NCBI GenBank assembly: GCA_005281725.1
Contig: SSBO01000012.1
Span: 15,453,075 to 15,517,074 of the forward strand
Reading direction: 5' to 3'
DNA length: 64,000 bases
Source: Wuchereria bancrofti
Lineage: Eukaryota; Nematoda; Chromadorea; Rhabditida; Onchocercidae
In this document: positions 1-64,000 of the stretch, one piece after another
Position numbering within the stretch: the first letter of the stretch is position 1
How the letters are laid out: every line of letters starts with the position of its first letter
Notes under the pieces: generated by a model
Database searches by the model: none
Told to the model about the DNA's origin: nothing
The model's input: the letters and a program-made list of their open reading frames with translations, nothing else
Made by a program: the position numbers and the translations under genes

Positions 1-3000
1 ATGGATTAAAAATTGCAAATGACTCATCTTGAACACGGAGCTTTTCTTTACAGTGAAAGAAATATGTTGAAAGAAATTAAATTTCGTTTAAGCTGAAAGG
101 GTCTGATAATCGTTAGAGGAAGAGATGATATAATTAAATTGCATCTGCATAAAAAGAATATCATAAGGATTAGTAGAAACAGTATGAAAACTGAGCAGCT
201 TTCCGTAGTTCTACTTCCTTAATTACAATTTTTCCGTTGAATACAGCAGCTTCAACTATCATTCTAAACAAAGAAGAAAAGTTTCCGAATCGAATAAAAT
301 GAGGCGTACATTATTTCCATTCTCCACATTATTCATTCTGCATCTTGCGATAGTTGAAACTGCTAATTTTAATGTTAGCATATCTATCTTGATTCTTCTT
401 TTGAGAAATGTAGAACTAAAACACTTAGCAAAAAAGAAAACAAATAACTTTGCAAGCTCGATATTATTATCCCTTATAAATTATCTTAATAATCCTTCTC
501 CTGAATAGTTATTATTTCAGGCTTAAATCATAAGAGATATGAAATTATTTGGCAGAAGACACTATCTGTGTCTGCGCAATTATATTCTTAAATACTTTAA
601 AGACTAATAAATGCTAGCTATCTACCTGGGTGCACTTACGCTGCCGCACCCTTTAAGTGCACATATACGCACTTACACACGAGGATAAATTCCCGGAAAC
701 CTGTTTACAGTAATCAGTAAAGTAACCACATGACATCTCTTTCGCACGTGAATCCTTGACCACTTTTTACACAAATCAGCATTTCACGCAATCACTGCAT
801 TCACAAACAGCTATCAACGAATAAATTAATTCCATATTCACTTCTTGCAACGATGATGAGATGATTTTTTTATTCTTTCTCGTATCAATCAGGCTTTATA
901 GCTGTCGTTCCCACTTGTCACTCATATTTTGCAGAGTAGTATCAGGAATTAGCTGAAGTAACTCCCTGAATCATAACTTAGTTTTTTTCAATTTTATAAA
1001 AAAAAAAAAACTCTTTTGAAATTGAGAAAGATTGTTAAATGCCAATTATTAGAGCTTATAATCTAATAAACTACTTTTATTTTATATGAATAAGAGAGAA
1101 AGCAACGATATATACTCATCTGACTTATTAACATGTAATTTAATATGAAAAGATACACATTTTAGATCGGACATGCAATTACTATTTTCATTCAATAGAA
1201 ATTCTTTCTCCTGATAGCTTAAATCTAGAAAAAAAAAAAAAACAATTTAAAATAATTTGATTGAGCGTTGTGTCCCTAGCGCCAAAAATAGCAAAATAAA
1301 ATAATTATTGCAGTAAATTATCATTATTAAACATTTCCTTTAATCTTTTGAATTAAAAAAAAACACACACAAACAAATTGACTTTTAAATGTGCAGCAAC
1401 TTGCTGATATATTTTTGAAAAGAAAATCAATTAAGCGATCGACAAAATTTCCTTTCTGTGACCTATAATATCATTACAGTACTTTTAACACTTTTGAATT
1501 TTGCATTATAGTCTTAGAACAGTGACTGCCAATATCTTCATAGGAATTCTGAAAGAAAAACAACAATGTGCCATGCGAAATGTAAGCTTGAGAATAAAAA
1601 ATCCAAAAGGACATTATAAGAAAAAATCCAATTTATTTACAACTGATTGAATTGTTTATAAGGCTATTCAGCTAGACTATTCAGGCTTTGTTAAAAGAAG
1701 GAAAAAAACTGAATAATAGGTGAAGTGGAATAAATGATCTAAATTGCGGAAGTCTAAAAATTGTTCGAAAAAGTACTTTTTTTATAAAAATGCAAATTCC
1801 TACTGGTAGTATTCATTTCAGTGATAATTGTAATGTGAAATTTGGTCCTCAATTATCAGTCATGGAAAAATTACAGTGAAATTATTGAAAGGCTACTGAA
1901 TTGAAATGAAAGTTCAAACGTTGATTAATAAGCGATATTAAAAAGCGTAAAGATTAACTTGTGATAGTAATGTTGAATGTAAGCATGAAAATGAGATCGA
2001 ATCTTCCTGCAAGCTACTATGTGAGACATTTGAGCTGAGGAAATCAATAAATTTGTAAATACAAAGAGCATAAATAACTCAAAACAGGTTATATTAAGTC
2101 AATTTGAAAAATACTTAAATTTAAAGAAAAAAGTCAAAGCAAACTAATAATTTGCTCAAATGCTTAATATAATATTTGTCATAGATTTATGACAATTCAG
2201 CTTTCTTAAGTTTTCCTTAGCACTATTATTTGATCACTTGTTCATTCTGAATATTATACCTTCACTGTTATATTTTTTCCTCGAAAGCCGTAAGGCTCTA
2301 AGATCCTATTGGGTTTTTTTAAAGGCCAGAAATACCAATGGAGCATGTACGATTATATTATAACAATACAATATCTCGTTTGAAATTTGAAGTATGAGTT
2401 TTCAAAAAATTTCGGACGTTTTTCGTCTACTTAATCAATTTGAGACTCTGTCCTACTCGACAACATAATCGACATTTTGTAACAAATTTAAATTTTTTTT
2501 CAAATTTAATAGAAACTATTAAGCATATAGCAGTGACATTTTGTGGCCAAAAGAGCTAATAAAAGAGGAATGAAGTAAAATAATTTATCTGTGAAATGGA
2601 AATATAAATTATAAAGGAGTAATATGTTACCACGGTAACTTTCTTGACATTTTTGGCAATCCACTTGCAGCTAAAATTTCTGCTTATCCTTGCACATCTC
2701 ATAATTTCAAATCTTCTGACGTCAATTTCTGCTTTTATATCATCAGTGTTCCAATTATCTTTAACTTATAATTGTATTTTTTATTAGTAAATGGCAAACT
2801 GATCTGCGCTATATATGTGTCAAACAAAAGAAAGCAAGCAAAACGAAAATTCTATCTTAATGAATATTCATGTTCCCTGGAAAAGTACTTTCAAAGTACG
2901 TTCTGATTGTCTCATTTCCATTTTACATTTACATTTCATCAGAATTTCAACAGTGAATTGTCAAAAAGTCAGTTGCAAGTAGAATTTCTAGAAATTCGAA

Positions 3001-6000
3001 AAGATCCAATAAAGAGAAGTAATTAGTTTTAAAAAACTTGCAGAACACTTTTTCTTGCATACTTACATCTACAAATTAACTCACAAAATTCATTTAATTG
3101 ATGTTTTTCGATAATTTGAATGCTATAATGCTATAATTATCAGAAAGCAAGCTGTTCGCTCAGTAGAACGCTTATTAAATAATTTAGTTAATTTTTTTGA
3201 AAAAAAGAAATCACATTTTTATTTCATACATTTCGTTTCCTCCAAAACTCTCCCAATTGCTTAATGGTATAATGTGAAATATTCTGTCGTAATACTAATT
3301 TTGTATCAATTGTCTTCATTCAAATCGTGAAGCACACCTTGAATGCCTATAACCTAACAAAATGTTCATTATGAATTCGAGACAAGGCAGGAAGAATAGG
3401 AAAGGAAATGAAATATTTGTTGAATGATCGATAATTTCAAATCTGAAAGATTCAAGAACTAAGTTCCAAGCAATGGCACTCCATTTTTAGTTGTACGAAT
3501 GAAAGTGTGAATGAACGGATGAAATGAGAATGTTAATGACATTTAATGAAAGTTGGGTGTCTTTTTCTCTTCCTTTACTTTACTCCGGTTTACATTATCT
3601 ATATGATTAATGGTAAAAATGTTAAGTAAATTTCTGTGTCCGTGCAAAAAAGAAGCATTTAATGGGTCAAAGTAAAGGTCAAACAAATGAAAGTACTACA
3701 TAATTCCTTAATAAATTTACTTAAAATTTTTGAACTTACAGATAAATAAGGAAAAGAGCACAATTTGATTTTTTCAAATGGTTACAGGTGATGACAGCTT
3801 CATTTTTTCATAAAAAGGGGAAAGAAGCATAATATGTTTCCAAAATTTATTCTATTGTCTTACACAAAGCTCAACATGACCAGAAGTCTTAAGGCAATCA
3901 AATTCCCTCTTTTGAAAGTTAAGGGAAAATTAAAAATTATTGCAGTAATTAAGATAATGAAATCTCTGGGTTGATCTCAGAGAGTGATGTTCAGGTTGAT
4001 AAAATAAGAAATCTAAATAGTTGAAAATGTTCCAAAAAATCTTCTAAAAGAATGGAAAATTCTAGTGCAAAGCATAAAAATTTAGTATTTTTATCAGACT
4101 GCATATTTCACGATTAAGTATTACACTGTAGCGACGATCAAATTAAGGCCAGTAAATTACCAATCAATTTAGAAATATTTGTTTATTTTGTTGTCGCCAA
4201 ATTAAGTTTGTTCCGACAAAGGCATTGGAAATAATTTATTGCTTTATTCCGATGGAACTTTCTTGGCCAACTAAATTTGTCGCATTTGAAAATAATGACA
4301 ATTTTCTTTTGTTAAAGATATCCTGTTGGGACGAAAATGAAATGTTGCTTTCATGACTTTTTTTAACAGAATAATGTTGATAAATGAAGCGCACAAGAAT
4401 TATATTAAAATAAATTGGCGAAGAAAAATCTTCAAAATGGTTAACTAATGAAGTATTTTCATCGAATTCATGCATGAATGCATAGAAGATTTATTGCAAT
4501 GTAATTCATATTGTCACTTTCAATTGATAATAAAAAATGAGCTTAAGCAGAGAAAATTAGTTAGGAAATTAATGGTGCTTAGTGCTTTACTATATAATTT
4601 ATTTCCTAATTTTTGATTTCCACAAGACTACTTTGAAGCCAAATTCTTTTACTGCGAAAGTAATAGGGGAGAAAAAGATATTGAAAAGAATGAAATTGTT
4701 AAAATGATTAGTGGAAGTTTTTTTTTTTTAAAAAAGACATTGAAGTCTGAGAGTTAGAATGTCGGAAAAAATCTACTAAAAGTTCAATAAAAAATGTAAC
4801 TTTTTAAGAAAAGAGTAAGGAGAGATTCGTGAAAGTAACCGGCATTTTTATAAGTTTTTTCGATGTATCTTCGCAACTAAAGTTGCATTTTGCGCCGTCT
4901 ACGATTTGCACTAGGTTTAAATTACATTTTCCTCTCTTTTCGCTTTATATCGTATATTGATGATGTTCCAGTCATGACAGCAAGATGTTACATTTATTCG
5001 AAAACAAACTTTATTTCACTTTAGAGAGAATTTGGCATTTCTTATCCAGTATGATATAATTTTTGTTTCCTCTAAAGTAAGAAATTTCAACCAAACTGGT
5101 CATTAGCGCTCGAAGCTAAGTTTTTATCGTCAAGAGTTTTCTTTTTTTTTCAATTTTCTTAGGTAGAATAATCGTAGCAAAAATGATGTAAGGTAATGTA
5201 AAATGGTAAAAGAGCCTTAGCTTCAATAATTTTATTAAGTATATAGAGAAATTGCCTTGAGATAACTTTTAACGTTTTGTGATGGCTAATACATAAACTT
5301 TTGCTTCTAGGATAAAAGTGTAAATATTTAAATGTCGTCATCAGCTCCCTTTTTTCAAATAACAATCTTAAAAACAGACTGAAAACCATCTATTAAATCC
5401 TTCCAACTAAATTCCCTCACCTCATTTACCGATGATCAGTTCAGCTGACTCAGAAAAACCTTTTAGATAATTGATTAATAGTGAGAAAAAGGATATTAAA
5501 AATTGGTCATAAATACAAGCTACTTGATTCCTGTCTTCTTTGCTGACGACAATTCTTTGTCGTTAGTTGTATGCTCTTTACAGATTGCTTTCTTAAAAGT
5601 TTTTTTATTAATTTTTAATATTCTTTTTCTCTTCTTCGTGCTTTACCCAAAAAAATACACTGGAATGTTAGAAAGTATACTAAAAACATTCAAACTTCAA
5701 AAAAATCGCGAACTGATCAAAAATCAACGTATTAAAGAGAACTATGACTATAGCAATACTTCGTGAAGCTAAATTATATTCAAATAGTTTCAATTCTTCA
5801 AAAACACTTTTTAGAACTTACTTAAAACATAAAAATCCAAATGGAGAAATTTTCCAATTAGGAAAAAAATTTTACATTTTTAAAGTGAGTAAAGATTAGA
5901 AGATAACTGTTTATTTTAAAAGAAAATAGAGAAATCATAAAGTAATTAAAAATTAACACATTAACCCAAACTATAGCTATAGCAATATTTTCAGAAGCTA

Positions 6001-6140
6001 ATCCGTTATTTATTGGCAGTATGTTATTTATTCAAAGTATTAATCCACTTATAATAACTCTTTAACTCCAAAGTGTAAAAATAGCTTTAATGATTTCAAA
6101 TCTATTATTTTTGCCAAAAACACAAATCTAATAAGCTCAA
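1..6140. other. AT-rich stretch with no recognised gene
   Basis: I see no exon with convincing splice sites or a recognisable protein motif here. Open frames are short and AT-biased. The segment around 600-830 is less AT-rich and has higher sequence complexity, and could be regulatory or an exon of a gene lying to the left, but nothing in it supports a specific call. Homopolymer A tracts occur near 1000, 1230 and 1350. An AATAAA on the minus strand (plus 6009-6014) lies about 130 bases beyond the stop of the phosphatase gene and may be its polyadenylation signal. Confidence 0.5.
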
Positions 6141-6144
6141 AGTT

Positions 6145-9100
6145 TCAATCATATCGATCACCTCGTGGATATCGTTTCGTTAGCTGCAGTTCTTCGAGGC
6201 ATTGCCCCCGGGTATCTTGTAAGGGTATCGGCATCTGTCCAACGCAATCGTGAGTCTCACGACGACAGCCCGGACGTTCGCGATGTCGCACCAATCGAAT
6301 TAAGTCAGGATCAAAACGTGGTGACAGTAGTCGATATCCAGGAATCTAGAATTAGCAGTTTTGAACTGAGAATGTCCACCAAGCTGGCGCAGGATATTCC
6401 ATATGAACAAGCTGCACGCTCTTTTAAAAATTGAATGGATTTTCATAAAAAATAAGTTTTTCTTGTAAAACTTTGATTACTACCACTTATTTTGCCATTT
6501 CCATTTTATTCAATTTCAAATAGAAATCTAAACTTTTATCGCGAATCACATGCCAAAACTCACTCTTTGTTCCACATCGTCAATGAATGGTCTCATAGCC
6601 CGCGATTCAATCCAGTGCTTATATTCCGCATGAAAGCCTCGTGGATCGCCTGCATAATCGTGCAGAAATTTCTGCACTACTCGATGTACAAATATATATT
6701 GCATTGGCGTTTCGATACAAAATGGTCTTTGAGAGCGTAGTATTTGCACTGCTTTTTGCACGCAGCGCTGCAACAATGATTCTTCATTTTGTTTCTGACG
6801 TAATCGTGATCTTATCAATATTAGAATCAAAATTACTTACTCAATTTGTGAGTGCCATTAAATCCAAGTTGAATTCTCAAGTAAATGAGCAGCCGGTAGT
6901 TGGCTAACCTTGTAAGCCGGTCCTTTGAGCAGGTAGGCGATGCAGATTTCAGCAGCAACCAGTGTAGCCGATCGACTTATTCCCAGATGACAATGTATGA
7001 CTGTTGGATAAGAACAGTTGCGAGCTAGTCGTAAGAGTTGCAAAGGTAGCACTACGTTGTCTGAATTATTCATATCACCTTGCCAATGCTCAACACGTAA
7101 CTGTAAGGGTTCAAATATACCCGAAATTAAGAAAGTTAAAAAAATGAAAGGTCAATCTGAAGTAGCCGTAGGAACCTTCATTTACAATGACTATTATATA
7201 ATATCTTTTCATCCAAAGTCTTGAGGAATTTTAAATTTAATAAAATGTTAATATTATATCAGTTGAGGACAAACTAAATGCAAACTTTATCGCGTCCAGG
7301 TCCAATCACAATCAAATATGTAACACGAAACAACGGCAAGCGAAATTTGTCAACGGCTGAATTGATAATTGTCAATCCATAATAGGTTATTTGATCTCCA
7401 GTTCTTCTATTAAAAAAAAAATCTCATTCACGCTCAGCAGATAATAAGAAAGATTTACTTTCTTTTATTCAGAACAATCCAATAAAATATAAATCTCATG
7501 GAAAGTTATCATGTAGGACTGATGAACAGTGTCATTTACGAGTAAAGAGAAAGTTTAAATCATGAAAACATAAAAGTTATTAGTATTGAATCACTGTTCT
7601 ACTTCATAAGATTTGTAATAAGAATAAGCGCAAAATCACGGCATAAAAATTGCTAGCCTCGGCCAGTACTGAGCACATCTGTTATCTTCTTTTCGACTTA
7701 TGAGCATGAAGATATAAGGTGACCTTTCTTGCCAAACCATGCGCCAGAAATCGCCAATTGTATTTTCCATGGGTGCCTGATGGAAAAAATAAAACTTACT
7801 TGTATTTTTCAAACTCTTCTCCACTTACGGATTCAGATAGATGAAATAAGACAAATTTATACCTGCGTAATGATAAATTTATTAAAGAGCGGTGCACCTT
7901 GAATATAATTCGCATGAATGAAATCATTGCTTGCAGTATTTGGATAGGTCAGTACTACACGAGTTGAATCACGACATTTGATTCCTATGTGACATTTCAA
8001 GTTTATAACGTTATTCGCAAGTAAATTTCAAATGAAAACACTGTGAAAACAAAGAATTAACTCGATTTCTTTTTCTATTCAAAAATCTCCTAGCATTCTT
8101 TTTTGGCTTTTAATTAGATTTTTTACTTTTATTGCGAGACAAATCAAGATGTTCATCGAATGCATGATGGGTAAAAGCCATGTGATTCACTTGATTATCC
8201 AGAATTTCAAACCGATGTTCCATGCCACCAGTCATACTTCGAATAAAAACCTGTTTTCGACTTCCAATCAGTGCTTTCCACATCACAATATTATTGTAAA
8301 CTAAATAACTATCTTCATCTACTAAGCCTGATATCTTTTAACAGTTGCTATCCCATTAACAGACAGTGGTATCAGGTGAGAAATATCCCCCCCTGAAACT
8401 CTATTTTGTCGATATTTTTTTATATATTTCTTTAAATACTTCTCTTATCTCTTATAAAAAGCTTAATTAGTTGCATTACCAAAGCTTAGCAAACGAGTAG
8501 CTGACCTCTATAAGCTTTCTCCAAAAAATCTAATTCCTTTTTCTCAAAATAGTACATGAAAATTACATCGATCTTGAAGTCGAACTCGATCTAAATCATT
8601 CTGCACATTTTGAATGAATTCATTCATACGCTTTGTGATTTCTATTCCGTCCCAATCCTTCATGAAAAATTCTTCTAAATTACTATTCCTATAATTTAGT
8701 TCATCATTCTCCAACCATTTACTCAGTTCCTGCAAATATTATCTGAGTAATAATTTTCGCTTTAAAAGTGCTTTTTATGGAAGATTCGGATTACCAGCAT
8801 TCGCGTAAGTCGTTGATAGAGAATGAAAGAGCGCGCATCCTCGAGATTCACTTTCTCGTTTCTTGCGAAAAAATCGCTACTAATGCCAATCTGAAAGAGA
8901 CCTATATCAGTACACTAAATTAATTAGCCTGGATCATAGATAAGCCAGGGCGCAATAGATCAATCACTTATTTTTTTAACAAATTATATAATGCACCAAA
9001 ATATCGAAATAATGCAGAACCATACTTTGACGGAAATGGATGACTGCTTGAGAAGAAATTCTCATTTATCAAAATCTAATAAAATTCAATCAATGCACAT

Positions 9101-12100
9101 TTCCAAAAGCAATTATCATCAAGAGAAATGCGCAGTGCTAGCGCCTACATAATTAATGCATGTTGCTTGCAGTTTTTTCGTCCTTTCAAAATGTTAAGCA
9201 TCACGAGTCGCATTTGAAAAGTTCATAAGCAGTCGAATTTTTACATCTCTATGGTAAGTGCCCGATAGATACAGATTATCTACTAATTAATAATTGTCAC
9301 CAGCAATAATTATTGAGATTGCGACCATTTTACAATTAAATCTGATGAAAGTCGTATCTTATCGCAGAGTCTCTGAAGAGGAAGAACCCAACCATCGCCA
9401 TTTGTTGTTTTCATTCTGCCTTTGTTGAATTTCTTCGTGTAATCTGCTTCCCATGCAGTATCATAACGAACATCATACAATAACATTTCTGTTAATATCA
9501 CATTCTCGACACTTTTTTCAATCAAATCATTCACTGAGATCTTCTCTGCAAGGCTAATATGCATTCTCGAAAAAGGCATTTCTCTTCAACAAATAGCAAA
9601 TCAGACCAAAAAACAGAAAAAACATACTAAATAAGTTGACTTTCTCCAAATTTGGACGATGATTCTGAAATGATGCAGAGCCCACTCAAAATTTTGCATT
9701 AGAAATAGAAATTTTAAGAAGTTCATAGTTAACAGGAATGTTTAACAGGAAGGAGCAAATTATCAGAAAATGTTTGCTAAACACCTTTGAATTTAATAAG
9801 TTGACGACTCTTATTATCTAAACTTTGTTTCAATGTGCTAGACAGTTATTAAATCGTAGTTTCTTTAATACCTTCATCATCATCTACATGTTGGTCTAAC
9901 AAACCAATGAGAAATTTACCTTTATTTTACTCTTTTGATGATAACCGTGATCTGACAAGCCACTATGGACCATATTTTGCAGATGAGTTTTCAAGAGTTC
10001 AGGATCATTCTCTATTTCTTTCTTTAATACTTCATATTTGAACAGGGCGCTCTATGAAAACAGAAATTAAAATATTTATTTTGATTACCAAATGATCAGA
10101 AAACGGAAAAATTGATTTCGATCTCAGAAACAAATTAAACTGCTCAGAAAGTTATATTAATTTGTGAAGCATTTATTAGCTTCATACAAATTTTGGTTTT
10201 ACCTTGTAATTTGCAATTTTCAATCTTTCTGTTAGTGATAAAGCAGTGTCATTGCTTGTAAGATCGATTGGAGAATAGTATACTTTGGCTACAGCCTTAA
10301 TAACAGATACAGGGCTTGTTTTTTGAAAAAAAAATCGAAAATTATGATATTCTTGAAATTTTCAAAATTAATTTTGAAGAATTGCTAGCATTATTTACTT
10401 ATCGCTAAAAATTTTGAATGATTGTTCAATCAAAAATGTTACACTATCAAAACACTGTCCAACAATCATATCATCTTTCATTCATCTCACTTCTTCCAAC
10501 CAATTTTTCAAATCTATCGTTCAGTATAGCCAACCTGTATCCATTGTTCACCACCTGCGTCTCGCGCAATTTCAACTGATCTTAAACATATCGAATCATA
10601 TTACTATAAGGTCGTAAATAGTTCTTATTTCTTTGCAAAATATTAAAAAATCATAACTAAACATCATACGACGCTGTAATTTCACAAAAAATTACAATCT
10701 TTTTTTGATACTGCAAGTTTATTTCAATCATTGACTATTGCAAGTACGGTCTTGATGCAACGACAGATGCTTATGAATCACTGCTATGAAATTTTAACTT
10801 AACATAGAGTACTTTTTGGAGGCAAATTTTTTGAATTACCCTAAATCTAAGATTTTAGAAGATAGTTTCTTTTTTGGCTACTAGCTATAGTCAATAAGCA
10901 ACATAATTTCATAATGTAAAAGTGTTATAACGAAGTATGTATGATTTATTAATTACTCATCTCCTCCACTAATTGTTTCGTTATTGCCTCTTTTCGACAA
11001 TAAGAATTTTGCACGATGATTTTTTGTCAATGCATGGGCGATTACTAACAGTTGAAACAGTCAAATTCTAATTATTGATAAAGAAATGAAGAAATAGTCT
11101 ATAAACGATTGAATAAATTATTACTGGACCTTACTCGCTCTTATCCTTTTTGGCTAATTTTTTCTGTTTTTTCACCAAATAATTGAATTTCTTCATTGAA
11201 ATATTATCTTTTATTACATCTCTGCAAAGCTTCTGAACTTTAACCCCAGGATTAATAATTCAAAGTTTTTAAAAAATGACTTTGAATAACTGAATTTCAA
11301 TTATTTCTTAAAATTGTATGTTTATAATCAATCTCAATTTGAGATATTTATCCCCTTCCTCTTCCTAGATTAGCACTCTGTGCATTGCTCGTATCCCCGT
11401 GGTGATATTGTTCTTTTAAAGGAAATGAATATGTGAAAAGACAGTTTTCAGCAAAACATGTAGAAATTGCGATCTATTAATCAGTTAATGAAGAAAGTCT
11501 GTGAACCAAAGCTTAATTCGAATAATTATTATTTGTTAAATTGTTTCATTCATTTGTTTTTAATTTCTTTGCATTATATAAGCATAAATATATGGATAAT
11601 TATACTTAAATTTCTTAAAAAGGTATGAGAAAACAATTACCCGAAGTCGTTTTGGTATGAAAGATTGAGCGCATCCGTGATTATCTGAAAATTTTTTGAA
11701 GCTTTTCTAAATAATTTCTCACATTTCTGTTTCAGAAAAGCAAAAATTGTGCGTGGTTTAATCAAATGATAATTTGAATAGAACAAACAATAATTTGCTT
11801 GTTATTTAAAATTTGAAGAACTTTAAAAAAACTCTGTCATTCTTCGGATATTTCAACACACAGAAAGGGTTTGAATTTCATTACCATTATTTATAACAAG
11901 CAGTTGTCTAAAAAACTAATACTGAGTTCAAAATGGTTATATTGTTTTATATTGATAAGAAAGTTGAAATAAACAATTCGCCAAAAACGAGAAATACCTT
12001 CATTGTCCAACGAATTTTTTTTCCCTTCAGTACCTATTGTGGGTGATCTCGGTATTGTGTTCAGAAACTGTTCTGAAGGAAGTGTAAACATTGATTGAAA

Positions 12101-12109
12101 ATCATCATG
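6145..12109 (-). CDS. Nematode-type protein tyrosine phosphatase, multi-exon
   Basis: Hydrolyses phosphotyrosine if active. Exons on the minus strand, 5' to 3': about 12109-11998, 10575-10535, about 10295-10203, 10051-9920, about 9545-9334, 8890-8795, 8729-8567, 8300-8127, 7984-7863, 7776-7640, 7406-7286, 7100-6909, 6794-6564 and 6345-6145. From 8890 to the stop every junction keeps the frame. Family landmarks run in order: DSTRVVL and NDFIHANYI (7984-7863), [21 protein letters not shown] across 7863/7776, CAQYWP, VEHWQ, the P-loop HCHLGISRS (7100-6909), PMQYIFVHRVVQKFL (6794-6564) and IPGYRLLSPRFDPDL in the tail. The catalytic Cys and Arg are present. The usual WPD loop reads MNNSD. The N-terminal half is helical, charged and has no domain I know. 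The true start is uncertain, because 12109 looks like an internal exon. Many nematode phosphatases of this class are germline or sperm proteins; that role is inference here. Confidence 0.85.
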
Positions 12110-12218
12110 CTAGATTGAAGAAAAATTTAATTGTGTAAGGACCGGAATATTAGAGCCCAAAACTACTCTCTAAAATTAGCACTTCAAAGAACTGTGTTCA
12201 ATTCAGAACAATGGCCTC

Positions 12219-12742
12219 ACTTATTCTAGCGCCATCCAGGAGTTCCATCACATTTATGCTGTCGTAACTGACTCAAATTCAGTTAGCCTATTCGAATGAA
12301 TCGATCCATTTTCTAATAGCTAAATTCAAAAGCAATACCATATCTTCAACTTTTTAAAGATCCAATGAAGATGAATAAATGAATTTCACTGACTTACTGC
12401 CTAAAGTTGGATCTTGAAACTTTTTGTTGACCTTCCGGTACATTCCAAGAGATAGCAGTAATAATATCTGTCACAGAGATATACAGCAGTGGGGTGATCA
12501 AGCTTTACTGGCAAAAACATACTTCTTTATATTTTCTAGAATGTTCGGACTGTTTATAGATTATGTACTATCAATTTATCATAATTATCTACTTTTCTCT
12601 ATGTTATCTGTAATTTCAGAACTGATAAATATTAGTCGTACTTGAATCCTTTTCCAAGAACAGCAAAAAACCCAACTTTGCGTCCTGCAACAGAATTTTC
12701 TGGAAATTTCTTGAGCAAATTTAACAACTGAAAGGGATTCAT
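12219..12742 (-). other. Unresolved small exons, minus strand
   Basis: Three GC-richer blocks carry splice-like borders. Block 12742-12642 can start at an ATG (MNPFQLLNLLKKFPENS...) and ends at a GTACGA donor. Block 12502-12421 ends at a GT donor. Block 12267 to about 12220 follows a TTGAGTCAG acceptor and can end at GTGAGG, reading YDSINVMELLDGARI in one frame, or can stop early in another. I could not choose one consistent frame across all three. They may be a short separate gene or upstream exons of the neighbouring phosphatase gene. No protein family was recognised. Confidence 0.3.
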
Positions 12743-12856
12743 ACATCACAAGTTAACATGAATTTAAAGAATTACAAAATATTAAATCATCGACAAAGAG
12801 AGAAGGAAAAAAGATAACATATATGGATGATGAAGATTGATGGATTTAAATTTCAG

Positions 12857-12978
12857 GCAGTGCAGTCAGAGATTCTAAGTTTACTTGGTCTCGACTACAA
12901 CACATATGACCAGTTTAATGATAAAGAAAAAAAATTTTTAAAAAGGCATCGAGAAGCAGAAAAATGTACTGCAGTGGG
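12857..12978 (+). CDS. Orphan exon, TGF-beta propeptide-like
   Basis: A single open exon of about 40 codons lies between an AAATTTCAG acceptor and a GTAACC donor. It reads VQSEILSLLGLDYNTYDQF near its start and then a basic stretch with KRHREAEK. The EILSLLGL segment resembles the helix in TGF-beta/BMP propeptides, where a similar string is followed by a proline-rich turn. No cysteine-knot exon was found nearby on this strand, and no upstream exon was identified. It could be a piece of a dispersed or broken ligand gene, or a chance likeness in an unrelated exon. Confidence 0.25.
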
Positions 12979-14750
12979 GTAACCCGTAATGTGCGACATT
13001 CAAATTGTATGTCTCTTATCATTCCCGTTCCCTCATTTCCTTTTCCTCAGTCTTCGCGCAAAAAACCAAAAGTCAAATGCAGACTATATAACAGAAAGGA
13101 TATTTGAATTAATTAACCTATTCCACTAACAATGTCTTCGACATTGGCACATCCACTTTACTCCACAGCACAGAAAGTTTGCTGTCAGTGATTTAACTGG
13201 CACATTATCATGGAGATGATATTTACTAATACTATAATCATTATCATCCTTCATTAAGAGTAATTAATTTGCCTTTCTTTAATTCGGAGAGTAATTTGCC
13301 TTTCCCTGCCCTTCTTTAATTTCAGCATGAATTAGTCATTTTTTCATTCCTTTAATACATTCTTGATTTCTTTTTGACCCATTAATTTTGTTAAGAATAG
13401 AAGCTCATGTCCAGTTAAAAGTTCCATTTACAAACACTTTTTTAAGCATCTGATAGATGCAAAAGGAAGAACTTGAGTACTAATCAAGATTAGAAGTAAT
13501 AAATGAGTTTCTTCTCACGTAATTTTTGAATTTTCCATCAAATGAAAGCGAAAAAATAGCGATCGATCATGTTGTCGAGCAGGTCGTTCTATTTTATTTT
13601 TAATTAATCAACAGTAAAAGTTTCAAGACTTCACATTCAAGGAAAAGACTTTTCTGTTGATTTACTGATGAAATATTCACAAACACTTTTACCAAGAAAT
13701 GCTTGATTTTTTTTATCGTTTAAAAATTTGTTGAAATTTACCTCGCTTAGCCATTAGCCTTACAATAATAACAGATTTTTTTGTCATAGTTTGTGAATAT
13801 TATCTCACAAATAATAGAATGTGAATGGTTTTTTATCATTTTCCTCTGAATACTATATTTTAGACTATTATTTGACTAATTGTTCCTAAACAGTTATCAT
13901 TTAAACTATTGCATTTCTTTTCCCGTTTATATTTCTAACTTATGAAATCTTTGATTAAAATCGGTAAGAAAAATGTTGAAGAAAATGTGGTGTACTTGTT
14001 GCAGTGGGTTAAGCAGAGCCAAGTATAGGCCTTCTCAAAAAATATGCTTGTGATATCAGTCTTTTAACACAGCAATACTCTTAATTAACTTTTATCCTTT
14101 TTTATTATAATTAAATTGAATGATGCTTATTTCAAATAAGTTTTATTTATCGTGTTTACAATTCAACCCACCCGACTCTTTATTTCACCGATAATATAAG
14201 AAATTGAAGTAATCATTGGGGGAATATGATTTTTAGCATCGTGACAAAGGATCTTGTTGACATTAATCATATCATTGACATATGCTTTCATCAATTTTGC
14301 TTCTTTTTAATGTTTTGCTATCATTTGAGAATGCTCATGTTTTATCGCAGATTTCGCATTTAAGACTGGAATTCATTGAAAGCGTTGAAAAATTTTTTGC
14401 GATGATGGAAAAAAATTTTGTCGGTGAATATATTCATTAACTTCAGAATGATTTCCTTTTTTCTTCAACAATTCAACTTCTCGTAAAAGTATTTCGCATT
14501 TTCTTAAGTTAAATCTGAAGTATTGTATCCCTAAATTTCAAACAGATATCTTTGAAAAGGCTTTTGTATGAAAGACATCACTTTCCAATTTTTTTCGAAC
14601 GTAGGAATAATAAGTGTTTTCTCTAAAAAACTTTACTTTTTCGAAAAGTAATCCATTAAGACTGAACTCAAACATTTTGAGCCAAGAAACAAAAGCTTTA
14701 AGTATTATAAAAGTGATTACTTGAGAAACTTAATCCAACAGAAGAAAATT

Positions 14751-14781
14751 GAACGAACGAACGAACGAACGAACGAACGAA
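14751..14781. repeat. (GAAC)n microsatellite
   Basis: About eight uninterrupted tandem copies of the tetranucleotide GAAC, ending as the sequence changes to GAATGACC. Simple-sequence repeat in a gene-free region. Confidence 0.95.
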
Positions 14782-14962
14782 TGACCTGGCCAATCCATGA
14801 TTCATTTAAATCAATGAAGACTACTTACAAACTGGTTTTTAAAACGATATAATAACAAAAACGATAAACTATAGCATCAGTTTTTGTCTTCCAATCAGTG
14901 ATTGTGTCATTTCATAGGTAACGTAAAACCTACAGCTAGTCTGTGTGGTCGTCGCCTCTCAA

Positions 14963-15088
14963 ATGCTGCCAATTTTATTGCTGTCATTGCTCTCATTACC
15001 ATCACTGCTGCATTTTCCATCGTCATTGTCATCAGTCAATTCTTCCATATATCATAAAACTTCCTTAAACTTTGACGTTTTGGAATGA
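14963..15088 (+). CDS. Possible 41-residue peptide with signal-like start
   Basis: An ATG opens a 41-codon frame that starts MLPILLLSLLSLPSLLHF and ends in a TGA. The leucine-rich start looks like a signal peptide or membrane segment. The block is locally richer in GC than its flanks. No cysteines are present, so it is not an obvious secreted toxin-like or antimicrobial peptide. Leucine/serine runs can also arise from a pyrimidine-rich repeat read by chance, and no splice context supports it. Confidence 0.15.
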   Translation: MLPILLLSLLSLPSLLHFPSSLSSVNSSIYHKTSLNFDVLE

Positions 15089-16449
15089 TCAAAATAAGAT
15101 TAGCTAGTCATGAACTGATGATTGCTATAATTATTTTTTCTTTTCAACTTATAAAGATCTAAGATGGAAAGTACCTGAAATTATATTCAAAAAATTCTTC
15201 TGATCTCCCTCTCATTGAAGAAATGTCGGGTAGTCTAAGAAATCATTTCAAGAATGAATCCAATTTATGATTTCATGAAATATCATGAATTATTTACTAA
15301 CCATCTTTAGACTAAAACATCTGCTACAAAACATTTGTTACGAAAGACTTAATACTGGAAAATAAGTTTTGTCGACTTCAATTAAGACGGCAACATTAGT
15401 CGCGGCAACAGTCAATGATCACATTTGGACTTTAATTCTTGATTTCTATGTTTTCATTTTTAATACACTGAAGTATGAAAAAATTCATTGAGATAGAAAT
15501 TAAACTTAAAGAAACATTATTTAATATATGCAAAATGATTCAGAAAGAGCTGGAAAAGAGCCTAGATCAAATGAAATTATTCAGTTCCTTTGTCACTGCA
15601 AACCAGCAGTACATGTTGCGATAGTCTTAATTACGTTTATCGCTCCATCAGAATTCCCATTTTCTCAATCAAGAAAAAAGTATTTTATCACGTGTGACAT
15701 CAAACAATTTCCATTCATTTTCTTTCTTCTTTCATTATCATTTTATTTAATCAATTCTCCTGTAGTCTTGGAGTGTTTTAATTCGTCAAAAAGGGTGAAA
15801 TTGTCATTATTCAGAAATCCATTTCCAATCAGAATCATCATCAATATATGATATTTTTAAACAAGACAACGTTATGAAAATGTTATCATCGTTCCCTCTG
15901 CATACCATATTTTACATCTTCTGCAGTTTAATTTGGGCTTGAATTAAGCATTTTTGAATTTCATCAGATTTAACGTTACTTTATGGATTTAACGCTTACT
16001 TTATGTTCCGTTGAAAATTCAAATTCAACTATTGTTATTGCTTTGATTTCAAGTCATTTCACTCTTTTCTTATCAAATATGTTAATGTCTTTTACATTAA
16101 TCAATTTTCTGCATTCTCATTTAAAGATACCGCGCAAACAATCCACTTCCAATGGTGATGAATTTAAAGTATTTCTACAAATGACTAATTCGTTGTTTTC
16201 CAAAAATTTTTAATTTATTAAGATAGGCTCATGAAAATAATTTGTTTCCTGATTCGTTTTAGCAACTGATAATTATTTCAGTTATTTAGTAGTCTTCCAG
16301 TCATTTGCACCTACTTAATCAGGAAGGGCAAATTTAATTCCAAAAAAGCTTTCATTCGAAAACACCAAGCAATATATCGCTAATTTTCATTTGAGAGACT
16401 ATGCTTACAACAAAAGATCAATGAATGATTTTCATTATAGCCTAAACAT

Positions 16450-16554
16450 TTCATCCGATGAACTTCTTCAGCAGTTCAACGTCACGCCTCATTATCCCAC
16501 GTTGGAAACGACCGGGTACACAAGCAGTTCAACATGACACACTATCAACCACTT
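16450..16554 (+). other. Candidate 5' untranslated exon of the TSC22 gene
   Basis: A GC-richer block directly upstream of the first confident TSC22 coding exon ends in an ideal GTAAGT donor. An ATG-started frame runs through it (MNFFSSSTSRL...), but in that phase the next exon hits a stop, and the other frames also fail. It is therefore more likely untranslated or part of an alternative transcript than coding. Confidence 0.3.
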
Positions 16555-16902
16555 GTAAGTATGCGAGCACTGAAGGGCGCTTCTCAATTATTGATAAAAG
16601 GTATGCCAATCAACACATTTCCATTTATTTATTTGTTTTAATTAAGTGAGAATAACTTGTGATAGGTAGAGATCTTTGCAACATTCAAAGAAATATTTAT
16701 AAACCAATTAATCTGATAGAGTTTTCAAATTTTTGAGATAGAAACTATCTCTTACTTTGCTGGTTGGTAATTTTCCTTTTAATCCCATATTGTTCTCATA
16801 ATTTATTTCCCATCATGATTGTGATGGTCAGATTTGAAATGGTTACCATCAAACATTTCATTAAATCGCATTTTGTATTTTAGACACAAAGAATCAGCAA
16901 CT

Positions 16903-19900
16903 ATGGAGTCATCGGATTCATCATCTGACGATGAATTAGATTTCAAGGACAAAAGTAGGAGAAGTTTCATTTATTTGTTTTAATAATTCTATGTCTTATT
17001 TTTGTCTTCTTTCTTCATACTATTCTAAGACTTTAAATAACAATATTAGTAATTTACAGTGTATGAAAATTTCATCTATCCATATGTTACCAAAACATAT
17101 CAAAGCATTTTTGATTACAGAAACAATCTTTACCGGAACCAGATATGACCACCATGTTTCATTCCGGTCATCAACAGCAACCACTGCATCTTCACAGCAG
17201 CAGTCACAATCCGGGCTTAAGAAGGGTAAGCAGATGAATGGGTCACGCTTCAGAGTAAGTTTTTTTATAATTATTAGAGAAAAAAATATGATATACGACG
17301 AACTGGCTGCAGATATCCTATTTATGATTCAAGATGGATGTAAGTGTTATAGGATCAGACTCGATATTTTAGTTTGGCTTTAAATCCGTCAGACACTACA
17401 ATCTTTCTGGAAGAATGATGTATAGATTTTTTATTAGCAACAAATCATATCCAGATAATGTTAAATAATTTGGACTATTAGCATAAATTAGCAGTATGTT
17501 TTAAGGATCAGAAAAACGCACATCGCAAAACGCACATTTCCTTCACATTGCGCAACAAAAAGGAAACTTACTTTTTGCAGAATTGCATAGATATCAAAAA
17601 CGATACGATCAAATATCAATGAGATCATAGTGATTAATTGAATTTGTAAGATAACCATTGAAAAAAACTGGTAACTGATAATGATGACAGTTCCGAACAA
17701 TCGAACAAGATTTTTGATATTGGTTTCGAGAATAATTGTTAACGATTCTTTTCCTCGACAGCTCCATTTTTAATCTTCATTTGATTAGTAGTGAATAAGC
17801 GCTTTTAAGATGTCCGAGGCTGAAAGACTCTCCATTAAACAATTACTGAAAACTTCCCGTGAAGAGAAAACTGCTTAAAGAGTTGGTTTTTAGTTACTTC
17901 TACTACTATCTGATGACACTAATTCACAGTTGAGCAAAGGGCGTTGGTAATTTGTGAAGCAGTAATTAATTACATATCAAATAGTTTGCTGTTGAATTAG
18001 TTAATTTAAGAGCGATATGTGAAATTAGTGATGATGGATTGAGCAAAATTGGTGTTGCTGTTAGACTAATGAAGAATAGAAATTAACAGATTTGTTATCA
18101 GACGGTTAGTAAGTACACAGAACACAATGGTTAGCGAACAAGAAATACTTTTTGAGGGATTTTAAAACTTGGTACCATAAGGAATTGAAAGAGATTGCTA
18201 GTCGGTCATATTTTAAAAAGGCTTTGCTAAGTCTATTGGTTTACGTTTGGTATAGGCAGAAAATTACATTTGTCTCTGATTTGAACATAAACTTTCTTAC
18301 TGAAACATGGCGTTCACTTGTTTATATGCGTTCACGTTTGGATTCATACTGCAGAGAGAAGTTGAATGCATTATAACGTATTTTACGAGAAATCGGAAGG
18401 CTTATTTGATACAATTAGGTTTCATCTTGTAGAAGTGCAGAAAAGTCCTTATCTTCCAATAAAAAATGATAATTTTCCTTCAATGGAAGCGTTTTCCATC
18501 CCAATTTATATTTTTTTACTCATGGGTAACCCTCAATTTTCAGGCACTTCATAAATTTATTTTTTATGAAGTAAATCCTTCCTATTTCAGCCTGAATCAA
18601 AAACAACACAAAATAAGCTAACTATTTTACAATTTCGTTTTCTTGCCTCAACTTCATCTCGACATGATCATGTTTTTAACCTAACTGTATTTTTTACTGT
18701 TAGACTCATTATAGTTAATTAATGTTCAGAAGTAAGAACTGAATTTTAATCATCAATGATCTTAATTTTTGATCCTTTTTAGCATAAGTTTAAAGAGGCT
18801 ATTCAGAATTTTAATCTGTCATTTTTTTTAAATCGAAAATTTCCTCTGCCAAAAAAGTACCAAGACAGTAAAGATTATGTTATTATCCATCAATTATCTC
18901 GAGATTCTACTTTAACTAAGACAAAAGAGTAAGGATGTATGAAAATTTCGGAATATCCTGAATTTTATTAGCAGAATAAATACAAGAGCATTTTAAAATT
19001 ACATAATTGAGGATGGAACAAATATATCTTACAAAGATGTTTCAATTATTCATGTGCTCTTTCTAGCTGTTAAAATAAGGTATCGGTAAGGAAAATCCAT
19101 GATGAATTGTTTAGTACCAAATAATCGATTTTTTCTTTATTGTCAGTCAGTGATTTTTTCTTTTTTATTATTTAAGAGAAAGTTTGATGAAATCGAGCAT
19201 GCATTTCTCAATCAGTTCTTTTTATAGAGTTCGAATATGTTTCGACTGACTGTAGTCTTGAAAAGTTATCAAGTAATAATAATAGAATAAGTTAAAATAA
19301 GTTGAGCAAAGGTCAAACTAATTCTAAAAAAGATTTGACAAAAAAAGGCTTAACCAAGATGAAATCAGCAGAAGTTGATATATTTGCAGTCATTTTGTTC
19401 TTCTTCCTTCTTTCTTTTTGTAACAATCTAGTAATCGTTTATAATAATTCACAATTAATTAAGTAAAATCTTACATATTTTATTTGTTTATTGAAATCTT
19501 AAGCAACATTCTTGAAGTTATGAATGGTTTCGTAAAACATTCATTGAAATGAATTTTAGATATTAGCTTGACAATTTTGATAATTTAGCATTATCAAACA
19601 TACCTACTAAACAAGTAAATACATTGGGTACGAAAAGATAAGATGAAATGTACTTATTTTGTGAAAAATCAGTATACCTTCAGTTATGAACTAATTAAAA
19701 CAACGAGATGCGAGAACCGCTTTTTGCTTTTTTGATATTAAGTTAATAATATTAAAGTTTGATTTTATTTCTCAATAATTTCTAATCATCAATTTTTGAA
19801 CAGGAACTATACTTATGAAAAAATGAAAAAAGTGAGAATATAAGAAAAAATAATGATTGGAAATCGTTATTATCACATTTTGTATTGCAGATCGTCCCCG

Positions 19901-22900
19901 TGGAGTCATGTTATGAACGTGGACGTTGGGCATGCCGCGATTTCTATAACACGAAACCTACGAAGCAGCAGAGTGAGCGCCATACTTCGCCACTACCGCT
20001 ATTCAGCAGTTCGAGTAGCAGTAAATTTTTAGCTAATTAAACAGAAAATGCAAATCGAATTATTATTTAAACTGTGTTAATAAAGTGATCACCGAATGAA
20101 AAGACAGTCTGTATGAAATGAGTTTAATGAGTTCGGTTGTCATTACTAGCTAACTTGTTTGTTCGGTCTTTCATCTGTTTATCTTTTCAATGAATACCTT
20201 ATAGTACTGCACGCAATTCGGATCTGTTATTCTAGTTCGGAGAAGTAAGTACGGTTTACATGTCTTCCTTACTAGCAGTTAAAGTCTTATTTACATTATT
20301 TATACTTTTCTATATTTTATTTGAAAATTATGCTTCAGGAAGTTTTCATTTCTTACAGGAAAAGTTAGATTTATGCCAATCTGAATATATCTGAATGTAG
20401 ATATAAAAAGAAAGAAGTCCTCTTACTAGTCTTTTTATATTCTTTAGTTAACAATGATATTTAAAAATAAATTTAAGTGCTCCGAGATAATACGCGAAAA
20501 GTTTTAAATTCTTTTAAACAAAAAAAAGAAGCAAAAGTTTTATTGGGGGAGAAATCTTTTAAAACTTTTTTCAATTTTTTTAATGAATTATTGACAATCC
20601 CAAACATCTTTTTAAAATATCTTTTGTTGTGTCAAATTCTGGAGCTAACTAACACTTGAATGTTTCTGGCATTTAAGCTTTTCTGAAAGTTAAAAAACAA
20701 ATTATTTCTTTGTTTCTTCCATCCTACGGTTTTAATACCTTATCTCTTATTAATTTTACATGACAAAATGACAAAAATGGGAAAATTTATTAGTTATAAA
20801 ACGAATGTCTATGAATTTGCTTTATGATAGCTTCGCTATACTAATTTCAGAATATTTTATATAAATAATAAATTTACGTAAATAACACATTTAGTGGATA
20901 TAGGCATTTGGCATATTTTGATGAAAATAATCTCAAGTTAAATTCACTGAAAGATTCAAAATTCAAAAAATCCACTTTGAAACGGAGATCACTAATGTGT
21001 AATAGAGATTACTAAAGGACACCATTTTATCTCGTTTCAGGCTTCAAACAGGAAGGCTTTCAGAGTGTGAAATCCTTCTTAAAGTATAGCAATATTGACT
21101 TTTAAACAAATGTGAAAAGATACTTAAAATTTGAACTTGAAGAATCTATTTTGAAATTTCAGTGAACGCAGTAAAATGATCAAAAATCATCTTTTCTTTT
21201 ATTACAACCCAAACTATATTTGCATGAAACTTTCAGAATAGATATGATCATCAAAAATTAATTCTCTTTGTAATTACAGGTTTACCCACAAAATCCTTCA
21301 AAAGTACTTGTAAGTCGTCGATGTTTTCGCCGACCGATAATGTGCCGCATACAGCTCCTCCAAGTGATCAGCAGTCTACAGCCTTCTTGTTTGACTTCTC
21401 TGATGAATTCGATACTGATAATCATCTTCCAACAAAAGCAGTTTGTTTTTAGAATTTCATAATGGCATTCAGTTATGTTCGTAGAAAAGAAAACTAATTT
21501 TTTTTTTCTCGGTCAAAATATGTCAGAAGTCCATGTGCTGTCTATTGATTGGTTAAATTTAGATGAAACTGAAAATGTTAACAATCGGAGTGATTAAACC
21601 GAACTAATGATGACTGAAATATAGAAGGTCTTAGGAATGCCAGCATTTTGAATTAGCCGGAATATGGCAGAGAAACATACCAATATTTTGTCGATTTCAT
21701 TCGAATTTCAGCTTGTTCATATGAATAAATACCAATTTAATAATGATGAATTATTTTTTCCCTCAAAACTAACCAGGAAAGAACATCAACTAAAAACATT
21801 TTTCACAAAACCTGTCGAAGTTCTTCCTTGCCAATTGATCTCATTATTGATTGCTTTGCATAAATTAAAAAAATATCAGTTTCTTCAAAGTAAACCCACA
21901 TGTTGGCTCTTTCAGTAGCCTATTTTTTTCTCATATCATTCTATAATAGTTCTCTTTGTCAACGACCATATCGCAACATTTATAGGAGAAATTGAAAGCT
22001 TTCATCGTCTTTTTAGACTTTGCTCTTCCTTTTTTCTCCAAATGAGTTCAATTCAAAAATAATTATGATGAATTGTTCGTAACATTCTATTAAAAAAGGT
22101 TGAGACGTGATGAGTTGAAATTTGTTAAGTAATAGCTGTACCTTCTGTCGCCAAATGTTGATGACAATTGACTGTCAAGTTCATGGACATTAGTCTTCTA
22201 ATCAATGTTTATGAAGGCATCCGTTTAATTCTTTCTTTTCATTACATCACTGATTAAAGTTTTCTGAATTTTAAAACAAAGATTTGAGCATTTTCATGAT
22301 CACTTTTTGATTGATCACCGTTGAATAATTTGTACATTCATAGATGCGAACAAAATTTCTGAAGGTTTCGTAAATTTTAATTGGAATTTTGAGGCTAGAT
22401 AATCCTTCATTTTTGACGGTATTCAAAATTCTTTATATTTGCATAAACATATCACATGGACTAATCAAACCTTTCTATATTAGTTTTAATTCTTCAGAAA
22501 AAAACCTCTGAGTTTTTTGATTTAAAATTAAATTTTAGTCCCAAATTTCTAAAAAATGGAGGTCGGAGCTAATTGCTTTTTTACAGTATTTGCTTTTTGG
22601 TGCTCTAAAATATACCAAATTTTGAATTTTTGGGAGGTAATCAATTTCTGAATTAATAAAATATTCCGAGATCAAGAAGTATGATGCTGGATACTAAATA
22701 TAAAATTTCTGCAATTTTGTGTAACTGTACCTTCATTTAGGTTTATAATTATTAAATCTAAATGAATGAATCGATCATTGTCCTTATATATGCACGTTAT
22801 TCGCCGTCAATCGTTTACTTCTGTGGATAATCTTTACGCAGATTATATCACAGCATAGAGTTGTGATTAATAACTCACGTGAGTTCTGTGTAAGTCCATC

Positions 22901-25900
22901 ACTTTTAATGAACTCTATTATTTTTTTTCAAAGTTCACCATTTTTTGAAATTTTTGAACGACATTTTTGTACCAAACGTCTACAATCGCTTTAGTTATTC
23001 AATATTAAAAAGTAATTAGCATAATACGAAAAGTTATGAATGGCTTAGAAGTTTTTCAAAACTTTCAGAGACATTGAGACGTAAAAATTTGTGGGATTAC
23101 AAAAGTGATAGCATAGTTGTTATGCATACTCTCTCGTTTCAAACCATCATGTATGTTATTGTTGAGTTTTTTTTTTAATCAGCTTTCGATCAAGAAGTTG
23201 CTAAGATGTTACACAATGCTCTATTTCAAGTAGGAATTTCAAGTTGAAACCTTTTTGTATAAATCGGAAATTTAGAGAGAGATGTATGAAAATTCATTTT
23301 CTGGTTATTTGCCGTTGCGCTCCTTTCACGGAAAGGTTCCTACTTCTTCCACTCAACTGCACACAAAGTTTTTAAAAACTGATATTTTTTCTCTTCTCGG
23401 TGCATGTTTGATGATATTAGACTGGAATTAATTCTATAGGCAACCGATCAAATTTTTTAGTTTAAAAAAAACCAGTGAGAGACGATTCTCAGAGAACTTT
23501 CTCTTCTAACATATCCCTATCCCTTGGTGAAGTTTTGCAAACAAGTTGTGATCGCGTTATACTGGCACGGAATTATGGACAAATGGTTGGCAGATTGATC
23601 ACAAAACTGGTGAAATGTGAGGTATTCTCCTTTGAGCGATATTATTATTGGAGTTGAAAGGTATCAAAAAAGCTCTCACTAAGTTGATGCCAATAGCCGT
23701 TTAATAGATTGAAATGCGACCAAATTTCACTTCGTAATTTCTTTAATTCTGTGCTGAATTATCTCTGACATCTTCATCTTCGAGCATTTTTTAATATATT
23801 CCATCAAATTTTTCTAACTTACATTTAATTTAATACAAGCTATGACTGTTGAAGTGACTTTTTTTGCCTCTTGAACAATAAAACAGGTTTTTTCCTGATC
23901 CAGCAAAAGTCTTAGTGTGCTCAAACCTAATATTAAAAAAAAATCCGTTAGTGATTTAACGAAACATCTAGTGGTCATTTAGCAAAGTTGCTATCATCTT
24001 CATTGTTGAAATATGTAATTTGTTCCACTGGCACTTGAATTTTTCACCGTCATAGTGATTTGATATGATTCATTCGTTCATTATTGATAAGCAAATTTTC
24101 AATCCATTCATTGTGAGCGGTATACTTTCCTTTTCAATTAGTTCAATTACCACGCAATGATAACTCATGCGAATTTGTTACTATATAATAATACATCAGT
24201 TATCATTAAATTAATCTGGAAGAGTACCCCTCTCGTTGCCATTTTAGTTTTTCCTATAGAAGATATTATTTTAGTTAAAGTGGAAAGAAAAGAAATTTTT
24301 CAATCGAAATGCCTTTTTCTCCTTCGAAATTTAATCAGTTTCATAATTCACACAGAGACACAGAAAATATCATTTTAGAATTTCCATTTTTTGAATTATT
24401 TGTTTGCATGAAGGAATGTTTGCAGAAGTTAGGTGATATATTCATAGTAAGTGATAACAGTGGATAATAGAAGCAGTTATCAGAAGTCGTTTTTCAGTGG
24501 TAAAAATAGTATGTTCCATTTCTCAACTATAATAATTTTCTGTTTTTGCAATTGTCTGACGGAACTGCTACTGTTATTGATTGCTTGAAGAAATTCAAAT
24601 GATAAAGATATTCCGAAATTGTAATGACAAGTGAGGGAAGAAAAAAAAATGACAATTCTAAGTAAAAAGCCGTACGGTAATGAAATGCGTGAAATGATGT
24701 GTAAGAGTTTAATTATGCCTCTGAATGTGTATCTCTACCTTTGCGCTTTTTTTCCAGTTTTGCTAACTGTCATTATATGAGAATATATAATAAAAGTAAG
24801 GAATAGAATGGATGAGAACTTTTAAATTTAAAAATAAGTTCGAAATTTAAAAAGACGAATAACCTCAAACCTGATGACTGTTGTGCGAAATTAACACGAA
24901 AATATGAGACGCTTAGTTTTATTTCCCATTCCAACGAGTTTGCAGTCAATTTTGAGAAAGTAGAAATTACTCTTTAAATGCTGACAACCTTTAGTGCAGC
25001 ATTAAAATGATACTTTGATATTTTAACTCAAATAAAAATAATAAAAAAATAATGACAGTAATAATGATAGTAATAATAATAATAATTATTATTATTATAA
25101 TTATAGTAAAAATAATGATAATAATAATAACAGTAATAACAATAATAATAATGATGATAATAATAATAATAGTAGTAATAATCTATGATTTTGACAAGCT
25201 TTTTTGCTATAAATTTTTATTTGTTTTTTACCCGATAAGGCGTCTGATATAATGAAGAAACTTGTGTTCCAATTTTAAGTCGAATTTATTTTCATGGTAA
25301 TTTAAATTTGTTCTCAATGAACTCCATTAGTTTTAGCATGGTAATTATAGCAGAACTCAACAGTTATCATCAAAGCATTTGATATCACAAAATAAAGCCG
25401 TTAAAGTTTTATTGGAAAACAACGCAGACAGTCAAAATAAACCAAAATCAAATGTAATGGAGACTGGACTGGGTAAGATTCCCACCAATAAACCAGTTTG
25501 AAAATTCATTAAAATTTTATTCTAAGTCCTCGTATATATTTCAACTTTCTAAGGAAGAATTTTTAAGTTTTGGAAAGTAAGGACAAACAGTTTTTCAGGA
25601 CAAATTTTCAGAAACTTCTCATTTATCTGAAAATTCAAAATTTAAGCACTTAAACTGGAAATGTTTAGCATTGAGTGGACGTATGACACCGGTGGAAATG
25701 TTGAACAGCTTTGGATTAGAACGATCGTTGACAGCAGCGTATAGTGATAATCGATCCATTCTGGAACTATTGCCCGGAACAATATCACCAATTGGAAATT
25801 CAAAATTTCTGAAATCAAATGGACTAATCGATTGCGAAAAGGTCGAGAGGCATGTTTTTTATATTATCATACATTAACCTGAATTATATTATAATCACTA

Positions 25901-28900
25901 AGGATAGTTATATTCTCCGGATGCAATTCGGTAGAGCGGGAAGAAGTAACAAAATAATATAAACGACTTTTGAGATTCCAACAGTGTTGATTTAATTTTA
26001 TTTACTCGAACGTCACTTTTTTTTTGTGGTTACCGTGCAAAGTGATTAATCTATCAAGCAAATTTCACTTACACTATGGAATCTAATTGAAATGTGAAAT
26101 GAAGTCCAACAGTCAAACTAAATCCTTCATCATCAAACTGCGCTCATAAAGAAAATGTTCACGTCTTATGGATATTTTAGCGTTGTCAATCTTCTTAACC
26201 TTTCTGGCTTCATTCCTTTGAATTTAATAATGTCTTGAATGCTGTAGCAGAGGATGCTAAGTCATATTTTCCTATAGATGCTCCAAAGAATTGATCTATT
26301 TTATTAAAGGAATGATTATAGGTAACTCGATAAGTAAAAGTAATATTTGCCAAATAAGTGATTCTGAGTGGTTATCAGCGTGAAATAGAAACATGTGCAT
26401 ATTCCCCAGTAGTAAATAATTGTTTAGTTGTTAGAAAATATTCAATCATACAAACTACAATAAGTTAAGTTTTAATGTTGAGAATTACTGTTATTCTTAA
26501 GTTATAGATAAGTTAGCAAAAAAAAATAATCAAAATAAATCAAAGTGAAGAATGGCAAATGGATAAGTGAGCAGCAAAGGAAATGAATGTAACACTCGGT
26601 AGGATGAGATGACGTTGGTAGATTTTAGATATGAAAAGTAGATAAGTTTGTGAACATTGATGCCTTTACTTATTATCGTCACAGCTTGTACTTTTAGTCT
26701 TTGGTCATCAAAGCATTTTCTTTTATTTTCCTCCTTAGGCGGATTAAATTGCTTTAGTTTTTATGTTGTCATGTTGTTGAAGTAAAATCAGTTAGTATTG
26801 AATTCTAACTTATTTTGAAATCCATTTATTTCCAATAATAATTTGTCGAAGTAGAGATAACTTTTCAATGTTGTAAAGATCAGTTTATGTCAAAATAAGT
26901 TTATTTATTCAAACTCTCACATAAACTCATAAACTTGTTCTAAAGTGGTGCATCTTGTCAAAATATCATGCATCATTTGGTCAGCAAATTTGGTCAAATT
27001 TTTGGCTACATTTGGTCACAAATTTATACAACCATTTTTTAAAATCTAAATTTAAACAGAATTTAATAGATCCATCCAGTTAATTTTTTCTTATCTACCA
27101 TCAGCTGGCTACTATTTTCGACGTCAAAAAGCTTTGTTAATAAATGAATCTAATTCTTACAAATGGACTTGTTAGACTTGCGCTTAACGCGTAAGTGATA
27201 TTATATATTTTCATGGTTTATTCAAAATATTAAAGTTTTATAGAATCTAATAAGGAATTGTAATTCAGAATTGAGGAAAATTGCAGATCTATGAAAAGCT
27301 GCTTAATTCAAGCAGTTCTCAACGAATTAATCGCATAATATAAATATATCTAAATGCTCAATGCGAACGTTATGAGACACCAGACTAAAGTATCTGAGCG
27401 AATACTTTTTCTAGATGCCAAATCTCCGAAGTATTATGACAGTCCTAATTGATCGGACTTACATTTAAAAAGATTTAGAGGATTTTTGAGAAAAAAATCA
27501 AAAAGAGTGAAGTCTCAGCAATCTTAAATGTTGGCCATAGTTCTTTATAAAATTTATTACTGTTGCAGAACTCTTTCATATGTACCATTCATCAATTATT
27601 ATTCCCTTTTTATTTATAAAAATTTTTTGCCTTTATTAAAGTCAATTATAGTCATCGACTTTACAATTATTAACTTTACACTGATTCTTGTAATTAAGCA
27701 AATTATTCATTTCAAAGTGTTGCAATAAATCAGAATGCCTTAATTTTCGATAAGTGTGCAAAGTTTTGCTCATTTTGTTGAATCAGAAAATTTAAAAATC
27801 CCTCTTGAAATTTAACATATTTCATCAATGTAAGCTTAAGTATTTTCTAATGATGGAAATGAAGCTGTATGAAGTCAGAAAGTATAAGTGGTTGATGGAA
27901 GGAGTCTGAATATAGCTGCTTAGATCATCGTTATCTGATTTACGAAATTCTTGGAGACAGATAAATTTTCTGCAATTTTGCTGCTTAAGTTCCGCTGGAA
28001 TGTTTTTGTGGTAATTTAGTTGCAGTAGTAGTGGCGGAAAGATAAGGATGGGTACATAGCAACACACACACACACTACACTTTCAAGCATCTATTGACTT
28101 TTATGCTTGGTACTTTTTGAAAGCTTTGACTTATTGAAAACGACGTTATGGCTTATGGAGATGAGAAGCAGAGAAGTAAGAATCCATCAAGAATGTCGGG
28201 AGCACACCATCAGCTGACTACCAGGCTGATGATAACTCAATACTTTCTTCCTTTAGAAATCTCCGCTATTTAATCCATCTTTTCATGTAAATAATTTCGT
28301 CCTCTGATGCTGACTGACTGACTGATTGATTGACTGACTGACTGACTGACTGACTGAGTGACTGACTGAATGACTAACTGACTGATTGACTGACTGACCG
28401 AATGACTAACTAACTGATTGACTGACTGACTGATTGATTAATCTGTCCTTATTTGTGCAGAGGCGGTCATTTCTGCTAACATATTAAAAGTAAATGTGAT
28501 AAGTACCACCGTGGTCAGCAAGTAACTGCCCATTCCATTAAGCGTAGAGTAGAAAACTGATCTCTGAGAATGAATTCTCTGAACTTGCAGATGAATTCTC
28601 TGAACTTTCAGAATGGGATTTATCTCGACTTATCTTACCTTTTCATTTTCTTATCTTCCCTGATATCAGTGATAGGATTTGCATTTTTTATTCTTAACTA
28701 TAATCCAATATCTTTTGTAAGAAATTTTTGCATACTCATAGCTATTCAATAAATATATCGTTTAAATAACTGTTTTAAGTTAAAATTTCGTCTCTCCCCA
28801 AGTCCATTCGGTATATAAGTTAGAGCTGTACTTTATCTACAAAAAGTTTTCTGACCTTTCTTCCTGTATTATCTCGAAACAGGTCATCATCCTGGGTCTC

Positions 28901-31900
28901 TTTAGAAAAGAAGTTGGGGCATATACGAGATTACTTCTACATTAAGCATAGTGTGCTTTCACCAATCTTGTACTGTCACTGAATGAAGAAGGACGTTTCT
29001 CATTGACATCATCGGTGGTGACAGGCGTTCCATTCATCAGTCCCTGTATTCCATTAATGTAAAACCTTTGAGGTTTTCCGATTTTCGCTATTCTTTTATT
29101 CGAGGTCAAATTTTATGTAACTTCCTGATTCTACATAGATCTCATCATTAAATAATTTCTTTTCATCTGGTGATAATACGATAAGGCACTAAGTTCATTT
29201 CCATTTTATTGTTTCCTTACATTCCATGTTTTTTTTTTATCACATTAAAGGAAAGAGCCTAAAATGTAAAAAAGACGAAAAACTGGAAATCTTTCCATTT
29301 ATATTTTCTTTCCTTTAAGCATGCTTCTTAATTCGTTATATAATTTTGATTACTTTGTTACATTGTCATTTTTCCATACTTTTTTTTTCTCCTCAAATTC
29401 AATATTTACTTTTTGCAGTGCACTTTGGTAAAAAGCATATGTGTAATTGTGAAATATAATTTTCCGTTCGTATTTCATCTTGTTTTGCAGCCAAAACCTG
29501 TTTAATGTCATTGGGTGATTATATTTGGCTCAGCAAGGAAGCACTTGTTTTTAAGTAAGTTTCTCCAAATATCTTATTGCCTAAGGATTCCAAAACCCCT
29601 AATTCTCAGACGTGTTTTGTTAATATAGACGTGCTAAAATTTATATTTAGTACAACTGTACAAAGTCTTAATCATAAGTGGTAACTGATAAGTTAATGCA
29701 TTACAATAGGTTGTGAACTGTCGCGAGATATCGTTTTAACCATTTAAGTTGCATTTTGTTTATTAAAGTGCTTAGTTATCATTAATATTAGTGCTATACT
29801 AATGTCCTTCAAGCTTAAGTTGGCGCCTACATTCGCACTCTTTTGAAATTAAACTTACTACGCATAATGCATTTAATATATTCAAAGATAATATATTTTG
29901 TTGATAATTTATTGATAGCCGAATAAAGTTTGATGTCTGTTTTCTTCTGTCTCTCTTTTAGTACCTTTTACTTCTGATTAATTCTTAATTCTTCGGTCTC
30001 TTTTTACTGAATGAACAGAAATATTGTAAGAAAGCAGTGGAAATCTGCAAAAATTATTCATTTGTTAAGGGAATTTCCTACACTTCTTTTTCATTACAGT
30101 TAGGCTTAAGCACACCTTTGTTAATCTAATCTAAGTAAGATTCAGAAGCATCTAATGGCAATTGACCACAAAACAAAACAATGGTCGTATCCATTTTTGG
30201 GCGCAATTTCGGTCCTGTGAAGTGCTTTACTGCTTCTTCCTTTTCGTTTCACATTACAATCCGATTGAGAAATGCTTCATTGTGATTTCTCAGAATAAAA
30301 GAGACAATTCAAAGCAACGATTTTTTTCTGATTAGCGGCCACTTCATGAAATGAACCACCTGTCGTGCTTCTGCGTTAAAGTACCAAGTGACCGACTGTA
30401 GAGTGAGTGACATTGAGCTCTTCAGAAATCTTACGTGTATATAAGAGGATCAGTTCCATGATTGCTCCTAATTGGTCATTTATTGTTCACCCCCGATGAC
30501 CGGTCACAATTTCTTTGTCTTCAAATCCCTCGGTTCCTTCTCAAAACTTTATGACCACAGGTCTCGTTGTTATTACGAGTTCTCTCAGATTATAAATGAA
30601 AATTCATTTCAATTTGCTTTCCTTCTAGTTTCATTCCTGGAATTAATCCGACAAACAGCGGAAGTTATTAACAAGAAAACATGATGCAAATAAATGAGCA
30701 TTAAAATCATTTATTTAAGATTATATTCCAATATCAAACAGCAAATTCAATACTATTCAAGATCGCAGTTCCCTTCGCACTTTCTGACATTTTTATCTGC
30801 CATATACAAGTCGCTAATGAGATATCACTCTCATTAGCGCATATTTGTTGTAAATTTTAGTTTAAAAAACTTGGGAACTAAAATTTCAACGTTTTTTTAT
30901 CAGATGAATTTATAAAATGCGTCAACAAAAATAGCAATGAGATTTCTTGCCGAAGTACGAACAAAAAGAAAAGGAAACAGTGAATACTGTTTGTGTTACA
31001 GTTGTACGATACGGCGTGCTGTATACATCACATTGTTATTTAGTGATCACCGATCGTCACTTGTTGACTGACTTCTTGTTGCATTGTTAAACTATCACTT
31101 GTTTTTTTTCTTTGCTATGTTTTACAATTCAGTAATAAGACACTTATTTTCGGTTGGGGAAATATTCTCATCCTTCCTCCCTCTTCCTTTCACTCACTCA
31201 TATGCGTAGATTTAAGTGCTGATGATGCTTATATTTCGTCTTTTGTGTTTATTTTTTTATTTAAATTAAAAGTAGTATTTAGAGAAGGGATATTTAACTT
31301 CAATTTGATTCATCAAAAATTCACAGTCATTTTTATTTTATTCAGAAAAATATTAATCAAAACGTTGTTTGGTTTCAAAGATAGTAGATTCTGAACAAAA
31401 ATGATTTGATACAGTTGGTTTCAATAGAAAGGCAAGTGCAGTTCCCGAAGGTACAACTTGTTTAAATTTTTTTCTAAGATTTCGAATCGTAATTTTACTG
31501 ATTCACCATCTTTCCTGAGACGACTAATACAAGTTGAACGAATTCAGCTATGAATATTTTGTCATACGATTACTCGTCCATCTCAGTGTGTGATAAGCGC
31601 TTTTAAACAGTGTTTGACCCCTTGATTCATAAGATGGACAAGAGCAAAATGGTTGTTATTGTTATTTTAATTATTTTGGATAGCTCGAATTTAGAATTTC
31701 CTTTTTGTTTGTTAACGATTATGGAAAGAGGTTCTGAGTGATTGGTTGTAACTTTTCAAAAATGCATCGAAAGGAGTAGGCTTAGGGTGAAATATATTAT
31801 TTTTATTGTGTTTTGTTTTCTATGTTTTACTCTTTTGTAGGTTTTTGCATTCATCAAAATTCGTTGATGCTTTTATTACTTAGAGAGTAGGGATTTGAAA

Positions 31901-34767
31901 TTCTTAACATTCCTTTTCCTTATGATATTTTTTTCCTGAAATGTAAGAATAACCTGCTGGCTTTCGCAGTATGTACAACAGTTTAATATGAGACTTTGTT
32001 CAAATTTTAAATTTTTTAAATATATTTTATTGTGTTAGAAATAGAATGGATTAAGTATAACTTCAAAATTGAAGCAAATGTCGAATATAAGGAACTGATG
32101 AGGGATATTTTGTGACGAGAGCTTTTCAAATCAAGCTGATAATTTGTTCGACTTGTCATCTGTGATTATCAACAACACCAAAATTATTGCCATGCTTGTT
32201 CTTTTCGTCGTCTTATGAGATTTGGCAGGAAATAAATTTTTTTGAAAAATCCCATAGATTTTTGTCACGCTTGATGGTTGGACGTGTTCGGCGTTCTTCA
32301 TTGCGACCGGATGGGAATGCTTATCAAACGGTGAAGTCTTCTGACTATCATCTAAGATCGATTCAAGCTAAACGCAGAAACAGGTTATATCATGCTCTTT
32401 TCACCTCATTCTTTATTTCTTTATTTCCACTCTTTCACACCTCTTTATCTTACTGTCCTATCATTCCGTTTTCTCCCTCCACATCTCTTTGAAACCGGTT
32501 AGTCATTATTTTTCCGTACTTATTATTACATTCATTAATAACTGCTGGGTTGTAATTAGATGATTAAATATAAGGAATCAAATTTGCGAAATTTCAAGCT
32601 ATTTTTCTGGAGTCTCACCTGAAAGCTATGGTACTGCCCTGCTTGTCATATCTTATTTGACAGATATCGATGGATAAAATTTATGCGCCTAAAGTAATAA
32701 ATATTAGCATGTCAACTATAAATTTGCAGAAAAAAGTTATTTGTATGTAGGACGTGAATATTACTACAGCTCTAAGTTGAGAAAGATATAACGCGCAATG
32801 AGGAGGATGGATAAAGAATTTTTCCTAATTCGGTTCAACTGTTCAAGACTTCGGGCGGAAATATCTGGTAGATCGTGTCTACAGTATGCATTAATAAGAT
32901 CAGTATTCCTTTCTCCTTTGTTTCTTTCTTATTTCTTTTCTTTTACTTACTTTTTCATGACATCGTTTTTTCCTTTATTTTCTCTTTTTCAAAATTCTGT
33001 CAAAATTCTCATTAGGAATTTTTTAGCTTCGGAATTAAAGTTGAAGAAGGAAGATGCTTAATCTCTTGCTATCAGAGTTTTGTTAGCAGGGCATTTTGAA
33101 AGGTGATATTGATTGTAATACGAAACAACTTGCAAGTAAAATAAATTTTTTCCAACTGGGAACTCTTTTAACCAATCACCGAAATAGTAATGATTTATTA
33201 AGTGAGGATAAGGTGTGGAATAAGTTGTGAAAATAATGAAGTTCATATGATTATTATGCACTCTCCTTCATCTTCTCAAGCTTGGCTAAATTACGAGACA
33301 CTATAAGTTCCTGTGGCACTGATAAATTTCAAAAAAAGTGTAGAAGGAACGAAATAACAGACGAAGAAATTTTTTAACAAATTTGCAAATACGATTGATT
33401 GTCTTAGGTTTACAACATAATCGACCCAAATACTTCAGTTTACTTGCAGTTCATATTCTTTCCAAAAGAGAAAGGCTCCAACAATTTGCAAATTTCTGTG
33501 TCCAATATAAAAATATACAAATTCTGTATTAAAGCAAAAAAATTTCTTGATTGGCGTTTGTGTCTATTTTTCTTTTAAAATATGTCAACTTTATTTTTTT
33601 TAAATATTTTTTCAAAATAAGCAAATTTCTGTTGAGAATATGCAGTTTTCAACACTCAAAACAATGTCTAAATTATGCAAATTTTTGATTATCAAGATTC
33701 CAGCTTATATACACATAATTAGTTGTGGATGCCTTGTTGCATTTGACCGGTTGTGTCTTCATTTTAGTTCACCGGCTGGTGGAACCGTTGTTGCCGCGAG
33801 TGGAACTGGTGCTAATACACCGATTATTGCTATCGACGGTAAAATTGAGCAGGCAATGGTCAGTTTTTGACCGTTTGTTTGGTTATTCTGTTTCACACAT
33901 AGGAAAATCTAACTTTTAAAAGGATTAGGCTACATCCCATATGTTTTTCCTGATGAATCGGACTGCTTCAGACTGAAATAAATACTAGACTAGGTTTGAA
34001 AAACTATGACTCTTTTTGCTTTTAAATTTAAACGTTTTCTTTTGCAAATTTTTGTCCATACTTTTCATTATCACTAAAATGCATAAATTTTTATTCAAAT
34101 ATATTTTAATTCAGCGTCCCGCGTCTAATTGTGCCAACTGTGATACAAACGTAATTTGGAAACAGTATGATTATTAAAATATCGCAACGGATATACTAAA
34201 AAAACTGCTGATTACAACATTAAATTAGAAAATATCTGAGTAGTTGATTTTAACATTTTTGTTTTCGAAAATTCCAAAAACTATGCTTACTTTATAAAAT
34301 TTTTATGAGAATTTTGAATTATGAATTTAGGATTTAGTAAAAACTCATCTGATGTTTGCCGTACGTGAAGAAGTTGATATTTTAAGAGCAAAAATCATGG
34401 AATTGGAAGCTACCGTAAGTGTTTTCAATTTTTTTTTTATTATGCCTTGAAAACTTAACGAAACTGGGAATTGTATTTATAGGGTTGATTTTATGCAAGA
34501 TTTCAGTTAATCAGAAATCACTAGAAATGGGAAGAAGTGGAATTAATCTGTTAATGGTATTTAAAAACTATTCTGTTCTTTCTTTTTTGATACAATCTTA
34601 TGGTTCAAGATATGTCAAATTAATGAAATGCAATATCTAAATCTTAGATTTTGCAACTGGAAGCTGAGAATACAATCCTTCGTGAGCATGTGCCGGTGGA
34701 AATTTTGAATAAATTAAGTTTGCAAATGACGCCGCCGAATTCGACTACAACAGCTGCTGCTGTTTAA
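16903..34767 (+). CDS. TSC22-domain leucine-zipper protein, long isoform
   Basis: Likely a TSC22-family regulator, a nuclear/cytoplasmic protein that dimerises through its zipper. Exons supported: 16884-16954 (MESSDSSSDDELDFKDK start), 17121-17254, 19891-20020, 21280-21440, 25351-25472, 25669-25841, 29491-29554, 32258-32382, 33768-33858, 34331-34414 and 34648-34767. The final two encode DLVKTHLMFAVREEVDIL followed by a leucine heptad helix, the diagnostic TSC box plus zipper, with IDGKIEQAM just before. Exons 2-3 give SRFRIVPVES then ERGRWACRDF, matching the second conserved box of long TSC22 isoforms. Frames join cleanly for exons 1-4, 5-6, 7-8 and 8-11; the 21440/25351 and 25841/29491 junctions do not, so small exons or alternative splicing are missing there. 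The Met in exon 32258-32382 (MVGRVRRSS) could start a short isoform. Introns reach about 4 kb. Confidence 0.85.
23493..23651 (+). other. Possible extra exon in a TSC22-gene intron
   Basis: After a GACGATTCTCAG acceptor there is an open block with more balanced base composition, reading LGEVLQTSCDRVILARNYG and onward for about 45 codons. Its entry phase (0) fits the upstream TSC22 exon at 21440, but no donor in it gives the phase needed by the exon at 25351. It may be an alternative exon, part of a different transcript, or spurious. Confidence 0.2.
25031..25183. repeat. AAT/ATT trinucleotide-rich repeat
   Basis: Degenerate array of AAT, ATT, ATG and AGT triplets inside a TSC22-gene intron. 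It translates as an isoleucine-rich run in one frame, which is an artefact of the repeat. Confidence 0.9.
28307..28440. repeat. (GACT)n tetranucleotide array
   Basis: About 33 tandem units of GACT with scattered point variants (GATT, GAGT, GAAT, AACT, GACC). It lies in the large intron between the 25669-25841 and 29491-29554 exons of the TSC22 gene. Such arrays are length-polymorphic in most genomes. Confidence 0.95.
28570..28611. repeat. Two-copy 21-bp tandem duplication
   Basis: The unit ATGAATTCTCTGAACTTNCAG occurs twice head to tail (28570-28590 and 28591-28611) with one difference (G versus T at position 18). Each copy ends in CAG. It sits in an intron of the TSC22 gene. Confidence 0.9.
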
Positions 34768-37700
34768 GTGCCAAATAGTTTAAATTTTTTTTATTTGACC
34801 TCTTCGTTTTTAGTAACAATAATGTGTAATATTTTCTCTACTGCTTTATTTCCGGTATTCGGTATTTGTTGTCAATCACACTATCATCCATGACCATACT
34901 TCAGTGTTTTTTCAAATTTGCTAACTTTTTTTTCATATCGTAACAGCGAGAAAAAAATTTTCATTTTAATGAGTCAAAATTATTAGCAAATGGTTTTTTT
35001 TTTTTTTTTTTGCGGTTTCAACCAAATTTAAAAATCATGGCACAGTGATTGCTTATGGGTAAGATTTTAATAAGTACTGTGGAATATGTAAATTTATTTA
35101 CTATTTGGATTTTGTTTTTTTAGCGGAATGAAACGGGTCATTGTCCATGTCACTCTTTAATATTTCGCAAATAAGATTACCCATCATTTCGCTCATGAAT
35201 GTCAATTAATTGAAGTTAGCGTGCGTATGTTAATTCTTAGTTTGTTAGGATTTAGTAATGTGCTGGGATGCAGTCAGGATTGTCTAGTCAATCAGTAAAG
35301 TGCCGGAATATATTTGCCTATATGCATTATCAACGATTCACCTGTTGATGCTTACCACTTTTAAGAATCTGTCCAATCTTTAACCAAACGTAGCGTAGTA
35401 CACGTTTATTTTTTTAATGTCAACACGCTTAGCACTTCGTGTTTGCTATGAATTTCAAATGCTACCGAGACTGATGTTAACTTTTCCACAGTTTCCTACC
35501 ATCTTTTGATAACTGCTTCTATCTTTTTTTAAAAAAGGCTTTTTCTAGACTTCAAATTCTAATGCGAAGAATTTCGAACGAAAATTTCACTCTTTGGAAA
35601 GATAAGATGAATTTTTCTGAAATTCTGAAAGACTATTTGAAATATCCAAATGTTAAACATGCAAATTTTGGATTCTTTCAATTTTTTGTCCGGAGAGCTA
35701 CGCTTCTGGCTCTTATCCTAATCATTTCCAATTTTTAATTTTCAATAGTCGTTACATTGAATCAAATTACATTGAATCAATTTGCATTGTACATAAAAAG
35801 TCACCATGTCTCTTCGTCCTGTTTCATGTATTGACAATATCTGTCATTCTTTTTTTGATGCCCTTACTGATTGTCTCATCTTCACTGTCTTGTCTTCAAT
35901 TTCACTTCTCTAGGCTACAAAATTTGTAACATATTTTTCGCTTGAGCAATAAAAAGTTGAATAATTTTCGATTGAAAATTGATTAGATGCTTCATTTTTG
36001 GTTTCTAAGTTTCATTGCTCGAAGTTAAATTAGACGGCATATCGAGGTAATTCTTTTTTTCTTTGAGAATTCACTTTGAGCCTTGATTTTTTCCGATTGA
36101 AAATCTCATTTGAAGGTGAAGTTTTCCGGTCTTTGTTCTTTCGTCTTCTTCAGGTATACTTGTCGTTATGCATGTATCCTTTACCATCATTGCCATCGTT
36201 TCATTTCAGTTTTGCATTTCTGCGGTACACGCTACCCTTTTTTCCTAAATCTGCAGTTGCAAAGCTACAAATGTGACTTTTGCTGAATCTCCTTCTGCAG
36301 CCAGCATTCCTCAAACTTACTGGAAAATGTTTGAGCAGTTGCAGTCTATTTAATAAAACGTATGATAAATAATTATTATGTATACGACAAATAATTACTG
36401 TGAAAAAATAGTTCAGCTCACGACGTGTATTTCCTTGTCACTCTTAACCAGTATTTTTAAATCAATATGTTTACCACTGCTGGGTCAAAATAAATCCGTA
36501 CACTCGTTCGTTCGTAAATAACAGACAGTTTCGCTATCCATATTTCTATTAGTATTTAATAAATTGAACTTGTATTTATCCAAAAAATGGTATTTCCAGT
36601 CGAATTTAGATCGGTTTCTAACAAAAAGTTTGACCCGAATAAGCACTGGTTAGATCTCATTGCCACTGGGACCGGATCCACTGCGCGAAAAATAAGATTT
36701 AAGCTTCCCTCTTAACATTGGTATCATCTTAAACACAACATCACCATTTTAAAAGTGGTAAGCATGTTAAAAATCAACAAACAGTATTGTAGTGTTGTGG
36801 TGCGACAAATTGTTAACATACAGTGTTTAATTTCTGAGAAAACGAAGGACATAAATGAGGACAATTATATAATGTTTAATGTAAAAATGAAATCCCTTAT
36901 TATCATGGTATAGCTTTTTTAGAATGACATGAAATTAGAAAAGGAAATAAGATATCTTTAAACATAAGATACTAAAGAGTAACCTTCGTTGTAATATTAC
37001 TACCGAATATAGTGATAACAAAATGCTATTTTATCATGAAAAATATAGCAAAATGTATAAAAGAACGATTAAAACAGGACAGCGAAACAAGCGTTACTGC
37101 AGAAACGCTTGTTGGATCAGTAAAACGGAGAAAAAGAGACTTGAAATTCAATTATTACCATAGAACACTGAAATGAATCAAACGAAAATGCCTACATGAT
37201 TAAAATGTGGAATTTTGGGAGGGAATAATTAAGCTCCACAATTACTGAAATAACTAAACACATACTCTGGAGCATTGGCTGCACCAAAATCAAAACTTTG
37301 CTTCAGCCATATCAAAACAAATCAAAATTAAATAGAGGTGGAGAAGGTGCAACTCTGAATATTAATTTCTCATAAAAGTTCTTAAATCACTTACGTCGAT
37401 ACCTCACTCCCCATACTGTGTAAAAAGGATGCAAATAAGGTGCGTATAAAATAAAATATCGCACTTGAAAACAATTCACTTCTAAAAGATGAACAATACA
37501 CCCTCCAAAAGAAGATAACAGAAAAGGATGAGTGCCTTCCGGCTTTTCGAATTTTGAAGTATTTTTTAAATAAAAAATATTCATTTGAATCCAGTGTGAA
37601 ATCCTTAAACTGAAAGCACAGGTAGCGATTTTAGAAAAAAAGGAGAAATACAATTCATAATTTCACCAAAGTTATAATATTGAGAAAAAGAAGCTGAAAT

Positions 37701-38635
37701 AACGTCCTGAAACATCAAACTTAGATTCCGAAGATTAAATGCATCATCAAATAGGACACGTTTAATTCAAATCGAAATTCAGAATCAAGTTGTGCTTCAA
37801 AAGGGTGATGTTAACAAAAAGAAAAATTCAAAAGCCAAGGTGTGGAAAATGTATAAAATCATTTCGAATCACAGGACTTTTAAACTTGAAGTGGTGCGCT
37901 GAAGTAGACTTCCACACAATCATCCAGGTAAGGAAACTCAGCAGTATGATATCTCGTGAATTAGTGCCATGTTGAGAGTTGTGTGCCAGAAGGTAAAAAA
38001 TCTCATAAATCTCATTAATGAAATTCTATTCAAAAACCTCTGCCTATGTAATCTTCAGTTCAGAAGTAAATTCCTGACCTGCAAAGGTAGAATAAAGTAG
38101 AATTTCACAAAAATTATTCCTGAATCAACTTGCTTTGTTGTTAGAAGTTTTTGCTAAAATCTTGAAAGAATCGGTACTATGTATATAAGAAGGTAATGTT
38201 TTGCCAACCACAAAAACAATATAGTGAAGCAAATAAGAAACCAGTCAATATGAATAAGATATTCGAAATAACAACATCAGACTCGATTTTTTGATTAAAA
38301 TCATGATTTACCACCTCAACATTCATTTACTCAGCAAATACTGACATTATATCTGATATAAAAAGAGAGGCAGATTAAGCAACATAATTATCCACATTAC
38401 GTCATTCTAAAAACAAATTATTGCTGTGCAAGAATCATTCTTGAAAGACCTCCATGGCTGGCTTATAATTTCTTGAATAAACTTATTTTCAATAGTATAG
38501 CTTGTATCAAAAACCTAAAATTATTTTAAATAAAGATTTGGAAATGCACAGTAAAATTAGATAAGTCATGGCTTGAACAGACAACAATTTGAAAGTTTAA
38601 ACAAGAAAAACCAGTTGAATAAAATTAAAATGCAA
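34768..38635. other. Gene-free spacer between TSC22 and IER-like genes
   Basis: This segment contains the 3' untranslated region of the plus-strand TSC22 gene at its left and that of the minus-strand IER-like gene at its right. Poly-T tracts occur near 34996. No open frame here has convincing splice sites or a known motif. The two genes converge on this spacer. Confidence 0.5.
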
Positions 38636-40474
38636 CTAACAGATCAATGGGTTACAGGTAATATGTATAAACGAATTAATCTGCTTCGGAGTTTGCTGAA
38701 GTGAAGAAACGCTGGAAACACCTGGTCGGGTGAGAAATTGATCAGCGACAACACTAAGGCCTGAGTTGAACACAGAAATCAAGCCCGTTAACTGACGTTC
38801 TTCAACGCAGCATTTCTTTATACTACATGAAGACGGCAAACGAAGTGCAGATGTTTTACGTTTTCGATGGTGCAAAGGAGTCATTGAACATAACGAACTA
38901 CTTCCAGAATCTCCATTCTCCTCAGTTTCATCATCAGTGGCACATGAATAAACATCATCCGTAACAGATTCTTGAACCACAGAAACAGTTGTGTCAGCAG
39001 AAACTGTTAAACAATCAAAGCCAGAATCTCGACTTAATTTATGCGTTGCGAATTCCTGCTCCACTCCTTTTTCTTTTGTTTGTTCACTAAACAACTGCGA
39101 TGAAATGATGTCTTCCGAGAAATATATATCTGGAAGAGGTGCAGAGTCATTATACATGTGTTGCTGGGTTGTTGCTTCATCCATACCGTACATTTCTGGA
39201 CCAGCAAATGTATACTGTAACGGTGCAAGACGAAGTGTCGAATAACCAAATTCGATTTGTTCCTGTTTTACCAAATCACTACAGTTGCTATCCAAATGCA
39301 TTGGCTCATGACTGAAACAAAAATTTTTAATACTTTGGTGAACTTTCTGAAGAGAAAAAAAAACGACTTATGAAAACTGCTTGACAGTGTTTTAATTTTT
39401 TGGACAAAGGGATAAATAAATGTCAGACACGACCGTAAACACAAGCTAAACAATAAAAAACACATATCACTCTGTTCAGAGTTTGGATTTCTTTCTTTTT
39501 GCTCAAGAAAATGGACTTTAAAACCGGGAAAGCTGCTTGAATTATATTAGAATTTTATTATTGCTATACTGTATATCTGAATAACCTCTAGCTAAACCTG
39601 TTCTGATTAATTAATTAGAAAACTTTCGTGGAAAGCATTTTTAAAAAATCACTTTACTAGATACTCCCACTTCCTTTTCATGATGCCCATACCATACATA
39701 TCTAGGATATATTTTATATTGTATATCTGAAAAAGAAAATTATATTGTATATCTGAACTACTTTAGGGATTTCGGGAAATATTTCCTTACCACTTAAAAA
39801 TCTGTACCAAGACTTAACAATATCTTAAATTGTACTTCACACTTTAATTACACACTTTAAACTATAATTTTGCAACATAAAGCTGTTGCTGCTCTCGTGA
39901 ATTAATCTTAACCCTACTCAACCAATCAAACGTCTTCGATTTCTACCTTTCTCTTCCGTTAAAGTTCAAAGTTCTTACTTTTTTGACAAATCCAGCAAGT
40001 GAGTTGTGTCTTCATCTGCACTTTCATAATCAAAATCATCCATTTCATCCCCTTCGTCATCTACATCAACATAATGAGACGAAGAAAATGTATCCAAAGC
40101 CGGCATAGGATCAGTATGTAGCATCATCATAGAGCTCTCTGCTAGTCTCGGTTCTTCCATCCATTCGGAGCCATTTGCGAACATCGGAAACCTAAAATCT
40201 CTTTAAGGTGAAAATTATTAAGGTTGTTTTTATCACTGAGATTCTTTGAAAAAAGAATTATCCTTGAGAGAAAATATCCAAATGAATAAAGTAAGACTAA
40301 CCTTTTCTGTTCATCACGAGCCCTCCTCAATAAATGCAGAATTAATAAATTCCGATGCAGCTTTGCACCACCCCGTTCACTTTTGGAATTAACCATTTTG
40401 GCGCATGAAAGACGAATTAAACGATTACACACTTCGGTTTCAATGATTTCATCAACATCACTAACTTGAGGCAT
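38636..40474 (-). CDS. Immediate-early response (IER2/IER5-like) protein
   Basis: Predicted nuclear regulator of 353 residues in three exons, 40474-40302, 40191-39979 and 39311-38636, with phases that match at both junctions. The N-terminal block (EVCNRLIRLSCAKMVNSK, then RGGAKLHRNLLILHLLRRAR) matches the conserved IER domain, in which a helix is followed by an RGGxKLHKNLL motif. Exon 2 is very acidic (VDVDDEGDEMDDFDYE). Exon 3 has a basic KRKTSALRLPSSCSIKK patch like the nuclear-localisation region of IER proteins and a hydrophobic C-terminal element GLISVFNSGLSVVADQF. I chose the ATG at 40474 because an ATTGCAG acceptor lies three bases upstream, as expected for a cis or trans splice site; an in-frame ATG at 40513 would add 13 residues. 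Vertebrate IER2/IER5 are intronless, so the two introns are noteworthy. Confidence 0.75.
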
Positions 40475-40477
40475 TTC

Positions 40478-42700
40478 TGCAATATTCAAACATTTACACT
40501 TTGAACTGTTCAATGTCTACACGAAATATATGATAGAATGAAACCTGTCTGAATGTTATGCAATTTCGATTATCTTAAAGGCAATAATAGGGGAATTATG
40601 GCGCAAAAAGCGAGTTTTATTAAATTCACGGATCTGCTCTGCATTAAGCACTGACATACTGTACAGTCTTATGTAACCTCTGACAACTCGGAATTCATTT
40701 CTATGTGATCCTTAAGCTTATAACCAACAAACAACCCAACTCATACCACTACAGCTTTGATTCTTAAAACTCATTGCGCAAATGGTCAATCAATAAGTTT
40801 TCTTAGAAGTGTAATACAAGCTGTAGAAAATTTATTTTTCGAGTGGAAACAGCGGTATAGTAATACAGAATGTTCGTAAATTTCGCAAATTTGTTCCAAA
40901 GAGAACGGTGTAGTGCGGGGAAGTAAATTCATCTACGAGCGAGCCATAGCGAAATGGTCCATCCTGCATGCTTTTTCGAATTTGAGAAGTGCCAAACAAC
41001 CAATGTTACCGACTACACAAATGGTGAGCAATAGGAGACACCAAGTCTATGTACCCGCTTTTACTCCTACCCGGGGGCATTCCGATGAGTTGAACACTGT
41101 TCAACGATAAACAGCTTCTCCACGCAACCTAGCAATTACTCTCAAAGTTTCAGAGCCATCTAAATGCTTGTTAGAGTGTCTCATCACTTCCCTTTTAATC
41201 TGGGAGCATACAGACGTACATTTTGCCATACATGGAACTAATAAAAAAGCATAGCACAGTTAACGGAATCACTGATTATCATATCACTATGACATAACAA
41301 ACGCAGCACTGGCCCATGAGTTGACATGTCAGTCTGCGATGCTAACAAAAGAGACCTCTATGACTCTTTATTCGGGAAATGCTCGGGAAAGCTGTGTAAG
41401 AATTCAGTATGGTGGGTGTGGAAGCCCTACTGGTGGTGTCACGACATCCAACACGCATCTAGCACAGCAGCGTGTAGCTCACTAGGGTGACATCACCTGC
41501 CCAGCATGGTCAACAGCGCCATCAATAATGACTGTGACAAATAAAGCGATTACAAACGACGCAGCAGCAACGCCAATCCGAATTCACACACTCCTGGACG
41601 CTCCGCTCTCTTTCTGCGCCTCCTTTGCGTCTCTCTCTCTCTCTCTCTGACTGACCGAATGGCACCTACGTCAACAGGCAGTCTTATGAAAAGACTGGGA
41701 CGAGCCGCGAGTAACAGCAGAGAGTCGAAGAATGGAACAGACGAAAGTACATGCAACAGAAAGGCATAGAAAAGAAGAGAACGGCGAACTTGAAGAGAGA
41801 CGTAGACATAGAGGGAAGAGACAGATAACGTATTGGGGCTTGGTATGGACGCATGTATCCTCCTCATTCTGCTCTGAGAAGTGCTTGAACGCAGTCCAGA
41901 TGAGAGTGCATTGAGTGGGTGGAGAGCAGACTGATAGACAGACAAAGGAATGAAGGGAGAGAGTATATAGTAAAAGATCAAACATTAAGAAATAGAGCAT
42001 GACATCGGCACCAATTGGCAATATGCCAGTGCACTTGGAATTGCTACTCGCATCATAGTGAGGTCCAATCCCACAATACCGGCTTTAGGCAAATTTGTGG
42101 GAAATCCCGAGGTGAACTATCCTACTTGCCACCTTTGTATCAACATTTGCAGCAGCTATTTCCCGTTAAACTGTGACTTCGAAAGTGGAAGCTTACTTAT
42201 AAGGGCTCTGTTGAGTGAAGTAATATACCTCAACGGCGGCTGCTGTATTGGTAACTGCGACAGGATGACAGAGCCTTGTCATCATGGCAACTGGTCTGAT
42301 GAGTATACCGTAGTTTCCGCGCACTAGTCCAGATTCTTTGTGAATACTCATCAATAACTACCTGAAGGGAGGAAGTACTGATAGAATCCAGGGAATGGTC
42401 ATCTCAGAGACACTGTCGAGTGACACTGTCGCTTTATATCCACGTGTCGCCCAGCTGACCTGTCCATCACGTTTGCTGACAATATGTTATTCTGTTTTGT
42501 GATCAAAATATTGGAAGCTATAGCTAACAGTCGATGTTGAATGAAGGTGGAAGAATTAGTAACGCCTCCGATCAGGCTAATCTTTCCGTGCGATTGCTTC
42601 TCATCGACTTATTACTATTCAGTGTTATTGATAGTCACTGATGTGAACACGCCGAACTTGGAAGAGTTGACCTGGTATGACGAAGAATGAGGGAAGGCTT
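40478..42700. promoter_or_regulatory. GC-richer upstream region of the IER-like gene
   Basis: About 2.2 kb immediately upstream of the IER-like start is clearly less AT-rich and of higher complexity than the surrounding DNA, with many CG dinucleotides around 41560-41720. It holds several open frames on both strands, none with a recognisable motif or splice context, which is expected of GC-richer noncoding DNA. Position and composition suggest a promoter or conserved enhancer block. No specific transcription-factor site can be assigned with confidence. Confidence 0.4.
41630..41648. repeat. (CT)n dinucleotide repeat
   Basis: Nine uninterrupted CT units inside the GC-richer region upstream of the IER-like gene. 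On the minus strand this is a GA repeat, a sequence type often found near promoters, but no functional role is shown. Confidence 0.9.
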
Positions 42701-43684
42701 TGGTGTATATTGTATCAAACAAATTTAAAAGATTGATAGGTACTACTGCGACGAGAAAATTATTTAAATTTAGGAGTGGTTTTATTAAAAACTCACGTCA
42801 TTTGCTTCTTAATGCAGAGTATGTAACTATTTACCGGGGAACCCAATTTTCTAATATTCCATTTTTCAGTTGGTTGAATTATGTAGAAACAATATTATAA
42901 TAAAAGGAAAATCTTTAACAATAGACGACTAGACCTGCTAACCAATGAATCAGCAAGGTTTCTGTTTACTCATCAAGAACATAAGCTGATGAATTTCGAC
43001 GCCAGAATTGTTAACGAAACATGTTTCGTGATGAAATCGGTGAAAGATTCATTAATTCTTGCATCTCGGGGATTCGCAGTTAATTTGGGACTAATTAACT
43101 GTGCTTCCGGACAAAGCTGACACCCTTCAAGAAATTTTAAAGAACCTGTATAATCTAAGATTATCCTTAATAATCAATGTTAGAGTATTAGCTTATAAAG
43201 CACGGCAACGTGTTAGGAGCAGCTGACTGACAGATGAAATCTCCACAGTTACTGTTCTGGAAGAGGCCTAGAAGATCAGAAGTCGAACCGTCTATCTTGA
43301 TCACTTTTTACTACGGTTCTCAAATGATTTTAAAAATTTGATGGTAAAGTCTTCAAATTGAAAAAAAAAGTATAAGAGTTGACCGTAATTCAGCAAGCTG
43401 GAAAAGAAAAAGTTCGGAAATGTACGCGATAATGAATTGAAAACTGCATATATTCCTAGAAGTATACAACAGAGATTGCGAACCGTAGTAATGAGTGAAC
43501 TGCCATCATCTCCAGCCGTGATTGTAACTAACGATTTTAATCGAATTTGACAGGCGATGGAACAGTTTTTAGTCTTTCATAGTTGATAATAGCATAAGCT
43601 TGTTTACTTGTAAAAGAACTTATTTTAATCATTGTCACTTCTTTCCTAAACAGAATGGGAAAAAGAGTTAGGCATTTTACTTAC

Positions 43685-43898
43685 CCCACTTTTAGGATTC
43701 CGAGATGGGCATTGATAGTTAAATCTAAAGACTAATAATTGCTTACTTTTATATAAAAAAGTAAGCACTTCGTGTCGATTTAGATTTGAAGGAGATTTTT
43801 TCCATTGTTGTATCGTATAGAACGGGAAGGGTTTCAGAAAATCATCAGGAAAAGAATTGTTTTGTTGTTGACGTTGGACTGTTATTTCTTGAAAAACA
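43685..43898 (-). CDS. Possible single exon of unknown protein
   Basis: Between a TTTTTCAG acceptor and a perfect GTAAGT donor on the minus strand lies an open frame of 71 codons (phase 2 in, phase 0 out). It includes QRQQQNNSFPDDFLKPF and YTIQQWKKSPSNLNRHEVL and ends CPSRNPKSG. Base composition is more balanced than in the flanks. No family was recognised and no partner exons were found, so this could be an isolated exon of an unannotated gene or a chance frame. Confidence 0.3.
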
Positions 43899-46111
43899 CT
43901 GAAAAACAATTTATCAACGATCATTATCCTAGTAAATAGGGGGATATGAGCTATATTTTCTGAGTTTGATCGAAATAATTTCAGGCTGACATGAAAAAAC
44001 ATCTATCTGCAACATGATGATTTTTTTTTGTTCTAGAAAGCACGAGCTATGCTCTTTTTGAGTTTAGAACCGTTTTCCTTTTGATAGTCCTGATCAAAAG
44101 ATGATGATAAGATGTAGTTAGGTCATTTCTAAATGCTAAACATAGTTTTTACACAAGTTCAGCATTTTCATATTATATTTGCAAAAATGTTGAAATTCAA
44201 GTTTTCAAAAATAATACTTGTTGAAGTTTTGCACAATTAAGATTCATATTGCTAGATGATAGAAGAGTTTGCTATCACAGTGAAAAAAATGATAAATTGG
44301 TAAGAGAATTTCTCTTTGTTCAATCTAGTACAAATAATTTGTTGCTACACCGGAAATGTAGCTTGAGAATTTCGTCAAATATGCATAATTCTTTTTTTTT
44401 TCAATACTTTTTTCCTTCCTTTTTTTTGAATTTCCAAAGGACTTTTGTTTATGCTAAAGCTAAAAAAGGAAAACAACTGTGGAATCAATTAATAAAATAT
44501 TAAGAAGAAATTACACTTATTTTTGAGAAAAAATGATTGTTACGTAGAATGTAAAGTATTTTCCACTTTGATAATATTAACCAGTGACTATTAATGCGTT
44601 CATTTAAGAATAAACACGAAATAAACAAATTATGAATAAAAAATTAATAATAAATATCCTCTGGTGTTCTTATCTCTTTCACCTGTTGTTTTCTGTCTAA
44701 TCACTCAGTGCTCTATTCTGAAAATCAGTAAACATTTTGAAAGTTATCTTTTCAATCTTAATATGTCTTTCCTTTTTTTATCATACCTGAATGATTCTCA
44801 TTACATATCTTAAAAAAAACTCAAAACATATCTTACCCCAAATTAAGGTCAATCTACTTCTGGCTGTGTACACCTCATTAATTTTCAAAAAGCCGTAAGG
44901 AGTTACACTCACGTAAAAAGTTCTGATAAGATCAATTACTACGAGTTTGAAATATACATTTTTTATAAGAATCAAGCATACATTCTCTGCAGAAATGTCG
45001 CACCCACACAAGTAATTCAATTATATAATCAGGTGCAATATATTTTATATTTTACTGATCATGTAAAGATGCAAAACTAATTATTCATCAGGACCAACAG
45101 TTGATTGATCCTGCAGGCAGATCTTATTTTGCGGGTGAAAGAAGATAGCAAAATAAATTTACGGAAGTCGAAAATTTTATCAATGTGCTTCAAGAATAAT
45201 AAACTAGTTAATCAAGTCATTTCTACACTGACAAAATTTACTGGAACAGAAATGCATTCAACACTCAAACATACGACTGAAGTTGAAATTAAAATTTGAA
45301 TTGAGGAAAACCGGTATTTCTCCACTCCTTCTTTGGCGTGCTGCGTATGTTCTCAACCGTCTTTACCTTCTCTCTGTTTCTTCTCTAAAATTTTTTTTTG
45401 TAGTTAAACTTCATTGATAGAAAGGGTTTTAATTTGAGGGAGAATTGTGTGAGAAATAAGTCCAAATAAATTCGTTAACATTAATAAGAGATCAAAAATT
45501 TATCAGTGATAATGATTGATTGTGGTGATCAACTTTCATCGGGCTTTGTAAAATCTCTAATAATAAAGATAACTAGCCAAAACAAGCTCAGGTGCCAACA
45601 AAATTTGACTCAGTCAAGGACTCAACGATTGAGGATACAAACAGATGAAATTACAACAGCAATAAGTTTTTCTACAAAATTCTGCATAAATCTCCGATTT
45701 AACAAAATTTCAGCAAATAAAAATTTGTTCTTACTTTCCAAGTCTCAAAATTTATAATTTGGATTCTTGTTGCTAAGTTTATAGTCGGATCAATTGCGCT
45801 ATGCACTTTCACTCATTTCTCACTTTTAGCATGATTAAAGTGCTATGGAAATTAGAAAACTTATTCAAACTCTCTAATTGATTTGAAAGGAGATACTTTA
45901 TGAATAGAAGGTGTTGCTTCGACTGCTTTGTTAAATGAATTATTATTATTAGTTATCAGCCAAGTGACATATGTTCTCATTTTTGAGCCAGACTAGTGAC
46001 AAATTATGTCATAAATTGAGCCTTCAATCTTTGCTACAAAAAATAAAACATGAACGTCTCATGCAACTGGATTAAATGATGTTTTTTTGTCAGTCATAAA
46101 ATATATACTGA
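43899..46111. other. AT-rich spacer, nothing recognised
   Basis: Short random-looking open frames only, including one near 44249-44503 and one near 45105-45299, without splice context or motif. Confidence 0.5.
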
Positions 46112-47872
46112 ATATGAAACCTTTGCGCTGTCGATTATTACTTCATGCAGAGTTGTGTGACTTTCATTGTAAGTTTTATTAAATCAAAATGTGTTTTAAA
46201 ATTCGTTAAGGAAGTTTTTCGTTTTTTCCATCGGAAATGGCGGAAAAGTGCTAGCAGGAAATTGAGATTATCGTACTTTTAATTATATTAAGCAAAGCAA
46301 ATGAAACAATGGACAAAGGGATGATTTCAATTGAGTTAGAGCAAATGAAAAGATACTGAAACTACAAACTAACTATGTAAATTACAAAGTTCGCCTTTCC
46401 GATTTGTTATCGATTCATATTTTTTCTGCATTAATTCAAATTTTAATTGTAGTAAAATTTAATTTTTAAGAAAAAATTCCTTTGTTTCTTTTTGTTTCAA
46501 TTTCATTTATTCAGTTCAAACTTAATTGCATATTTATCCGTGTCGTAAAACAAGCAAGTTCCAAATTTCTAAAAATTTCAAATCTAACTCCTCATTTCTG
46601 CATCCATTAACTCAGTCAGTTTTCTTTTTTACTCTAATTTATGCTTCTTACTGGTAATCATATGAATAGAATTCCTTCCGTTGATACATTATTTGCTGAT
46701 TTTTTTCTGTTTCGTTTTTAAAACAGGAAACTGGAAGGCGAGCAGTTTCTAATTTTGATAATTTATGTTGAAATTGGTGGTTAAATCATGTCATCAATCA
46801 TTATCTGATATATGGCAAATTGGTAAGTTCGTCCTGTTATATCTTCATTCTTCTTTCTTCTTTCTTCCGATTTCTTTCTCCCAACATCATTTTTCCGCCA
46901 TATCAAGTTCAGCTTTTATCAAGACAAAGCAGTATTTGTCTGACCTATTCCGTAAAATTAAACTAGAATCCGGAAAGAAATCTATTGGCTAGCTTTTTTA
47001 CACCCTTTTAAAAACTTATCAAAACGTTGTTGCTATTTTTTCGTCGTGTATTGTTGTTTAAACTGGTCAAGGAAATATTTTGCGAATATTTTTGTTTTAA
47101 CTCAGTAAAATTGTGTCTTCTTTATCTCGAAATGTTTAAAGGTTTAAGAAACATTTATATTTATATCAATATTTTTCCAAAGAACATCTTAATTTACATA
47201 AACTTCTTTACATACTTTTGCTAAAAATTACCAAACATAGCATTTTTTTAAATCTATTAACACAGTAATAAACGAAATACTGTTTGGGAGATTAGAACCA
47301 TTTCAAATTATCTCTTCTTCAGAAATATTGAATGAATTGACTCTATTGCGGGAAACATAAGTAACTGACTGAGTTAATGGATGCAGAAATGAGGAGTTAG
47401 ATTTGAAATTTTTAGAAATTTGGAGCTTGCTTGTTTTAAGACATGGATAAATATGCAATTAAGTTTGAACTGAATAAATGAAATTGAAACAAAAAGAAAC
47501 AAAGGAATTTTTTCTTAAAAATTAAATTTTACTGCAATTAAAATTTGAATTAATGCAGAAAAAATATGAATCGATAACAAATCGGAAAGGCGAACTTTGT
47601 AATTTACATAGTTAGTTTGTAGTTTCAGTATCTTTTCATTTGCTCTAACTCAATTGAAATCATCCCTTTGTCCATCGTTTCATTTGCTTTGCTTAATATA
47701 ATTAAAACTTTGATAATTTCAATTTCCTGTTAGCACTCTTCTGCCATTTCCGGTGGAAAAAACGAAAAACTTCCTTAACGAATTTTAAAACACATTTTGA
47801 TTTAATAAAACTTACAATGAAAGTCACACAACTCTGCATGAAGTAATAATCGATAGCGCAAAGGTCTCATAT
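46112..47872. repeat. Large inverted repeat with ~510-bp arms
   Basis: Left arm 46112-46622 and right arm 47363-47872 are reverse complements over their whole length with only scattered mismatches. Shared inner ends read CTCAGTCAGTT on the left and AACTGACTGAG on the right; shared outer ends include CCTTTGCGCT on the left and AGCGCAAAGG on the right. The spacer is about 740 bp and carries one 75-codon open frame (46765-46992) with no known motif. A transcript through it would fold into a long double-stranded RNA. I see no transposase and no clear flanking target-site duplication. It may be a foldback-type element or a recent inverted duplication. Confidence 0.9.
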
Positions 47873-49272
47873 TTTCTATATTTTTCCTACTAAGTGATAG
47901 TATTTTTGTTTACATTAAACAGCTCAGTAGCTTACACATATTCATTTAGAAGAATTTTGAGGATACAAATGTATTCTTTTGGTTTCTCTTAACGCCATAC
48001 CATTCTTTCTTCCCTTTATTTTTGATAACCACATTTCAAAATTTTTCTTTATTATATTTTAAAGTTATCATAGAAATTACGCAAAATAAGTGGGAAATGA
48101 TGAAAAAAAGTGCAAAGTGTTTTGCATTTTAATTAATTCTATGATATTAATTCTTTCTTTTATGAAAAAAAAAAAACAACTATTTGATAAGTACTCTTTT
48201 TAAATAGATTTTCTTATATGTAGTAATGAAGTTCACTGAAATCAGAACAACGTTTCACTTCTCTCGTCAACATACTTCTTTTTCAAATTTCGAGGCAGAA
48301 AATATTATAGCGCAGGTATTTTGCAACAAAAATGATTTGTGATTCGCAAATTTTTGAAGAATTGTTAAAGATTTTTAAATTTTCTAAAAGCAATATTTAA
48401 ACATTCCTTATCAAGTCATAATAAAACAAATCATGTTTGTCTACAAATTTTTTATTTAATCATTCATTTTTAAATAAAAGACAGTTACTGCATACTTACT
48501 TTTCATGTTGATATCTTTGATTATGTCAATCACTGTGACTACGCTACCGTCAGGGATTTCAACACATCGAAAGCTTATGATACTCACATCTCAGTTTTCT
48601 GCAAAATTCAGAAAGTGATATGTATCATCAAAATATCAGAAGTACATCTTCACGGTAATCATGTTTCCATAGCGACAATGCAGTATTGATGAGATATTTG
48701 ATGAAATAAGAGAAAATCATAAACTGTGGGAAAAATGATTTGGACAACATACTGTATGGTTGCGGTACTTCAGCGAAATTATTGATGCCACAATGAGAAT
48801 TTGTCATGTATGTTTATTATATTAAAACAAAGTTTTGTTGAAATTCGATTCTTCACAACAATGACTGCTTATTTTTTTTCTTTAAATCAAACATTCAGAA
48901 ACATTTGACAATTATTCAAATTCAAATAAGAAATTTACAAGTCATTATCTAAATTTATGTTCTGTTAGTTTCACTTGAACTAAGTGGAAAACAAAAATTT
49001 TAACTTTATTTTAAAGAAAATACCTCATAAATGATTGGATGAACTTATTTTGTCTTACGTATCACAATAATGGAAAAATTCCAACAATCTGCAGTACAGA
49101 CTGTAAAAATTGTTTAACTTTACTGAGATGACGAGAAGTACAAGATTAAAATTAAATTAAATATTTTACGAAAAGCCAAGAGGTCGGAAATTTTGAATAT
49201 TTCGTAAGCACAAAACTAATTGAAATCGGCTAATTGTCATTTGATGTCTGTTGTATATCTAAAAGGCGGTTG
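47873..49272. other. AT-rich spacer, nothing recognised
   Basis: No supported exon. The 3' part should hold the promoter and any trans-splice site for the gene starting at 49273, but no specific element can be identified. Confidence 0.5.
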
Positions 49273-51287
49273 ATGTCGTCAATAACAGGAAGCAAGAAGT
49301 GTAACAGTGGACCAAGAAGCAGTATATTACTCTCAGAATTTGATACCGAATATGCCTGCTCAGATCACGCAGTTGGTTGATTTTTTTCTATTAATAAATT
49401 CTGTTAGAAATATTTTGAAATTTGCAGATTTCTAAGATTTTATTGAGTAGTGATGTTACTGAATGCCATTCAATCATTACTGAATTAATTACTCTTCCCA
49501 AGAGAAACTCTTTTCCTTGTAGATGGTACGTCACGTGGTGCAGACCGCAATACGGAACTATTTCTCGGCATCATGCACGATTCCAGCCCATATGACGCTG
49601 TGTATCGATTTCACTGAGAGTGCACCTACACCCAGCAATTCTACATCCACTGTTCAGTACCAGGCTCCACTGGTGCAAATTAATGTGAGGCGGAAATTTG
49701 ATCGCAGAAGCACCAATCTTGCGACTACTGCTAAAAAGGATGGTGAATTGCCCGTCACATCAACATCAGAGAAAGGTTGAGAAAGCTCTATCAACAGATG
49801 ACAGAAATAAAACAATTACTTTTGGATATGATAACATTGCCATGGCACTTTTAACATCATTTTATTGCTTATCATTGCGCCATCTGCACACACTGACTCA
49901 CGCTAAGATTTTATTCAGTCCTATTTATGACTGACTACTCTTTTGGAGCGCAATTTATTGTCTCAATCCCTCTCATTCAACTTCAAAAGCAGAATATTAC
50001 AAAAAATTCTCAAAAAATCTTAATTTTTGTAAATGTCAACCTTAAAACCAAATGGTTGTGGATAGCAAAAAATTTGAAAGAGAGAAAATTCTCATCAATC
50101 CAAGAAAAGATTATTGCTGAAAAGCTTTGATTTTCTGCATTTTGGAATGTGAAAGAACTGAAGTTTGTTGGATGAACAATGCATTAAAAAATTTAATTCT
50201 ATTACAATTCTGTTGTTCAAGTCACAGACAAAATTGGGATTCCGGAAAACACCCAGAATTATTTCTCCATATGTATTACAGCTAATCGAGAAAAGATGGG
50301 AACACAAAAGGGAAGCCCAATATTCAATGCTGCCAAAAAATTATCTGTATTTACTGTCAAAGAGAAAGAGTTTGAGGATCTAAAACCAGTGAAGTTAGTG
50401 TTGAAGATGGTTTTTTACATCTCAATTCGGGCCCATAAATTAAAGTTTTATCTACTTCATGATACAAAAGCTTAAATTAGCATTTAGATTAAGAATTTGT
50501 AAATACCCTTCAGTCAAGGAATATCACAGGTTTTTTGCATCTTCCAAGAAGTAATTCTATCTCTCATAAATCCTCAATTTTTTCAAAATAATCTTAAAAT
50601 TTTCAGAGCTGTAACTGAAACATTGAAGTCGAAAATACCACTACAAAGAGTAGATTATCTTAAATGTGCTGAAAAAAAAAAAGCTGAAAATAAAATATTC
50701 AAATATTTATCTGTTACGTATAAGGTATATAATTTGTTAAAGAAGAAATGATTACTGAATTTGTTGAAATTATAGAATCATTGAAAGAATTGTGTTACAG
50801 AAGCTTATGAGTCAAGAAATGCTTATGGAATGGAGAAAGAGGTATGAAGAAGACAAGCGTGCACTTTACTCAGATCAACAAGAAACGACGAAAGATAGTT
50901 CGAGCAGTCCTGTAAGCATGATGCAAACTAGGCCGATAAAAATATGCAATGGTTTTTTGTATAAAAATAAAATAATGAAACTTTCAGTAAAATATACAAA
51001 ATCTTAATACACTTAATGTCACCTGCTTGATTTATTTATGACTTAAAAAAAATAATTCGAAAATTCCATCCTTTTTTGCTTTATTATAACATAAGGAATA
51101 TTAGCTATAGGTGACAGCTCGTTCGGATACAAACACACTACTTCGCAATACGGCAACAATAACAAAGGATGAAAGGGCGCATAACTGGGGACCACCTGCT
51201 GGTATCCTTGATTTTGAGCCAAAAGATAGCAGGGGAAATATGAACAAGGCTGTTCAAATACGTGGAAATTTGCCTAACACATTATAG
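49273..51287 (+). CDS. Unrecognised 309-residue protein, six exons
   Basis: Exons 49273-49371, 49523-49775, 50222-50393, 50607-50724, 50801-50911 and 51111-51287 total 930 bases and join in one frame with GT..AG borders at all five introns. The start is the first in-frame ATG after an in-frame stop at 49231-49233. I do not recognise the protein. Visible features: a serine-rich N-terminus (MSSITGSKKCNSGPRSS), a central segment (residues about 118-180) with TDKIGIPENTQNYFSIC and GSPIFNAAKKLSVF that alternates short strands, then a lysine-rich helical stretch (DYLKCAEKKKAENKIFKYL, MLMEWRKRYEEDKRALYS) likely to form a coiled helix, a short serine run, and a C-terminal tail with WGPPAGILDFEPKDSRG. 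There is no signal peptide or membrane span. An AATAAA lies at 51296-51301 and another near 51387. Confidence 0.75.
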
Positions 51288-52560
51288 GTTCATAAAATAA
51301 ATAAATGAATGACATAGTTTGCAGGATAAATGTTATTTGTAGATTCTTTATTTCACATTACTATTTGATATCTGACTTTCGCATTAAATAAAGGAAAATC
51401 GAGACATTTTTTTTTTCGAATTGTTCCAGTCCTATTGCTTTATATTAAATAATTTTTTTGTTTCAATAAAAATTGGAAGACACTGTAGACTGTTTGCTGA
51501 GAAGCATTTATTGTCAGATTTCTGACAAGATTCATGTTAAACATTTAAAAGTCCTTGTACTACTTTCTAATCAAATGCTGGAAGAACGATTCGTAGGTCT
51601 CGCCATATTGCATTCTTATAATTTACTACAAAGAAATTAAACCAGGTGTTGACAAAAGCTTTTCGAAAACCAAAGTTCATGAAGAGGACCTTATCCTTTC
51701 AATCAATTATGGTTTAGAAACTTCGAAGCTTATCTTTTTTGCAATAAAAACTTTTCAACAATTTCGATTCTATGTTTTGCGCCCTCAAGCATCGTTACTT
51801 ACCGTGTATCGTTCTTTGTAAAACGAATCCGAACAACAGAAGAATCGTAAAGTCCTTTCAAAATTTTAAGCTTTGATTCTCAAATTTTCATGAAAGTGCA
51901 AGTTCACATTGTTATTTAAATATCTAAGGCTTTGTCCACTGTAAGTCAAGCCATCGTCACTAAGTCCTATCTACAGTGTTTACCAGTTTTCTTTCTTCCT
52001 CAGTTTATCCATACTAATTGCATCTTCATAAACAACTTCACAGCAAGGATGTGCTGTTGATATACAATGCACAGTCACTGCTTTAACGTCTATCGCTCGA
52101 CATATTTTGCTCTATCTCACCTCAAACCGAATAACAGAGAAGGAAGAGAAAGAAGGTAAATGCTCTCAAATTCCAGTTTCTAAACTGACTTACGTTTATT
52201 GATGCTTGTATAACAGAAAAGTGGAAAAAAGACTGTTGTTGTGATAAAGAATTAATAATTAAATATTCCAATTAAAACAAATAGTCTAATAATGATACGT
52301 TAGTATTAAAGCTTGCTCAGACTTCTCTTATCCGTATATGAATCAATAATCGTATCCTGTATCAGATGTTTCTATCAGCCGATCAGGGAATGGTATGAAT
52401 TTGTTTTTATCACGAAACAAGGCTCTGACATCCTCACCTCTGATGTACCATCGCTCTGATCATAGCTAACGCAGAACCGCTCTGCACCTCATCAATCATA
52501 ATCCTGACGGAACGCGGGACATAACTCCTAACCACAAATTAATTCAGCTCTGAACAAAAC
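51288..52560. other. Intergenic AT-rich stretch
   Basis: It starts with the 3' untranslated region of the preceding gene. Nothing coding is recognised in the rest. Confidence 0.45.
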
Positions 52561-52603
52561 GTGGGGAAAAGCAACCGACTTCCAAGCTACAATTGGGTGT
52601 GCG

Positions 52604-53075
52604 CTAAGTGAATATAGCGGTCTCACTACGTACCGCGACTGGATCACTCACGCATTGGTGCTTTGCGCACTTCGGGTAGTCCTGTGCCTCAAGACTAAGG
52701 CACCGGGTGGAGTTTAAGTGCGCACGTGACTAAGCAATTCACTTAGTTTTGCGAGTCGATTTGTGAATGCTCCCAGCGATGAGTGGCTTATAAATGTGTG
52801 AAAGAATCTTTAGTAGATATCTTTATAGTAGCGTACGAATGCTTTGTTTTTGTTTTTGTTGTGCCTTAATGAGGCATTGTTTCAAAAGATGCGTAGGATT
52901 GAAGATGCATTAGATATGCTACTTAGTCTTTAGAGTTGAAGGATATTCGTTACTGTGTTATACTATAAAACAAATTACTTTAAGGCGCATGCAGGCGGAG
53001 TATCTATCTGTAAGATCGTTTGCACTGCCAGTTGTGCAACTTCGGTAGTTTGTGCCTCAAGGCTAAGGCACAAGA
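52604..53075. repeat. GC-richer block with short palindromes and repeated GTGCCT motif
   Basis: The ten bases CTAAGTGAAT (52604-52613) recur as a perfect inverted copy at 52737-52746. A GTGCCTCAAGACTAAGGCAC-like imperfect palindrome occurs near 52684 and again, with one change, near 53052, and a related GTGCCTTAATGAGGCA occurs near 52861. Each can fold into a small stem. The block adjoins a decayed retrotransposon on its right, so it may be part of a repetitive element, but no element boundary is visible. Confidence 0.5.
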
Positions 53076-54430
53076 AATGAATATGTTACATCTTGGAATA
53101 CACAAATCTCATTTGCTGAGCAATCTGCACTTGGCTTCTTTCTCCATTTGCTAAACGAAATTAAGAGTATGGTCAATTTATGTTGAAGAAATTTTTTGCA
53201 AAAATAGAAATTTAGAATGATAACACTTCTAGTTTTTTCACTCATAGAATTTTGCTTGAGCCATTTCTTTGATTCAGTAGACAGCTGAGGACCGTTTTGT
53301 TTAAACTGCTTCAGCGTGATTAAGGCTGATGTTTCTTTCTTCTTAGTATCATATGAAATCCGTTTTGTCTTCCGTCCTGTCAGTAATGAGTAATTTTCCT
53401 CCACCAAGAGTCTGGATCTAGTGACTTCTTTTCGATGCAATATTTCTGTCAGGAATTCTTTTAGCTTATCAGCTGTCCAAATCCCTTGTTCTTTCCTTAA
53501 TATACGCGCTGATAATTTTCAATTAAATTAAAGCTTTCAATTACAACTTTTATACTGAAATGCCGTAAGTCCACTTGTAGTACAATTTTTTCCATTGCTT
53601 CAACGATTCTTTTGATTGAGTTTAATTCATTGTAGAGTGATTTTTTTATAATAAAGGATCTATCATATTTTTCCTTTAAATCCCTTATGACATCATAGTT
53701 CTCCAGAGCAATATCATAACTCTACTAGCTATTTTTCGAGTCTAGACATCAAGTAATTCAATTTTCTGGATGTCTGGGATATTTTGAAGATGAATACGGT
53801 TCAAGTGTTTCATAGTTATCGGCAGGATATAGAATCCTTATTCCCAAGTTGCTGCTCTGTTTTGTCATTATTATCACGACTTTATTGTTTACTCAAAAGT
53901 AGTACAGCAATATCAAGGGATAGTACTAAATAAAATCAAAGCTAAAAATTAAGACTGGTTAAATTTTCAAGATTTTGGTCACCAATACTTCCACAGCTAC
54001 CACTATTTTGATCTGATAGCTGTTGCGAATTGACCGTGGCGTGATATGGGGACATCTCTTATTGGTATATTGCTGACTTAGTCGTTGTAGAATCAGTCCA
54101 TAGTTAACATCACTTACTGAGCTTGAAATACCTTCACTGTCGTCAGCCATTTCTGCATATTTCTCTTTTTCTTCTTTTCTTAGTTTTTGGACCACGATTC
54201 TTTGGATATATTCCAGCCAATCCCAGTTGGCTATTTAGAATGTGCTTGTGTGAAGTCCAAGACACAATACTTTTTCCTTGATGATTCTTCTTTTAACGTC
54301 ATATTCAGCTCTTGTTTTGATAGAAAGGGTTCCGGTGGCGAAAGTTCAGTTCCGTAACTTCACTGATAAATTTCTCGACCTTCTTCTTGGCAAGTTCAAC
54401 TGTCTACCAGACATTTTAGTACACCTTGGG
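53060..54430 (-). mobile_element. Decayed BEL/Pao-type retrotransposon gag region
   Basis: Read on the minus strand, successive short open frames resemble the gag of BEL/Pao LTR retrotransposons in the right order. A charged N-terminal helix lies near 54390-54340 (AKKKVEKFISEVTEL). A glutamate-rich linker follows at 54195-53959. Near 53720-53640 is a segment like the gag repeat region (LKEKYDRS, IIKKSLYNELNSI). Last, near 53500-53430, is a WTADKLKEFLTEIL block typical of the conserved gag domain called DUF1759. Frames are interrupted by several stops and shifts, and no protease, reverse transcriptase or integrase was found, so this is a fragment, not an active element. Long terminal repeats were not identified. 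Confidence 0.55.
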
Positions 54431-54564
54431 CACCAAAAAAAATTTTGTTGAGAAGTTGTGAGGATTTGTTAGGGTAGTTTTTTGGTTGTGATTCGGAATT
54501 TGTCTTCTATAACAGACAAATGTCTTCTATAATGGACTGTAATTTTATGCGCTAAAAACTACGT

Positions 54565-54605
54565 TACTGTCAATATACACAAAGTAATTGTGTATATTGA
54601 CAGTA
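54565..54605. repeat. Perfect hairpin, 17-bp arms
   Basis: The arm ACTGTCAATATACACA (54566-54581) is exactly complementary to 54589-54604, extended by one more pair outside, with a seven-base loop. It lies just upstream (minus sense) of the gag-like remnant. It could be part of a terminal repeat or a tiny inverted-repeat element; a role as a terminator is not expected in a eukaryote. Confidence 0.85.
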
Positions 54606-54928
54606 TACAGATAATTTTGTATAGGCTAACTACGAGTATAGGATGAAGCAGAAGAAATAAATGAATACGTAAAACAAGTAAAGGATATAAATGAAAGGGA
54701 ACGAATGAGTAGTATGCAAGACCAACGAATTGAAGCTGCCGGTCCTCAAAGACTGACCCAGACAAAGGGCATTTGGTGGGCATTGGCTTACAGCAAGCAA
54801 ATGATTACAGTGAAGAGCTGTCTATCGAATGATCTTTATTTTTTACATGGGTTTAACATATCTTAGTTGCTTGTAGGAATACTTAGATTAGAAAAGTTTC
54901 TAAAAAACTTTCAACGTGTTAAATAATG

Positions 54929-54962
54929 CACACACACACACACACACACATACACGCACACA
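54929..54962. repeat. (CA)n dinucleotide repeat
   Basis: About 11 uninterrupted CA units followed by interrupted CACA-type sequence. Confidence 0.9.
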
Positions 54963-55687
54963 TACTAACAACTCTAACACTCCATAGTGTGCAGACAAGC
55001 TTGCAAAATGATTGCCTGTATGACATACAATTTTGAAACAGTTTTATATTTGTTTAAAGAATATTCAATTAAAACAATCTTTAATCTTATAATTTAATAA
55101 AAATTTATTTTGACATATTATAATTCGGTTTTTTCGACACAGACAGCCTTCTAGATGTATCCTCAATCCAAACACTGACATCCCATCAGATACATCTTAG
55201 TGCGCCAAAGATGCATTCGCGATTTTCGTTATACACATGTGATGCCTAGTGCAGGATGTTAAACAAACCACCACCTTGTGCCAATGCAGGCTCAACCTCC
55301 ACTTTTAGGCAAATCTAAAAGAGAGGCATCCCAGGAAAGGAGCTCAGATAATAATCTTGAAATTAATACGGTGAAATTACCTTACTCACTAAGAGACAAC
55401 TTTAAAGCTAACTCCAAACCAAACTACCTCATAGGTTCCTGTCTTGCAACACTCTGCAATTCATCAAAAATAACATCCAGCAGTCCCTCGCAGAATGCTG
55501 TAAGTTTCCAAAGATCGGTTCAATGAATCATTGCAAGAAAAACAATTTTTCACTTTGCATTTAGTAAGCTTCAACAATAAAAACTTCGGGATATCAAAAT
55601 AAGTGGTGGATTAATATGGCACAAAAGATTCAGTCATGCGCACATTCCGACGACCATAGAGGTTTCTACAACCTTTGAAAGAAGTAC

Positions 55688-56170
55688 ATGGATCAATATG
55701 TCACAGCTCTCTCCTCAGCTCTTCCACAGATAAACCCTTCATCATCAATCGATGGTCTAAACATGTCCAATCGTGCAATTAAAACTCAGCAACAACACCT
55801 GAAAAAAATCAAGATCAGTGTCTGCAGAGCCGTCATACTGTCTACTCTCCTGAGCGGATCTGAATCTGTCGCCACCATTACACAACCACGTGACAATATT
55901 ACCATGCTCGAAAAAGCGGAAATTATCAAGATAGAGGCCATGTTGGATAGGTCGAGTCTTCAGAATGTAAGACTACCATCTTTATGAAATTTAGTTCTGT
56001 GGTGAACGGCAACAGATGTGTCCTTAAAAAAGTAGAAAGACTTTCTGCAACATTCTCTTTTCTGGACACATCGATTTGTTGTCAGTGGTCCACTCTACTT
56101 CAAATCGAGAGATACACCATCCATACCGCTGCTATCTTTTTGAGAACGCATGTAGGACCTGTTTAATGGA
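55688..56170 (+). mobile_element. Possible decayed LINE reverse-transcriptase tail
   Basis: A 99-codon open frame contains VCRAVILSTLLSGSESVATI, close to the YRAVVLxTLLYGxETW block found near the end of the reverse-transcriptase region in many non-LTR retrotransposons. The tyrosine and tryptophan of that block are replaced. The frame then closes and homology-like sequence, if any, shifts frame. Composition is more GC-rich than the surrounding DNA, as often seen for old transposon sequence in this window. No endonuclease domain or poly-A tail was found, so this is at most a remnant. Confidence 0.4.
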
Positions 56171-56399
56171 TTTTAGAAATCTAATTCGATACTTTTGTCG
56201 ACGAAAAAGAAAAGTATTAAAAACTAATCCACTCAGTTCTCTAGCACTAATCGATGTGACCTTTCCTCATGCCCTTTGCAACAGTACCTGTCTAATTCCA
56301 CATTGGTCTTTTCACTCACCAAGGCTTTTGCAACAACAATTCGTTTGCGAAGCTAACCCATGAATATGCTGCAAATAAAAATTCTTTGGGGCTTAATAA

Positions 56400-57391
56400 A
56401 TGAATTCCCTAAGCGATTTTTGCGGTAACGAAAAATTTGTTCAATTACGAAAACATTTTCCCACTTCTGAACAAAGAACACTTTTGATTTGATAGCTCAT
56501 ATCTCGAAATCAGCTTAATTTATCAAGAAAATTTTCAGCGGGAAGATACAATGAAATTTTTAAAAAATATAGAAAGCTTTGTTTAAAAAACAGGAACGGT
56601 ACACAACTCTAGAAATCTAATTTGACACTTTTCTTGACAACAATACTGTAAAAACAATACTGCGATGTATCTTGTTCGTCATCTTTTGCTAACTAAAAAA
56701 TTTTTTATGAAATGTTTCTGGTTTTAAGATTTATAGATATATTTGAACAGGTGAGCAGGTACATACTAAATCACCAAATTGAGCGCAACAATTTTACATT
56801 TTGGAATGTGATAAATGCAAATTTTCTGACGACACCAAAATATAACGGAAAGAATAATTTCAGAATTTAAGGCTAAAATATCTTCTTTCTCAGCTAGAGT
56901 GCTGGATTAAGCGGATTAAGCCTTAAAAGAAAAACGAATTTAGCTTTTAACGGAAAAAAATACCGTCAAACAGGAAGTCATAATATATATTAGTTTAAGT
57001 CATAGGATATTGCATATATGTCTAAGAATTTGAATTAATAAAAAGCAAGGTAAGTTTGGTTAATGTTAAGGAGTAAGACATCATCTTTGTTAATAACAAT
57101 AATTAACATAAATATAATTAAGCAATAATCAATAATGTCAATAATAATAATTGTCTGATTGTAATTCATCACCTTCAGTATTATCAATATGGAGCAATAA
57201 TTTCGATTTTGTTAGTCTTTTAAATGAAGGCCATTTTTTATTAATACTTTTGTAATACTCATTAATTAACTGTTGCAATAGAATTTCTTTTTGGTAACCA
57301 GAAGTTCCTATCCATACATGAACTTTATTTTACGCGCAGTCCTACTCCATTCGGTATTTTGACTTGTGACTCACATTGACGGATCTGAAAT
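56400..57391. other. AT-rich spacer, nothing recognised
   Basis: Only short, AT-biased frames. The zinc-binding HExxH motif expected downstream of the metalloproteinase-like fragment was sought on the minus strand by eye and not found. Confidence 0.4.
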
Positions 57392-57713
57392 TCAGGAAGG
57401 CCATAAGCACTGAAAAAGCTTATGAACTTGTGAACTAAAAATGGCAATTATTAAAGTCAGAAAAGATGTGCCAAGAATGTTGACGACATTGCGGATCTCT
57501 AAACCGAATAACCTAAATTTCAATACTATTTTCTCATAAATTCTGGAATGAATTTGCAAATCCACATCTGGTGTTCCACATCTCGGATCATCTTGTATGA
57601 AAATGGCAGACATCGGCAATAGAAATGGGGTTATCGAGTGATAGCTGCTCGAAATAGAATTCGCTGCTATATACCCATCATTTCGCAGCAATATTGTACA
57701 ACTTGCTCTTCTT
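57392..57713 (-). pseudogene. Matrix-metalloproteinase-like prodomain fragment
   Basis: After a TTCTAG acceptor (57714-57716) the minus strand has an open frame containing PRCGTPDVD (core at 57575-57586). This matches the cysteine-switch motif PRCGxPD, whose Cys holds the catalytic zinc of latent matrix metalloproteinases. Downstream, YEKIVLKFRL fits the W-K..LTYRI start of the catalytic domain, and upstream LLRNDGYI fits the LxxxGYL start of the prodomain. The stretch between GYI and the switch is about 25 residues shorter than usual. The exon runs to a stop with no clear donor, and no catalytic-domain exon with HExxHxxGxxH was found downstream, so it is probably a broken gene or an incomplete view of a divergent one. 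Confidence 0.4.
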
Positions 57714-58552
57714 CTAGAATTTTGTAGTTGCTTTAAGTTTTTATCTTTTCTTCTGCTACTATTAAATTTTCAAGTCGTCCTTTGAAAAAAGCAAACGCTT
57801 TTTTGTTATTTTTTAAGTTTAATAGTTTCCGGATTCGAAATTTGTTCAAAAAATTGATATTCTCATGAGCCCATAACTGAATAACGAAAGACCATTCCGT
57901 TGATAAGCCCGATAAATGATAATAAAATTGAGGAATTTAAAAATATAACCGTAAAAACTAACGAGATGTACCAGTGAACAAGAATAACCGAGATATGTTG
58001 TGCAAGGATGAGGTTATAGTTCAAATGATATGAAAGTTGAACCATAACTTTTGGGAAAAGTGCTCATGTTGCAGGCGAAGGATAACATCGATTCGATGAA
58101 GAGAACGGGCCACATGACATACTCTAATGACAATATTCGTCCCCATGTCCTTGTCAAGGAGAACATGATGACACATAGTGTCACTGTTCTTCTTTTTTCT
58201 GCCAGTTGAATTGTTGGAAGACGGTTTCCTCCTTGCTTCCTCCAATATAAGGTTGAATGACAATAGCTCTGCACTGCTCTTGCACATCCCATCTTGTTCA
58301 GTTTTTTGCCTAACAGTCTTGAGATTAGTTATTAAATGTGTTCGTCAGTTCCTTTGCACAGACTGATGGACACTTACACGTTCTCAAATGTCTTTTTAAA
58401 GCCAGCAAAAAAAGAAAATTGATAACTCATTTTCCTAAATATTTGCAGTAAAACTATAAAGATTAGGATTAGAAGTAAATGAAGTATAGAAAATGTCGAC
58501 ATATATCCAAATTTTGAGTATTTCAGGGTAGACGGTTAGGTATTGGCCGAAC

Positions 58553-58604
58553 AGCTTATATTGTCTAAACAGTTAATTGCTTATATTGGTCTAAACAGTT
58601 AATT
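58553..58604. repeat. Short tandem duplication
   Basis: Two adjacent copies of a unit of about 25 bases, GCTTATATTG(G)TCTAAACAGTTAATTG, differ by one inserted G. Confidence 0.8.
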
Positions 58605-58769
58605 GATAGCCTATATAAACAACGCGATGAGTATAATATGGTTCATTTATGACTTACATCTCATTGCCACTTTGGCAGAACACAAATAATGCAAATTCAC
58701 TAGTTTGCCATCCTTTCTTTCCACTTCCAAAAATTTCTTTCATTCTGCCAGTACGTATCATCTATTATT

Positions 58770-58875
58770 AATTTTTTGTTATTGCTATTTTATTTATTTA
58801 TTTAATTTATTATTATTATTAATTATTACTATTAATTGCTATTATTTATTATTAATTACTATTATATTATTGTTA
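58770..58875. repeat. ATT-rich low-complexity repeat
   Basis: Runs of ATT and TTATT units upstream of the thymosin gene. Confidence 0.85.
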
Positions 58876-59294
58876 TACCAAAGAAGTAAGTATATCAGTT
58901 ATTTTTTAATGGTTAGTGGTTTTTGTGGTAGTATGAAACTGGAGAACTGTTGCTCAGTGAAGAGCTAAATGCGATGTCGCAACTTGGCTAGTGGGAATCA
59001 TTCGCAGTCTTCATTTCTTGCCATATATTGTGCTCTTCATTATCGCCAGAACTTTTCAATCTTTTTTACTATTAAATGAACACACCGTATTACCTCAAAT
59101 TTTGTTCAGTTTCTATTAATACAATCACTGTTACAATTGTTACTTTTGCTTAATTTCAGTAACATCACTTCCTCGACTAACTTACTAACAAAGTGAACTG
59201 TGAGCTCTTAACTCAAAGTTGCGGAATAACGTTTCGACGTTGTGCATAGACATGTCGTATTCATCATATCTGTATGCTTCCAGTACATCTTAAA

Positions 59295-61028
59295 ATGGAA
59301 GAAATCAATGCTGAAAGATTGGACGTCAACAAAGAAAGAGCTCCGAAGTTACCTGTTGATATAGCTAAAGAGGTTACCAAAGGACAACAACTGAAGCATG
59401 TAGAAATCAGCGAAAAAAGTGTTTTACCCACAGTTCTCGGTAATTTTTCAATGATTTGGCGTTAAAACTTGAGTAATATTGACTGATGCCAGTGCAATGG
59501 AAGAATTCTGCCATTATCAATACCTTTACCACATATCCACTTCAATTTGCAAAACATTAAAAAGAATTCTTAATAATTGATAAGGCTGTGAATTCATTCC
59601 ATTTCTTCACTCAGAGCTGACGTTTAAGGTACGAAAAGTACAATTAAAAGTATAAGAAAGCTTATTTTGTTTCCTATTAGCCTAATATATCGTAATGCTT
59701 CCACCCAGCAGTCCATAGGTCCATAGCCGGCAGGCTACTATCATTCTTAAGAAAGTATACATTCCCTTTATAAAATTAGCGTGACGAATTGCTATCTTGA
59801 AGCTAATCTTTTGTACGAATATACTTGCTGTATTTGGTTGAAGGAAATTTGTTGTTACCAAGTTATGAGGAAAACTTGAGACGTAGTTACACTCATCATA
59901 AAGGAGTTTTTTTAGTATTAGAGAAATAATGGTCTTAATTACGTTTTTATTCCTCAGCAAAACGCTCTTCCATAACCAAAGGGTAATTTTTTGTTATCAG
60001 ATTGCAAATTTATATACTCAAAAAAAAAAGAAATATGTTGCTAGGAGAAATCATATTGTATGAATTTAGTAGCATCACATGGTGATAAGTGAGATAATGA
60101 TCTTTTTTTGGTATTTTATTTCTTGTAAAAGTTTGTTCGGCATGCAGGAGGTTTTTCGCGCCTACACATATTTCACTTTACGTCTGTACAAGAGTTTTGA
60201 TGTGACTTATCGATCGAATTTTAGATATGTATCGAGAAAAAGTGGATGAAAATTTGAAAGGAGAAATAAAGACACATGATACCAATAAACTTCGTCACGC
60301 TGAACTTGTTGAGAAAAATGTATTACCGACATCTGTTGGTAACTTATACTTTCATGATTCTGAGTAATATTGTTAGGACTTGAAATGAAGTTTTATTAAC
60401 TGATCGCCAACTGAGACCTGTTCTGGTAGAGAATTTTGAAAGTAAAGAAATCTTTTATTGGAACTTCAATATTGGATTTTAAGTTTGGAGTAATATTAAC
60501 TTCCTTAGTTCCTTAGTCGATTCAAGTAAGCGTTTTATGTTCTAAGAGATTTATGTTCTGTTTTAGACATAGCTCGTGAAAAAGTACCAGCGCTGATCGT
60601 GAACTTTGATACAGAAAAGTTGAAACATGTTGAGCCGGTTGCAAAAATAACACTTCCATCTGCTAATGGTCAGCATATTTCTTGAGAGGCTGCCGTGACT
60701 TTTTATTTGTAAACACAAATAACAATGCTCTAGCAAATAATAGAAAAACACAAAAGTAAAAGAATTGTGAATGGTTGAGTTTTTCGTCTCGATTTCGACT
60801 GCTGATATCATATCCTCATTATAACACGAATGGAAAGTGAGAGTTAAGAAATTTTCGGATCGTTAGAACTTGACCTCAGCACAAGTGAAAAAAGTGTAAT
60901 TGCAATAGAGCGCATTACAATCTTCTGAATTCCAAACGAAAACGATATTTTCAAGTTTAGATGTTGTTCGAGAGCAGGAGGAACTCAAGAAAGGCGCAAA
61001 TGAGAAAGGCGGAACGATTCATAGTTAA
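59295..61028 (+). CDS. tth-1: Multi-repeat beta-thymosin (tetrathymosin-like), actin binding
   Basis: Binds and sequesters actin monomers through WH2-like beta-thymosin repeats, in the cytoplasm. Four exons, 59295-59439, 60225-60338, 60567-60668 and 60961-61028, each junction in phase 1, give 142 residues. Three repeats carry the LKHxE..EKxxLP signature: QLKHVEISEKSVLPT, KLRHAELVEKNVLPT and KLKHVEPVAKITLPS. The fourth exon (DVVREQEELKKGANEKGG) begins like a repeat but ends before any LKH/LP motif. Introns fall at the same place in each repeat, just before an aspartate, indicating growth by exon duplication. An in-frame ATG at 59274 would add seven residues. C. elegans has a tetrathymosin of similar length, from which the symbol is taken. 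AATAAA lies at 61218-61223. Confidence 0.88.
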
Positions 61029-61154
61029 CGGTTACTCATGAAAACAGAAGCGCCCTTTAATTGTGTCTTTTGCAACATTTTCTGAGATTTTGATGCGATA
61101 TTTTGTATCGAGCTTTCTTCCTTCTATATCCCCGTATGTCTATGCATCGGTATG

Positions 61155-61178
61155 TCTGTGTGTGTGTGTATGTGTTTG
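61155..61178. repeat. (TG)n dinucleotide repeat
   Basis: Interrupted TG array in or just beyond the thymosin 3' untranslated region. Confidence 0.85.
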
Positions 61179-61229
61179 TTAGCATGCACTTTTTCATTTA
61201 CTTCTCCGCTTTAAATGAATAAATTAATT

Positions 61230-62877
61230 GGCATAAATATTTCAACTTTCTTATCTTTCGCAGAACTCACACCAGAACATTCTGCTTCATAAATTGTCTT
61301 TTGTCGTGGGGGGAAATAACCTGAAACAAAAAGCTTGTTTCATTATTTTGGTCCTGAACTGTGTCATGAGTTCAATTGAGATTAGCATCGTTAATTAAAA
61401 CATGTTAAGAGTTTGGTATAGAAGAGAAACTGCTGAGCAAGGATCCGGAATAAGATACATTTGTGAGGAAAGGAATCCTATCAATTATATGCCTTTGTTA
61501 AAGTTCGGAAATAAAGTAAATAAACAAATTCTGAGCAGAGCACACATTTAAACTTTCCCGTCCTCTTACCCATTTTACTTCCGACGGGACAATTTCTCCT
61601 CTTTGTTCTTCTCATGTAAGAAGGTGAAAACATGTGAAGAATTTTCCGGATTCTATTCTGTGTCTCTTTTCAACTTCATTTAGTAAATAACCAACTGTCT
61701 CTTTGTTTAGTGTATAGAAAGAAGAAAACATAAATTGTAGGGATGATCAAATCAGACCTCTCATTCTTCACCGAAGCACATTATGCAATCTTTGATGAGG
61801 AAAGAAGTTCCCCAAGTGATTCTCTCTTTGCCAGTCAATTGACTCTTTCATTTCTAGAAGAGCCATAACTCTACGGAAGTTCCTTTCCAGTTATATATCC
61901 AAAACTATTAAATGTAATTCTGTTATAAACAAAGTAACATGACAGGAGTTTATGTAGTGTTTGCTCAAATAGAGATATAAACATAATAGAGGAAACAAAT
62001 CAAAATACTCGAGTAACGGCAACAATAGTAATTTACCTAAGGATGCTTATTTAATATACTGTCATATTATCAATCAATATTCATATACATATACAGATTT
62101 TCTTCTCTTTCATCTAACATCTTAAACAAAAATAACTATCAGTTACTTCTAACAAAAACTAGAACGGATTAGAGGACAAAATGTAATTATGATAACATAA
62201 GTGCGCCGAAATTTTTAGACAACATAAATTATAGAGCATCTAATAAATATTGGCAAAAACAAACAAAAAGCCAACTTTCAGCTGAGGCAGCCAACTTTTT
62301 GATGAAGTTGGAAAGAAATATATACACAATGGAGAAATAATAAAAGGAGTAGTCGAGGTAAATAACACATGAGAAACTTTAAATGGATCTGACAATTATA
62401 GATCTACTTCATTCCTATTACTATTCATTTAGTTTATCATTCCTTGATTTTATCTTCTGGCAAATATTTCAAATTCTATTAACTGATTCCATTTTCTATT
62501 TCTTAACAACACAGAAGTTGTTGAAGAGCAAAAGAGTTGTAATCAGTTATAAGAGAACTGAAATGACTTAACTGGTAACAGGAAGTTGAGACCTAAAAGT
62601 CAGGGAACAATTTTGAGCGAGAAATTAAGAGAAATAATGGTAACAATACTCAAGCACCTTGAAAGAATAAAGACCCTTTAGAAAAAAAAGAAATAAATTA
62701 TAAAAGTTTGGAGGAAAATAATATGTAAAAAATATAATAGAGACAATAAGGCATTTTCGCAAATTTTGGTTTGTTTCCTGAGTTTTAGAATAGTTCTTAC
62801 AAAATTGCCTTACTGTGTCGATCGTTCTCAGCAGCCCATCTCCTCTCTTTTCTTTCCATTCTTATTTTCAGCTCATA
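61230..62877. other. Gene-free spacer
   Basis: It separates the converging thymosin (plus) and PH-domain (minus) genes. No exon or motif was recognised. Confidence 0.5.
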
Positions 62878-64000
62878 TCAGATTTTATCAGTGCTTTTAC
62901 GGAATCGTGATTTCAGTAGCAAATAATTATCGTCACCGATAGGAAGTTCCCGTGTCCCTTTACCGTAACGAATCTAAAGGTGTATAAGTTTCACGTAATC
63001 TTAGAATACGTCAATCTTATTCAATTTATGTTGAACTTCTAAGTTCATCCATAAATAATTTTTATCATTTTTTAGTAGTATGAATAAACTTTTGGTTGTT
63101 ATTTTAATAGGTTGTTATTTTTCCTAACGGAGAAAATTAACATAAAAAAAAATGCAATTATATAGAAAGTATACTTGTTTGATGAAACGATTAACAATTT
63201 CATCATGTGACTTTTCGATTAGTAAAGTACTATGCAAAATTTCTTGAAGAGTACTGTAAAACAGCTGCTTCGCTTGTTCTGGATTTTCACTATTTTTCAG
63301 CTGAAAATAATGGATGATAAGCAAAATAAAACCGTCTCAATGATGAGAAATCTCCATTACTTTAAAAATGAACCTGATCCTGTAATGCACTCGGTATGCA
63401 TGGATGTCCAACCGGAATCTCCGTTCCTTCCAGTGTATTCTTCCACTGCTTTAGTGTTTCCGCATTTTCATAAAGTATCGCATGAATTGCCTCAAGCTCT
63501 CGTTCAGTATCTATTTCAAATGCATCGTTTGATTCGCTCGTACGCAAAGCAATCATAAGTTGCCGCTTCCGTTGTTTCTGAATTTGCACTATCCTAAAAT
63601 TTCAAATCCTTAAAATTCTATACAATTTAAATTTCGTTCTATTGAAGGTAAATTCATTCATCCAATTTAAGAAAAACAAAATACCTAACCATTCATTCAT
63701 TTCAACGGTGCTCGGTGCCTGAAATTGAATTTCACAGTCCGGTGATGCTATCCTGAAAACATTTTTCGCATCTACCACTGGTTCTATCTGGTTCACTTCT
63801 TGGAGCCTCATTCGTCCTTTCGGTTCCGCATCTGCTGAAATAATTAACTTAATGTGTGAGGAAAAGAAAATGTAGTTTTTCTGATAAATAATGGGTCTGA
63901 GTGGAGTTAGGAATATCTTAAAAAATGATTCAAAAGGCAAAAAAAGATGTGAAATATTTAAAAGTGGCTGATTTTTCATTTATAAAAATATTTCCAGCAA
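62878..64000 (-). CDS. PH-domain protein, 3' part (runs off right edge)
   Basis: Minus-strand exons 63834-63685, 63588-63374, 63300-63175 and 62973-62878 join in frame and end in a TGA at 62880-62878. The first visible exon is the C-terminal half of a pleckstrin homology domain: NVFRIASPDCEIQFQAPS, then TVEMNEWL with the invariant Trp of the last PH helix. It is followed by a long helical region (ELEAIHAILYENAETLKQW, EQAKQLFYSTLQEIL) and a basic C-terminal tail (RYGKGTRELPIGDDNYLLL, KSRFRKSTDKI). PH domains usually bind phosphoinositides or protein partners at membranes; the partner here is unknown. The 5' part lies outside the window. I could not place it in a specific subfamily. Confidence 0.7.

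Follow-up and report, generated by a model that had tools for sequence, protein, structure and literature searches.

A 511-bp inverted repeat in Wuchereria bancrofti and the opposite orientation of its spacer in a diverged homologous contig

What kind of history leaves a nearly perfect inverted repeat, half a kilobase on each side, in filarial DNA where no gene is recognised? The repeat considered here lies in a 64-kb stretch of the Wuchereria bancrofti genome, hereafter the window, on C12, a 24.14-Mb contig in an assembly of 86.5 Mb and 108 contigs. The original prediction described two near-identical arms of recent origin or under ongoing gene conversion, and offered a foldback-type mobile element or a source of double-stranded RNA as explanations. 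In this report, we describe the repeat and its surroundings, compare it with a second contig that carries part of the same locus, and weigh the explanations that fit the two sequences.

Structure and content of the inverted repeat

The inverted repeat is real. Two arms of 511 bp each, reverse complements of one another with 15 mismatches and no indels, enclose a spacer of 741 bp, and a gap-free match of this length at 97% is far beyond chance. The features of the locus, including those shared with a second contig, C53, are as follows:

46111..46621, plus strand: the repeat's left arm (511 bp); gap-free, with 15 mismatches, against the reverse complement of 47363-47873

46622..47362, unstranded: spacer, 741 bp, without a recognised gene; its matches are itself and C53 only, and Pfam is blank in six frames

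47363..47873, minus strand: the repeat's right arm (511 bp), which in C53 runs straight on into the right flank

46622..47235, minus strand: part of the spacer that is opposite in orientation beside the right arm of C53, where C53:1063-1605 is the reverse complement

46231..46308, unstranded: patch in which 9 of the arm-arm mismatches (15 in all) are concentrated, interpreted as unconverted; scan and permutation P values are given below

47886..48643, unstranded: adjoining right flank common to the window and C53 (C53:2130-2854 and 2964-3007)

The repeat finder drew the arms slightly wider, at 46099-46621 and 47363-47885 (523 nt, 96% complementary, 741 nt apart), and BLASTN aligned the same inverted pair without gaps at 504 of 523 identical positions. 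The outermost 12 bp of these wider arms hold 4 of the 19 mismatches, and because C53 agrees there with the right side only, we take the duplicated block to be 46111-46621 and 47363-47873. These limits fall within one base of the 46112-47872 originally reported, and the description of arms of about 510 bp as near-perfect reverse complements is confirmed. The 15 arm-arm differences, counted by hand, comprise 12 transitions and 3 transversions.

The arms are the sole inverted pair of at least 40 nt listed within the window. A wider search for inverted repeats covered 94 kb of C12 and the 23.5 kb of C53; in the 94 kb of C12, the arms are again the sole pair of separate arms of at least 60 bp at E <= 1e-5, the two further rows being imperfect self-pairing palindromes of 67 and 92 bp.

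A six-frame Pfam scan from about 38.0 to 58.0 kb found no match in the arms or the spacer, and its single match, to IER, lies outside the repeat. The longest stop-to-stop frame in the element is 76 amino acids, in agreement with the earlier statement that the spacer holds no recognised gene; the Rfam search of the window found no match, and the tRNA search found none in the repeat. The match to IER (immediate early response protein), at 40316-40426 on the minus strand, is weak though above the cut-off (E 2.2e-6); on the left side of the repeat, no recognised coding sequence lies closer than this one, which is about 5.7 kb off. Elsewhere in the window are a CTGA microsatellite of 32 x 4 bp (28310-28437) and, on the minus strand at 6858-7151, an open frame with a motif that by eye resembles a dual-specificity phosphatase active site.

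A contig with the spacer in the opposite orientation

The locus has one other representative in the assembly. A search with the arm found three places, namely both arms and C53:1606-2129 at 89%, whereas the spacer found itself and C53:1063-1605 at 84% and no others, and the whole element found two loci, the window and C53, itself counted, in a nucleotide search that passes over very common words. The 2.5-kb left flank (43600-46098) gave only self matches in the assembly, including a 67-bp self-palindrome.

C53 is an unplaced contig of 23.5 kb with 4 N. Rightwards from its arm, it keeps the order of the window between 47363 and 58284, in gap-separated blocks at 78-95% BLAST identity; three extra short matches (73%, 89% and 80%) either break this order or fall outside the window. 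Leftwards from the arm, the spacer runs in reverse, C53 1605 down to 1063 corresponding to window 46622 up to 47235, and the right arm of C53 joins the spacer end that the window joins to its left arm. The two contigs share the right arm and the right flank, and the spacer next to that arm is opposite in orientation; both orientations are seen with the same outer flank on the right side only. Judged by this alignment, the right-hand side of the locus has a diverged homologue in C53.

The spacers of the two contigs differ by 28 substitutions in 543 aligned sites and by 6 length differences (54, 7, 7, 1, 1 and 1 bp). The match of C53 to the window stops at C53 1062, at the end of a dispersed repeat inside which the contig begins and for which at least 51 matches are listed, itself included. 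In the 7 copies compared, the last 547 bp begin TGTCGCCA, and the match ends TTTACA in 5 of the 7. The DNA upstream of one copy, L013, encodes an integrase zinc-binding domain (E 1.5e-8), together with an integrase core match that falls below the cut-off, on which grounds we read the repeat as the 3' end of an LTR-retrotransposon-like element. One arm is found in C53, and the contig starts in this retrotransposon-like repeat within the spacer, ahead of any left-arm position. Two further features of C53 were observed: a dispersed repeat of about 775 bp at C53:3146-3919, between matches to window 51188 and 51199, with about 40 other genome places listed; and two identical, adjacent 1.6-kb direct copies at C53:15444-17043 and 17169-18768.

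Over six non-arm blocks, excluding the two gappier blocks 54878-55200 and 55452-55698, the window and C53 differ at 268 of 4158 sites (6.4%); the six include the spacer, with 28 of 543, and the adjoining right flank at 47886-48595, with 47 of 693. Exons of asparaginyl-tRNA synthetase on contig C9 have PDB entry 2XGT, the Brugia malayi enzyme, as their best match, with 103 of 106 residues shared by hand count, as fits a close relative of that species but probably not the species itself. C12 (24.14 Mb) is X-sized and therefore probably the X chromosome. The X of B. malayi, at 24.9 Mb, exceeds its other chromosomes in size, and the Y was incompletely recovered, with 64 putative Y contigs (PMC7181701), while the left-over contigs of the B. 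pahangi assembly are thought to include haplotypes, pseudoautosomal fragments and Y fragments (PMC7330237). We expect that C53 is probably a Y fragment of the same locus; it may instead be an old duplication that lies elsewhere. That it is a plain allele we consider unlikely, given the 6.4% divergence and the presence in C53 of dispersed repeats of its own that are absent from the corresponding places in the window, and also because the X is reported to carry very little diversity in both B. malayi and B. pahangi (PMC8575316), an argument that presupposes that C12 is the X. The window is not close to either end of C12 and is therefore probably not within a counterpart of the B. malayi pseudoautosomal region, the last 2.6 Mb of the X (PMC7181701).

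To the left of the repeat, a search with the 10 kb at 36099-46098 brought up another unplaced contig, C100, which matches the first 754 bp at 86% and a 102-bp stretch at 80%, in a listing of two matches only from which the query's self-match is absent. These stretches (36099-36852 and 37119-37220) correspond to C100 8460-9169 and 8094-8192, and C100 is perhaps a second Y-like fragment.

Divergence of the arms and the origin of the flip

Arm against arm, 15 of 511 sites differ, a smaller share than the 43 and 45 of 509 that separate the two arms from C53 (Fisher P 1.3e-4). At these 15 sites, C53 has the left-arm base at 8, the right-arm base at 6, and neither at 1; it is about equally close to either, and therefore neither arm is clearly its orthologue. 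Nine of the 15 mismatches fall within the 78 bp of 46231-46308 (P 0.0028, for an interval chosen after the fact). With position and width left free, the scan P is 0.0048, and permutation of labels among 51 informative sites gives a scan P of 0.014 and a runs P of 0.030. Inside the patch, all three sequences (both arms and C53) lie at roughly equal distances from one another (9, 8 and 7 of 78), and outside it 6 of 433 sites distinguish the arms, as expected for an old duplication that has been mostly converted. The distance of the patch from C53 is unremarkable, its 8 differences being reached by 19% of 78-bp non-arm intervals, and the patch therefore does not have the look of a mutation hot spot. 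The clustering suggests that patchy gene conversion homogenised most of the window's arms, with P values that are modest and come from 15 sites. Within the original proposal of recent origin or ongoing gene conversion, it is the homogenisation of the arms that gains moderate support (clustered mismatches, P 0.005-0.03, n = 15 sites).

We favour, with a probability of about 55%, the reading that the locus is a small inverted duplication and a passive recombination substrate, in which crossover between the arms flips the spacer and conversion homogenises the arms, leaving two homologues opposite. The proposed steps are:

(i) The inverted repeat would predate the split of the C12 and C53 homologues.

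(ii) Crossing over between the two arms would then have flipped the spacer in one homologue.

(iii) Non-crossover exchange, i.e., gene conversion, would have kept most of C12's two arms alike.

(iv) The 741-bp spacer would thereby come to lie in opposite orientation in the two diverged homologues, C12 and C53.

The arrangement of C53, with right flank, right arm and then the spacer backwards, is as one arm-arm crossover would give. From what is observed (the repeat, the opposite spacer beside the right arm of C53, the low copy number and the divergences), we infer that such a crossover caused the flip, that gene conversion has acted, that a second arm exists on the chromosome of C53, and that the inverted duplication has no function of its own. 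Counting against this reading, the start of C53 falls within the spacer, in the retrotransposon-like repeat, and a search with the arm locates one arm in that contig. Taken whole, the arms show no significant excess of distance from C53 over non-arm DNA (43/509 v 268/4158, P 0.09), which counts against an old duplication, since that might predict an excess. Speaking for the favoured reading, the outer 120 bp of the arms stand at an unusual distance from C53 (16/120, reached by 1.1% of 3444 overlapping non-arm intervals, in a post hoc comparison).

The main rival is somewhat less probable. It takes the order in C53 (spacer, one arm, right flank) as ancestral and supposes one staggered-break inversion that left copies of the arm at both spacer ends. 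One event suffices, C53 shows one arm only, and arms younger (15/511) than the split from C53 (43-45/509) are explained without gene conversion; the mechanism is also described as prevalent among the inversions of Drosophila subobscura (PMC5080602). This account, however, predicts an even spread of arm-arm differences, yet the differences cluster, and the lone arm of C53 may merely reflect a contig that ends in a repeat. Two one-step stories, arm crossover and staggered-break inversion, fit the orientation, and the patchy mismatches moderately favour arm crossover. A more far-reaching possibility, that the segment flips recurrently in living filarial sex chromosomes with both orientations segregating on the X or Y, we hold to be improbable.

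The other explanations fare much worse. A hairpin RNA from the inverted repeat is possible but unsupported: 511-bp arms at 97% would pair well, and the predicted single-strand fold of the spacer (DNA parameters) is closed by the inner arm ends, as in any such repeat, but an Rfam match is absent from the window, and the spacer in C53 is broken by the retrotransposon-like repeat and carries 6 length differences. That the repeat is kept because its transcript folds into a long hairpin feeding small-RNA pathways is, in our view, very unlikely. Slightly less credible still is an assembly artefact, whether a fold-back read or a mis-join, in the window or in C53. One assembly supplies both sequences, C53 is short, unplaced and contains 4 N, and inverted repeats may be joined wrongly; the 15 arm differences, however, are gap-free and transition-rich, and C53 can be aligned over both junctions with divergence of its own. 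A fold-back read in particular appears unlikely because the 15 differences include no indels, the spacer is unique apart from C53, and C53 has the other arrangement. Foldback and other elements with long terminal inverted repeats have long inverted arms around a non-coding centre, as this locus does, but we reject a mobile element as the least probable explanation of all because dispersed copies were not found in the assembly (3 places for the arm, 2 for the spacer and 2 loci for the entire element, itself included): the genome search with the arm that had been proposed for such copies gave only C53, which carries arm and spacer at the same right-flank position, and, as originally noted, no target-site duplication is evident at the printed element ends (by eye, informally).

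Comparable systems and implications

Recurrent inversions between inverted repeats are known in human, with arms of 1.6-24 kb (PMC3961182), and in yeast, where a 24-kb flip/flop region inverts recurrently between 4-kb inverted repeats (PMC9731477). The likeness lies in near-identical, homogenised inverted arms and a segment known in both orientations, whereas the W. bancrofti locus is far smaller (511-bp arms, 741-bp spacer), with two sequences compared and one arm seen in C53. In D. subobscura, staggered breaks are prevalent and inverted duplications lie at the breakpoints (PMC5080602); the likeness is a duplicated inverted piece at both ends of an inverted segment, and the W. bancrofti arms differ in that their mismatches cluster as if converted. 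Titles and abstract openings in the literature on inverted repeats in filarial worms, including sex chromosomes and siRNA, describe no such locus, and a search on hairpins and ADAR gave no papers. Inverted-repeat flips and staggered-break inversions are already known; new here is the opposite orientation of a spacer in a diverged homologue.

If the favoured reading, an arm-arm crossover with conversion, is not right, the locus would be an ordinary inverted duplication within non-coding DNA. If it is right, the locus would represent a very small inverted-repeat flip between diverged homologues, probably the filarial X and Y, and half-kilobase repeats would suffice to produce orientation differences and conversion tracts where X-Y exchange has ended. 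Were recurrent flipping also true, the segment would offer a naturally occurring readout of recombination within one chromosome in regions without X-Y exchange.
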